A stretch of 42,657 bases of DNA from a bacterium. Its GTDB lineage: Bacteria; Latescibacterota; Latescibacteria; Latescibacterales; Latescibacteraceae. Below, piece by piece: positions 1 through 42,657 of this stretch. Within the stretch, counting starts at the first letter, position 1. The number at the start of each line of letters is the position of its first letter. The stretch spans positions 1-42,657 of the forward strand of contig JAJFUH010000007.1 in NCBI GenBank assembly GCA_021372535.1, written 5' to 3'. The translations under genes and the position numbers were made by a program. The notes under the pieces were generated by a model. That model was not told the DNA's origin and did not search any database. It saw only the letters and a list, made by a program, of their open reading frames with translations.

Positions 1-2
1 AA

Positions 3-743
3 CAGGTTCTTGCGCGCTGCCGTAAGCTCGAGGAATACAAAAGCCCGAGGGAAATGCAGACATCCGGGTTCGATTCAACCTATATTGTCTACCTTTTTGC
101 GCTGCGATCTCTGAACAGGTATGTTCCCCTGCTTTTTCATGTCACCGAGAGTGAACATGCTCATCCCTGGGTTGTCTATGGCATTATCAGGCAGCTTATC
201 GGCGAGCTGAGCACTTTTACCGACCGGATCGACTCGCTGGGGCGATTGATGGATGGAACGCCTCTTCTTCCAAAATACAACCATGATGATTTGCGGTCGT
301 GCTTTGAGGAGGCGCAGACGCTTATCGGCGAGCTTCTGAGTTCCATCACCATCGGCCCGGAAAATATCATTCATCTTATCAGGAAAGATGACCATTTCAA
401 GGCCCAGATACCGGTAGAATCCTTCGAGAGCAGGAATATATTTTACCTGGTCGTCATGACCGCGGAGAAACAGAGCAAGGTGCTTGATGTGATGAAACAC
501 ATCGCCAAGGTCAGCAGTTTCGAGCAGATGCCAACACTGGTCGGAAGGGCGCTGCCCGGTATTTCCCTTGAATACAGCCTGATTCCGCCGCCGGGACTTC
601 CTACCCGTCCCAATGCATTATACTTTAAGCTCGACCAGAGTCATTCCCAGTGGGTCGAGATACAGAAGAGTCAGAATATCTGCCTTTACTGGCAGAAGGC
701 GCCGAAAGATACGAAAGCGGAAATTATCGTATTGCGGAAATAG
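3..743 (+). CDS. tssK: T6SS baseplate protein TssK, C-terminal part
   Basis: TssK is the trimeric baseplate adaptor that links the T6SS baseplate wedges (TssEFG) to the membrane complex (TssJLM). The reading frame is open from base 3, so the 5' part of the gene lies outside the window and 246 residues remain. The visible part has the typical C-terminal TssK pattern: a helix like QVLARCRKLEEYKSP, the segment ALRSLNRYVPLLFHV, then a HPW.VYGIIRQLIGELSTF block. The protein ends with a beta-rich receptor-binding region containing LYFKLDQSH. The stop codon is 15 bases before tssL, which is consistent with one operon. The protein is recognised by family pattern and by its position next to tssL; only the truncation limits confidence. 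Confidence 0.93.
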   Translation, partial: QVLARCRKLEEYKSPREMQTSGFDSTYIVYLFALRSLNRYVPLLFHVTESEHAHPWVVYGIIRQLIGELSTFTDRIDSLGRLMDGTPLLPKYNHDDLRSCFEEAQTLIGELLSSITIGPENIIHLIRKDDHFKAQIPVESFESRNIFYLVVMTAEKQSKVLDVMKHIAKVSSFEQMPTLVGRALPGISLEYSLIPPPGLPTRPNALYFKLDQSHSQWVEIQKSQNICLYWQKAPKDTKAEIIVLRK

Positions 744-758
744 GATGGATAGTATCAG

Positions 759-1412
759 ATGCGACTTGTCGACTGTTATTTTGAACTTTTCTACTATACG
801 CTTTTTATCAACAGCCTGAATTTCAGCCAGCTTACCTATAACAATGTCATAAAACACTATAATGACTTGTTTTCACGTTCGCTTATGACAGCACGGAATG
901 CCGGTTTTTCGCAGGGCGAATGGGGGAAAGGACTTTTTGCCGTAAGCGCCTGGATTGATGAAACGATCCTGTGTTCCGGATGGTCGGGAAGGAATCAGTG
1001 GCAGCGGTATCCGTTACAGATGTGTTTTTTTAAGACAACCATGGCGGGTGAAGAGTTTTTTTCCAGACTTTTCAGGCTTGGGTCTCATGAAAAAAACACC
1101 TTGGAAGTCTATTATTTCTGCCTTGCCCTGGGTTTCAAAGGACAGTACTTCGACCCGAAATACGCCGGAAAGCTCAAAGAACTGAAACAGGCGATCATGA
1201 GTAAATTCTCCGTAAAGGATAAACTCACTTTCTCAAAAGTCTTTTTCCCGGAAGCATATTCGGAAACATACCTGACCAGAAAAGGAAAGAAGGGACCGTT
1301 CGGTTTATCTCTCATCACCCTGTTACTCAGCATACTGCCGCCGATTGTATTTTTCGTTTTATTGTATGTCTTCAAAAATTCCCTGATGAATATGATTATC
1401 CAATACTTATAA
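759..1412 (+). CDS. tssL: T6SS inner-membrane protein TssL (DotU/IcmH family)
   Basis: TssL is one of the inner-membrane subunits of the T6SS envelope complex. This 217-residue protein has the short DotU form: a cytoplasmic helical domain (about residues 1-180) with the conserved AVSAWIDETIL motif at about 62-72, then one C-terminal membrane anchor at about 184-206 (LITLLLSILPPIVFFVLLYV). There is no OmpA-like peptidoglycan-binding extension, so another protein would have to anchor the complex to the cell wall. It starts at an ATG 15 bases after tssK. Family and neighbours agree. A 482-base non-coding stretch follows, which is unusual because tssL and tssM are normally adjacent. Confidence 0.92.
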   Translation: MRLVDCYFELFYYTLFINSLNFSQLTYNNVIKHYNDLFSRSLMTARNAGFSQGEWGKGLFAVSAWIDETILCSGWSGRNQWQRYPLQMCFFKTTMAGEEFFSRLFRLGSHEKNTLEVYYFCLALGFKGQYFDPKYAGKLKELKQAIMSKFSVKDKLTFSKVFFPEAYSETYLTRKGKKGPFGLSLITLLLSILPPIVFFVLLYVFKNSLMNMIIQYL

Positions 1413-1894
1413 AAATCAAACGGTAATGGAGGGCGGTGAAAAAGTATCTTTTTCACATGCCCGATAATGAAATATATTGTTTTGTTGCTGTCAAGGGCAT
1501 GTATATCGGTGGCAGCCCCCCATTTTTTAAAGAACACTTTTTTATATGTTACTTCCTTTGCGTGCCCAAAGGAAGTAACCAAGGAAAGGGGGGCACCCCG
1601 TGAAAAGCCTTTATCCGCGTTCACTGCCTGTTTTTCGGGAATGTGTGAACTCACGAGCCTTCGGTTCGCTCGGACAGCACCCATTCTTTTTCCGAAAACC
1701 GGTTGTGACCCCGGGGCTTTTCAACGGGTTTATAAATTCACAGGATTTAATGGTCTATATTCTATTTATAATCAATGTATTACAATACAATTCATCGTGG
1801 ATTTTGGTAGGTCGCCAGCATGTAAACATGTCCTCGAATTATTAATCGGGGTCCGGCACTTCATACCGACCCTTGACAGCTTGAATTTAACCAT
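1413..1894. repeat. Structured intergenic repeat between tssL and tssM
   Basis: No credible gene lies in these 482 bases. The stretch is built of nested inverted repeats. A perfect 13-bp stem, GTTACTTCCTTTG (1548-1560) with CAAAGGAAGTAAC (1567-1579), has a 6-base loop. Around it are GCCCCCC (1515-1521) with GGGGGGC (1588-1594). Further pairs are ACATGCCC (1455-1462) with GGGCATGT (1495-1502), and TGAAAAGCC (1601-1609) with GGCTTTTCA (1715-1723). The core and the nearby GAACTC..CGGTTCGCTCGGACAGCA segment resemble, from memory, a dispersed intergenic repeat seen in many bacteria that produces spurious ORFs reading SFACPKEVTKER. That resemblance was not checked by search. The element interrupts an otherwise compact operon. 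Confidence 0.7.
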
Positions 1895-1899
1895 ATGAT
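1873..1899 (+). promoter_or_regulatory. Possible promoter for tssM
   Basis: TTGACA at 1873-1878 and TATGAT at 1894-1899 are separated by 15 bases, shorter than the optimal 17. If used, transcription would begin near 1906 and translation would have to start at the ATG at 1934 instead of 1895. The site matters because the repeat upstream could isolate tssM from the tssK-tssL transcript. The evidence is sequence only and the spacing is poor. Confidence 0.25.
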
Positions 1900-4800
1900 G
1901 TTTTTCACCACGCTTAATAAGCAGCAGCATAGTATGATAAAAAATATTTTAAAACTTTTACTGATCGTTCTTCTTATTGCCGTTCTGCTGGCCGGAATCG
2001 CATGGCTGATATTTGTCAGGAACTACCCGTGGTGGGTTGTGCTGTCGGTGGCTCTCGGACTGGCGGGATTGTGGTTCGGGATTCTGTATATCAGGAAAAT
2101 TATTGTCCGGCGCAAGGAAAAGGAATTTGTCCAGCGGGTAATCAGGCAGAACGAGGAAGCTATCGAGACGGCGCCGATTCATGAACAGCAGAATCTCAGG
2201 GCACTTCAGGATAAATGGAAGGAGTCGGTCGACCTCGTCAGGAATTCCTATCTCCGGAAAAAAGGCAATCCTCTGTATGTTCTTCCGTGGTATCTCATGC
2301 TCGGTGAGTCCGGCTCGGGAAAAACCTCGGCGATAAAGAATTCGAACCTCAATTCTCCGATTACCGAAGTCAAGAGAACGGCCGGTATTTCGGTGACAAA
2401 AAATTGCGACTGGTGGTTTTTCGAGGAAGCGATCATTCTCGATACGGCGGGACGGTATACCATTCCCGTCGAAGAAGGGAGGGACCGGGAAGAGTGGGAG
2501 AAATTCCTGACCCTGCTTGCGAAGTACCGTCGCCGCGAACCGATTAACGGTATCATTGTCACCATTGCCGCCGACAAGCTCCTGGAAAAGGATGAGGCGC
2601 TGCTGAGCGACGAGGGCCAGAGTGTCAGGAGACGTATCGACCAGCTGATGCGAACCGTAGGGGCCAGGATTCCCGTGTATGTCATGGTGACGAAAATGGA
2701 CCTTGTTCACGGCATGGTTGAATTCTCGAATCTTCTGCCGGATGCGACTGTCGATCAGGCAATGGGATTTATCAACCAGGAGTGCTCTCCCGAATATAAC
2801 ATAGTGCTCGACTCCGCCATGTCCTCCATATCCGAAAATCTGCGGAACCAGTTATCAATTCTCATCAATCAGGGGAATATCCCCGAGCCCGAAATCTTTC
2901 TCTACACCAGTGGATTCGACCGTATCAAACAGGGACTCCGGTATTTTGTTCAGGGAGTTTTCGATGAAAATCCATACCAGGAAACCCCATTGTTCAGAGG
3001 ACTGTTCTTCTCCAGTGCGATTCAGGAGGAAAAACTCAGGATCGATTCTAAGAGCTTCGGCGTGCCTGACGGCGGCGGGAGCAGTAATCATAGCAATGGT
3101 CTGTTTCTGAAAGACTTTTTTAAAGAAATACTTCCCAATGACCGGTATCTTTTCACCCCGATCCGGGAGCTCATACAATGGCGCCGTGTCACACGGAACA
3201 CGGGGCTCATTGCATGGTTTCTCCTCTGGGCGTGCCTGTGCGGTCTGATGAGTTTCTCTTACATCAATAACCGTATTGCGCTGGATGTCATTTCCAATTA
3301 CAAGCCGCCCGTCATGACCGCAAATACGGCTGATGATATCCGGAGCCTGTACCTGATGAAAAGCAAGCTCGTGGAACTGGAAGAGGCGAACAACCGGTGG
3401 TTTCTGCCCCGCCTGATGTTCCGGGAGAGCTATGTCGCCGAGGTCAGGCTGAAGATACGGTATCTTTCGATGTTCAGGGACAACGTGCTCTACCCGTTCG
3501 ATCAGGAAGTTGTGACCGATATCAAAGCGGCGGGTGAAAATATCGACCGTGACGAGCTTATGAAATATTTCAATTTTCTCATCACACGGATTACTCTTCT
3601 GCAGGAACGCGTGGGTGGCAAGCAGCCGTTGTCGGTCGAAAAGTTCATCGGTATTTCCAGTGCGCTCCTTTGCGAAAAACACCCGGATATTCCTCCTGAA
3701 ACCGCTGCAATGCTGGGGAATAATTATCAGTACTACCTCACATGGAACGAGAATACGGCTGAATTCGAGGCACAGATTGAAAAATTCAGGGGAATACTCG
3801 AGGAAATGCTCGGGAACGATACGAATATCAAGGACATTATTTTTGAATCCATCCCGGTTGAGCCCGATGTGACACTGAATACATTCTGGGAAAACCTGAA
3901 AAGCGACAATGAAAATGAACAGGTGTTTGTCTCCGGAATTTTCACAAACAATACGCAACAGCAGATAGAGCTCTTTTTCAAGGTTCTCGAATCCTCGGTC
4001 ATCAACCAGACTCGTATCCAAGATGAAAAGAAGAAATTCTGGCAGTGGTATCAATCCCAGTTCTACGAGGCATGGCGGGATTTCACCCAACAGTTTTCCC
4101 AGGATATTTCGAATATGGAGACCGGTTCGAATCCCCACCACATGGCCACGGTTATGACGACTGACCAGAATCCCTATTTCATACTTCTCGAACGAATGGC
4201 GTCCGAGTTTTCCAAGGTCAATGTAATAGACAAGGAGCCCCCATGGGTTGAATTCGTACAGCGGATGGATGATATTCGAAAACAGGCGCTGGTTGAAAAG
4301 GAGAAGCAGAAAGGGACGCTCCTCGGTAAAATCGAGAGCAAAAAGGAGACTCTCATACAATCGACACTGGGGAAAGTGGATAAAAAGCGGAGCATGGATG
4401 CCGAGTTGCTGCAGCGGATGGGAACGATATGGGGTGAATACACCGATGCCCTTCAGGCAATTTCTCCGTCGCTCGGGTCGAGAGAGCGGTGCTTTCAGAT
4501 TCTGTCCGAGTTCAATATGTCCCCTTTTGCTCTGGCGGAAAGCAAATATACTCAGCTCCAGAATCTGCTTCAGAACGAAAACGAATTCCCGGTCGTCTGG
4601 AATCTGGTTTTAGGGCCGGAACAATTTCTGGTAGCCTACTGCGCGCAGGAAACCTCGTTTGTGCTGCAGGAACAATGGGAAGAGCAGGTGCTGGGAGGGA
4701 TAACCGGTATCAGCGATGAAAAATTGCCCCTTCTTCTGTTTGACAAAAACCAGGGTATTGTGTGGAAGTACCTGGACACTTCCGGGAAATCATTCATTTC

Positions 4801-5353
4801 GAGGAACAACGACGGATATTATGTCCGCAAGCGGTTCGAAAACCTTATCCGTTTCAGAAGCGATTTTTTCGCGTTCCTCAATAACGGCACCGATACGATA
4901 GCCAATTATCAGCCGGTGTACTATGTCAACATGGAAACTTTGCCCCTCGATGTGAACAGCGAGGCGAAAGAAGCACCATACGGAAGTATCATCACCCTGC
5001 AGAGCTCCGATGGAAATATAGCCCTGAACAACTATAATTATCCGCAGAAACAGACATTCGCATGGTCCAGCGAGAAGTGCGGTGATGTTACGGTCAATAT
5101 ACTTCTTCAGAATACAACCCTGACGAAAACGTACGATGGGAAAATGGGTTTCCCAAAATTTCTCAGGGATTTCAGGAGCGGCAACTGTACATTCAAGACC
5201 GGGGAGTTTCCCGATTATGCTGACCAGCTTCAGAAGACGGGAATTACATGGATACGTCTCGCCTATAAGATAACAGGCGCCACACCGGTTATTGAGCTGC
5301 TCAATAAATCCGTTACCGAAGTACCAAAGCAAATCATTGTGACAAATCAATAG
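1895..5353 (+). CDS. tssM: T6SS inner-membrane protein TssM (IcmF family)
   Basis: TssM is the large membrane-complex subunit that spans the inner membrane and reaches the outer-membrane lipoprotein TssJ. The 1152-residue length is normal. Two N-terminal membrane segments lie at about 18-40 and 47-66. A cytoplasmic NTPase-like domain carries a Walker A motif GESGSGKT at 137-144 and DTAG at 183-186. A third membrane segment at about 438-460 is followed by a long periplasmic region with the C-terminal IcmF beta domain. Two starts are possible: ATG 1895 and ATG 1934 (MIKNILKLLLIV). Neither has a clear ribosome-binding site. Starting at 1934 would put the first membrane helix right at the N terminus, as is usual in the family. 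The stop is 15 bases before tssA. Confidence 0.95.
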   Translation: MMFFTTLNKQQHSMIKNILKLLLIVLLIAVLLAGIAWLIFVRNYPWWVVLSVALGLAGLWFGILYIRKIIVRRKEKEFVQRVIRQNEEAIETAPIHEQQNLRALQDKWKESVDLVRNSYLRKKGNPLYVLPWYLMLGESGSGKTSAIKNSNLNSPITEVKRTAGISVTKNCDWWFFEEAIILDTAGRYTIPVEEGRDREEWEKFLTLLAKYRRREPINGIIVTIAADKLLEKDEALLSDEGQSVRRRIDQLMRTVGARIPVYVMVTKMDLVHGMVEFSNLLPDATVDQAMGFINQECSPEYNIVLDSAMSSISENLRNQLSILINQGNIPEPEIFLYTSGFDRIKQGLRYFVQGVFDENPYQETPLFRGLFFSSAIQEEKLRIDSKSFGVPDGGGSSNHSNGLFLKDFFKEILPNDRYLFTPIRELIQWRRVTRNTGLIAWFLLWACLCGLMSFSYINNRIALDVISNYKPPVMTANTADDIRSLYLMKSKLVELEEANNRWFLPRLMFRESYVAEVRLKIRYLSMFRDNVLYPFDQEVVTDIKAAGENIDRDELMKYFNFLITRITLLQERVGGKQPLSVEKFIGISSALLCEKHPDIPPETAAMLGNNYQYYLTWNENTAEFEAQIEKFRGILEEMLGNDTNIKDIIFESIPVEPDVTLNTFWENLKSDNENEQVFVSGIFTNNTQQQIELFFKVLESSVINQTRIQDEKKKFWQWYQSQFYEAWRDFTQQFSQDISNMETGSNPHHMATVMTTDQNPYFILLERMASEFSKVNVIDKEPPWVEFVQRMDDIRKQALVEKEKQKGTLLGKIESKKETLIQSTLGKVDKKRSMDAELLQRMGTIWGEYTDALQAISPSLGSRERCFQILSEFNMSPFALAESKYTQLQNLLQNENEFPVVWNLVLGPEQFLVAYCAQETSFVLQEQWEEQVLGGITGISDEKLPLLLFDKNQGIVWKYLDTSGKSFISRNNDGYYVRKRFENLIRFRSDFFAFLNNGTDTIANYQPVYYVNMETLPLDVNSEAKEAPYGSIITLQSSDGNIALNNYNYPQKQTFAWSSEKCGDVTVNILLQNTTLTKTYDGKMGFPKFLRDFRSGNCTFKTGEFPDYADQLQKTGITWIRLAYKITGATPVIELLNKSVTEVPKQIIVTNQ

Positions 5354-5368
5354 AATGGGAAGTCAATT

Positions 5369-6940
5369 ATGGAATTAGCTGAACTGGGTAAACAACCTAT
5401 ACCCGGCGCAAACCCCGTCGGAGAAGATGCTCGTTTCGAGCCGGAGTTCGAGGAGCTGGATGGCGAGCTGGGGAAGCTTTCTTCGCCGACCGCATCGGGA
5501 GCGGTCGATTGGGCGAAGGTGGTAAGCCTTTCGACAAAGATATTGGCCGAAAAATCGAAAAATTTAACCGTTGCCACATACCTTTGTATCGGTCTTATGC
5601 AGACGGAAAAGTTAAGCGGGCTTGCCGGCGGGGTTCATGTACTGAGGGATATGATCGAGAATTTCTGGGAGAACATGTATCCTCCGGTAAAGCGCATGAG
5701 GGGGAGGGTGAACGCCTTTGTGTGGTGGCATGAGCGGATAGATGCCAGAATACCCGAATTCACCGCCGAAACATGGCCGAAGGAAAAAAAGGAAGCTTTC
5801 ACCGGTGATCTCTCCTTTATCGATTCCTTTCTCAGTGAAAAAACCGAGGATGCGCCTGTTCTGAGGAGCATGATTGAACATATTACCGGATTGATAGATA
5901 TTGAGCCGGAACCTGCGCCTGCGCCTGCCGGAACAGAGCCCACCGCAGAGCCCACCGCAGCGGGCGCCGAAGCCCCCGCCGGAACACCACCCGCAAAGCC
6001 TGCGGCTAAACCTGCGCCTGCTCCCGCATCCCCGCCCGAGGGCGCCGATGCGGATGGGGATAAACTCCTGAGGCAGGGTTTCGATATCCTCGGGAGAGCA
6101 TCGACGCTCCTGCTGAAGAAGGAGCCGATAAGTATCGTTCCGTTTCGCCTCAACCGTATCAGTATCTGGCTGCCTGTCCAGAAGTTGCCGCCTGCTACCG
6201 ACGGTCAGACCATGATACCCCCGCCGGAAGAACAGGTGATTTCTTCGCTGAAAAGTCTCTACCAGTCCAGAAACTGGCGTGAACTCATGCTCGCGTCGGA
6301 AGGGCTCGTCCGCCAGTATCCCTTCTGGTTTGATCTCAGCAGGTTTGTCGCCGAGTCGCTCGAACAGTTACGGTATTCCCCTATCGGCGAGACGGTGGCC
6401 CGTGAGACGGCGGATTTCACGAAACGGCTGCCCGGAATTGAAAAGATGGCCTTTTCCGATGGTACTCCGTTTGCCGATGATGAAACGAAGGAGTGGCTGA
6501 AAGCGGCGGCCCAGTCAGGCGGTGGAAGCGGCTCTTTCTCGTCCGCGGGATCGGGGATCGAGCAGCTCGTCGAGAACGAGATCGCCGAAGCGCAAAAACT
6601 GATTATGGATAATAAGATGAATGCAGCCCTGGGCACTTTTATCGGCAAGGTCAATCAGGCATCGTCCGTCCGTGAACGGTTATTATGGAAAATCGGTTTA
6701 TGCAAGCTGCTCTCGCGTGTCAAAAAACCGCAGCTCGTCGTTCCCTATATTCAGGAGATTCTCAGTATAATCGACGAGTACAAAATCGAGCGGTGGGAAC
6801 CTGTGCTTGCAGTGGAGGGACTCACCCTCGCGCTGTCAGGATTGCGGCTCCAGGGTGAAAAAAAGGATGATGAGCTGATCGAGAAGGTGTTGAATCGTAT
6901 TTCGGCCCTTGATCCGGCGAGGGCTATTGAACTATTGTAA
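5369..6940 (+). CDS. tssA: T6SS cap/assembly protein TssA (ImpA N-terminal family)
   Basis: TssA proteins guide baseplate assembly and tail-sheath polymerisation. This 523-residue protein has an ImpA-N domain at about 10-130 (P.PGANPVGED near the start, and VHVLRDMIENFWENMYP). A linker rich in Ala, Pro and Glu follows at about 175-225, then a helical middle domain and a C-terminal VasJ-like region. It starts at an ATG 15 bases after tssM. The linker and C-terminal type place it among the long TssA proteins; which functional subclass applies cannot be judged from sequence. After its stop comes a 184-base gap holding a plausible promoter for tssB. Confidence 0.88.
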   Translation: MELAELGKQPIPGANPVGEDARFEPEFEELDGELGKLSSPTASGAVDWAKVVSLSTKILAEKSKNLTVATYLCIGLMQTEKLSGLAGGVHVLRDMIENFWENMYPPVKRMRGRVNAFVWWHERIDARIPEFTAETWPKEKKEAFTGDLSFIDSFLSEKTEDAPVLRSMIEHITGLIDIEPEPAPAPAGTEPTAEPTAAGAEAPAGTPPAKPAAKPAPAPASPPEGADADGDKLLRQGFDILGRASTLLLKKEPISIVPFRLNRISIWLPVQKLPPATDGQTMIPPPEEQVISSLKSLYQSRNWRELMLASEGLVRQYPFWFDLSRFVAESLEQLRYSPIGETVARETADFTKRLPGIEKMAFSDGTPFADDETKEWLKAAAQSGGGSGSFSSAGSGIEQLVENEIAEAQKLIMDNKMNAALGTFIGKVNQASSVRERLLWKIGLCKLLSRVKKPQLVVPYIQEILSIIDEYKIERWEPVLAVEGLTLALSGLRLQGEKKDDELIEKVLNRISALDPARAIELL

Positions 6941-6965
6941 TAAGCGTGAGGTTGTGATAATTGTC

Positions 6966-6994
6966 TTGACTATTGGAGGGTAAAAAGGTTTAAT
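6966..6994 (+). promoter_or_regulatory. Candidate sigma-70-type promoter upstream of tssB
   Basis: TTGACT (6966-6971) and TTTAAT (6989-6994) are separated by exactly 17 bases. The site sits in the only large gap between tssA and tssB, about 130 bases before the tssB start. The same two hexamers with the same spacing occur upstream of the convergent chemosensory operon at 37024-37052. The prediction rests on sequence alone. Confidence 0.4.
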
Positions 6995-7124
6995 TGATAG
7001 TATTCATGGGTGAAAATAAGTGAATTCCATGCAGATGAGCATTTAATCCGTTTCGTGCCTGTCCCAGGGCTATGGATAGAGGATTTGACAATAATGTTTT
7101 CCCCAAAAGTGAAGGAGGTTTAGG

Positions 7125-7610
7125 ATGGCGAAAGAAGGTTCTGTCGCCCCGAAGGAACGTGTTAATATTGTATACCGTCCGGCAACCGGCGATGCGCAGC
7201 AAGAGGTCGAGCTCCCTCTGAAAGTACTCGTTATGGGTGATTTCACGATGCGGGCGGACAGTACGCCTCTCGAAGACCGTAAACCTGTCAATATCGACAA
7301 GGATAACTTCAATGATGTGCTGAAGGGGCAGGATGTCAAGCTCGAGACTGTCGTTGATGACACCCTGTCTGGCCAGGAGGACGCGAAACTGTCGGTTAAT
7401 CTCGATTTCAAGAGCATGAAAGACTTCGAGCCGGATGCCATTATTCAGAAAGTCCCCGAACTGAAGAAGCTTGTCGAACTACGTGAAGCACTCAAGGCGT
7501 TGAAAGGGCCGCTTGGAAATGTGCCTGATTTCAGGAAGAAGATACAGGAGCTGGTCCAGGATGAAGGCGCAAGAGCACGTCTCTTAAAAGAACTTGGAAT
7601 TGAAGGATAA
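7125..7610 (+). CDS. tssB: T6SS sheath small subunit TssB (VipA)
   Basis: TssB and TssC form the contractile sheath around the Hcp tube. The protein has 161 residues, the normal size, and carries the TssB pattern: an N-terminal PKERVNIVYRP segment, the beta strand LPLKVLVMGDFT at about 32-43, the NIDKDNFNDVLKG block, and a central L.V.LDFKSMKDFEPD motif at about 93-107. A strong ribosome-binding site AAGGAGG (7112-7118) lies 6 bases before the ATG. The stop is 11 bases before tssC, so the two are translated from the same transcript as in most T6SS loci. Confidence 0.96.
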   Translation: MAKEGSVAPKERVNIVYRPATGDAQQEVELPLKVLVMGDFTMRADSTPLEDRKPVNIDKDNFNDVLKGQDVKLETVVDDTLSGQEDAKLSVNLDFKSMKDFEPDAIIQKVPELKKLVELREALKALKGPLGNVPDFRKKIQELVQDEGARARLLKELGIEG

Positions 7611-7621
7611 GGAGAGCGGTA

Positions 7622-9112
7622 ATGGCTGATGAGGAAAAACAGGCCCAGGCAGCGCCCGAGGCACAAGCTGCCGCAGGAGAGGGAACACTCCTTGATGAAA
7701 TTCTGCAGGCGACCAAGCTGCGGCCCTCTGATGAGGCCTATGCAGTCACCAAGCAGGGCGTCCAGGCTTTCATCGACGAACTGATGAAACCCGGCCGTGA
7801 ATCGGTACGGATTTCAGCCGGTCTTGTGGACGAGATGATCGCAAACATCGACCAGAAAATGAGCAGGCAGATGGATGCGATTCTGCATAATGACGAATTC
7901 AAGAAGCTCGAATCGGCCTGGCGGTCACTGAAATTCCTGGTTGACAAGACCGATTTCAGGGAGAATACGAAAATCGAGATTCTCAATGTCAACAAGCAGG
8001 ATCTGTTCGATGATTTCGAGGATGCGCCTGAAATTGTCAAATCAGGGCTGTACAAAACCGCCTATACTGCCGAATACGGTCAGTTCGGCGGCAAGCCTTA
8101 CGGGCTCATGGTCGGGAATTACGAGTTCGGGCCGGGCGCTCAGGACATCAAGCTGCTCCAGCATCTTGCGAGCGTTTCGACGATGTCTCATGCGCCGTTT
8201 GTGGCGTCCGCAGGCCCGCAGTTTTTCGGGCTTGAGGAATTCAACGGTCTTCCGAATCTGAAAGACCTTAAATCGATCTTTGAAATGCCCCAGTATACGA
8301 AATGGCAGGGATTCCGCGAGTCCGAAGATGCCAGAAATATCGGTCTGACGCTCCCGCATTTCCTGCTCCGTGTACCTTACGGTCAGGATACCATTCCGGC
8401 AAAGAGCTTCAACTACAAGGAAGAAGCCTCCACCGGGAATAAAGCGTATCTCTGGGGAAATGCTGCGTTCGCGTTTGCGTCGAGGATTACCGACAGCTTT
8501 GCGAAATATCGGATGAGCTCGAATATTATCGGACCCCAGGGCGGTGGAGCCGTTGAAGACCTGCCGGTCTACAATTTCGAGTCGATGGGAGAGCTGCAGA
8601 CGAAAATCCCGACCGAAGTGCTCATTTCCGAGCGGAAAGAGTACGAGCTTGCCGAGGAAGGCTTCATAGCGCTCACCATGAGGAAGGGAAGCGATAATGC
8701 AGCATTCTTCTCCGCGAATTCGTGCCAGAAGGCAAAGAACTTCGGTAATACCGCTGAAGGCAAACAGGCAGAGCTGAACTATAAGCTGGGCACTCAGCTG
8801 CCGTATAATTTCGTGGTCAGCCGGCTTGCCCATTATCTGAAAGTTCTCCAGCGCGAAAATATCGGAAGCTGGAAGACACGGGTCGATCTGGAGACAGAAT
8901 TGAACAAGTGGATTTCCCAATATGTCTCCGATCAGGAAAATCCGTCGCCCGGTGTCCGAAGCCGTCGGCCGCTGAGGAAGGCCCAGATCGAAGTATCGGA
9001 TGTCGAGGGTGAACCCGGCTGGTACCGTGTTTCCATGAAGGTGCAGCCTCATTTCAAGTATATGGGCGCATCCTTTACTCTTTCGCTTGTCGGTAAACTT
9101 GACAAGTCGTAA
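7622..9112 (+). CDS. tssC: T6SS sheath large subunit TssC (VipB)
   Basis: TssC is the main contractile sheath protein and the substrate remodelled by ClpV. The 496-residue length is typical. Recognisable blocks are W.SLKFLVDKTDF at about 100-110, the YGLMVGNYEFGP segment near 160-170, HAPFVASAGPQFFGL at about 190-204, and the C-terminal VSDVEGEPGWYRVSMKVQPH followed by a FTLSLVGKLDK end. The first 20 residues are rich in Ala, Gln and Glu; in this family the N-terminal helix is the ClpV contact. A ribosome-binding site AAGGAGAG precedes the ATG. A 123-base spacer follows before hcp. Confidence 0.97.
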   Translation: MADEEKQAQAAPEAQAAAGEGTLLDEILQATKLRPSDEAYAVTKQGVQAFIDELMKPGRESVRISAGLVDEMIANIDQKMSRQMDAILHNDEFKKLESAWRSLKFLVDKTDFRENTKIEILNVNKQDLFDDFEDAPEIVKSGLYKTAYTAEYGQFGGKPYGLMVGNYEFGPGAQDIKLLQHLASVSTMSHAPFVASAGPQFFGLEEFNGLPNLKDLKSIFEMPQYTKWQGFRESEDARNIGLTLPHFLLRVPYGQDTIPAKSFNYKEEASTGNKAYLWGNAAFAFASRITDSFAKYRMSSNIIGPQGGGAVEDLPVYNFESMGELQTKIPTEVLISERKEYELAEEGFIALTMRKGSDNAAFFSANSCQKAKNFGNTAEGKQAELNYKLGTQLPYNFVVSRLAHYLKVLQRENIGSWKTRVDLETELNKWISQYVSDQENPSPGVRSRRPLRKAQIEVSDVEGEPGWYRVSMKVQPHFKYMGASFTLSLVGKLDKS

Positions 9113-9161
9113 TCGATCCGTTTGGTATAAAAGGTTTATAAATCATTCGGACACAAAAAGA

Positions 9162-9204
9162 TTCTTCAAGTGAAGCCGGTGTGAATACAGCTCCTGTTGA
9201 AGAA
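9162..9204 (+). promoter_or_regulatory. Inverted repeat in the hcp leader
   Basis: TTCTTCAA (9162-9169) pairs perfectly with TTGAAGAA (9197-9204) across 27 bases. It lies just before the hcp ribosome-binding site GGAGG (9225-9229). It could be an mRNA-stabilising or translation-modulating hairpin, but no T-run follows, so it is not a terminator. The role is unknown. Confidence 0.3.
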
Positions 9205-9235
9205 CGGACAAAACACTTTACAATGGAGGTTTTCC

Positions 9236-9724
9236 ATGGCAATGACATCTTACTTGACATTGACCGGCAACAACCAGGGACCTATTCAGGGAGATTGCAC
9301 CCAGGCGGGCCGCGAGGGAACGATACTTGTATACGATGTGCAGCATGAGATTGAAATCCCGCGCGATACCCATACCGGTCTTCCGACAGGCCAGCGTATA
9401 CATCATCCTCTCATTATCACCAAGCACTTCGATAAAAGTTCTCCCAGTCTCATGCAGGCCTGTACCAGCGGCGAGCGGTTCTCGGAAGTGGTTTTACAGT
9501 TTTACCATATAACTCCCACCGGAGCCGAGGAACATTACTACACGATCAAGCTGGAAAATGCCATCATTGTCAGAATGAAAGATTACAAACCCATGACATT
9601 TCTTCCTGAAAACAAACCGTATCATGACATGGAAGAAATTCATTTCACCTACTCGAAAATCATATGGACCGCAGTTGTTGACGGGGTTGAAGCCGAGGAC
9701 GATTGGCAGACACCCAAAGTATAA
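9236..9724 (+). CDS. hcp: T6SS tube protein Hcp (TssD)
   Basis: Hcp forms the stacked hexameric rings of the T6SS inner tube and is secreted with the spike. The 162-residue protein begins MAMTSYLTLTGNNQGPIQGD, the classic Hcp1 opening, and contains HHPLIITKHFDKSSPSLMQA and the C-terminal EIHFTYSKIIWT strand. The start at 9236 is chosen because GGAGG (9225-9229) is 6 bases upstream; an in-frame extension to 9197 has no ribosome-binding site and does not match the family. The gene has spacers on both sides and a terminator directly after it, consistent with a dedicated high-level transcript. Confidence 0.96.
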   Translation: MAMTSYLTLTGNNQGPIQGDCTQAGREGTILVYDVQHEIEIPRDTHTGLPTGQRIHHPLIITKHFDKSSPSLMQACTSGERFSEVVLQFYHITPTGAEEHYYTIKLENAIIVRMKDYKPMTFLPENKPYHDMEEIHFTYSKIIWTAVVDGVEAEDDWQTPKV

Positions 9725-9741
9725 CGGATGAGCGAGAATGT

Positions 9742-9780
9742 GTCGCGCCCTAGAATTATCGGGGGCGCGACGCATTTATT
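9742..9780 (+). terminator. Rho-independent terminator after hcp
   Basis: GTCGCGCCC (9742-9750) pairs perfectly with GGGCGCGAC (9763-9771) around a 12-base loop, and a T-rich tract follows. It sits 18 bases past the hcp stop, in the middle of the T6SS gene string. It would act as an attenuator that lets hcp be made in excess over tssE and the genes behind it. Confidence 0.75.
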
Positions 9781-9869
9781 TTAGGCCGATTATGCTCAAT
9801 TAGAAACTAATGAATACACCCTGATTTTTCCGCTACTTCCCATGGTATTGTTTTACGAAGGCACCCCTG

Positions 9870-10286
9870 ATGGCTGACGAACGTCTGCTGGAACGAATCA
9901 AGAACATGGAGCGGAATCCGGATTTCCGAATCGAGCGGGATATGACCCGCAAGATATTTTCCATAATAAACCATCTGCAGCGGCTGTTGAATACCCATCA
10001 GGGAAGCACATTGATTGCGGAAGATTATGGAATACCGGATATAACGAATACCCACGGGGAAAGCATTACCGAAATTTCCAGAAGGATCGAACGGACCCTG
10101 CAGGAAGTTATCATGAAGTACGAACCGCGTCTGGCGAATGTCAAGGTTTCGACCATTTCGCATGAAGACGACATTTTATCGCTTCGTTTCAAGCTTGAAG
10201 CAGTTCTCGCCACCGATAAATCGACTCCTGTGGTCCTCGAAACAGTCGTCAGCTCCGAAGGAAAAGTCAATATCTCTTCGCAATAG
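9870..10286 (+). CDS. tssE: T6SS baseplate protein TssE (gp25-like)
   Basis: TssE is a baseplate wedge subunit related to phage T4 gp25. The 138-residue protein contains the family signature: an R-x-L-x-x-L-x-N motif (LQRLLNTHQGS at about 36-46), the EDYGIPD block at about 51-57, and a helical segment ITEISRRIERTLQEVIMKYEPRL, cut here into two parts for reading: ITEISRRIERTL and QEVIMKYEPRL. The beta-rich C terminus has the usual LRFKLEAVL strand. It starts at an ATG after the hcp terminator and ends 14 bases before tssF. Confidence 0.93.
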   Translation: MADERLLERIKNMERNPDFRIERDMTRKIFSIINHLQRLLNTHQGSTLIAEDYGIPDITNTHGESITEISRRIERTLQEVIMKYEPRLANVKVSTISHEDDILSLRFKLEAVLATDKSTPVVLETVVSSEGKVNISSQ

Positions 10287-10300
10287 GGAGTAAAGGGTAC

Positions 10301-12034
10301 GTGTTCAACAGATATTATCAGCAGGAGCTCCAGAATCTCAGGGAACTGGCCCGCGAGTTTTCGAAAGCTCATCCGGCGGTTGCCCCCATGCTCAGCGGAA
10401 CGACTTCCGATCCCGATGTGGAACGGCTCCTTGAGGGAGTCGCATTTCTGACGGGACTTCTGGATCAGAAGCTCGAAAATGATTTCCCCGAAATCATTCA
10501 CGGCTTGATGGATATTATTTTTCCGCACTACCTGAGACCGATCCCCTCCACATCGATCGTCATGTTTTCCCCCAAAGCGAGTCTCAAAGAGAGCATCACT
10601 GTCAGGAAAGGCACTTCGCTGGCGTCCATTCCGGTCGAAGGTACAGAATGCATATTCAGAACCTGCTTCGAGACCGAGGTACATCCCCTCTCTCTGGTGT
10701 CGGCCGACCTGGTGCAGCTGCCTGAAAAACCGGACAGTATCCGACTCGTATTCGAGCTGAACGGCCTGTCGCTTTCGGGCTGGGAGCCCAAACGCCTCGG
10801 CTTCTTTCTCGGTGAGAGCTACACACAGGCCACCGAGCTGTATCTGCTCCTGACACGGTTTGTGAAAAGGATCGTTCTCAGGCCGGTTTCGGGCGGCCAG
10901 GAGTGTGAAATACCTCCCGAATGCCTCGTCCCGACCGGTCTGGAGATGAACAACAGCCTTATTCCCTATCCATCCCATTCATTTCAGGGATACAGGTTGA
11001 TCTTCGAATATTTTCTTCTACCGCAGAAATTTCTGTTTCTGGAGCTTCGGGGATGGGACCGGTGGCGCAACAGGGGCGATGGGTCACGATTTGAAGTATG
11101 GTTTGAGCTGAAGCCGTCATCGTTTTCCACTCCATCGGTACAGCCGGGTAATTTTCTCTTTTTCGTAACGCCCGTGGTCAATCTTTTTTCCGACGATTCC
11201 GATCAGTTTGCCCTCGACCATCGGCTGGAAAAAGTTCGTGTCCGTCCCCCCACGAAGAACAGGGATCACTATCGCGTGTTCAGTGTTGACAGGGTTGTTG
11301 GATATGAACAGGGTACGGTGACTCCCAAACAATATTCTCCTCTGGAGCTTTTTTCATACGAAGAGCATGATTCCTCAGTCTATCAGGTTATCCACGACAG
11401 ATCGCCGATTGACGACACGCCCGAATACTATCTTTCGTTTACCTATCCCCCGGAGGGGCCGGAACCGAAGCCGGAGACGCTCAACCTGACGCTCACCTAT
11501 ACGAACGGAGTCCTGCCGGAACGCCTTCAACACGGCGATATTTCCGTCCAGACTTCCGATTCTCCCGGTCTGCTGAATTTCAGAAATATCATTCCGCCTA
11601 CTCCGACAATAGAGCCGATGCTCGGTAAAAACACGCTCTGGAAATTCCTGTCGCATATGTCATTGAATTTTCTTTCGGTTGCGGATGTCACCAACATAAA
11701 GAACCTGTTGAATCTCTACATCTTCCCCGGTGAGACCAACAAGACGAAAACAGCCGCCAACGAAAAAAGGATAAACGGCATCGATGATCTGAAGGTCACC
11801 CCCTCGGAGCGTCTGGAAAAAGGGATGTTCATCCGGGGGCAAAAAATCGAGATGAGCGTAAAGCAGGATCATTTCGCGAGTCTTGGAGATCTCTATTTGT
11901 TTGCATCCGTCATGGATTTGTTTTTCGGAGTTTACAGTTCCATTAATTCGTTCACCCAATTCGAACTAAAAGACAGTATATCGGGAGAGACATTCCTGTG
12001 GCCGGCGAGGATAGGAGACAGACCCCTGCTATAA
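10301..12034 (+). CDS. tssF: T6SS baseplate protein TssF
   Basis: TssF forms the core of each baseplate wedge with TssG and TssE. The gene starts with GTG and encodes 577 residues. The N terminus FNRYYQQELQNLRELAREFSK (21 residues in the gene, quoted here from its second residue as NRYYQQELQNLRELAREF) is diagnostic, followed by AHPAVAPMLSG and DPDVERLLEGVAFL. The C terminus ends WPARIGDRPLL, also typical. It overlaps the start of tssG by 37 bases, which is the usual arrangement and suggests translational coupling. No anomalies were seen. Confidence 0.95.
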   Translation: MFNRYYQQELQNLRELAREFSKAHPAVAPMLSGTTSDPDVERLLEGVAFLTGLLDQKLENDFPEIIHGLMDIIFPHYLRPIPSTSIVMFSPKASLKESITVRKGTSLASIPVEGTECIFRTCFETEVHPLSLVSADLVQLPEKPDSIRLVFELNGLSLSGWEPKRLGFFLGESYTQATELYLLLTRFVKRIVLRPVSGGQECEIPPECLVPTGLEMNNSLIPYPSHSFQGYRLIFEYFLLPQKFLFLELRGWDRWRNRGDGSRFEVWFELKPSSFSTPSVQPGNFLFFVTPVVNLFSDDSDQFALDHRLEKVRVRPPTKNRDHYRVFSVDRVVGYEQGTVTPKQYSPLELFSYEEHDSSVYQVIHDRSPIDDTPEYYLSFTYPPEGPEPKPETLNLTLTYTNGVLPERLQHGDISVQTSDSPGLLNFRNIIPPTPTIEPMLGKNTLWKFLSHMSLNFLSVADVTNIKNLLNLYIFPGETNKTKTAANEKRINGIDDLKVTPSERLEKGMFIRGQKIEMSVKQDHFASLGDLYLFASVMDLFFGVYSSINSFTQFELKDSISGETFLWPARIGDRPLL

Positions 12035-13017
12035 AAACGAAGCTCCTCAAAGAAGGGGAGCGTTTTACTTTTACCCAGGCGCTTCGGCTGCTGCGGTACA
12101 TCATCAGCAGGGAGAACGGCGGTATCAGCGGTTATGATGAAATCAGCCGCAGAATCCGTGTCCGCCCCTATCTGAGTCTCGATTTTCCCGAATCGGATAT
12201 CACGGGGATAGAGAAGCTTCCCGGAGATGATCCGCTATACCGGGTAACCGCGACGTTTCTGGGTCTCTACGGCGCATCTTCCCCGCTTCCGACTTTTTAT
12301 ACGGAAGATTTATTGTATGAACAGTCGGATGATGTGACGATAACCCGTGATTTCATCGATATTTTCAATTTCCCGGCTTTCAGCCTGTTTTTCAAGTGCT
12401 GGAAAAAATACCGGCTCTTTTACACGATAGTCGATGAGCCGGATGCGGATGTGGTACAGCGTCTGTACTGTCTGATCGGCCTGGAAGGTGATCAGCTCAG
12501 ACGAAAAGTCGATGATGCCGCGGGCATGCTCCGGTATATCGGGCTCCTGACACAATTTCCACGGTGCGCAGAGGGTTTGCGCTCATTGCTCATCGACAGT
12601 GTAAACGAGCCGAGCATCAGTATCGATCAGTGTGTCCCGCGGGTGACCGCCATTCCGGAAGATCAGCGCTGCTCTGTCGGAAAATCGGGGCACCGGCTTG
12701 GCGAAAACAGTTATCTCGGTTTCGAGATCGCCGACCGTATGGGAAAGTTCAGGATTCTGGCGGGTCCGCTGGACAGCGGCTCTTTTCACCGTTTTTTGCC
12801 GGACAGGCCCGCGTTTCGGAAAATGATACGCATGACACGGTTCTACCTCGATCAGCCGCTGGCCTGTGATTTCGAGTTACGAATCGATAGCGATGACATT
12901 GAGACTGCAAGGCTCGGTTCGGAAACCTGGTCGCAGCTCGGGTGGAACACCTGGATATTTTCGGAGAAGTTTTGTTCGGGGACGCTTTCGGTGACATTGC
13001 CGGAACGTGCTCATTGA
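11998..13017 (+). CDS. tssG: T6SS baseplate protein TssG
   Basis: TssG is the second core wedge protein and pairs with TssF. The 339-residue protein opens with GERFTFTQALRLLRYI at about 21-36, matching the F-x-F-x-Q-A-x-R-L-L signature of the family. It contains the block RVTATFLGLYGASSPLPTFY, in which the GLYG.SSPLP part is diagnostic, and FFKCWKKYR. The start is a GTG inside the tssF 3' end. No ATG start lies near, and the overlap is conserved in T6SS loci. A 48-base gap follows before clpV. Confidence 0.94.
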   Translation: MAGEDRRQTPAIKTKLLKEGERFTFTQALRLLRYIISRENGGISGYDEISRRIRVRPYLSLDFPESDITGIEKLPGDDPLYRVTATFLGLYGASSPLPTFYTEDLLYEQSDDVTITRDFIDIFNFPAFSLFFKCWKKYRLFYTIVDEPDADVVQRLYCLIGLEGDQLRRKVDDAAGMLRYIGLLTQFPRCAEGLRSLLIDSVNEPSISIDQCVPRVTAIPEDQRCSVGKSGHRLGENSYLGFEIADRMGKFRILAGPLDSGSFHRFLPDRPAFRKMIRMTRFYLDQPLACDFELRIDSDDIETARLGSETWSQLGWNTWIFSEKFCSGTLSVTLPERAH

Positions 13018-13065
13018 AAATACTGTACATCATTCATTTTACCTTAATCAACAAAGGAGTTTTAC

Positions 13066-15684
13066 ATGGTCACAGTGGATATGAAAAACCTCCTGCTGCG
13101 TTTGAACGCTTACTGTACGAATGCGCTGCAGTCCGCTGCCGGTCTCTGTGTTTCAAGAACACACTACGAGGTAACGGTCGAGCATTTTTTTCTTAAGCTT
13201 CTCGAAGATAACCGGTCGGACCTTCCCCTGATATTTCAGCAGTTCGATCTCGATATCGGCCGGGTGATTAAAGCGCTGGAGGATGCGCTGGAGGACAACA
13301 AGACCGGCAATACCGGCAAGCCTGTCTTCTCGCCCCTGATGCTCGATCTTTTTCAGGAATCATGGCTGGTCACATCGATAGATTTAAGCGAGAGAAAAAT
13401 ACGGTCTGGCGCTGTTCTTCTTACCTTTCTGGCGAAACCGGCTCTCTTTGCGACGGGACGGTATATCGATCTGTTCAAATCCATAAGCCGTGAACAGCTC
13501 GCGAAGGATTTCTGGAAAATCGCCAAACAGTCGATCGAGATGAAAACCGCCGAGAAGGAAGCGGCGCCCGGTGAACCCGACGCCGGAAAGCGCGAGGGCG
13601 GCTTTATAGCGAGATTCTGCAACGATTTCACCCAGAAAGCACTTGACGGCAAGATCGATCCGGTATTCGGCCGCGACAAGGAAATCCGCCAGATCATCGA
13701 CATCCTTGCCAGAAGAAGAAAGAACAATCCCATCTGCGTCGGCGAGCCGGGGGTAGGAAAGACAGCGGTGATCGAGGGCCTTGCGCTCAGGATTACCGAG
13801 GGAGATGTGCCCGATATCCTGCAGAATGTCCGGCTGATCGAGCTCGATATGGGACTCCTCGAAGCTGGCGCCGGTATGAAGGGCGAGTTTGAAAACCGTC
13901 TGAAGGGTGTCATCGGCGAAGTCAAATCGTCGGAAAAGCCCATCATCATGTTCATCGACGAGGCCCATACCCTGATCGGCGCCGGAGGCGCGGCGGGAGG
14001 GGGCGATGCGGCGAACCTGCTCAAACCGGCGCTTGCCCGCGGTGAGCTCAGAACCGTTGCCGCAACGACATGGAAAGAGTACAAGAAATATTTTGAGAAA
14101 GACCCGGCGCTTGCGAGAAGGTTTCAGCCGGTCAAGCTCGATGAACCGAGCGTTGCAGCCGCTGCCCTGATATTGAGGGGTATCAAAGCGAGCTATGAAA
14201 AGGCGCACAAGGTGGTCATCCGGAACGATGCCATCAACGCCGCCGCCGAACTCTCGGATAAGTTCATTACGGGGCGTTTCCTCCCGGACAAGGCGATCGA
14301 TCTGCTCGATACGAGCTGCGCCCGGATCAAGATAAACCTCATCGCAAAACCTCCGGTCCTCGAAGACAAGGAACGGGTTGTCCAGGCTTCTGAACGTGAG
14401 AAGAAAGGGATGGACAGGGACAGGATCAACGGAGCCGAGGTAGACGAGGAAGAGTATCAGAAGGTTCTCAAAACCATCGAAACCGCAACTGTTGAAGCGG
14501 AGCAGATCAGAGCGCGGTGGCTCAAGGAAAAAGAGGCGGCGGAGAAAGTCATCGGTATCAGAAATCAGATACAGGAGGAAGCCGATGAAAAGAAGAAGGA
14601 AGAGCTTAAAAAACAGCTCGACGAAGCCGACAAGGCGTTCGTGGAAATTCAGGGTGATGATCCCCTGATCCATATCGAGGTGAATCCCGATGTGGTAGCC
14701 CAGGTTGTGTCCGACTGGACAGGCATTCCCATGGGCAAGATGCTCAAGGATGAGGCGCAGACTATCATCAATCTCGCCGCCCAGCTGAAAGCCCGTGTCA
14801 AGGGCCAGGATCATGCGCTCGATGCGATGGCCGAAGTGATCAAGGCCGCGAAGGCGGGAATCAAGAATCCCGACCAGCCGCTCGGCGTATTTCTCCTCGC
14901 CGGACCGAGCGGTGTTGGTAAAACGGAGGTGAGCCTCACGCTTGCCGATATCCTGTTCGGAAGCGACAAGAACGCGGTGACGGTCAATATGAGCGAGTTC
15001 CAGGAAAGCCATACCGTGAGCCGTCTGATTGGTTCGCCCCCGGGCTATGTCGGATATGGCGAGGGCGGCATGCTGACCGAGGCCGTTCGCCAGAAACCTT
15101 ATTCCGTTGTCATTCTCGACGAGTCGGAAAAGGCGCACATCGATGTGATGAACCTCTTCTACCAGGTGTTCGACAAGGGGATTCTGACCGACAGCGAAGG
15201 CAAGGATGTGAATTTCAAGAATACCATCATCATCCTGACAAGCAATCTGGCCTCGGACATCATCCAGGAAATGACGAACACCGACGAAATACCGCCGCTG
15301 GATTCGCTCGTTTCCGCCATCCGTCCGGTGCTGTCGTCGCACTTCAAACCCGCGCTGCTTGCAAGGATGACGGTTATTCCTTTCTTCAGCCTGCGGCAGG
15401 ATGCATTGAAACTGATCGTTGACCTCAAACTGAAAAAGGTGCAGAAAACGCTGCTGGAGAACAACAAAATGGCAATGGACTACACCAAGGACGTGGTGGA
15501 CCAGATCGCAGCCCGCTGCACCGAGGTCGAGACCGGCGCACGCAACATCGAATACATCCTGAACGGGAATATCCTGCCGCGGATGGCGCAGGAGATTCTG
15601 ACGCATATGACGACAGGTGAGATGCCGTCCAAGGTGCAGCTCGGTGTCGACAAGAAAGGCGAATTCACGATCAAGTTTCAGTAA
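13066..15684 (+). CDS. clpV: T6SS sheath-disassembly AAA+ ATPase TssH (ClpV)
   Basis: ClpV recycles contracted sheaths by threading TssC through its hexameric pore. The 872-residue length matches ClpV/TssH. An N-terminal ClpN-type domain (about 1-150) is followed by two AAA+ modules. Walker A motifs are GEPGVGKT at 226-233 and GPSGVGKT at 613-620. Walker B is IIMFIDEAH in the first module, and SVVILDESEKA occupies the position in the second. A coiled-coil middle domain lies at about 425-525. It resembles ClpB; the T6SS context and N-terminal domain indicate ClpV. The ATG is preceded by AAAGGAG. The 3' end is 33 bases before vgrG. Confidence 0.95.
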   Translation: MVTVDMKNLLLRLNAYCTNALQSAAGLCVSRTHYEVTVEHFFLKLLEDNRSDLPLIFQQFDLDIGRVIKALEDALEDNKTGNTGKPVFSPLMLDLFQESWLVTSIDLSERKIRSGAVLLTFLAKPALFATGRYIDLFKSISREQLAKDFWKIAKQSIEMKTAEKEAAPGEPDAGKREGGFIARFCNDFTQKALDGKIDPVFGRDKEIRQIIDILARRRKNNPICVGEPGVGKTAVIEGLALRITEGDVPDILQNVRLIELDMGLLEAGAGMKGEFENRLKGVIGEVKSSEKPIIMFIDEAHTLIGAGGAAGGGDAANLLKPALARGELRTVAATTWKEYKKYFEKDPALARRFQPVKLDEPSVAAAALILRGIKASYEKAHKVVIRNDAINAAAELSDKFITGRFLPDKAIDLLDTSCARIKINLIAKPPVLEDKERVVQASEREKKGMDRDRINGAEVDEEEYQKVLKTIETATVEAEQIRARWLKEKEAAEKVIGIRNQIQEEADEKKKEELKKQLDEADKAFVEIQGDDPLIHIEVNPDVVAQVVSDWTGIPMGKMLKDEAQTIINLAAQLKARVKGQDHALDAMAEVIKAAKAGIKNPDQPLGVFLLAGPSGVGKTEVSLTLADILFGSDKNAVTVNMSEFQESHTVSRLIGSPPGYVGYGEGGMLTEAVRQKPYSVVILDESEKAHIDVMNLFYQVFDKGILTDSEGKDVNFKNTIIILTSNLASDIIQEMTNTDEIPPLDSLVSAIRPVLSSHFKPALLARMTVIPFFSLRQDALKLIVDLKLKKVQKTLLENNKMAMDYTKDVVDQIAARCTEVETGARNIEYILNGNILPRMAQEILTHMTTGEMPSKVQLGVDKKGEFTIKFQ

Positions 15685-15717
15685 TACGATATTCCTTGTC
15701 ATTACAAGGAGGAATTG

Positions 15718-18156
15718 ATGGAATATTTAACCGCTGAAAAATATTCATTTACGACAACAGCGCTTCCCGACGATACCTTTGCGGTGGTGAATTTCAAGGG
15801 ATTCGAGGGAATATCGAAACCCTATGAGTTCACCATCATGCTTGTATCGGGAGTGCCGGATATCGATCTGTCCGGTGTGCTGAGCAACCCGGCCAAACTC
15901 ACCTTTCACCGTGAGGACGGCACCGATATCGATTTTCACGGTATCCTCGCTCAGTTCGAGCAGCTCCACGAATATCAGGGTTTTGTATTCTACCGTGCCC
16001 ACCTTGTCCCGAAGCTCTGGTGGCTCAACCTCACCATGCACAACCAGGTGATTCTCAACGAATCGGTTCAGGATATTCTCGAAAATACGCTGAAGGACGG
16101 CGGGCTGACATCCATGGACTATGAGTTCAAGCTGCAGGGCTCATACTCGAAGATCGACTATGTCTGCCAGTATGGCGAAAGCCACCTGAACTTCGTGTCC
16201 CGCTGGTGTGAGCGCGAGGGGATATATTACTACTTCGAACAGACGGCAGCCGGGGAAAAAGTCATTTTTACCGACACCAAAATATCGCATACCGATCTGC
16301 CGCTGGATGCGGTTCTCTACTATTCGCCGCCATCCGGCCTGGATACGATGCACCGGACCGAGGTCATCAAATCCTACACCTGCCGTGAGCGCCAGCTCCC
16401 GAAGAATGTCAAGCTGAAGGACTACAATTATGAGCGTCCCACGCTCGAAATTTCCGGCTCAGCCGATGTGGAAGCGAACGGCAGGGGAACTTCCTATCTC
16501 TACGGCGAGCATTTTCTCACGTCCGAAGAGGGCAACTTTCTCGCCCAGATTCGCGCCGAGGAACTGCTCTGCCGTAAGAGGGAATTTTTCGGCGAGAGTA
16601 CCGTTCCCTTCATGGCGCCGGGATATACGTTTTCGCTGCAGGATCATTACCGCAGCGATTTCAACCGTAAGTATCTCATCACGGAGCTGTCTCATGAGGG
16701 TACTCAGACCGGGTATCTGATTTCCGGAATCAGGACCGCTCTTGCCGAGATGGAGGAGCAGGTCTACTATCGGAACCAGTTCACCGCCATACCTTCCGAT
16801 GTCCAGTTCCGGCCCGAACGTAAGGCGCAGAAACCCCGCATATCGGGTACCCTCAATGCCAAGGTGGATGCCGAGGGCAGCGGAACCTACGCAGAGCTCG
16901 ACGAGCAGGGTCGGTACAAGGTGCGGCTGCCGTTCGACCTGAACGACGAGCACAGCGCCGGGAAGGCATCCTGTTTCCTTCGCATGATGCAGCCCTATGC
17001 CGGTACCGACCACGGTATGCATTTTCCGCTGCACAAGGATACCGAGGTGCTTCTGACTTTCATCGATGGCGATCCCGACCGACCGGTCATCGCGGGTGCA
17101 GTGCCGAATCCGGAGACTCCGAGCACGGTAACGTCATCGAACCAGACCCAGTCCGTCATTCAGACAGGCGGCGCGAATAAAATTGCAATCGAGGACAATG
17201 CGGGTAACGAAAGAATCCTGATGCAGTCGCCGACCGCGAATTCATGGATACGAATGGGAGCGCCGAACGATCCGCCTTCCTATGTTGTCGATGAGGATCC
17301 GGGTAATGGAATCAGAATGACGACCGAAGGGAAATTTGATGCCATTGCAAAAGAAAATGTTCTGATACAAAGCCAAGATAAGGATATCGTTCTTCAGGCC
17401 GAAAAAGGTAAAATCGTTCAGAAGGAGAGCGATTTCATTCATGAGACAAGCGGAAACAGCAAAGAATACGTTCACGCCATAAAGGAGACCTGGGGATTTT
17501 CCAACGATTTCAGTGCTGTTATAGGTGGGAAAGAAAGTTTCTTCGGCGGTGGTGAGGTAAGTGTTTTTGTCGGAGTAGCGGCGAGCCTCAAGGCTGCTTT
17601 TGAGTTTGCCATGAAAATCGGGCCAACCATGTCTAAAGGCAAATGGACTACAGCGTGGAAACATTATGGCAGGAGCGTGAATGAATGTACGCTTGACATT
17701 CAGCTTATTTCAGGAACGGCAGGTGTTAAAATAGTACTCGATCCCCTTCCTACCACTGGAATCAAGATTCAAGTCCCGAGTACTTCGATTCAGGTATGTT
17801 CCACCGGAGTGTTCATTAATTCTTCCGCAGCCGTAAAAGTAACCGGTAATAATATTAAATTAAAAGGGCCGGTCACCATAACGGATACCTTGACTGTCAA
17901 TGGTAAAAGCTATTTTAAAAATAATGTAAAGGTGTTGACAAAACTGAAAGCGAATCAACTTGTATCGGTACAGCCGATGGCCGTTCCGAATGTTACCAAT
18001 ACGCCACAGCCACCGGACCCCCCGGAAGTTCCAGAGGTTCCGATTGTCGAGCCCGGCAGCCCGCCGGAAGAACCGTCGCCGATCGCACAATCACTTCAGG
18101 CCGAAGAGAACTTATCTTCGACAACGGCCAGAAGTTCCACTCCGCCGCCAGGATAA
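15718..18156 (+). CDS. vgrG: T6SS spike protein VgrG (TssI) with C-terminal extension
   Basis: VgrG trimers form the puncturing spike on top of the Hcp tube. The 812-residue protein has a gp27-like part (about 1-370), a gp5-type OB fold at about 375-465 (DEQGRYKVRLPFDL and TEVLLTFIDGDPDRPVIAGA), and a beta-helical needle. Beyond about residue 570 there is an extension with a hydrophobic Gly/Ala-rich patch (VFVGVAASLKAAFEFAMKIG), more beta repeats, and a Pro/Glu-rich tail (about 765-812). No enzyme motif was recognised in it. The ATG at 15718 has AAGGAGG (15706-15712) 5 bases upstream; the TTG at 15715 is less likely. The DNA from about 17,420 to the stop is visibly richer in A and T than the first two thirds. 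Confidence 0.95.
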   Translation: MEYLTAEKYSFTTTALPDDTFAVVNFKGFEGISKPYEFTIMLVSGVPDIDLSGVLSNPAKLTFHREDGTDIDFHGILAQFEQLHEYQGFVFYRAHLVPKLWWLNLTMHNQVILNESVQDILENTLKDGGLTSMDYEFKLQGSYSKIDYVCQYGESHLNFVSRWCEREGIYYYFEQTAAGEKVIFTDTKISHTDLPLDAVLYYSPPSGLDTMHRTEVIKSYTCRERQLPKNVKLKDYNYERPTLEISGSADVEANGRGTSYLYGEHFLTSEEGNFLAQIRAEELLCRKREFFGESTVPFMAPGYTFSLQDHYRSDFNRKYLITELSHEGTQTGYLISGIRTALAEMEEQVYYRNQFTAIPSDVQFRPERKAQKPRISGTLNAKVDAEGSGTYAELDEQGRYKVRLPFDLNDEHSAGKASCFLRMMQPYAGTDHGMHFPLHKDTEVLLTFIDGDPDRPVIAGAVPNPETPSTVTSSNQTQSVIQTGGANKIAIEDNAGNERILMQSPTANSWIRMGAPNDPPSYVVDEDPGNGIRMTTEGKFDAIAKENVLIQSQDKDIVLQAEKGKIVQKESDFIHETSGNSKEYVHAIKETWGFSNDFSAVIGGKESFFGGGEVSVFVGVAASLKAAFEFAMKIGPTMSKGKWTTAWKHYGRSVNECTLDIQLISGTAGVKIVLDPLPTTGIKIQVPSTSIQVCSTGVFINSSAAVKVTGNNIKLKGPVTITDTLTVNGKSYFKNNVKVLTKLKANQLVSVQPMAVPNVTNTPQPPDPPEVPEVPIVEPGSPPEEPSPIAQSLQAEENLSSTTARSSTPPPG

Positions 18157-18227
18157 TGCAATAGAGTGTTAACGAGTTTTAATGAAGACTTTTTATTCTG
18201 AAAAACGGTACCATTGGATATGGAAAG

Positions 18228-21224
18228 ATGAAACCGAACAAGCCGGACACCCTCTGCCTGATGAATACCACGTTCGAACGTGAACGGCGATATCATCTGT
18301 CGTTGTGTATCATCGGCGGGTTTATTCTCGCTGATACTCCCATGCTGCTCGATGAAAAGGATTTCATGGAGGCTGCGGGGAATGAACTCGGCAAGACTGA
18401 CATCCTCGACATGTCCATGCCCAAACCCCATGGCGAAGCGCTTCTTTCGGGAAAGTGTCATGCGCCGGAAGGGAAGCATCTTCCCGCATCACAGGTACGG
18501 TTCAGGGTTGGAACCATCGACAAAACCCTGAACGTCTTCGGAAACCGTTTCTGGAAACGGGCGGGAGGAGCGGTCGATGTCGTTACCGACCCGGAGCCTT
18601 TTGCCGCGATGCCTGTCACCTATGAAAATGCTTTCGGCGGTCCGGATTTCAAGAAGAATCCGGCTGGAAAAGGCATGGCCCCCGTAGTAATGAAGAATGG
18701 AAACAGGGTCTACCCGCTGCCGAACATCGAGACGCCGAACCAGCTCATCGGGGCGACTTCCGACAGGCCCGACCCGGCAGGATTCGGCCCCCTCGATCCG
18801 GGACTTCCCCGGAGAACGAAAAAGCTCGGTACGTTCGATGATGAATGGCGGCAGGATTCCTGGCCCTACTATCCGAAAGACCTGGACTGGTCGTATTTCA
18901 ATGCTGCGCCGCCCGACCAGTGGATCGACGGGTATTTCTCCGGAAACGAGCGCGTATCCGTTGTCAATATGCACCCGAAACGACAGGTTATCAATTCACA
19001 GCTTCCGGGAGTCAGGGCCCGCTGCTTTGTAAACCAGGAGAAAAACGGCGAAGTCCTGTTCAGGGAAATAAAAACGAATCTCGATACGGTGTGGCTTTTA
19101 CCGGGCGCGGAAACGGGACTGATTCTGTTCCATGGCGCCATGACCGTTGCCGATGATGAGGCCAGCGATATTCTCGATATTCTCGCCGCATGGGAACCTT
19201 TGAGCGAAGCGCCGAAACCACCCGAGTATTACCGCGAGTTACTCTCGGGAGAGGCTGTCGAAGCGCCCGAAGCGGAGGTTCCCGAAGCCGAAGAAGCCGG
19301 AATGCCGGGAATACCGAAACTCGCTTTGGGAATTCCCGCTGTCGCGCTTCCCGGTATCGCCGCTGCCGATACCGGAAAGCCGAAAACTCCTGAAACCAAA
19401 CTGCCGGTAACTCCGGACATCGAAGTACCGGAAATAGCCGGAAAACCATCCGAGGCGCCGGGTGAGCAAGCCGGGGCTGTTCCTGCGGGTGGAGCAGGAA
19501 AACCCGGAATTCCACAGGGGAAACCCCCTGCAGCGGATGAGTCCGCTCTTGATAAGTTCATGCGGTCCGAATTTGAAAAACAGGCGGCGGAATCGGAAAA
19601 ACAGTTTAAGGATTTGCTCAAAAAGGCCGGTGTCGAGAACCCCGACGAGGTTTTTAAACCCAAGCCGGAAGATATGGCTTTCCTGAAGTTATCGCCGGAA
19701 GAGCTGAAAGCGGAAGGCGATAAACGGGCCGCGGAGCTGGAATTTCAGGCCAGGGCCATGATGCAGAAGGCCGGTGTCGAGAATCCCGACCAGTATTTCC
19801 AGCCGAAGCCGGAAGACCTGGCGCTGCTGAAGCTTTCACCTGAAGAGTTGAAAACCGAAGCCAATATAAGGGCTGCGAAACAGGAAGCCCAGTTCAAAGC
19901 CCTGATGCAGAAGGCCGGTGTCGAAAATCCCGACAAGTACTTTCCGCCCGAGCCGGAAGGTTTTTCCGCGAAGCTGTTTATTCAGAGCCTGGGCGGTGTT
20001 GTTCCTCCCGATGTAGAAAAAGAGCTCTACGAGCGGGAACGCATGTTCAAGCTGCTTGAGGAGCAGAAAGCAAAGATGTCCGGGGAAATGGACATTGAGG
20101 ATGAAGAGGATGTTATTCCCCCCGAAGTAAAGAAGGAAACAGCGGTACTTCCAAATCTCCCGAAAGAGACACCCAAAGCAGCCAATGATCTTCTTGCCGG
20201 TCTGAAGGACGGGGTAAGTTTTCAGGGGCAGGACCTGACGGGATTCGACCTGTCCGGTAAAGATTTGACTAGTATTGACCTGAAAAGCGCGAGCCTCGAC
20301 AGCGCGGATCTTTCCGGCAGTAATCTGACGGGAGCGGACATGACCGGCGCTGTTCTGGAAAAGGCGGATATCTCGGGCGCCGATCTTTCGAGCGCAAACC
20401 TTTACGGCGCAATGCTTGCCGGAGCTGCGCTTGCCGGCGCCTGTCTCGCGGGGGTGAAATTCACGGGAGGGGATGCGTCGGGCGCTTCGTTTGTCGATGC
20501 CGACCTGAAAGGGGCCGATTTTTCCTATGCCAATGTATCCGGGGCCGATTTCACCGGCGCGGACCTGACCGGAGCGAATCTGGAATATGCTGATTTTTCG
20601 AAAGCGAAGCTTGCCGGGGTAACATGCTGCAGGGTAAAGGCAACGGGGGCCTTTTTCACCGAGGCTGATGTGAGCGGCGCCGATTTCACCGGTTCGGACC
20701 TGAGCCAGTCTTATTTTTCCGGAGCCGTGATGACGAAGGCGAATTTTTCGCATACAATCCTGCAAAGCGCCTGGTTTTCCAAAGCTTCCGCCGAAGGGGG
20801 AATATTCACCGAAGCCGATATGCAGAAAAGCGCGGCTGACAGCAAGGCGCAGTTTCCCGGAGCCGATTTTTCCGGCGCAAACCTCTCCGGTGCAAACTGG
20901 GAAGACACGGACCTGTCCGGAGCTGTTTTTCACAAAGCCAGCCTCGAAAATGCTGCAATGATGAATTGCAATCTGAGCAAAGCCGATTTCACGAATGCCA
21001 GTGCCACGAGCGCGGATTTCTCGAAATCCGATTTGAGCTTTACGGTCATGGCGGACTTTAATTTTTTCAAAGGAATTCTGAGAAAGGCGAACCTGACCGA
21101 GACCGATTTCCGGGGGTCGAACCTCTACGGCGTCGATTTTTACAAAGCGAACATCGTAAAGCCGCAGTTTGAGGGCGCCAACCTGAACTCCACAATTCTG
21201 GCGGAATGGAGACCGGAACAGTGA
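18228..21224 (+). CDS. DUF2169 / 48-residue repeat / pentapeptide-repeat fusion protein, likely T6SS spike adaptor
   Basis: This 998-residue protein has four parts. An N-terminal DUF2169 domain covers about 1-330; this family accompanies VgrG and PAAR-like genes and is thought to help load effectors on the spike. A Pro/Glu/Ala-rich linker follows at about 335-445. Next are three tandem 48-residue helical units sharing KAGVENPD and LKLSPEELK; their KAGV motifs start at residues 466, 514 and 562, exactly 144 bases apart in the DNA. A right-handed pentapeptide-repeat beta helix (A-D/N-L-x-x units) fills about 663-995. It overlaps the next gene by 19 bases. Domain identity is sound; the adaptor role is inferred from the family and the neighbours. 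Confidence 0.85.
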   Translation: MKPNKPDTLCLMNTTFERERRYHLSLCIIGGFILADTPMLLDEKDFMEAAGNELGKTDILDMSMPKPHGEALLSGKCHAPEGKHLPASQVRFRVGTIDKTLNVFGNRFWKRAGGAVDVVTDPEPFAAMPVTYENAFGGPDFKKNPAGKGMAPVVMKNGNRVYPLPNIETPNQLIGATSDRPDPAGFGPLDPGLPRRTKKLGTFDDEWRQDSWPYYPKDLDWSYFNAAPPDQWIDGYFSGNERVSVVNMHPKRQVINSQLPGVRARCFVNQEKNGEVLFREIKTNLDTVWLLPGAETGLILFHGAMTVADDEASDILDILAAWEPLSEAPKPPEYYRELLSGEAVEAPEAEVPEAEEAGMPGIPKLALGIPAVALPGIAAADTGKPKTPETKLPVTPDIEVPEIAGKPSEAPGEQAGAVPAGGAGKPGIPQGKPPAADESALDKFMRSEFEKQAAESEKQFKDLLKKAGVENPDEVFKPKPEDMAFLKLSPEELKAEGDKRAAELEFQARAMMQKAGVENPDQYFQPKPEDLALLKLSPEELKTEANIRAAKQEAQFKALMQKAGVENPDKYFPPEPEGFSAKLFIQSLGGVVPPDVEKELYERERMFKLLEEQKAKMSGEMDIEDEEDVIPPEVKKETAVLPNLPKETPKAANDLLAGLKDGVSFQGQDLTGFDLSGKDLTSIDLKSASLDSADLSGSNLTGADMTGAVLEKADISGADLSSANLYGAMLAGAALAGACLAGVKFTGGDASGASFVDADLKGADFSYANVSGADFTGADLTGANLEYADFSKAKLAGVTCCRVKATGAFFTEADVSGADFTGSDLSQSYFSGAVMTKANFSHTILQSAWFSKASAEGGIFTEADMQKSAADSKAQFPGADFSGANLSGANWEDTDLSGAVFHKASLENAAMMNCNLSKADFTNASATSADFSKSDLSFTVMADFNFFKGILRKANLTETDFRGSNLYGVDFYKANIVKPQFEGANLNSTILAEWRPEQ
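19578..19990 (+). repeat. Three tandem 144-bp coding repeats
   Basis: The string AAGGCCGGTG recurs at 19623, 19767 and 19911, exactly 144 bases apart, each followed by a TGTCGA(G/A)AA-type continuation. The repeats encode 48-residue units within the DUF2169-pentapeptide protein. The third unit is truncated and diverges after the FPPEPEG segment. The strict spacing and high DNA similarity suggest recent duplication. Confidence 0.85.
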
Positions 21225-22291
21225 AGACAATGACCCGTGAAAAGCTGATCGTCTTCCATAAAAAACAAAAGGTTATTGCCCATGCAGACCTCTCCGGGTG
21301 CGATCTGTCCGGGCTGGCGCTCCCGCATGCCGTTTTTGAAAAATCGACGCTTACGGGTGCAAATCTGAGCGGAGCCGATCTTACGGCGGCGTCCTTCACC
21401 GATTGCGACCTGGGCGGCGCGAACCTTTCCGGCGCAAACTGCATGTGGATTGCTGTCCGGGCATCGCGGATGACCGGGTGTTCGCTGGAGAAGGCAAACA
21501 TCTCCTATGCAACGTTCGAGGAGACGGATGCCGGAGAGGTGAACATGACCGGGACCGATGCCACCGGGCTTCAGGCCGCCTCGGCGGTTCTGAAAAAAGC
21601 CCGGCTTGCCGGTGCTCGCTGTTCGCAGGCTTATTTACAAAAGGCCGATCTGACCGGAGCCGATCTGACCGGAGCCGATTTCAGCAGCGCAAACCTGTCG
21701 AAAGCCATATTCGATGGCACTGTTTTTTCATCGGTCTGTTTCATCAAATCCGATCTTACCGGCGTATCTTTGAAAGAGATGAAGCTTGACCACTGCGATT
21801 TCACCATGGCCGATCTGACCGGTTCCGACCTTTCGGGAACCGAATTCATAACCTGCAATCTCTTCCAGACCGGCTTTGCGGGGGCTGTTATGACCGGCGC
21901 GAAACTTGGAGGTCTTGAGGCGTACGCGGCGCGGTTTATGGGGGCTGTTCTCAAAAAGGTATATATGGCAGGCGCTGTGCTCGAATCGGCGATTTTTACC
22001 GGCGCCGATCTTTCGCTGGCGGATTTCTCCGGAGCCGGTATGGTTCGATGCATGCTCGACGGCTCAAAATGCAGCGCGGCAAAATTCGCAGGCGCGGATC
22101 TCACCTATGCGGACCTGTCCCACGCCGATCTCACCGCCGCGGATTTCTCAAACGCGATTCTCACCCAGGCGAATCTTCACCGGGTGATCGACACAAAGAC
22201 AATCTGGGATGGATCGAACAGGTCGAAAGCGAAGGCTACCGATCCGGAGCTCGCTGAAGCCGAAGACTGGAAACCGAAAGCTGATAAATGA
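21206..22291 (+). CDS. Pentapeptide-repeat protein of the T6SS spike module
   Basis: This 361-residue protein is almost entirely pentapeptide repeats (for example LTGADLTGADFSSANLSKA), from about residue 28 to 335, predicting a quadrilateral beta helix. It has no signal peptide or membrane segment. The first ATG at 21206 overlaps the previous gene by 19 bases. A GTG at 21221, overlapping the upstream TGA, and an ATG at 21230 are alternatives, and none has a clear ribosome-binding site. It sits between the DUF2169 fusion and the DUF3540 gene, a pairing common in T6SS clusters with DUF4150 tips. The function is not established; a scaffold in spike or effector loading is inferred. Confidence 0.85.
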   Translation: METGTVKTMTREKLIVFHKKQKVIAHADLSGCDLSGLALPHAVFEKSTLTGANLSGADLTAASFTDCDLGGANLSGANCMWIAVRASRMTGCSLEKANISYATFEETDAGEVNMTGTDATGLQAASAVLKKARLAGARCSQAYLQKADLTGADLTGADFSSANLSKAIFDGTVFSSVCFIKSDLTGVSLKEMKLDHCDFTMADLTGSDLSGTEFITCNLFQTGFAGAVMTGAKLGGLEAYAARFMGAVLKKVYMAGAVLESAIFTGADLSLADFSGAGMVRCMLDGSKCSAAKFAGADLTYADLSHADLTAADFSNAILTQANLHRVIDTKTIWDGSNRSKAKATDPELAEAEDWKPKADK

Positions 22292-22308
22292 CAATAGAGG
22301 AGGCGATT

Positions 22309-22899
22309 ATGGATAATAAAAACATCGCGGAAACGAACTGTCCGGTGGAAACCATGCTGAAAACCGGCGCCGTAAGGGCAGTTGAAAACCGCAGCTATCT
22401 CATCGAGGCCGAGGGCTTGCTGCGGAGAGCCGTACGGGCGGTCGGCTGCCTGATAGAGCCTGAAATCAACGATACGGTAATGATCTGTATCGATACCGGG
22501 GGGACATGGTACATTCTGTCTGTTCTGTGCAGGGAATCAGCGGAGCCGGTTACCGTGCCGTTCGAGCATGGTGTTTCCGTCAGGGTCGATGAAGGCGCGT
22601 TCGCTGTCGAAACACCCGATATGAATGTCGCCGTGGGCGGAAAACTGTCCATTACGGGCAGGACACTGGTAAGCTGTATGGATACTGTCAGGCTTGCGGC
22701 GCGGTGTGTCGATACCATGGCAGACCGTCTGGTTCAGAGAATCAGCCGCTGTTATCGTACGGTTGATGAATTTGAGGAAAGCAGGATAGGAAGGCTTCGT
22801 CTGCTCGTCCGGGGGAAATTCTTCCTCGCTTCGAAAGATACGCATATCAGAGCGGAAGAAGTTGTTAAAGTCAATGGAGAAAAGATACTGTTAGGATGA
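22309..22899 (+). CDS. DUF3540 family protein
   Basis: The 196-residue product matches the DUF3540 family, whose genes sit with DUF2169, pentapeptide and DUF4150 genes in T6SS loci. Visible features are an OB-like beta segment (about residues 15-75, with CLIEPEINDTVMICID), further short strands, and the C-terminal helix-strand part RLRLLVRGKFFLASKDTHI with a EVVKVNGEKILLG end. The start at 22309 is preferred because GAGGAGG (22297-22303) lies 5 bases before it. The upstream in-frame ATG at 22288, which overlaps the previous stop, lacks a ribosome-binding site. The biochemical role is unknown; a part in spike-tip assembly is inferred. Confidence 0.75.
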   Translation: MDNKNIAETNCPVETMLKTGAVRAVENRSYLIEAEGLLRRAVRAVGCLIEPEINDTVMICIDTGGTWYILSVLCRESAEPVTVPFEHGVSVRVDEGAFAVETPDMNVAVGGKLSITGRTLVSCMDTVRLAARCVDTMADRLVQRISRCYRTVDEFEESRIGRLRLLVRGKFFLASKDTHIRAEEVVKVNGEKILLG

Positions 22900-22911
22900 G
22901 GAGCATACTGT

Positions 22912-23322
22912 ATGATGGCTATGACCAATCAGGCGGGTGGTAAATGTTTTGCCATTCCCGATGTCTGTAAAGTCCCGGCTCCGCCTGCCGGACCGGTTCC
23001 AATGCCGTTCCCGAATATGGCTATGACGGAGACCGCCGATCCGAGTACCTGCGCCCAGATGGTAAAAATAGAGATGATGAATGCAATGACTTTAAAGACG
23101 AAATGGAAGATGAGCCAGGGCGATGAGGCGGGAGTCGCCGGAGGAGTCGTCTCAAACAAGAACATGGGCGAAGTCTGTTTCACCATGGGGAGCGTAATGG
23201 TAAAAATCGAAGGGTCCCCCGCGGTGTTCATGGGTTGCCCGACCGCCCATAACGGAACGCCGCCCAATGCGATGGGCGCGGCGCTTCAGGCGGGTCAGCA
23301 GAAAGTTCAGATTATGATGTGA
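22912..23322 (+). CDS. DUF4150 PAAR-like spike-tip protein
   Basis: PAAR and PAAR-like proteins sharpen the VgrG tip and carry effectors. This 136-residue protein has the DUF4150 pattern: CFAIPDVCKVPAPPAGPVPM near residues 12-31, PFPNMAM, a central GDEAG.AGGVVSNKNMGEV segment, and the C-terminal GSPAVFMGCPTAHNG.PPNAMG block. There is no C-terminal toxin domain, so any cargo must be a separate protein. It starts 12 bases after the DUF3540 gene. Met1 and Met2 are adjacent and cannot be separated. Family assignment is firm; the tip role is family knowledge. Confidence 0.85.
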   Translation: MMAMTNQAGGKCFAIPDVCKVPAPPAGPVPMPFPNMAMTETADPSTCAQMVKIEMMNAMTLKTKWKMSQGDEAGVAGGVVSNKNMGEVCFTMGSVMVKIEGSPAVFMGCPTAHNGTPPNAMGAALQAGQQKVQIMM

Positions 23323-23354
23323 ATAATGATGGTGAACGATTATAATGGAGGTTC

Positions 23355-23384
23355 GTGAATTTCGACTATATACCGGGGGAATAA
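23355..23384 (+). CDS. Possible leader peptide of 9 residues
   Basis: A GTG at 23355 lies close behind a strong ribosome-binding site (AATGGAGG, 23343-23350) and opens a frame reading VNFDYIPGE before a TAA three bases ahead of the next gene's ATG. It may be a true leader that couples translation to the 258-residue gene, or chance. Nothing else supports it. Confidence 0.2.
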   Translation: MNFDYIPGE

Positions 23385-23387
23385 ACC

Positions 23388-24164
23388 ATGAAAAAAATCT
23401 GGGTGACAGCGCTCGATAAAGATGCACAATCAGTGCAGAAGATCCTCGGAACGATCCGTCAGTACGGGCTTGACGGCAACGGCCATTTCTGGCAGGACGA
23501 TATCAAAAATCTTGCCTGGCTCGGGCCGAAAGAGGCGCTTGCCGACAGGGAAACATCGCTCTGGGTCATTCTGTGTTCTCTGAAGAGCCTTGAATCGGAA
23601 TCGGTACGGTACGGGCTTTCACTTCTGGCCATTACCGTTCAGGCGGTGCGAGGGATCGGTTTCCCGATACTGTTTGCGGTAACCGATGGCGCTCTCGAAA
23701 TCGATAAACTGCCGACTCCCCTTCGCGGGGCTGACAGCATAGCATTCTCCAGCCCTTCACTCGGGGCGAAGATTGTGGCAAAAGCCAACACGCCGGTACC
23801 GAAAATCAGTACGGATTACCGTATCGACATCCATGCGAATCCGAATTACGGGATATGGTTCGAGGTCGGCCCGGCCGGAACTGCCGTATGGAAGGGAGCG
23901 CTCATCGGCGTTTCGGGAGGGGACATCAATTTCCACGGTGTCGGAGCGGCCGGTACCCTGCCCGAGAAATCGGTGCTTGAGTATCCCATGGAGGGTCTGA
24001 AACTTCAGCTTGGCGAAAAAGACTACAGCGCATGGGCTGTACAGAATACAATAGACGCCGGACATTCATACTATGTCCGTATCCATGACATGCCGTCCGG
24101 CATCGTTTTCGGACCGTATGCCCCGGATGATGAAGCGTCTGTCAGTGTAATCTCTCTCAGGTAA
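23388..24164 (+). CDS. Hypothetical protein in the T6SS operon, unrecognised
   Basis: I do not recognise this 258-residue protein. The N-terminal half (about 1-125) alternates strands and helices in a Rossmann-like way (MKKIWVTALDKDAQSV; SLWVILCSLKSL; GFPILFAVTDG) and could resemble a TIR or receiver-like fold; this is inference. The C-terminal half (about 145-258) is predicted beta-rich (NYGIWFEVGPAGTAVWKGAL; HSYYVRIHDMPSGIVFGPY). There is no signal peptide or membrane helix. It follows the DUF4150 gene, has its own ribosome-binding site (GGGGGA), and ends 5 bases before the RsbW-like gene, so it is probably co-transcribed with both. It could be an effector, a chaperone, or the target of the partner switch. 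Confidence 0.8.
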   Translation: MKKIWVTALDKDAQSVQKILGTIRQYGLDGNGHFWQDDIKNLAWLGPKEALADRETSLWVILCSLKSLESESVRYGLSLLAITVQAVRGIGFPILFAVTDGALEIDKLPTPLRGADSIAFSSPSLGAKIVAKANTPVPKISTDYRIDIHANPNYGIWFEVGPAGTAVWKGALIGVSGGDINFHGVGAAGTLPEKSVLEYPMEGLKLQLGEKDYSAWAVQNTIDAGHSYYVRIHDMPSGIVFGPYAPDDEASVSVISLR

Positions 24165-24169
24165 CCGGT

Positions 24170-24598
24170 ATGGAGTGCATGCGGACACATACGCTTGAAA
24201 TTGAAAACGACCTCTCGGAACTGCACCGGATACATGACTGTCTGGAGCGTCTGGGAGAAGAATGGAACATACCACCGAAGCCGGTTTTCGATATCGCTCT
24301 TACGGTTGAAGAACTGGTATCCAATGTTATTAATTACGGGTATGAGGATACCGGTAACCTCATTGTGCTCAGATTCAGCCTGGATGGTGATGTATTAAGC
24401 GTGCTGATCGAGGATGAGGGGAAGGCATTCAATCCCCTCGATATGCCTTCTCCCGATATACATGCACCGGTCGAGGAACGAAAAATAGGCGGGCTGGGGA
24501 TTCATCTGGCGAAAACGCTCATGGATTCTTTCTCGTATGAACGTAATGGCGACAGGAACCGTGTTACGGTCACAAGACGGATATCCCGAATCAAATAA
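24170..24598 (+). CDS. RsbW-like serine kinase / anti-sigma-type ATPase
   Basis: The product belongs to the HATPase_c_2 family (RsbW, SpoIIAB). Such kinases bind a target, often a sigma factor, and phosphorylate a STAS antagonist on serine. The 142-residue protein has all nucleotide-binding boxes: the N box EELVSNVINYGYED at 48-61 with Asn52, the G1 box EDEGKAFNP at 81-89, and the G2 box GGLGIHLAK at 107-115. It therefore looks catalytically intact. It starts 5 bases after the hypothetical gene and is followed 19 bases later by a STAS gene, the typical pair. No sigma factor gene is present in the window, so the target is unknown. Confidence 0.88.
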   Translation: MECMRTHTLEIENDLSELHRIHDCLERLGEEWNIPPKPVFDIALTVEELVSNVINYGYEDTGNLIVLRFSLDGDVLSVLIEDEGKAFNPLDMPSPDIHAPVEERKIGGLGIHLAKTLMDSFSYERNGDRNRVTVTRRISRIK

Positions 24599-24617
24599 AC
24601 GTGAAAGGAACATTCTG

Positions 24618-24950
24618 ATGGATATTAAGGAAGAAAGAAAAGGGCAGGTTGTCGTTCTTACAATTAACGGAAGACTCGATTCGACAAACGCTTCTCAACT
24701 CGATAAAAAAATTGAGGGATTGATCGACAGAAAAGAAAAGCAGATTCTTCTCGACTGTTCTCAGCTCGGCTACGTCAGCAGTTCGGGATTGCGGGTTTTC
24801 CTGACGGGGTTGAAAAAAATGAATGCGATTCACGGGAAATTTCTTATCTGTTCCCTTCAGGGGCCGATCAGTGAAGTATTTGACATTTCGGGATTCTCGG
24901 GAATTTTTTCAATCTATGACTCGCAGGCGAAAGCGCTGAGCGCATTCTGA
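24618..24950 (+). CDS. STAS-domain anti-anti-sigma factor (SpoIIAA/RsbV-like)
   Basis: The 110-residue product is a single STAS domain. Unphosphorylated STAS antagonists bind the RsbW-type kinase and free its target; phosphorylation on a conserved serine blocks this. The site is visible as YVSSSGLRVF, with Ser55/Ser56 in the phosphoacceptor position. The ATG at 24618 is chosen over an upstream extension to 24537 because AAAGGAA lies 7 bases upstream and the protein then begins right at the STAS fold. It is the last + strand gene, and its stop is 42 bases from the end of the convergent gene for the PP2C response regulator, which is its likely phosphatase. Confidence 0.92.
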   Translation: MDIKEERKGQVVVLTINGRLDSTNASQLDKKIEGLIDRKEKQILLDCSQLGYVSSSGLRVFLTGLKKMNAIHGKFLICSLQGPISEVFDISGFSGIFSIYDSQAKALSAF

Positions 24951-24992
24951 TATGCCGGTTTATGGCTCATTTCCTTCACTCGCAGCGGCAGT

Positions 24993-26192
24993 TTACTCAA
25001 AGCGCACCTTGAGTATGGAAAAATCGTCCGCCAGGGTTTCACCCGCGTTCATGTCTTTGATATAGAGCAGGAGCGCATCGATTTCAGAACCCTTCCCGGT
25101 CGGCGGATCGACGAGAAATGCCTTCAATTCATCGAGACTCCACAGCGTCCCATCCTGTTTCTGAACTTCGTATACACCATCTGAAAAAACATACAGTGTC
25201 GAAGGACGGTCGATTTTTACCGTTCTGCTCGTATAGGACGAACCCGGCAATCCGCCGATGAGAAGATTTTTGGTCATCAGCTCGGAGAACCTGTCCGGCC
25301 CGGAAATGAGCAGCCCGGGGGGATGTCCGGCTGTCGAGTATCGGAGCTCATTCGTCCTTATATTCACCACGCCGTACCAGATCGTGAAATAGAGGTTATT
25401 GTGCGACTCCATCTGAAACGAATCGTTGAGACCGGAAAGAACCTGCTCCGGTACAATAAAGTCGGTATTCGGAAGCGTTTGTGACCGCAGCGTATTGAGA
25501 GCAGACACCGAGAGCAACGCGGAACCCACTCCATGGTCGCATACATCGAGCAGGTAGACCGCAAAATGATCCTCGTCGATCCAGTGGTATCCGAAGGAAT
25601 CCCCTCCAAGCTGCGCCGACGGCACAAAACGCCACTCGGTCATGATGGGCGGTTCGGTTATCGGCGGGGGCAGAAGCGACATCACATGTTCCGCCGCTTT
25701 TACAAGCTCGGAAGCCAGTTCCTGCTGGCTTTTAAGCAGCGCTTCATAGGCCTCGTTCCGCTGCAGCAGGTTGATGTATGCTTTAGAATGGTAGCGTATT
25801 CTGGCGATCAGCTCAATCCTGTCCGGCAGTTTGACGAGGTAATCGTTCGCTCCCACCGCAAACGCATCGGCTTTGGTGCCCGCCTCTTCTTTCGAGGACA
25901 AAACGATGAGGGGTACATCCTTGAGCTGTGGATGAACCCTGAAGAATTTCACGAGGGTCAGTCCGTCGATATCCGGCATGACAAGGTCCTGAAGGATGAT
26001 CGTCGGCGACACTTCGACTGCCATCTCGATCGCTTTGGTGGGGTCCTGGCAGTAATGGAACGATATGTCCTTCTCGGACGAAAGCATGCGTTCGACAGCG
26101 GCGGCAACAATGGTCTGGTCATCGATCAGAAGGACGGTGATTTCGTAATCGGTCAGCCGTGATGATAACGAGGGGGAGGGGTTAACGGGCAT
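24993..26192 (-). CDS. Response regulator with PP2C/SpoIIE phosphatase output (RsbU/HsbR-like)
   Basis: This 399-residue protein has an N-terminal receiver domain (about 18-135) with acidic pair Asp24/Asp25, phosphoacceptor Asp69 (LQDLVMPD) and Lys121. A short coiled-coil linker (about 145-175) leads to a PP2C-type SpoIIE domain (about 180-398). Metal-binding residues are present: Asp198 in LGGDSF, Asp216 in LLDVCDHG, Asp338 in FSDGV and Asp389/Asp390. It should be an active Mn/Mg-dependent serine phosphatase switched by receiver phosphorylation. It is the last gene of the Wsp-like operon, 5 bases after cheB, with ribosome-binding site AAGGAA. Its position is that of wspR, but the output is a phosphatase and not a GGDEF domain. 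The likely substrate is the adjacent STAS protein. Confidence 0.92.
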   Translation of the reverse strand: MPVNPSPSLSSRLTDYEITVLLIDDQTIVAAAVERMLSSEKDISFHYCQDPTKAIEMAVEVSPTIILQDLVMPDIDGLTLVKFFRVHPQLKDVPLIVLSSKEEAGTKADAFAVGANDYLVKLPDRIELIARIRYHSKAYINLLQRNEAYEALLKSQQELASELVKAAEHVMSLLPPPITEPPIMTEWRFVPSAQLGGDSFGYHWIDEDHFAVYLLDVCDHGVGSALLSVSALNTLRSQTLPNTDFIVPEQVLSGLNDSFQMESHNNLYFTIWYGVVNIRTNELRYSTAGHPPGLLISGPDRFSELMTKNLLIGGLPGSSYTSRTVKIDRPSTLYVFSDGVYEVQKQDGTLWSLDELKAFLVDPPTGKGSEIDALLLYIKDMNAGETLADDFSILKVRFE

Positions 26193-26197
26193 ATCGG

Positions 26198-27214
26198 CTA
26201 TTCCTTTACTTTCATATAACGTACAATCGATTCCGTGATGGTGTCAATGGGCAGAATTTCCACAGCCGCTTTTATCTCCGCAGCGGCTTTCGGCATACCG
26301 TAAACTATAGAGGTTTTCATATCCTGTGCGATAGTGTGCCATCCTTTTTCGCGCAGCTCCAAAAGCCCCCGGGCGCCGTCTTTTCCTATTCCGGTCAGTA
26401 AAAGTGCGATACCTCTCTGCGGCCAGCAGGCGGCGAGACTGCTGAAAAACGTATCGACCGACGGTCGGTAGGGATAGTTCCGGGGCTCGGAAGTATAATG
26501 AAACGACATATCCTCTCCAACGATGAGGTGATCGTTGGTTTTCGCGATGTACACAGTATTTTCCGCCGGGCGGTCGCCCTCGCGCGCGACTGTTACGGTG
26601 AGTGCTGTCTGTTCATTCAGCCATTCGGCCAGCCCTGATGCGAATTGTACATCCACATGCTGGACGATAACGATCGATGCTCCCAATTGCCGGGGCATGG
26701 ACGAAAGAATGATCGACAGAGCTCTGGGTCCGCCGGTGGAACTGCCGATCGCCACGAGGGACGGTTGGGTTTTGGGGGTTTTTTTTGCCACGGGTGCCCG
26801 AGCGGGTATCGTATCGTTTTTACCGATGAGTTTACCAATGGTCGCAATTTTCCGCAGCAGTTCATCGGCGCCCTGTATCGAGCCGTCGCCGCCCATGACA
26901 GGCGTTCCCGCAGCATCGAGCGCCCCGTGACCCATAGCCTCGAACACTTTGGATGCGTTTCCGCTTACCGTCGCCGTCACCACGAGGATTGCGCAGGGTG
27001 TATTCTTCATTATCGTACTGGTAGCCTGAACACCGTCCATAACGGGCATGATCAAATCCATGAGAATCAGGTCGGGAGTATCTTCGGCGCATTTTTTCAC
27101 CGCTTCAGCCCCATCAATGGCAATCCATGATATTTCGTAAGACGGGACAGATGAAATGACTCTACGGAGTATTTCAACCGCCAGCATCAGATCGTTGACA
27201 ATGGCAATACGCAT
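26198..27214 (-). CDS. cheB: Chemotaxis-type methylesterase CheB (WspF-like)
   Basis: CheB removes methyl groups from, and deamidates, chemoreceptor glutamates or glutamines and gives adaptation. The 338-residue protein has a receiver domain (about 1-120) with phosphoacceptor Asp53 (LILMDLIMP), a linker, and the methylesterase domain (about 150-335). The catalytic triad is visible: Ser in GSSTGG at 157-162, His186 in VQHVD, and Asp279 in GIGKDGARG. The start MRIAIVND at 27214 is preferred; a frame extension to 27274 adds 20 residues unlike any receiver domain. AGGAGAG lies upstream. A 166-base spacer separates it from cheA. Confidence 0.93.
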
Positions 27215-27380
27215 TATCTTACCGCTCTCCTGACATGGATTATTCATGAAAATATTTTTACCACAAAGACACAAATAGATATAATGGATTGTTTATACTA
27301 TTATTAGCAGTTATTAATCGTTAACGTCCCAAATGATATAAATAAAAAACAAATCCGTGAAAATCCGCGTTTAGTCAAAT
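27215..27380. other. cheA-cheB spacer with repeat-like segments
   Basis: This A/T-rich gap breaks the otherwise tight Wsp-like operon. It contains ACCACAAAGACACAAAT and AAATCCGTGAAAATCCGCG. Both strings look, from memory, like fragments of widely dispersed intergenic repeats; this was not checked by search. No gene, clear promoter or terminator was found in it. Confidence 0.4.
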
Positions 27381-30089
27381 TCATTGAATAGATCGGGCTA
27401 AGAGGTCGTTGACCGCATCGAACAGACGGTCGTCATGAAAACTTGCCTTTGTCAGATAGTAGTCCGCGCCGGCATCGAGGCCCTTCATTCTGTCCTCTTC
27501 ACGATCCTTGTACGAGATAATGATGATCGGGATTCTGCTGAAATCCGGATTGTTTTTGATTCTGCCGATAAGCTCCAGTCCATTCATGCGGGGCATGTCA
27601 ATATCCGTTATCACAAGGTCGAACGCTTCGCGCTTGAGCAGCGTGTTCCATGCGTCCATTCCATCGACAGCGGCGGAAACCTCGTATCCCCTGCTCTGCA
27701 GCATCTTGCGCTCCGCTTCCCGCACGGTGATGGAATCGTCCACGACAAGAATCTTTTTCTTTACCGACTGGTTGACTTTCCCATTGCCGATTTTCTCCGG
27801 TTTGCCGTGAGTAACGAACTCATCGATAGACCGGACAAGGTCATCGGCATCCATGATCAGCACCGGTGAACCATCCTCGAGAATAGCGCCGGAACTGATC
27901 GTCGGTATCTTCCCGAGTCGTGCATCGAGGGGTCTGACAACCAGCTCGGCCTGACCGAGAAAACGGTCGACCACAAAGCCATATCGGTTTAACCGGTCGC
28001 TGATAATGGCAATAGGGAGCGAATCCGGCGTGTTGTCCCCTTGAGGAAGCCGCAGAATCTGCCGTGCATTGACGATTCCGATGTTTTCACCCTCGAAAAT
28101 GCATATCGGCCGGTCTTCGACCGTTTTCAGCTCCTTTGCGGAAAAATCGATGACATGTTCGATACGGGTAAGCGGGAGAGCATACGTTTCGCCGGCAATG
28201 TCCATCAGGAGAGCTCTGACGACCGAGAGCGTTATGGGAAGATGGAGATGAAACGTCGTCCCCCGTCCGGGTTCCGATTCGATCCGTATCGAGCCGCTGA
28301 CCGAGTGAAGCATCGATAAAACAACATCGAGCCCGATACCTCTTCCCGAAACTTCAGTCACCTTTTCGTGCGTGGTGAAGCCGGGAAGAAACAGAAATTC
28401 AAAGAGCTCGTCGCGGGTGAGGTTTTTAGCCATTTCATCGCTGACATGCCCGTCCCGAACCACTTTTTTCCGTAATTTCTCCGGATCGATCCCCATGCCG
28501 TCATCCTGTATGATGATATTGAGCATTCCGAACATGTGACGGGCTTCGATACGAAGCGTACCTTCCGGTTTTTTCCCGGCCGCGGCCCGTACATCAGGAG
28601 TCTCGATACCGTGATCGACAGCGTTTCGCAGAATATGGGTGAGCGGCGATTCGAGTTTTTCCAGAATATCCCTGTCCACAGGAGTAGACCCGCCCTGAAT
28701 GACAAGGTTGACTTTTTTACCGAGCCGTCTGGAAAGATCGCGAACCATTCTGGGGAAACCAAGAAGCCCGTCGGAAAAAGGAGTCATTCGGCTCGATATT
28801 ACCTCCGAATACAATTGATCAGTAAGATTTTCAATGCGTCGCGAGAAAATCTCGTACTCTTCCATATGCTGGTAGAGAATTTCACGGCTCTGCTCCAGAA
28901 GCCGGAACGTTTCATAGTTTTTTTCATAGACCTCTTCGAGCCCGGCGGTATTCTTGACTGTCACGAGAAGGGTTTCGAACGAGCTGGCAACCTCCATGTA
29001 CAGGTGTTTCAATGTGAGCAGTGATGCGGAAAACGGTTTCGCCAGTTTCGCCTGGATAAGGCACTCGCCGGTGAGTCCGAGAATCCGGTTAAGGGTGTCG
29101 GCAAGCACGCGGACAAAGGTTTCTTCCCTCGGGGCGGCTTCTTTTTTCGGCAAGGCAGAGACAAGCTGTCTCGCTTCCAGGAGTGAGGATTCGAACGGTT
29201 TCCCCGTCAGGACATCGATCAGCGAACGGGTCAGCGATTTTACCCTGTCGGATTGCGTGGACAGGGAACTGTGGATTTCCGAAGGGGTGAGCGAGGACAT
29301 CCGGGAAAATATATCGTTGCTCCGAAGCAGCAGGTCAATATGCTCCGAATGCAGGATCAGGTTCCCGTGCTGGGCAGCGGACAGTACATCTTCCATAGCG
29401 TGGGCGAGCGAAACCTCGAGGTTAAGGTTCACAATCCGTGCCGCGCCTTTTATCGAATGAGCCGCCCGCATGAGAGGTTCGATTTTTTCAGGGGTCTGGT
29501 TCTTTTCGAGCTCGACAAGGCCGCTTTCGAGAATCCGCGAGTGGGTCTCCACCTCGACACGGAAGAGCTGGAGCATGGATTCATCGGAGAATTCCCTGCT
29601 CTGCTTCGGTGCGGCTTCAGGTTCGACGGCCGGTTGTTCCGGTTTTGGTTCGGTCTGCTTTTGAGCCTGCGGTTCCGGGGAAAGCATTGTCCGGAGCTTC
29701 ACCGAAAGATTTTGTATTGTCTGCTCTTCACCCGAAAGCTGCGCCGACATCCCCGCGACCGGAGAGGAACTCAGGCGAAGGAAAATATCATTGCATTTCA
29801 GGAGCACATCGATGTGGTCTGAAGTAAGGTGTAGAGTCCCGTGCTGCGCTGCCGACAGCATGTCTTCCATGGCATGGGCGAGAGAAACGGCGAGGTCAAG
29901 CCCGACTATCCGGGCTGCTCCCTTGATAGAGTGTGCCGCCCGCATGAGCGGCTCGGTTTTCTCGGGCGACTGATCCCTTTCGAGATCGACCAGGCCGACT
30001 TCCAGCCTTTTAGCGCCGGTTTCCAGCTCAGTCCTGAACAGATCCAGCAGAGACAGGTCTGCCGGTTCACCCTGATTCGCGTTGATCAA
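27381..30089 (-). CDS. cheA: Hybrid histidine kinase CheA with two HPt domains and a receiver (WspE-like)
   Basis: CheA is the kinase of the chemosensory array. This 902-residue protein carries two N-terminal HPt domains with near-identical AAHSIKGAARIV motifs; the phospho-histidines are His53 and His211. Then come a dimerisation region, a HATPase domain (HILRNAVDHGIE; DDGMGID; GRGIGLDVV), a CheW-like domain, and a C-terminal receiver at about 778-902 with the site LVITDIDMP. A receiver fused to CheA is typical of WspE and other alternative-function systems. The start is a TTG at 30089 that overlaps the cheR-cheW stop as TTGA and has AGGAGAG upstream; no ATG is available near the N terminus. 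It would phosphorylate CheB and the PP2C regulator. Confidence 0.94.
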   Translation of the reverse strand: MINANQGEPADLSLLDLFRTELETGAKRLEVGLVDLERDQSPEKTEPLMRAAHSIKGAARIVGLDLAVSLAHAMEDMLSAAQHGTLHLTSDHIDVLLKCNDIFLRLSSSPVAGMSAQLSGEEQTIQNLSVKLRTMLSPEPQAQKQTEPKPEQPAVEPEAAPKQSREFSDESMLQLFRVEVETHSRILESGLVELEKNQTPEKIEPLMRAAHSIKGAARIVNLNLEVSLAHAMEDVLSAAQHGNLILHSEHIDLLLRSNDIFSRMSSLTPSEIHSSLSTQSDRVKSLTRSLIDVLTGKPFESSLLEARQLVSALPKKEAAPREETFVRVLADTLNRILGLTGECLIQAKLAKPFSASLLTLKHLYMEVASSFETLLVTVKNTAGLEEVYEKNYETFRLLEQSREILYQHMEEYEIFSRRIENLTDQLYSEVISSRMTPFSDGLLGFPRMVRDLSRRLGKKVNLVIQGGSTPVDRDILEKLESPLTHILRNAVDHGIETPDVRAAAGKKPEGTLRIEARHMFGMLNIIIQDDGMGIDPEKLRKKVVRDGHVSDEMAKNLTRDELFEFLFLPGFTTHEKVTEVSGRGIGLDVVLSMLHSVSGSIRIESEPGRGTTFHLHLPITLSVVRALLMDIAGETYALPLTRIEHVIDFSAKELKTVEDRPICIFEGENIGIVNARQILRLPQGDNTPDSLPIAIISDRLNRYGFVVDRFLGQAELVVRPLDARLGKIPTISSGAILEDGSPVLIMDADDLVRSIDEFVTHGKPEKIGNGKVNQSVKKKILVVDDSITVREAERKMLQSRGYEVSAAVDGMDAWNTLLKREAFDLVITDIDMPRMNGLELIGRIKNNPDFSRIPIIIISYKDREEDRMKGLDAGADYYLTKASFHDDRLFDAVNDLLARSIQ

Positions 30090-31702
30090 CGGATTATACT
30101 CTCCTGTAACGAATCGAAGAATCTGTCCTCATCGAGCAGCCCCACAGTCCTTTCATCGATGGTGAAAAGCCCCCCGGTAAGGCCGTGGGATGATTTCGAT
30201 ATGGTAGCAGGTGTTTTCGTGAGATCATCGGGAGTTATTCGTCTGACTCCCAGTACTTCATTGACGGAGAAGACAAACCGCTCGCCATTTTTTTCCACTA
30301 CAGCCATCCGTTTCATAACATTCTCTGTGGAATGCGCGCCATCTCCGGCCGGTATACCGAGGATAGTTTCAATCGAAACACAGGGTATCAGCTCGCCATT
30401 GATATTAACCAGCCCTCTGAATATCGAATTCGTGCGAAAGGGAACTGAATGAACGGGTCGGGTGTTATTCACTTCCTCGAAATAGGCGATTCTCAGGGCA
30501 AGCCATTCATCGCTGATCCTGAATACGACGACGGAATCGGTTCCCGGTATCTCGGTTCTCTTTTTCCGGGAGAGAATCTCGGTTCGTTCTTTCAGGTACT
30601 CCGGGGGTATTTCACGGTCGAAAAGGCTCTTCCCGTACCGTGCATATATCGGGCAGGCGCGGCAGTGTGACAATTCATCCAGTTTCGTGCATGTCTTGTT
30701 GCCATAAACGCCTGTCTCTTCCCAGCACAGTTCACTCGCATTTTTACTGATAGTGGCGGGAACGGTGTCGTTCGGACTTGAGTTCGTATATGGAGCGGAA
30801 TGCGCTATTATCTTTTTGGCAGGAATTTTTTTGTCGGATGTGCTTTGAACCTTGGTTGTTCCGGTCGTTGTTTTCAGATGTTTTTTCTCGGCAGCCGGTT
30901 TCTTGGCAGGTATTGTTTTTTGAAGGGCGAACGATCTCGAATGATGCACTGACTCATAGCCGGTATCCTTATAGAGAAACAGCTCGGCGCTCCCGACGAA
31001 GAGCAGACCGCCCGGAAGAAGGAGACGGTTTATGGTCGCAAGCACTGTTTCCCGCGCTTTATCCGTGAGATAAATCATGAAATTCCTGCAGAATATTATC
31101 TCGTACGGCCTGTTGCCTGCAAGATAATCCGGGTGAACAAGATTGTCACGGTGGAAGCGCACAAGCCCCGTAATCGAGTCATCGAGTTTATACTTCTGAT
31201 CGATCCTGCCGAAGTAACGGTCGCGAAAATCCTCTGTTTTACCGCGGAATGACTCTCTGCCGTAGAGACCGCCCGCCGCTTTTTCCAGTCCCTCTTTGCT
31301 GATGTCGACCGCATCGATGGTGAATGCATCCCCGGACAGGCCTGCATCGATGAGGGTCATGGCTATCGAATATGGTTCCTCTCCGGTGGAACAGGCGGCC
31401 GAAAGTATCCGCAGTACCTTTCCCTGCCGTGCGGGCAGCCAGTTCTCACGGACATGGTTGCTGAGGTAACGGAAGGGTTCCGCGTCGCGGAAGAACCATG
31501 TCTCATGGACAACCGCCTGCTCGATCAGACGGTCGAGTTCTTCCGGTGATGTGTCGAGGATTTCCCTGTACCGGAGAGCGGAAGTGATACCGAGACGCTT
31601 CATCTCGTCGGAAACCACACGATCCATGAATTTTTCGCCGAGCGATTCTATATTCAGCCCGATAGTGTCCTGAAGCAGTTTCTCGATTACCATGAACTCC
31701 AT
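30086..31702 (-). CDS. CheR methyltransferase fused to CheW (WspC-WspD fusion)
   Basis: The 538-residue protein joins two functions that are separate genes (wspC, wspD) in Pseudomonas. Residues 1-262 are a CheR methyltransferase with HETWFFRD at 66-73 and the SAM site SAACSTGEEPYS at 101-112. A Lys/Thr-rich linker spans about 263-320. Residues about 323-538 are a CheW domain preceded by the four-cysteine segment CWEETGVYGNKTC..HCRACPIY (Cys326, Cys338, Cys347, Cys350), which also occurs in WspD-type CheW proteins. One protein would thus both methylate receptors and sit in the array as a coupling protein. The stop overlaps the cheA start, indicating translational coupling. Confidence 0.9.
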   Translation of the reverse strand: MEFMVIEKLLQDTIGLNIESLGEKFMDRVVSDEMKRLGITSALRYREILDTSPEELDRLIEQAVVHETWFFRDAEPFRYLSNHVRENWLPARQGKVLRILSAACSTGEEPYSIAMTLIDAGLSGDAFTIDAVDISKEGLEKAAGGLYGRESFRGKTEDFRDRYFGRIDQKYKLDDSITGLVRFHRDNLVHPDYLAGNRPYEIIFCRNFMIYLTDKARETVLATINRLLLPGGLLFVGSAELFLYKDTGYESVHHSRSFALQKTIPAKKPAAEKKHLKTTTGTTKVQSTSDKKIPAKKIIAHSAPYTNSSPNDTVPATISKNASELCWEETGVYGNKTCTKLDELSHCRACPIYARYGKSLFDREIPPEYLKERTEILSRKKRTEIPGTDSVVVFRISDEWLALRIAYFEEVNNTRPVHSVPFRTNSIFRGLVNINGELIPCVSIETILGIPAGDGAHSTENVMKRMAVVEKNGERFVFSVNEVLGVRRITPDDLTKTPATISKSSHGLTGGLFTIDERTVGLLDEDRFFDSLQESIIR

Positions 31703-31797
31703 GGTTTGCTCCGACAGATTATGATAGTATATAATGCAATAAAACAGCCCTCATATTCCCCGGGGGCCGTTTTCCGGTTCAAGCCGGCTGTACTGTG

Positions 31798-32250
31798 CTA
31801 TTTATTTACAAACAGTATCTGCTGAAGGGATTCCGGTAACAGTTTCATCGGATCGATCAGTTGAATCATACCGTCGGTATCGGTGGTAATCGTGCCGAGA
31901 TATGGTGTATTGTCCGATTCGACGCCGGGAGAATGAAAATCAGCTTCGGAAAACATCATCGTATCGGTGACTTTTTCAGCAAGAAGGCCGAGAATATGAA
32001 GCTCCTTATCTGAACCCGTGCAATAGACCAGTATGATCCGGGTGCTGAGGAGAGGCTTTGACCGGGAGCCGGCAAGGAGCACAGTCAGATCGATCACCGG
32101 CACTATCGAGCCGCGATACTTGAACAGTCCTGCAATATAGTCCGGCGAGCGGGGGATTTTTTTGAAACGGACCATCGATACGACTTCGATAATCTGACGA
32201 ACATCGATGCCGTATCGTTCTTTTTCGCATGTGAACATGAGTAGAAGCAT
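31798..32250 (-). CDS. cheW: CheW coupling protein (WspB-like)
   Basis: CheW links receptors to CheA. The 150-residue product is a single CheW domain: CEKERYGIDVRQIIEVV at about 8-24, the conserved FKYRGSIVPVIDL at about 43-55, and LGLLAEKVTDTM. It starts with an ATG 23 bases after the upstream receptor gene; Met5 is an alternative, and no strong ribosome-binding site is visible. A 95-base gap follows before the CheR-CheW gene. Together with the CheW half of that fusion, the operon encodes two coupling domains, as in Wsp (WspB and WspD). Confidence 0.9.
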   Translation of the reverse strand: MLLLMFTCEKERYGIDVRQIIEVVSMVRFKKIPRSPDYIAGLFKYRGSIVPVIDLTVLLAGSRSKPLLSTRIILVYCTGSDKELHILGLLAEKVTDTMMFSEADFHSPGVESDNTPYLGTITTDTDGMIQLIDPMKLLPESLQQILFVNK

Positions 32251-32273
32251 AGCATGTCATTCGTGCCGGTTTC

Positions 32274-34406
32274 TCAGTCGTTTTGCGAGAAACGTGACAC
32301 CTCCTGTAAATTCTCCACAGCTTCGGTCAACTGATCGGTTACTTCTTTAAATTCGATGAGCGAATCACGAACCTGGATGGCTGTAATATTAAGCTGCTGC
32401 ATCGCATCGCTGATCTGTCCGGCGCTGTTGGATTGCGATTGCATGCCCTGGTTAAGCGACTCGAATTGTGGTACGAATTCACGCGAATGCTCGATAATGG
32501 TTCCCAGTTCCTCGCTTATCCGCGCGGTCTTCTCGGAACTTTCCTTCGCAAGTGTATGGTAGTTTTCGACACTGGCGACGCCGTCTTTCATGGCATTTTC
32601 CATCTCCAGTATCATTGCCTCGATATTAAGGGCCGCCACTGCGGTCTGGTCTGCGAGGCGACGGATTTCGGATGCCACCACCAGGAATCCTGCTCCGTAT
32701 TCGCCTGCATTTACGGCTTCTATGGAAGCATTGAGGGAGAGCAGGTTCGTCTGGTCGGCAACATTGGTTATCGTGGTAATAACCCCGGTGATAGTCGCGG
32801 CTTTTTCACTGATCATTTTCAGTTTGTCGTTCAAATCGGATGATGCAACGAGGAGCGTCCGCATGGTCGTTCGGATGTTATCCAGCCCCTGAATACCGGA
32901 ATTTGCAAGTGTGGCTGACTCCACAGACATTTTGGTGACCTGGTTCATGGTCGAGGCGAGGTCTTTGACATTGGAGCAGATGTGGGTGCTGGTCGAACGG
33001 ACATGGGTGGTCGATGCGGCCTGTTCGGCGGCGATTGTTTCGAGCTGCCGCATGGAAGTGACAATCCTGGACTTTGATTCGGAGACCTTGTCGCTTGCGG
33101 TGCGCAGACGAGTGATGATTGCATCCAGATTGGAGATCATGGTGGTAATTGCCTGAAACAGCACCGTTACCTCGTTCCGGTTCTTTCCGGTCGAACTGCC
33201 GGCGCTCTTACCGCTTCCGATTCCCATGCGATAAGCGCTTTCGAGGCTTGTTTTTGCTTCCTTGAGATTTCCGGACGCTATCGATTCAGCTGCATGCGTG
33301 ATAACGCCGAGCGGACGTGTAATACCCCGTGAAACAAGAAATGCAATTCCCCACGACACACTCAGCGCAATGATGATGAGGAGATAGGCAAGCAGCCTGC
33401 TCCGCTCGTTTGTGGCAATTTTCTTTTCGAGCAGAATATCGAGCTCGTGAATTGCAACCTGATTGAATGCCGAGCTCGTGTCGAGCATCTTTTCGCCGAG
33501 ACTCGTGAACTCGACAACAGTATCCGGGGGATGTTCTTCGCTTACAAGGTTTTTCAACAGCGAGGTGAATCCGCTGACTGCGGAATCATAGTTTTCAAAA
33601 ACAGGAGGAAGATTATTCTGCAGAGACTGGCTCTTGCCATAAAAATATTCGTCTTCCTGCAGGGCGAAGGAGAGATTTTGCCGGAGGAACCGCATATAGT
33701 AGTTTTCCGTAATATCAATGAATTCGGCGAATGTTATTCTGTCCTCCTGGGTCAGTCTGCCGGATTCGAGAGCTTTCATGCCATACAGCAGCATTTCACT
33801 GCACCGTTCCTGCATCTGGGGGATACCCACAAAAACATTGTAGATAAGGTGGTAGGTATCCATGTCGGGGTCACGAACAAGATTTGATGTATTTGCAACG
33901 TGGCTTGTCAGGGTTGTGATGCCTTTGCTGAGCTCAGTGTGTGCGGTGTCAATCTGCTCGGGTGACATGGCTTTCCAGTTTGCCTGAAGCGATTGCCATC
34001 TGGCGAAGAGTTCTCCGGGGTAATACTGCCCCATATCGATCTTTGACAGGCTTTGTCTGTCTATCTGGAGGGCTTTCTCATACTTCGTGGTTTTTACAAG
34101 AAGGTCGGAGAACGCGGTATCGATTTCCTGTGCTGCGAGCTCACAATTGTTCTGCTGAGCCATATCGCCGGATACGGAAAAATGGATATATCGGCGGTGT
34201 TCGGGCACCATCTCCGTGAGTTTCGCGAGCGGTTTTGATACCTCGCTGCCCATCAGTTCCCGCCGGGCGAAACGAATGGTGTTGTTGAAACCCGAAGTGA
34301 CGAAATAAAAGAGAATTGAGAGCGGCAGAATATAGGTAAGGCTGCTGATTAACAGCTTGTGGGAAATCGGCAGATTGTTCAGATAGTTTTTCATATACTC
34401 ATACAC
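32274..34406 (-). CDS. Methyl-accepting chemoreceptor, WspA-type signalling domain, helical periplasmic sensor
   Basis: This receptor has 710 residues. One membrane helix lies at about 16-38, then a periplasmic helical domain with no Cache fold visible (about 40-335), a second membrane helix at about 338-360, a HAMP domain, and a long cytoplasmic signalling hairpin. The tip DQTNLLSLNASIEAVNAGEY near residue 550 and the following RRLADQTAVAALNIEAMI segment are WspA-like. The first in-frame start is a GTG at 34406; the ATG at 34394 (MKNYLNNLP) is equally plausible, and neither has a clear ribosome-binding site. It lies 38 bases after the other receptor gene. The ligand is unknown. Confidence 0.9.
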   Translation of the reverse strand: MYEYMKNYLNNLPISHKLLISSLTYILPLSILFYFVTSGFNNTIRFARRELMGSEVSKPLAKLTEMVPEHRRYIHFSVSGDMAQQNNCELAAQEIDTAFSDLLVKTTKYEKALQIDRQSLSKIDMGQYYPGELFARWQSLQANWKAMSPEQIDTAHTELSKGITTLTSHVANTSNLVRDPDMDTYHLIYNVFVGIPQMQERCSEMLLYGMKALESGRLTQEDRITFAEFIDITENYYMRFLRQNLSFALQEDEYFYGKSQSLQNNLPPVFENYDSAVSGFTSLLKNLVSEEHPPDTVVEFTSLGEKMLDTSSAFNQVAIHELDILLEKKIATNERSRLLAYLLIIIALSVSWGIAFLVSRGITRPLGVITHAAESIASGNLKEAKTSLESAYRMGIGSGKSAGSSTGKNRNEVTVLFQAITTMISNLDAIITRLRTASDKVSESKSRIVTSMRQLETIAAEQAASTTHVRSTSTHICSNVKDLASTMNQVTKMSVESATLANSGIQGLDNIRTTMRTLLVASSDLNDKLKMISEKAATITGVITTITNVADQTNLLSLNASIEAVNAGEYGAGFLVVASEIRRLADQTAVAALNIEAMILEMENAMKDGVASVENYHTLAKESSEKTARISEELGTIIEHSREFVPQFESLNQGMQSQSNSAGQISDAMQQLNITAIQVRDSLIEFKEVTDQLTEAVENLQEVSRFSQND

Positions 34407-34444
34407 GCATACACGTGACGGGGAATAGTGCGATCACTGTTCTG

Positions 34445-36664
34445 TTATTCCATGATCCTGAATCGGGAGACTTCGTTCTGGAGTCCCTGAACAGCCTCAT
34501 TCAACTGGTCTGTCGCCAGTTTGAATTCATGGAGCGATTCCTTTGTCTGTTCGGCGGTTTCCGAAAGTTGAACGATGGCTTCGCTGATCTGATGAGCGCC
34601 GTCTTCCTGCCCGTGCATTCCTTCTTTTGCAGCTTCGAAATCCGGAACCAGAGCCCTCACCTGTTCGATGATACCGCCGAATTGCTCGCCGATGGATTCC
34701 AGCTCGTGCACGCCTTCACGGACTTCATCGGTGAACTTGTCCATTTCCATCACCCCCGAAGATACAGAGGACTGCATCTCCTTCACCATGTATTCGATAT
34801 CCCCTGTGGCAATGGATGTCTGGTCTGCAAGGCGGCTGATCTCCTGGGCGACAACTGAAAATCCTTTACCGTATTCTCCCGCTTTTTCTGCTTCGATGGC
34901 AGCGTTGAGAGAAAGGAGATGGGTCTGGTCGGAGATTTTGCTGATGGTTATTCCTATGCTCGAAATTTTCTTCGTTTTTTCATTGATTATCGCCAGCTTT
35001 GAGGAAATTTTGCTGGTTGCATCGACAAGACGGTTCATGACCGTCTCCATGTTATTCAGATTGGATCGTCCGCTGTCGGCTCTGGTCGCCGTATTGTCGA
35101 CCGTTTCGCTTACTTTGTCCATGGTATTAGCCAGTTCGACAGCGGTCGAGGCAATTTCTTTGCTTGTGACCGAGACTTCTTTGGATGATGCCGCCTGTTC
35201 GGAAACTGTGGCCTGAAGTTGTTTGATCGATGCCGAAATCTCGGTGGCGGATGTCGTTACCTGAATACCCGAGCGATGTACCTGGCCGATCAGGGAATTG
35301 AGGCTTTCCGCCATAGTACCGAAGGCTTCGAGCAGCTGTACGGTTTCATCGTGGTTCTGTATAAAATGTTCTTTTTGTTTTTTCCGGCCCGATTTCATTG
35401 AAACGTCCGTCAATTCTTTTCTGGCGCCCGATACATCACCGGCGGCGATCTTTTTCGCCACCCTGGTAATGAGATCGAGCGGTTTGACCATACGATTGCC
35501 CATATAGTTGGCAAAGATAGTTGCAATTACTATGATTATGAATCCGCCGATAATCAAATGGAACAACAGTCTCGATGTAGCCTTGTCTATCTCATATTTT
35601 GCCTGTTGGTAGTCTTCCTCATAAATACCCGCGCCGATTACCCAGTCCCATGGTTTGAAATATACAATTGCAGCGATTTTATTCCGAACTGTATCCTCGC
35701 CGACGTTTTTCCATGGATATTTTTCGTACGCAACCTCGCCTTTTCCTAATGGAAGCGCTTTTTTGATGATGGATTGAACAAAGTAGTTTCCCTCTGAATC
35801 GACAGCATCCCAGATATTTTCCTTGTCACGTTCGCCATCTTTTGAGATTATGTACGAACCCCTGTTTCCCCCGGTTCCCTGGAGAACCCAGACATATCCG
35901 GTTTTGCCGACAACGATATTCATGATGGCTGTCCGGAGCGATGTAACGGATTCCAGTTTTTCCCCGACATACAGCATGCCGATGATTGTATCGTTTTTGT
36001 CCTGTATCGGCTCGTACGATGCGATATACCATGCGTTTACCACATAGGCAAGACCTCGATACGTTTCCCCTTTCAGCACTTTCTCGATGACCGGGTTGAC
36101 GGCACCGTTCGGATTGACTGCGGGGATATACGTGCCGGTGGCTCTGGTGTTATCGAGATTCTCGACATTCGTGGCGATTCTCAGCATATCGCCGCGATCA
36201 TTCATCCGCTGAAATATCGTGCATGTTCCCCCAACGAGTTTTTTTACCTCATCCACAACCGGTGTCGCTGTCGAAAAATCACGGCTCTTTCCGAACCATG
36301 TCCGTCCGATATTCATCCTGGGCAGCTTGAGTCGCTGCAATGCATTATTATACTGGTTGATCACTTCCCATTCGACAGTTTCCGATCCGATGTTTATGAA
36401 CCCGTTTTGTTTGATGATCTCCCGCGCAACATTGAGGTCGTTATCGATTTTTATCTGAACAAGATCGTTTGTAACCTCACACAGACCACTGACATCTTTG
36501 GCAATCTGGGCAATATTCAACCTGCTGATTTTATCGAGCTCGTCTTCCGCCTTTTTCTTCGTTATTCCCTGGAATTTCACAATCAGGATATACATAATCA
36601 TCACAGGAATAATCACGGAGAGTATTACCAGACCGATGATCTTTTTTCGCATGGTAAGGTTCAT
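34445..36664 (-). CDS. Methyl-accepting chemoreceptor, Cache sensor and WspA-type signalling domain
   Basis: This 739-residue receptor has membrane helices at about 8-28 and 368-390. They flank a large periplasmic Cache-type domain (about 35-365; [31 protein letters not shown] and GYVWVLQG are typical strands). HAMP and a signalling hairpin follow. The tip [20 protein letters not shown] and the segment [19 protein letters not shown] are close to the WspA signature as I know it. The ATG at 36664 has AAAGGA 7 bases upstream. Being next to a second receptor with a different sensor, it suggests the array integrates at least two inputs. Confidence 0.92.
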
Positions 36665-36685
36665 CGTAAAATCCTTTGCTGACGG

Positions 36686-36922
36686 TTACTCTGCCAGTTT
36701 TTCCTTCGTCATTTGAATGAGTTTATTGCAGCAGCCGGTGACTTCGAAGACCATGTTTTCAAGGTTGTCGCCTTTAACAACGATCGTCGGGGCTTTATCG
36801 TGATCGGGACAGCGGAAATCCCCGACACGCCTGTCGATGAATTCAGCGATTTTTTTCCGGGTAGCCTCATCGATTTTGTTCGGGTCTCCGGCTCTTCCGT
36901 CAAATACCATGCCGAGTTCCAT
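36686..36922 (-). CDS. Small Cys/His protein, first gene of the Wsp-like operon
   Basis: The 78-residue protein is not assigned to a named family here. An N-terminal helix-rich part (DEATRKKIAEFIDRRV) is followed by a C-terminal half with Cys38-x2-His41 (RCPDHDKAP) and an adjacent Cys64-Cys65 pair in VTGCCNKLI, which could bind a metal or undergo redox change. Small conserved proteins with this CPxH...GCC pattern occur in other genomes, to my recollection, without known function. It has an AAGGA ribosome-binding site and lies 21 bases before the Cache receptor gene, so it is likely co-transcribed. The coding call rests on the ribosome-binding site, the spacing and the conserved-looking motif. 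Confidence 0.75.
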   Translation of the reverse strand: MELGMVFDGRAGDPNKIDEATRKKIAEFIDRRVGDFRCPDHDKAPTIVVKGDNLENMVFEVTGCCNKLIQMTKEKLAE

Positions 36923-37023
36923 AGTTTTGTCCTTATAGATTATTTACAACTGTTTATTTTTATCACAGAAGGTAACCGATTCGCCCCCTCTGTGTCCCTT
37001 CCGATACTTTCTCACAAGATAGT

Positions 37024-37052
37024 ATTAAACAGTTGAAAAAAGGCTAAGTCAA
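37024..37052 (-). promoter_or_regulatory. Candidate promoter of the Wsp-like operon
   Basis: Read on the minus strand, TTGACT (37052-37047) and TTTAAT (37029-37024) are 17 bases apart. They lie about 100 bases before the start of the small Cys/His gene. Both hexamers and the spacing are identical to the candidate tssB promoter at 6966-6994. The prediction rests on sequence alone. Confidence 0.45.
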
Positions 37053-37360
37053 GATATATCTTCGTTAAAATAGCCGCCCTTTATAAAAACAAGCCTTTTG
37101 GGAAACCATTGTATACCGTAAAACCGGCTGTGACCTGTACCAGCTTTTTGTACCACTCCCAAGCCACTCCCCGGGCCGGTGAGGCGTTCCTTTATAATGT
37201 CCGGGCACCTGAAGACATCGGTGAGAGAATCCGGCTGCGAGAAGGAAACACATCGCTTCCGGCGCAATCAATTCCCGGTTATGGACATGTATGAACACTA
37301 CTTGCTCTGAATTTATAAGAAAATGGTGGGGATATGGTTGGGGATAAAACATTTTAAGCA

Positions 37361-37392
37361 TAAAAATGGGGTTGAGAATAGTTTCTAACCCC
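37361..37392 (-). terminator. Terminator after the initiator tRNA gene
   Basis: On the minus strand GGGGTT (37392-37387) pairs with AACCCC (37373-37368), with four more inner pairs after a one-base bulge. The stem is followed by ATTTTTA. It begins 12 bases past the tRNA CCA end, a normal distance for a single tRNA transcript. Confidence 0.6.
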
Positions 37393-37404
37393 TTATTTTC
37401 ATTA

Positions 37405-37481
<77 letters not shown>

Positions 37482-37499
37482 ACACAATTTCAGACTGAT

Positions 37500-37528
37500 A
37501 GTATACAGAATAAAAGAATCTTTGTCAA
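37500..37528 (-). promoter_or_regulatory. Consensus promoter of the initiator tRNA gene
   Basis: On the minus strand TTGACA (37528-37523) and TATACT (37505-37500) are separated by 17 bases, and the tRNA begins 18 bases after the second hexamer. This near-perfect match indicates a standard housekeeping sigma factor in this organism and gives a reference for judging the weaker promoters in the window. Confidence 0.8.
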
Positions 37529-37581
37529 GCAATGATTCTTCCTGTATAAAACCATAAAGAGAACTATACAAGAGCATGATT

Positions 37582-37679
37582 CACTGTGTTTTCAGGCATG
37601 GTATCCGGATTCGGGGGCACAGGGTCAGTCATGCCGTTATACCGGGCATTACGGGATGTACCATCCTTTGAACACAGTG
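37582..37679 (-). repeat. Long-range inverted repeat downstream of the NifX-like gene
   Basis: CACTGTGTT (37582-37590) and AACACAGTG (37671-37679) are perfect inverted copies. ATGGTA (37598-37603) and TACCAT (37659-37664) continue the pairing inside. The structure starts directly after the stop of the NifX-like gene and may form a large 3' hairpin. It has no T-run. Confidence 0.4.
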
Positions 37680-37681
37680 CA

Positions 37682-38017
37682 TCAGTGATCGCAGATATTA
37701 TCCCCGCCTTCCAGCTGACCCGTCGCACACATCGAAGCGAGAACTTCGGGCGGTTTCAATGGCGCTCCGACAACCACGGAGATATTATTCTCCGCAAAAA
37801 GACTCTGAGCTCTCGAACCCATGCCGCCCGCAATGATATGTGTAACCCCGAGAGAGTGCAGCCACGCGGGAAGCACTCCGGGTTCATGAGGAGGTGGAAT
37901 GAGGTTTTCACGGCTGATGACGGTTCCGTTGTCATCGACTATCATAACTGCAAACCGGTCGCAGTGACCGAAATGCATCGCCAGACTGTTTTCCGTAAGC
38001 GGAACGGCAATTTTCAT
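37682..38017 (-). CDS. NifX/NifB-like dinitrogenase iron-molybdenum cofactor domain protein
   Basis: The 111-residue product is a single NifB/NifX/NafY-type domain (MKIAVPLTENSLAMHFGHCD start, IIAGGMGSRAQSLF middle). In nitrogen fixers such domains bind iron-molybdenum cofactor precursors. Stand-alone versions next to MinD/Mrp ATPases are common in anaerobes that do not fix nitrogen, and their role in metal-cluster handling is inferred. A ribosome-binding site GGGAG precedes the ATG. No nif structural gene is present in the window. It is the last gene of the block, 54 bases after mrp. Confidence 0.88.
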   Translation of the reverse strand: MKIAVPLTENSLAMHFGHCDRFAVMIVDDNGTVISRENLIPPPHEPGVLPAWLHSLGVTHIIAGGMGSRAQSLFAENNISVVVGAPLKPPEVLASMCATGQLEGGDNICDH

Positions 38018-38071
38018 CGAATAACTCCCTTCCTGACTGTTTTCAACGTATGAGGTTTTGTACGGTTTTTC

Positions 38072-38884
38072 CTAAGACATGAATGCCTGTATGACGGTTT
38101 GAAACGCCTTGGATGCCTTGGATTCGGTGTTTTTGAGAATGAACGGGGTACCGTCATCGCACGATGAGACAATGACAGGATCGATCGGGATTCTTCCGAG
38201 GAATGGCACGTTCATTTCCCGTGCGAGCGCTTCGCCGCCCCCGGTGTTGAATATATCGACACTGTTGCCGCAGTGAGGACACACGAATCCGCTCATGTTC
38301 TCGATAATTCCCTTCACGGGGAGATTGACCTTACGGCAGAAGGTTATGCTCTTGCGCACATCCTCGATTGAAACCTGCTGGGGAGTCGTGACTATGACCG
38401 CTGTTGCCTTTGGAGCGGTGAGCTGTGCGATGCTGAGCGGCTCATCTCCGGTGCCCGGCGGCGAGTCGATGACGAGGTAATCGAGCGTTCCCCACTCCAC
38501 ATCGGCAATAAACTGCTGTATCACGCTGTATTTCAACGGACCGCGCCATATGACCGCATCACCGCGGTCCTGAAGCAGGAATCCTATAGACATGACCTTT
38601 AGATTCACCGTAAACTCAACAGGGAGCATGGAATTTTCGCTGTATAAAATGGGCGATCCCGAAAGACCCATCATGGACGGTATACTGGGCCCATGAATAT
38701 CGACATCAAGGAGACCGACTTGTTTCCCCGCGCGGGCAAGTTCTGTTGCGATATTGACGGCAACGGTGCTTTTTCCAACTCCCCCTTTTCCAGAGAGAAT
38801 GAGAAGAATGTGGTGTATGGATGCAAGCCTTTTGCTGATTTTTTTGTCGGTCTCTTCCTGTGAAGAGTTTGCGGGACTGTTCAT
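38072..38884 (-). CDS. mrp: Mrp/NBP35-family iron-sulfur carrier ATPase
   Basis: Mrp (ApbC) proteins bind and transfer [4Fe-4S] clusters with help of a P-loop ATPase. The 270-residue protein has the deviant Walker A motif SGKGGVGKST at 31-40, LDVDIHGPSIP, a Walker B-like LVIDSPPGTGDEP, and a CPHC motif near 201-204 that would bridge a cluster between two subunits. The start at 38884 (MNSPANSS) has GGAGA 8-9 bases upstream; the longer frame from 38989 adds 35 residues without family support. It lacks the N-terminal DUF59 domain, as in the NBP35 type. Confidence 0.9.
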   Translation of the reverse strand: MNSPANSSQEETDKKISKRLASIHHILLILSGKGGVGKSTVAVNIATELARAGKQVGLLDVDIHGPSIPSMMGLSGSPILYSENSMLPVEFTVNLKVMSIGFLLQDRGDAVIWRGPLKYSVIQQFIADVEWGTLDYLVIDSPPGTGDEPLSIAQLTAPKATAVIVTTPQQVSIEDVRKSITFCRKVNLPVKGIIENMSGFVCPHCGNSVDIFNTGGGEALAREMNVPFLGRIPIDPVIVSSCDDGTPFILKNTESKASKAFQTVIQAFMS

Positions 38885-39010
38885 GCTGTTTTCTCCATAA
38901 GTGGAAATGCTGCGATGGGATAATTGACAAATACATATTTCATTAACGGGCGTGTGAAAATGATATTTTCTCACCGCCTTTTTGTTCATTCATTTGATCT
39001 GGCACCGGTG

Positions 39011-39931
39011 TTATGAAGCATTATCCTGTTTTTCAGGCAGGGACGAGAGTTTTTCATGTACCTTTTGCCACAAGGCACGCACATCCTGTGTGACAGGGGA
39101 ATCGGTGAATTCGACCACACACGATCCCTGAACCATGGAATCTGTTACCGCACGGTCATATCTGATGGTTCCGAGCACATCGATCCCCCTGCTCTGTACC
39201 TTTTCAGAAATGACGCGGGTCATATCCCCGTTCAGGTCCCACTTGTTGATGGTTACCGCCAGGGGAATACCGAAATGTCCGGCAAGCTCGATAACCCGCT
39301 CAAGATCATGAAGACCCGATTTTGTCGGCTCGGTTACCGCCAGAACCATGTCTGCTCCTGTGATTGAGGCTATGACAGGGCATCCTATGCCGGGTGAGCC
39401 GTCCACGATGATCGTATCGAGACGATCCCGCGCGGCGATATTCCGCGCTTCGTTACGGATGATGGTGACCAGTTTCCCGGAATTTTCTCCTCCGGCATGG
39501 AGCTTTGCGTGTACCAGCGTTCCATGACGGGTATCCGAAATGAACCACTGTCCGTTGACTGTCGGAGTGAACTCAATAGCCCCTTCAGCGCAGAAATGGG
39601 CGCAAACTCCGCATCCCTCGCAGGCAAGTGGATCGACCCGGAATGTTTTTGGGAATGTGCCGTTTCCGGGCCCGTCTAAGAAAATAGCGTCGAATCGGCA
39701 CAGTTCTTCGCATTTACCACATGCCGTACAGTGCCCCGGTTTGATCCGGGCGGTTTTCCCGCCGACAAAGTCATTTCGATGGAGTACTTTCGGATTGAGC
39801 ACTATATATAAATCGGCGGCGTCCACATCACAATCAGCAAGCACTTCCCGTTTCGCCAGTGCGGCAAACGAGGCGACCACCGAGGTCTTGCCAGTCCCAC
39901 CCTTGCCGCTAATGACCACAAGTTCTTTCAC
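39011..39931 (-). CDS. MinD-type P-loop ATPase with inserted 2x[4Fe-4S] ferredoxin domain (first copy)
   Basis: The 306-residue protein begins MKELVVISGKGGTGKT, a deviant Walker A motif (8-16), and carries an inserted ferredoxin domain with two full cysteine sets: Cys68, 71, 74, 78 and Cys104, 107, 110, 114. It ends with the MinD/ParA fold, including TIIVDGSPGIGCPV. Such ATPases come in pairs beside NifX-like and Mrp genes in anaerobes; their precise role is not established. The start is GTG with AAGGAA just upstream. It shares domain layout with the gene at 41470-42321 but is clearly divergent, so the pair is an old duplication. Confidence 0.88.
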   Translation of the reverse strand: MKELVVISGKGGTGKTSVVASFAALAKREVLADCDVDAADLYIVLNPKVLHRNDFVGGKTARIKPGHCTACGKCEELCRFDAIFLDGPGNGTFPKTFRVDPLACEGCGVCAHFCAEGAIEFTPTVNGQWFISDTRHGTLVHAKLHAGGENSGKLVTIIRNEARNIAARDRLDTIIVDGSPGIGCPVIASITGADMVLAVTEPTKSGLHDLERVIELAGHFGIPLAVTINKWDLNGDMTRVISEKVQSRGIDVLGTIRYDRAVTDSMVQGSCVVEFTDSPVTQDVRALWQKVHEKLSSLPEKQDNAS

Positions 39932-40046
39932 GTTTCCTTATCCTCAACTTAAATAGGGATTTTCGTTTCTCAGCCAAGACAAGTTCGGTATAACGCCGTT
40001 CGATTGTCAGAAGCTTGAGCGTTCTGCTGAATTTTTACATGTAATG

Positions 40047-40535
40047 TTATTGATAACCGCGTTTCCCGAGCAGCCTGGCGGTTTCCTCGTCCACTTTGTC
40101 TTGCCAGCCGTTGCGAGTCGTTTCTATTCTATCAAACTTGGCCGTGTATGGCTTGATATCAAGGAGTGGCGTGCCGTCCAGGATGTCTACGCTATCAAGA
40201 TGAAGCACGTTACCTTCGCGGCGTATTAATTCGACAATGCTCAGCCCTATGGTATTGGGGCGGCAAGGCGCTCGCGTCGCGAACACGCCTCGCTCAACAT
40301 CCTGGAGAAACGGCTTCACCAGAAGCCTGGTGGGTCCTGCTTGGTGGAAGTGGCAGATGAGATAGATATGTGAAAAACCATCCAGATCGCGGAGACCGTC
40401 GACAAACTCTGGGAATAACACTGCCATGCCCTTACAGCCCTTCGCGTATGCTGGCTGGATGGGTGTCCGTTCCGTGGCGACATGCTCGCTGTGGATAACA
40501 CCGATGGGTTTGTAGGTAATAATGGTTTCGCTCAT
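40047..40535 (-). CDS. trmO: tRNA methyltransferase TrmO (TsaA/YaeB family)
   Basis: TrmO uses S-adenosylmethionine to methylate N6-threonylcarbamoyladenosine at tRNA position 37. The 162-residue protein shows the family blocks IGVIHSEH at about 11-18, RTPIQPAYAKGCKG, LRDLDGFSHIYLICHFH, and RGVFATRAPCRPNTIGLSIV. It lacks the C-terminal extension of the E. coli enzyme and resembles the short form frequent in anaerobes and archaea. The ATG at 40535 is preferred over a TTG at 40541; GGAGAGGGG lies upstream. Its presence among iron-sulfur ATPases is a recurrent but unexplained neighbourhood. Confidence 0.88.
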   Translation of the reverse strand: MSETIITYKPIGVIHSEHVATERTPIQPAYAKGCKGMAVLFPEFVDGLRDLDGFSHIYLICHFHQAGPTRLLVKPFLQDVERGVFATRAPCRPNTIGLSIVELIRREGNVLHLDSVDILDGTPLLDIKPYTAKFDRIETTRNGWQDKVDEETARLLGKRGYQ

Positions 40536-40593
40536 GCCCAATGCCCCTCTCCATCCGCCGAGATTGAAAACGTAATTTTTTTTGGCATTTTTC

Positions 40594-41037
40594 TCAATTG
40601 TACAACTCCATTACATTGCGAGGCTCCACAATGAGGTGGTCTGCGAGCACTTTCATATCCGCTTCATCCCAGAAGGAAAGTTTGCTGTGGGTTTCCATGT
40701 ATTTTAATGGAATGGGATGAGTCCCGATAACCACCGGCAGACCATAGCGCGTTTCGATAAATGCCTTGAATTGACAGATGTAGGGACAGGGGGGATAGCC
40801 CACCACCAGACCGGTAGCAAGGTGGACGACGTCGCACCCGTTCTTCACAAACTCCGCGGGAACATATTCTACGTTTCCCCCCGGGCAGCCGCCGCAGCTC
40901 GAATAACCGATAATCTCCACTGGCTCGTCTGCGGCGTACCGGGAAAAGCCGCCATGACGCTCGCGCAGCGCCCGGAAACATTTGCCGCCGCCGCAGTCCC
41001 GATAACGGGCGCAGATGATGATTCCTATTCTTATCAT
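40594..41037 (-). CDS. CGGC-domain protein
   Basis: The 147-residue product matches the CGGC domain family, small cysteine-rich proteins of unknown function that probably bind metal. Visible cysteines are Cys9, Cys15 and Cys20 in CARYRDCGGGKC, Cys48 and Cys51 in SSCGGCPGGN, and Cys83 and Cys87 in PPCPYICQF. His110 and other polar residues lie in VVIGTHPIP. It is 16 bases after the PPOX-fold gene and probably co-transcribed with it. The family match is good; the function is unknown. Confidence 0.87.
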   Translation of the reverse strand: MIRIGIIICARYRDCGGGKCFRALRERHGGFSRYAADEPVEIIGYSSCGGCPGGNVEYVPAEFVKNGCDVVHLATGLVVGYPPCPYICQFKAFIETRYGLPVVIGTHPIPLKYMETHSKLSFWDEADMKVLADHLIVEPRNVMELYN

Positions 41038-41053
41038 TTCAGACCCTTCTCAA

Positions 41054-41431
41054 TTACACAATTTTTTCCGCTCCGCTGTACACTTCATCAATCAAGAGCA
41101 CCGCCGCGGCATGCACGGGATACTTGGGATCGAGACAGTCCTTCAGGAACTCACGGATTTCTCCGCTCTCCTGATATTCGATCATTCCTTTCATCTGGTA
41201 GGCCTTTTTCTCTTTCGTGATGAACAGGAGGGACCCCCGGCTTCCAGCGCGGATGTTCTCGCGGGTCTTGTTAAAATAGTTATCGGCGATAGCTATCCGA
41301 TCATCGCCGTGAAGGAATACGCAGGTGACATAAATGGAATTGGGGTTCCCGTTCCGGTCCACGGTGGTGAATATGGCCGGTCCCTCACGGTTTTCCCAGG
41401 CTTTTGTTATCATTTCCGGCAATGAGGTCAT
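41054..41431 (-). CDS. Pyridoxamine 5'-phosphate oxidase-fold flavin-binding protein
   Basis: The 125-residue protein has the split-barrel PPOX fold pattern: ENREGPAIFTTVDRNGNPN, a strand with IYVTCVFLHGDDRIAIAD, the FNKTRENIRAG turn, and SLLFITKEKKAYQMKG. Small proteins of this type bind FMN or heme-like cofactors; the substrate is unknown. The start at 41431 is preferred because AAGGAA lies 7 bases upstream; the frame extends to 41473 and would overlap the MinD gene, but that N terminus has no family support. The location between iron-sulfur and CGGC genes suggests a redox role, as inference. Confidence 0.8.
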   Translation of the reverse strand: MTSLPEMITKAWENREGPAIFTTVDRNGNPNSIYVTCVFLHGDDRIAIADNYFNKTRENIRAGSRGSLLFITKEKKAYQMKGMIEYQESGEIREFLKDCLDPKYPVHAAAVLLIDEVYSGAEKIV

Positions 41432-41469
41432 GTTGAGATTCCTTTTTATACAGCTTACGTTGATTGCCG

Positions 41470-42321
41470 TCACATGGCTTCACGCTCTATTGCTTCCCAG
41501 GTGATGCGAAATGTTTCGCCATAGAGCGGTAAAAGCGTATCGAGCAGTTCTCCACGAGAATATGCTTCCGCTACCCGTCGGTCATCGGGGATTCTCCCCA
41601 TGATCTGGATGGCGTGTTTCTTGCAGTACTTCTCCGTGTCTTGTGTCCCGATATCTGCACGGTTGATGAAGACCCCAAACGGAATCCGGAGCTCACGTAC
41701 TGCATCCACCGCGAGCCTGAGGTCATTAAGGCCGAACGGGGTTGGCTCGGTGACCAGAAGAACGTAATCCGCGCCTCGTATTGAAGTGACCATCGGGCAT
41801 GAAGTACCGGGAGGGCAGTCAAGAATCGTAATCCCCTCCCCGGGAATGCGCATTTTTACCTTACGGATGAGCGGAGGAGAAAGCACCTGACCGACCTGCA
41901 ATTTGCCGTGCATGAATCGAATACCGTTTCTCTTGCCGGTCTCGATGATACCTATCTCCCGTTCCGCCTCCGTGATCGCGCCCGATGGGCAGACAAGGAC
42001 ACATCCGCCGCAGGCATGACACATCTCGGGGAATACGAGCGGTTTGTCCATGATCAGGATCACGGCGTTATACTGGCAGATTTCCTGGCATTTCCCGCAG
42101 GAGATGCAGCGTTCCTGGTCAACAACGGGATAAGGCATGGTTGCCTTGACCGTCTCCTGCATCACCGGTCGAAGGAATAGATGGCCGTTCGGTTCCTCTA
42201 CATCGCAATCCACGTAGGCAACCGCAACACCCGTTTCGGCAAGCACGGCGGCCAGACCTACCGCCACCGTGGTCTTGCCGGTGCCACCCTTGCCGCTCGC
42301 TATCGCAATATGCTTTACTAT
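41470..42321 (-). CDS. MinD-type P-loop ATPase with inserted 2x[4Fe-4S] ferredoxin domain (second copy), non-canonical start
   Basis: The protein is a partner of the one at 39011-39931. Counting from an ATA codon at 42321 it has 283 residues: the deviant Walker A motif SGKGGTGKTT at 9-18, two ferredoxin cysteine sets (Cys72, 75, 78, 82 and Cys101, 104, 107, 111), and a C-terminal MinD fold with ITILDCPPGTSCPMV. The first canonical start in frame is the GTG at 42267, which lies inside the P-loop and would destroy it. Upstream of the P-loop the frame offers only ATA (42321) or ATC (42324) before a TGA at 42327. GGGAG sits about 6 bases before the ATA. Either a rare start is used or one base differs from the true sequence. 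Confidence 0.85.
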   Translation of the reverse strand: MVKHIAIASGKGGTGKTTVAVGLAAVLAETGVAVAYVDCDVEEPNGHLFLRPVMQETVKATMPYPVVDQERCISCGKCQEICQYNAVILIMDKPLVFPEMCHACGGCVLVCPSGAITEAEREIGIIETGKRNGIRFMHGKLQVGQVLSPPLIRKVKMRIPGEGITILDCPPGTSCPMVTSIRGADYVLLVTEPTPFGLNDLRLAVDAVRELRIPFGVFINRADIGTQDTEKYCKKHAIQIMGRIPDDRRVAEAYSRGELLDTLLPLYGETFRITWEAIEREAM

Positions 42322-42403
42322 GATTCACTCCCGGGATAAAAAACACCCCTGTTTTTGATAGTTCATCGACAGTGCTGTGCCATGAACAGGTTTTGTGGTT
42401 TTT

Positions 42404-42541
42404 ACCAAGTTGCATTCATTGAAGTAATAAACTGTGCAATAAACCCTGAAATAAATTCAGGGTGACGTAAACTCCGTCATGCTGAACTTGCTTCAGCATC
42501 TTTTTAAATTACTGCGAATACCTGTTCGAATGCAACTAGGT
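42404..42541. repeat. Palindromic repeat element with terminal inverted repeats
   Basis: The ends ACCAAGTTGCATTC (42404-42417) and GAATGCAACTAGGT (42528-42541) are inverted copies with 13 of 14 matches. Inside are two 8-bp hairpins with 5-base loops: ACCCTGAA/TTCAGGGT (42443-42463) and ATGCTGAA/TTCAGCAT (42479-42499). TGACG (42463-42467) and CGTCA (42475-42479) make the two hairpins mirror each other. This resembles a MITE or a dispersed REP-like element. No target-site duplication is obvious. Confidence 0.65.
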
Positions 42542-42640
42542 ATTGGATCACCCGGGCAGGACCGGCATTTTTATTCCTGAGCCATTACCCTGCCCGGATG
42601 GTGTCGTAACCGAACTGTATCAGTCTTTCTGTTCCTTTTC

Positions 42641-42657
42641 AGATCGGAAGAGCACAC
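42641..42657 (+). other. Illumina adapter sequence (artefact)
   Basis: The last 17 bases, AGATCGGAAGAGCACAC, are identical to the start of the common Illumina TruSeq read adapter. They are not genomic. The assembly ends in untrimmed adapter, so the few bases before it should also be treated with caution. Confidence 0.95.

Follow-up and report, generated by a model that had tools for sequence, protein, structure and literature searches.

A partner-switching kinase and antagonist at the end of a T6SS gene string, beside a Wsp-type operon whose output protein carries a PP2C domain

Introduction

Known Wsp systems take surface contact as their input. Their outputs fall into two kinds: across 794 surveyed Wsp systems, only WspR, with a GGDEF domain, or WspH, a histidine kinase, was found (PMC8552884). 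In Pseudomonas putida, Wsp input influences the K1-T6SS, through WspR, which makes c-di-GMP, and FleQ, which represses transcription (PMC10482370). That review, a 2023 account of how T6SSs are regulated, deals with inputs from two-component systems, c-di-GMP and phosphorylation, and makes no mention of partner, anti-sigma or STAS.

Partner switches are built from three protein families, as in RsbU/RsbV/RsbW (sigma-B) and SpoIIE/SpoIIAA/SpoIIAB. RssB acts on RpoS. RssB-type REC-PP2C proteins of Pseudomonas (PDB 3eq2) are response regulators feeding a partner switch, and in Shewanella it is chemosensory genes (Che1) that feed one, CrsR/CrsA, which acts on RpoS (PMC9855816). The Bordetella triad BtrU/BtrV/BtrW, again PP2C, STAS and RsbW proteins, is tied to a secretion system: T3SS secretion requires it, and its action is on secretion itself, not that of a simple sigma switch (PMC7498569).

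Here we describe a contig of 42,657 nucleotides from a bacterium of the Latescibacterota (the window, meaning the whole stretch analysed), in which Wsp, partner-switching and T6SS-5-like genes stand together. This combination of known kinds of system is not described in the Wsp survey, the T6SS review or the other open-access papers that we found. With Wsp systems (WspA-F plus WspR or WspH), the window has in common the gene order, hybrid CheA, CheB, CheW and a receiver about 60% identical, and it differs by a PP2C domain in place of the GGDEF or histidine kinase output, a WspC-WspD fusion and an extra receptor. In contrast to the P. putida Wsp/K1-T6SS connection, its output has no attached diguanylate cyclase. 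It contains the same three families as RsbU/V/W and SpoIIE/AA/AB with intact motifs, but no sigma client gene nearby, SSSG rather than DSSG in the antagonist, and a phosphatase with a chemosensory receiver. That receiver is WspR-type, and full-length similarity to RssB is moderate. As in Shewanella, we propose that chemosensory genes feed the switch. The secretion system is a T6SS whereas that of BtrU/V/W is a T3SS, and the btr locus, for which no chemosensory input is noted, has in addition a gene for the ECF factor BtrS.

The T6SS string and the pair that closes it

The left part of the window reads as follows.

Within 54-23322, plus strand: T6SS string of tssK (cut by the contig start), tssL, tssM, tssA, tssB, tssC, hcp, tssE, tssF and tssG (Pfam matches)
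Within 54-23322, plus strand: T6SS string continued, with clpV/tssH, vgrG, DUF2169-pentapeptide (TagAB-5-like), pentapeptide (TagB-5-like), DUF3540 and PAAR-like genes (Pfam matches)
23388-24164, plus strand: 258-residue protein of unknown fold, the last T6SS-accessory gene before the pair (42% identical relative in Caballeronia NK8)
24170-24598, plus strand: RsbW-type serine kinase/switch protein (PF13581, E 2.8e-24; PDB RsbW 6m36; N, G1 and G2 boxes)
24618-24950, plus strand: RsbV-type STAS antagonist (PF01740, E 1.5e-19; TIGR00377 above cut-off; SpoIIAA structures; acceptor motif YVSSSGLR)

The contig starts inside tssK, and T6SS genes are missing at this left end. The TagAB-5/TagB-5/DUF3540/PAAR-like string after vgrG makes the cluster T6SS-5-like, and it is co-linear with the TagAB-5/TagB-5/DUF3540/DUF4150 locus of Burkholderia savannae and with the cluster of Caballeronia sp. 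NK8. It is the only VipB-bearing T6SS among the 64 genomes of its phylum that were searched. The PpkA/PppA/Fha pathway is not represented: none of these three genes was found among the window ORFs scanned, and T6SS_FHA_C is absent across the whole genome (95.9% complete, 236 contigs).

The initial annotation had recognized here a partner-switching kinase and antagonist within a T6SS operon, with no sigma factor and no PpkA, PppA or Fha gene in the window, and our profile searches and ORF scans agree with it on all of these points. The kinase, of 142 residues, is a HATPase_c_2 protein whose top PDB match is RsbW 6m36 (E 7e-8), and its ATP-binding boxes are all intact, as had been claimed (N-box EELVSNVINYGYE, G1 DEGKAFNP, G2 GGLGIHL). 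The STAS protein matches SpoIIAA structures in PDB (E 2e-11). Its phosphoserine motif, described earlier as intact, does hold the acceptor serine; the Asp of the classical DSSG is replaced, likewise in most relatives. The ORF is listed from 24537, and an ATG at 24618 is preceded by AAAGGA; this ATG is the likely start, giving a 19-base gap. With 5 bases before the kinase, and both genes on the same strand as the T6SS accessory genes, the spacing first reported is correct.

Elsewhere in the same genome (contig C71, 8700-11600), three STAS and two HATPase_c_2 ORFs follow one another in an arrangement that resembles a stressosome (RsbR/S/T) locus.

A Wsp operon with a PP2C output

The pair is not an orphan, as a phosphatase gene lies next door, at the end of a complete Wsp operon on the opposite strand (24993-36664). 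The initial annotation of the pair had included neither this phosphatase nor the operon.

24993-26192, minus strand: REC-PP2C phosphatase in the wspR position (Pfam Response_reg and SpoIIE; PDB WspR 3bre/3i5a; domain trees; alignments)
25710-26192, minus strand: WspR-like receiver and coil of the REC-PP2C protein, residues about 1-161 (PDB WspR; alignments)
24996-25697, minus strand: PP2C/SpoIIE domain of the REC-PP2C protein, residues about 166-399 (Pfam SpoIIE; alignments)
26198-27274, minus strand: WspF, CheB methylesterase (REC and CheB_methylest; 48-55% to WspF)
27381-30089, minus strand: WspE, CheA-REC hybrid kinase (Hpt, HATPase, CheW and REC; 42-45% to WspE)
30086-31702, minus strand: WspC-WspD fusion, CheR joined to CheW (CheR and CheW domains; residues 5-311 WspC, 326-536 WspD)
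31798-32250, minus strand: WspB, CheW (PF01584; 35-40% to WspB)
32274-34406, minus strand: extra methyl-accepting chemoreceptor (HAMP and MCPsignal)
34445-36664, minus strand: WspA-like chemoreceptor with Cache sensor domain (Cache_3-Cache_2 and MCPsignal; signalling half 43-51% to WspA)

Read from 36664, the order is WspA-like receptor, extra receptor, WspB, WspC-WspD fusion, WspE, WspF and REC-PP2C, which matches gene by gene the wsp operons of Azoarcus, Mesorhizobium, Cupriavidus and the Hyphomicrobiales plasmid UR115. The wspABCDEF set is present in the order of these four operons, with WspC and WspD fused and one receptor added. In the four compared operons, WspC and WspD are separate genes; the fusion has the CheR-CheW stretch shortened.

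A WspR-type receiver stands at the operon end, as in Wsp systems, attached to a PP2C domain and not to the GGDEF of WspR or the histidine kinase of WspH. The protein has 399 residues, and its gene is convergent to that of the STAS protein, with 42 bases between the two ORFs. On the one hand, its receiver and coil are 57-64% (about 60%) identical to WspR, residues 15-161 match the WspR crystal structures 3bre/3i5a (E 1e-52), and in the receiver tree the domain groups with WspR (support 100/99). On the other hand, the part from about residue 166 is 46% identical to a phosphatase of the Rhizobium jaguaris T6SS locus and 45-48% to one of a Nostoc plasmid, and groups with both in the PP2C tree (support 99/98), a tree flagged for long branches, which makes the group more secure than the exact order of branching within it. 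It is a SpoIIE/PP2C phosphatase with the metal-binding Asp residues (SpoIIE domain, E 3e-36), and its GGD, DVCDHG, SDG and DD motifs are common to the R. jaguaris phosphatase. As the two domains have separate tree neighbours, we read the output protein as a domain swap in which the WspR receiver was kept and GGDEF replaced by PP2C. No further WspR-type receiver turned up anywhere in the genome besides that of REC-PP2C (60%), and no comparably close REC-PP2C relative was found in other genomes of the phylum.

Genomic context

The arrangement is carried by a single draft genome (the same 236 contigs). Binning error was considered as the source of the contig and rejected, the stretch 37.6-42.6 kb being co-linear with a same-genus genome at 66-73% DNA identity, and the G+C content of the island being like that of the rest of the genome. 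A chimeric join is possible. The first 36.7 kb (from position 1) may have been acquired as an island, since other genomes of the phylum yielded neither a T6SS nor a comparably close REC-PP2C. Between the Wsp operon and the genes co-linear with the same-genus genome there is a tRNA-Met (37405-37481). A tRNA-linked island was considered on this ground and not adopted, as the matching stretch of that relative has no tRNA.

Triads at other secretion loci

Complete PP2C/RsbW/RsbV triads also stand at T6SS loci of other bacteria. On a Caballeronia NK8 plasmid, the triad is directly beside tssB of the same T6SS-5-like cluster, and on a Rhizobium jaguaris plasmid it is directly beside tssA; as in the window, no sigma gene was found at either. 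The phosphatase of the former has its own Cache sensor, unlike that of the window, and the phosphatase of the latter is without a receiver domain. The R. jaguaris T6SS further differs from that of the window in having Fha, a PpkA-like kinase and a sigma-54 activator. These two gave the strongest TssC matches in a set of 435 plasmid records, and the rate of full triads at sampled plasmid T6SS loci (two of 18, with a lone STAS gene at one more) is biased, both triad loci being top matches in a sample that was not random. In Azospirillum B510 a lone STAS gene has tssG and hcp on either side. When the RsbW proteins of Caballeronia and R. jaguaris served as queries, no further T6SS-linked cases came up among plasmids. 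Because the Caballeronia PP2C falls in a different clade from that of the window in the domain tree, the association of triads with T6SSs may have arisen convergently and not by inheritance of a single module.

Three further loci were encountered in these searches. Near the R. jaguaris triad (11170-13545 of the locus) lies another phosphatase, carrying Cache and HAMP domains, that could be a membrane sensor for the switch. A Nitratidesulfovibrio vulgaris plasmid (19547-20315 of the locus) has STAS and RsbW-type genes inside a T3SS operon, flanked by sctR and a transglycosylase gene. Finally, plasmids of Salmonella (7986-9979) and Pantoea (7986-9956) carry a SpoIIE-STAS-kinase triad, with STAS motif DSSG, beside DUF3131, glycosyltransferase and OpgC genes.

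The window's own pair has its nearest relatives away from T6SSs. Its RsbW and STAS proteins are about 45% identical to those of non-T6SS pairs of their own phylum and of Bacteroidota/Chlorobiota, and 28-38% to T6SS-linked ones; neither the RsbW tree nor the STAS tree resolved the origin of the pair. One scan of genome contigs gave four close matches, none with a T6SS, and the relatives within the phylum adjoin RR-PP2C, sensor kinase, periplasmic binding protein and ammonium transporter genes. This likeness to non-T6SS pairs, and the presence of same-family triads beside ammonium-transporter and polysaccharide genes, would fit a Wsp-fed partner switch that regulates an unrelated process (biofilm, polysaccharide or metabolism) and merely adjoins the T6SS. 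We consider such a chance neighbourhood quite improbable, given that the pair follows the T6SS accessory genes at 5 and 19 bases on the same strand, that the PP2C domain is closest to the T6SS-locus phosphatase and the Nostoc phosphatase, and that triads recur beside tssA and tssB in two other bacteria.

Sigma factors

Profile searches of the genome found no sigma-70 gene on the contig, and the kinase has no client sigma gene as neighbour. Nor did a conserved sigma gene, which the initial annotation had said would tell against its reading, appear beside orthologues: an RpoD/FliA-like ORF was found at none of about 50 relative loci (20 from the phylum, four from other genomes and about 25 from plasmids), in a scan that would miss ECF factors. 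The other contigs hold 11 sigma-70-type genes, comprising RpoD/RpoS-like, FliA/WhiG-type and nine ECF-sized factors.

These genes leave room for a classical anti-sigma switch acting in trans, in which the kinase would hold a FliA/WhiG-type or ECF factor and the Wsp signal would free that factor to transcribe the T6SS along with other genes. Besides the supply of FliA/WhiG-type and ECF-sized factors, two precedents speak for it: sigma factors are the classical partners of RsbW-family proteins (PMC11418112), and the Shewanella Che system is linked to the CrsR/CrsA switch on RpoS (PMC9855816). We nonetheless find this arrangement doubtful, as neither of the genome's two sigma-70 region-3 proteins scored above cut-off as a SigB/F/G-type factor, neither the window nor the relative loci yielded a sigma gene (the latter in the RpoD/FliA-like scan), and the triads in T6SS operons of other bacteria lack one as well.

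A proposed circuit

The reading that we prefer, with moderate confidence and on the strength of gene content and arrangement, is that the pair forms the kinase and antagonist of a three-protein partner switch, that the phosphatase is the output of the adjacent Wsp-type array, and that the T6SS is most likely what is controlled, probably via a T6SS or accessory client. The receptors would activate WspE, which would phosphorylate the WspR-like receiver of REC-PP2C; the active phosphatase would then strip from the STAS serine the phosphate placed there by the RsbW-type kinase, and the dephosphorylated STAS protein would capture the kinase, which would release its client. What the sequence itself shows is the full set of components with intact motifs, the domain replacement in the WspR-type protein, the order of the genes and the recurrence of triads at other T6SS loci; from these we infer each of the biochemical steps, the sign of control and the kind of client. 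The T6SS is the most likely regulated process because the kinase and STAS genes end the T6SS string and because sigma-less triads occur at T6SS loci of unrelated bacteria. Evidence against the circuit is that the phosphatase sits in a separate, convergent operon.

The earlier suggestion that the kinase acts post-translationally on a T6SS or accessory protein survives in part: such a protein, rather than an adjacent sigma factor, is probably the client, while the post-translational action is something that we infer. The 258-residue protein had been put forward for this role, and is a weak candidate. In Caballeronia NK8, a 42% identical relative is flanked by PAAR and tssJ/tssK; the R. jaguaris T6SS locus yielded none, though it has a triad. 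Searches of Pfam, NCBIfam and PDB gave no match, and an AlphaFold model from the single sequence, made without an alignment, was uninformative (pLDDT 35); we therefore do not adopt it as the client. Weak, too, is the idea that the switch acts in place of the PpkA/PppA pathway, since Fha, PpkA and PppA are likewise missing from the gene list of the B. savannae T6SS-5-type locus, and R. jaguaris has Fha and a PpkA-like kinase together with a triad.

A more far-reaching version of the circuit would make this a third Wsp class with PP2C output, in which the array signal leads to STAS dephosphorylation and takes the kinase off a T6SS component, so as to arm or fire the T6SS post-translationally without c-di-GMP, a sigma factor or PpkA/PppA. 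We offer it tentatively, as rather unlikely to hold in full.

Implications

With a PP2C domain in place of the diguanylate cyclase, this array would add a third output to the two known for Wsp systems, and would offer a natural instance of a chemosensory system rewired through exchange of a domain. Viewed alongside the triads near T6SS genes in one Betaproteobacterium and one Alphaproteobacterium, and alongside BtrUVW in a T3SS, it suggests that secretion machines may be under the direct control of STAS/RsbW switches. The binding partner of such a kinase, a question also at issue for BtrW, becomes testable in a second type of machine.

Follow-up and report, generated by a model that had tools for sequence, protein, structure and literature searches.

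The fusion gene and its operon

A single open reading frame of 538 codons (positions 31702-30086 of the window, minus strand) encodes a CheR methyltransferase of the WspC type followed by a complete CheW protein of the WspD type; the window is the whole analyzed stretch of DNA, 42,657 nucleotides long. The observation is confirmed: the fusion looks real, is so far unique and is known from one genome. It is probably a genuine fusion in a Wsp-type operon, the CheW half of which would anchor an active methyltransferase in the receptor array. The plus strand of 30086..31702 is interrupted by stops. The features of the gene and of its neighborhood are as follows:

24170..24598, plus strand: HATPase_c_2 protein, presumably anti-sigma-kinase-like; convergent with the operon
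24537..24950, plus strand: STAS protein, antagonist-like, possible PP2C substrate; convergent with the operon
24993..26192, minus strand: response regulator of the REC-SpoIIE (PP2C) type, occupying the WspR position (Pfam)
26198..27274, minus strand: CheB methylesterase, WspF position (Pfam)
27381..30089, minus strand: CheA-REC (two Hpt domains), WspE position; the fusion stop codon overlaps its TTG start
30086..31702, minus strand: CheR-CheW (WspC-WspD) fusion gene, 538 aa (open reading frame, translation, Pfam)
30917..31702, minus strand: WspC-type CheR methyltransferase half, residues 1-262 (Pfam CheR, identity to the L223 WspC, alignment to solved CheR structures)
30758..30916, minus strand: linker rich in Lys/Thr/Pro, residues 263-315, standing where WspC has its linker and TPR domain
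30089..30757, minus strand: complete WspD-type CheW half, residues 316-538 (identity to the L223 WspD, modelled CheW fold)
30653..30727, minus strand: four-cysteine segment of WspD, Cys326/338/347/350 (residue positions, WspD alignments)
31798..32250, minus strand: CheW, WspB position (Pfam)
32274..34406, minus strand: WspA-position chemoreceptor, HAMP and MCP signal domains (Pfam)
34445..36664, minus strand: second chemoreceptor with Cache_3-Cache_2 sensor (Pfam)

Within the fusion protein, Pfam recognized CheR in residues 67-250 (E 1e-42) and CheW in residues 391-531 (E 3.7e-18). Both halves match separate homologues far beyond chance: residues 6-262 are 39.7% identical to the WspC of locus L223, the closest relative (E 9e-59; aligned over the CheR domain only), and residues 316-537 are 46.7% identical to its WspD (E 2e-66), this alignment beginning just ahead of the WspD start codon. 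The preliminary description had proposed that CheR (1-262) and a WspD-type CheW (about 323-538) are joined in one protein by a Lys/Thr-rich linker, and each part of this proposal is borne out: the open reading frame is real, its two domains are homologous to the two separate proteins over spans close to those proposed, and 10 Lys and 9 Thr are present among the 53 linker residues. Identities between the CheR half and the CheR domains of WspC proteins are 35-42%, these values being taken from the CheR rows only of a mixed alignment (A7). Alignments which mixed CheR rows, WspD rows and the fusion were poor (A7 aligned WspD rows with CheR, and the mean column identity of A5 was 21%), and both were left out of structure modelling. 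For the CheW half, the predicted model displayed a confident CheW fold, and Foldseek searches with the model returned CheW-type domains only (E up to 0.001).

On the minus strand, the gene order is Cache receptor, receptor, CheW, fusion, CheA-REC, CheB and REC-SpoIIE, i.e., the Wsp core order receptor-CheW-CheR-CheW-CheA/REC-CheB with C and D as one gene. The annotated wsp-type operons of Azoarcus and Mesorhizobium comprise genes for a receptor, CheW, CheR, CheW, a hybrid CheA, CheB and a diguanylate cyclase or PleD-type regulator, and their CheR and second CheW genes overlap by one to four bases. In comparison with these operons, the window departs from Wsp in three respects only: the fusion, the additional receptor and the output, which is REC-SpoIIE and not WspR (REC-GGDEF) or WspH. 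The earlier placing of a WspC-WspD-type fusion in a Wsp setting thus agrees with the gene order, although the operon ends in REC-SpoIIE and not in WspR. The Wsp systems of Pseudomonas and Burkholderia share with the window the order receptor, CheW, CheR, four-cysteine CheW, CheA-REC and CheB; the window differs from them by the wspC-wspD fusion, the missing TPR domain, the two receptors and REC-SpoIIE in place of WspR/WspH.

A PP2C phosphatase usually has HATPase_c_2 and STAS proteins as its partners. The pair encoded here is adjoined by a 258-aa open reading frame (23388-24164, plus strand) with no Pfam match. On the other side of the sensory operon (37682-42267, minus strand) lies a metal or Fe-S handling neighborhood, which encodes NUBPL/Mrp-type and ferredoxin-containing P-loop ATPases, a Nitro_FeMo-Co protein and a CGGC protein.

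Of 20 regions retrieved from the phyla to which loci L120 and L062 belong, 10 also contain Wsp-ordered operons with a REC-SpoIIE output (i.e., L206, L207, L210, L211, L212, L214, L215, L217, L218, and L222); they have the same order and output type as the window, whereas WspC and WspD are separate in all ten. The available part of a published survey counts 794 Wsp systems, each with WspR or WspH, and confines Wsp to beta- and gammaproteobacteria (PMC8552884). By the 10 of 20 regions, Wsp-ordered operons ending in REC-SpoIIE are common outside Pseudomonadota.

Distribution of the fusion

A survey of domain architectures, proposed in the preliminary description, was carried out on two sets of loci, and the fusion was found in neither. 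For the first set, a genome collection (84,980 species) was scanned with patterns derived from the fusion and two WspD proteins. This resulted in 286 stretches, 203 of which encode relatives, and the best 80 of the 203 were retained. None of these 80 loci, all from named genomes, carried CheR and WspD in one frame, and all 80 carried the four-cysteine motif; as the loci had been fetched partly by this motif, the count of cysteines is circular, while the count of fusions is not. An earlier scan of the collection, with the fusion protein itself as a query, found no relative.

Profile searches in three other phyla, with at most seven candidates scored per genome, gave strong WspD matches in 29 of 387, 9 of 396 and 27 of 386 genomes. 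Fused genes were absent from all 72 loci examined, mostly from these phyla (four loci examined before are repeated among the 72, one gene occurs twice and two are not WspD). Two class-level searches each returned only the already known genome (1 of 38 and 1 of 142). Among the 64 genomes of the window's own phylum, no other four-cysteine WspD was found; a CheW-like match was present in 15 of them (the window's genome included), the best match outside the window reached 63 bits and starts after the cysteine segment, and a genome of the same genus yielded weak CheW matches only. Literature searches in the openly licensed papers of PubMed Central yielded no natural CheR-then-CheW fusion. The annotated operons and all relatives found keep two genes, in line with the earlier statement that wspC and wspD are separate in known Wsp operons.

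Long frames of L163 and L175, considered as possible fusions, were rejected, because CheR sits there in another, overlapping frame. Other arrangements were observed as well. L219 (4243-10175) contains a receptor-CheW-WspD-CheA cluster with a four-cysteine WspD and no CheR detected nearby. In L086 (5496-12543; Roseofilum, a cyanobacterium) CheR and a four-cysteine WspD are separated by a receptor gene, and the flanks retrieved for the other cyanobacterial loci showed no CheR.

Loss of the TPR domain and origin of the fusion

TPR matches were obtained in all eight WspC proteins of relatives that were scanned, and none in the fusion protein (E up to 0.5), the CheR of which is of the WspC type. 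The fusion shares the CheR domain and the following linker with the CheR-TPR proteins (WspC and FrzF), and differs from them by the presence of a CheW domain where the TPR domain would be. According to the available text of one study, CheR-TPR proteins cluster mostly with pathways of alternative cellular functions, whose regulators include phosphatases (PMC3447774).

In a tree of the CheA, WspD and CheR regions of 51 loci, the window was placed beside L223 (support 0.77), and the grouping of the window, L223 and L225 obtained a support of 0.97, with long branches in all three. In L223, WspC (CheR, linker, and TPR) and WspD are encoded by separate genes with a GTGA overlap. In the ancestor, wspC and wspD would have been neighbors or have overlapped, which is still the case in relatives; the C-terminal TPR domain of WspC and the wspC stop codon would then have been lost, and the CheR linker joined in frame to the whole WspD. 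This loss, after which the former WspC linker would run straight on into an intact WspD, appears to be the simplest history, which we infer, unlike the loss of the TPR domain, which is observed. The view of the gene as a fusion of two genes therefore stands, but a merely lost stop codon does not account for it, since the WspC TPR domain of the relatives is also gone.

The cysteine segment of WspD

The WspD part of the fusion begins with C-x11-C-x8-C-x2-C, followed by CheW, and the four cysteines (Cys326/338/347/350) correspond exactly to the pattern in the preliminary description. No variation of the segment was seen among aligned rows (8 of 8 and 11 of 11). In a larger set of 145 distinct WspD rows, up to 80 of which came from the cysteine-biased scan, all four cysteines were present in 134, exactly three in none, and two or fewer in 11. 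In these last rows (L150, L157, L158, L160, L161, L162, L166, L167, and L174-L176) the segment is lost as a whole, and such one or two cysteines as they have sit in stretches unlike it. The cysteines are thus kept or lost as a set, which suggests a putative metal site, the pattern being that expected of a four-ligand site; a metal-free structural role is also conceivable. Judging by the alignments, the segment is a general WspD trait, i.e., the normal WspD N-terminus. The earlier claim that the CheW half retains it was therefore correct, but the segment is not peculiar to the fusion, and for the same reason the idea of a new domain gained together with the fusion was rejected.

Scans of the segment of six proteins against NCBIfam and Pfam gave nothing above the curated cut-offs, and weak profile matches (e.g., to a pertussis-toxin subunit, E 0.018, 15.4 bits versus a cut-off of 27) were taken as chance. 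A search for similar cysteine segments within the genome returned five matches with E up to 1, one being the fusion and the other four having E of 0.3-0.7. In the predicted model, the pLDDT of the cysteine stretch was about 60, so no geometry is readable. Seven conserved WspD motifs of unknown function have been described, and the main text of that paper, in its available part, does not use the word "cysteine" (PMC8552884).

Predicted role of the fusion protein

Tethering of the methyltransferase to the receptor array, suggested already in the preliminary description, is the natural reading and likely. Within the receptor-CheA array, the WspD/CheW half would serve as one of the scaffold units, while its linker would allow the CheR half to reach methylation sites on nearby receptors. 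Methylation would thereby be tied to the array, and neither a TPR domain nor a C-terminal docking peptide on the receptors would be needed any longer. CheA would phosphorylate CheB (feedback) and the REC-PP2C phosphatase, which probably acts on the STAS protein, giving a partner-switching output. Unlike the reading frame, the domains, the gene order and the residues, it is the tethering, the constitutive or faster methylation and the output that we infer.

The C-termini of the two receptors of the operon are ...RFSQND and ...RFRIME, neither of which we take to be a CheR-docking pentapeptide. Being fused to a scaffold could give the enzyme the tether that these receptors do not offer. By a rough estimate, the 53-residue linker has a contour length of 19 nm and an rms length of about 6 nm, and the single candidate methylation site of the WspA-position receptor (an imperfect motif, matched by a relaxed pattern only) is separated from the receptor tip by about 16 nm of helix; reaching it is possible, with the linker having to stretch well beyond its average length. 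For WspA itself, the accessible part of the literature reports that it lacks the Tsr docking motif and that its methylation has never been experimentally confirmed (PMC8552884).

Arg72 and Tyr211 of the fusion align with Salmonella CheR, and both are retained; the available part of a study on Treponema denticola describes the corresponding residues of its CheR as essential (PMC7666581). These residues bear on a further reading, rather unlikely in our opinion, in which the CheR half has ceased to be an enzyme and serves chiefly to shape the array, as in the spirochaete CheW-CheRlike protein of the F2 system. That protein is likewise of the scaffold type, combines a CheW with a CheR domain and, as far as the source was available, is a known component of an unusual array (PMC7666581). 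Its domain order is, however, the opposite one (CheW N-terminal, CheR-like C-terminal), it carries R79W and Y218F at the positions corresponding to the intact Arg72 and Tyr211, and no other CheR is encoded in the window's operon, the only other one of the genome being located on a different contig.

The nearest functional precedent is the WspC::D chimera, which arose in an evolution experiment with Pseudomonas fluorescens Pf0-1 (isolate 30.1) and unites the same two proteins in the same order; when rebuilt, it gave the Dry phenotype in both parent and ancestor, according to the part of the report available (PMC9600634, Table 1). This suggests that such a fusion is active. The chimera differs in its experimental origin and its c-di-GMP output, and the likeness concerns the protein pair and its order. 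The same result fits an alternative in which the TPR-less fusion locks methylation high, so that the pathway would be permanently switched on or have a shifted set-point, and adaptation would not be improved. The TPR domain of FrzF limits methylation, and FrzF without it methylates more sites, as stated in the available text (PMC3447774). Such constitutive activation is nonetheless improbable, as the adjoining CheB is retained, which points to two-way control, and the chimera comes from a different lineage with a different output.

Returning to the tethered, active enzyme, a more specific proposal may be made tentatively, at somewhat less than an even chance: the methyltransferase would be a permanent array member, with one CheR per WspD position, replacing TPR control and docking peptides, and the fusion would be a wild counterpart of WspC::D driving a phosphatase and a partner switch, not c-di-GMP.

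Authenticity of the junction

The fusion frame contains no ATG, GTG or TTG from codon 252 (inside CheR) to codon 344 (past Cys338), and the other two frames are shut by stops near codons 276 and 319. The third-position G+C of the linker is 0.45, versus 0.51-0.68 in the flanking domains, and its second-position G+C is higher, so these codon statistics are not in themselves proof of a coding linker. A6/A7 runs are located at codons 261, 273 and 291, in and near the linker, and no repeats were found in 30600-31000 of the window. As no in-frame start precedes the first two WspD cysteines and the TPR domain is missing, one sequencing error is no explanation, and a single-error artefact was rejected as the main reading.

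More generally, it is quite unlikely that wspC (with TPR) and wspD are in reality separate genes which an indel or a collapsed deletion has joined in the assembly: every relative found retains two genes, the adenine runs are the likeliest sites of indel errors and the assembly is in 236 contigs, but at least two independent errors would be needed, the whole TPR domain would have to vanish with neither frame disturbed, the junction lacks repeats that would invite collapse, and the Lys/Thr/Pro-rich linker resembles a natural inter-domain linker. Relatives with two genes, named beforehand as a sign of assembly error, do exist, but they do not indicate such an error here, since they also have the TPR domain and the WspD start that are absent from the window.

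Significance

The Wsp-type pathway was already known, and the new part is the natural, so far unique fusion of wspC and wspD. The finding bears on how CheR finds receptors that lack a docking peptide, on the role of the WspC TPR domain and on the need for two CheW proteins; WspB and WspD are reported in the available part of the literature as not redundant (PMC8552884). The survey extends Wsp-ordered operons with phosphatase outputs beyond beta- and gammaproteobacteria, and the cysteine segment, as a family trait, is of interest in any WspD. A natural weld of WspC and WspD that has no TPR domain suggests that TPR control may be dispensable and that WspC normally works beside WspD.
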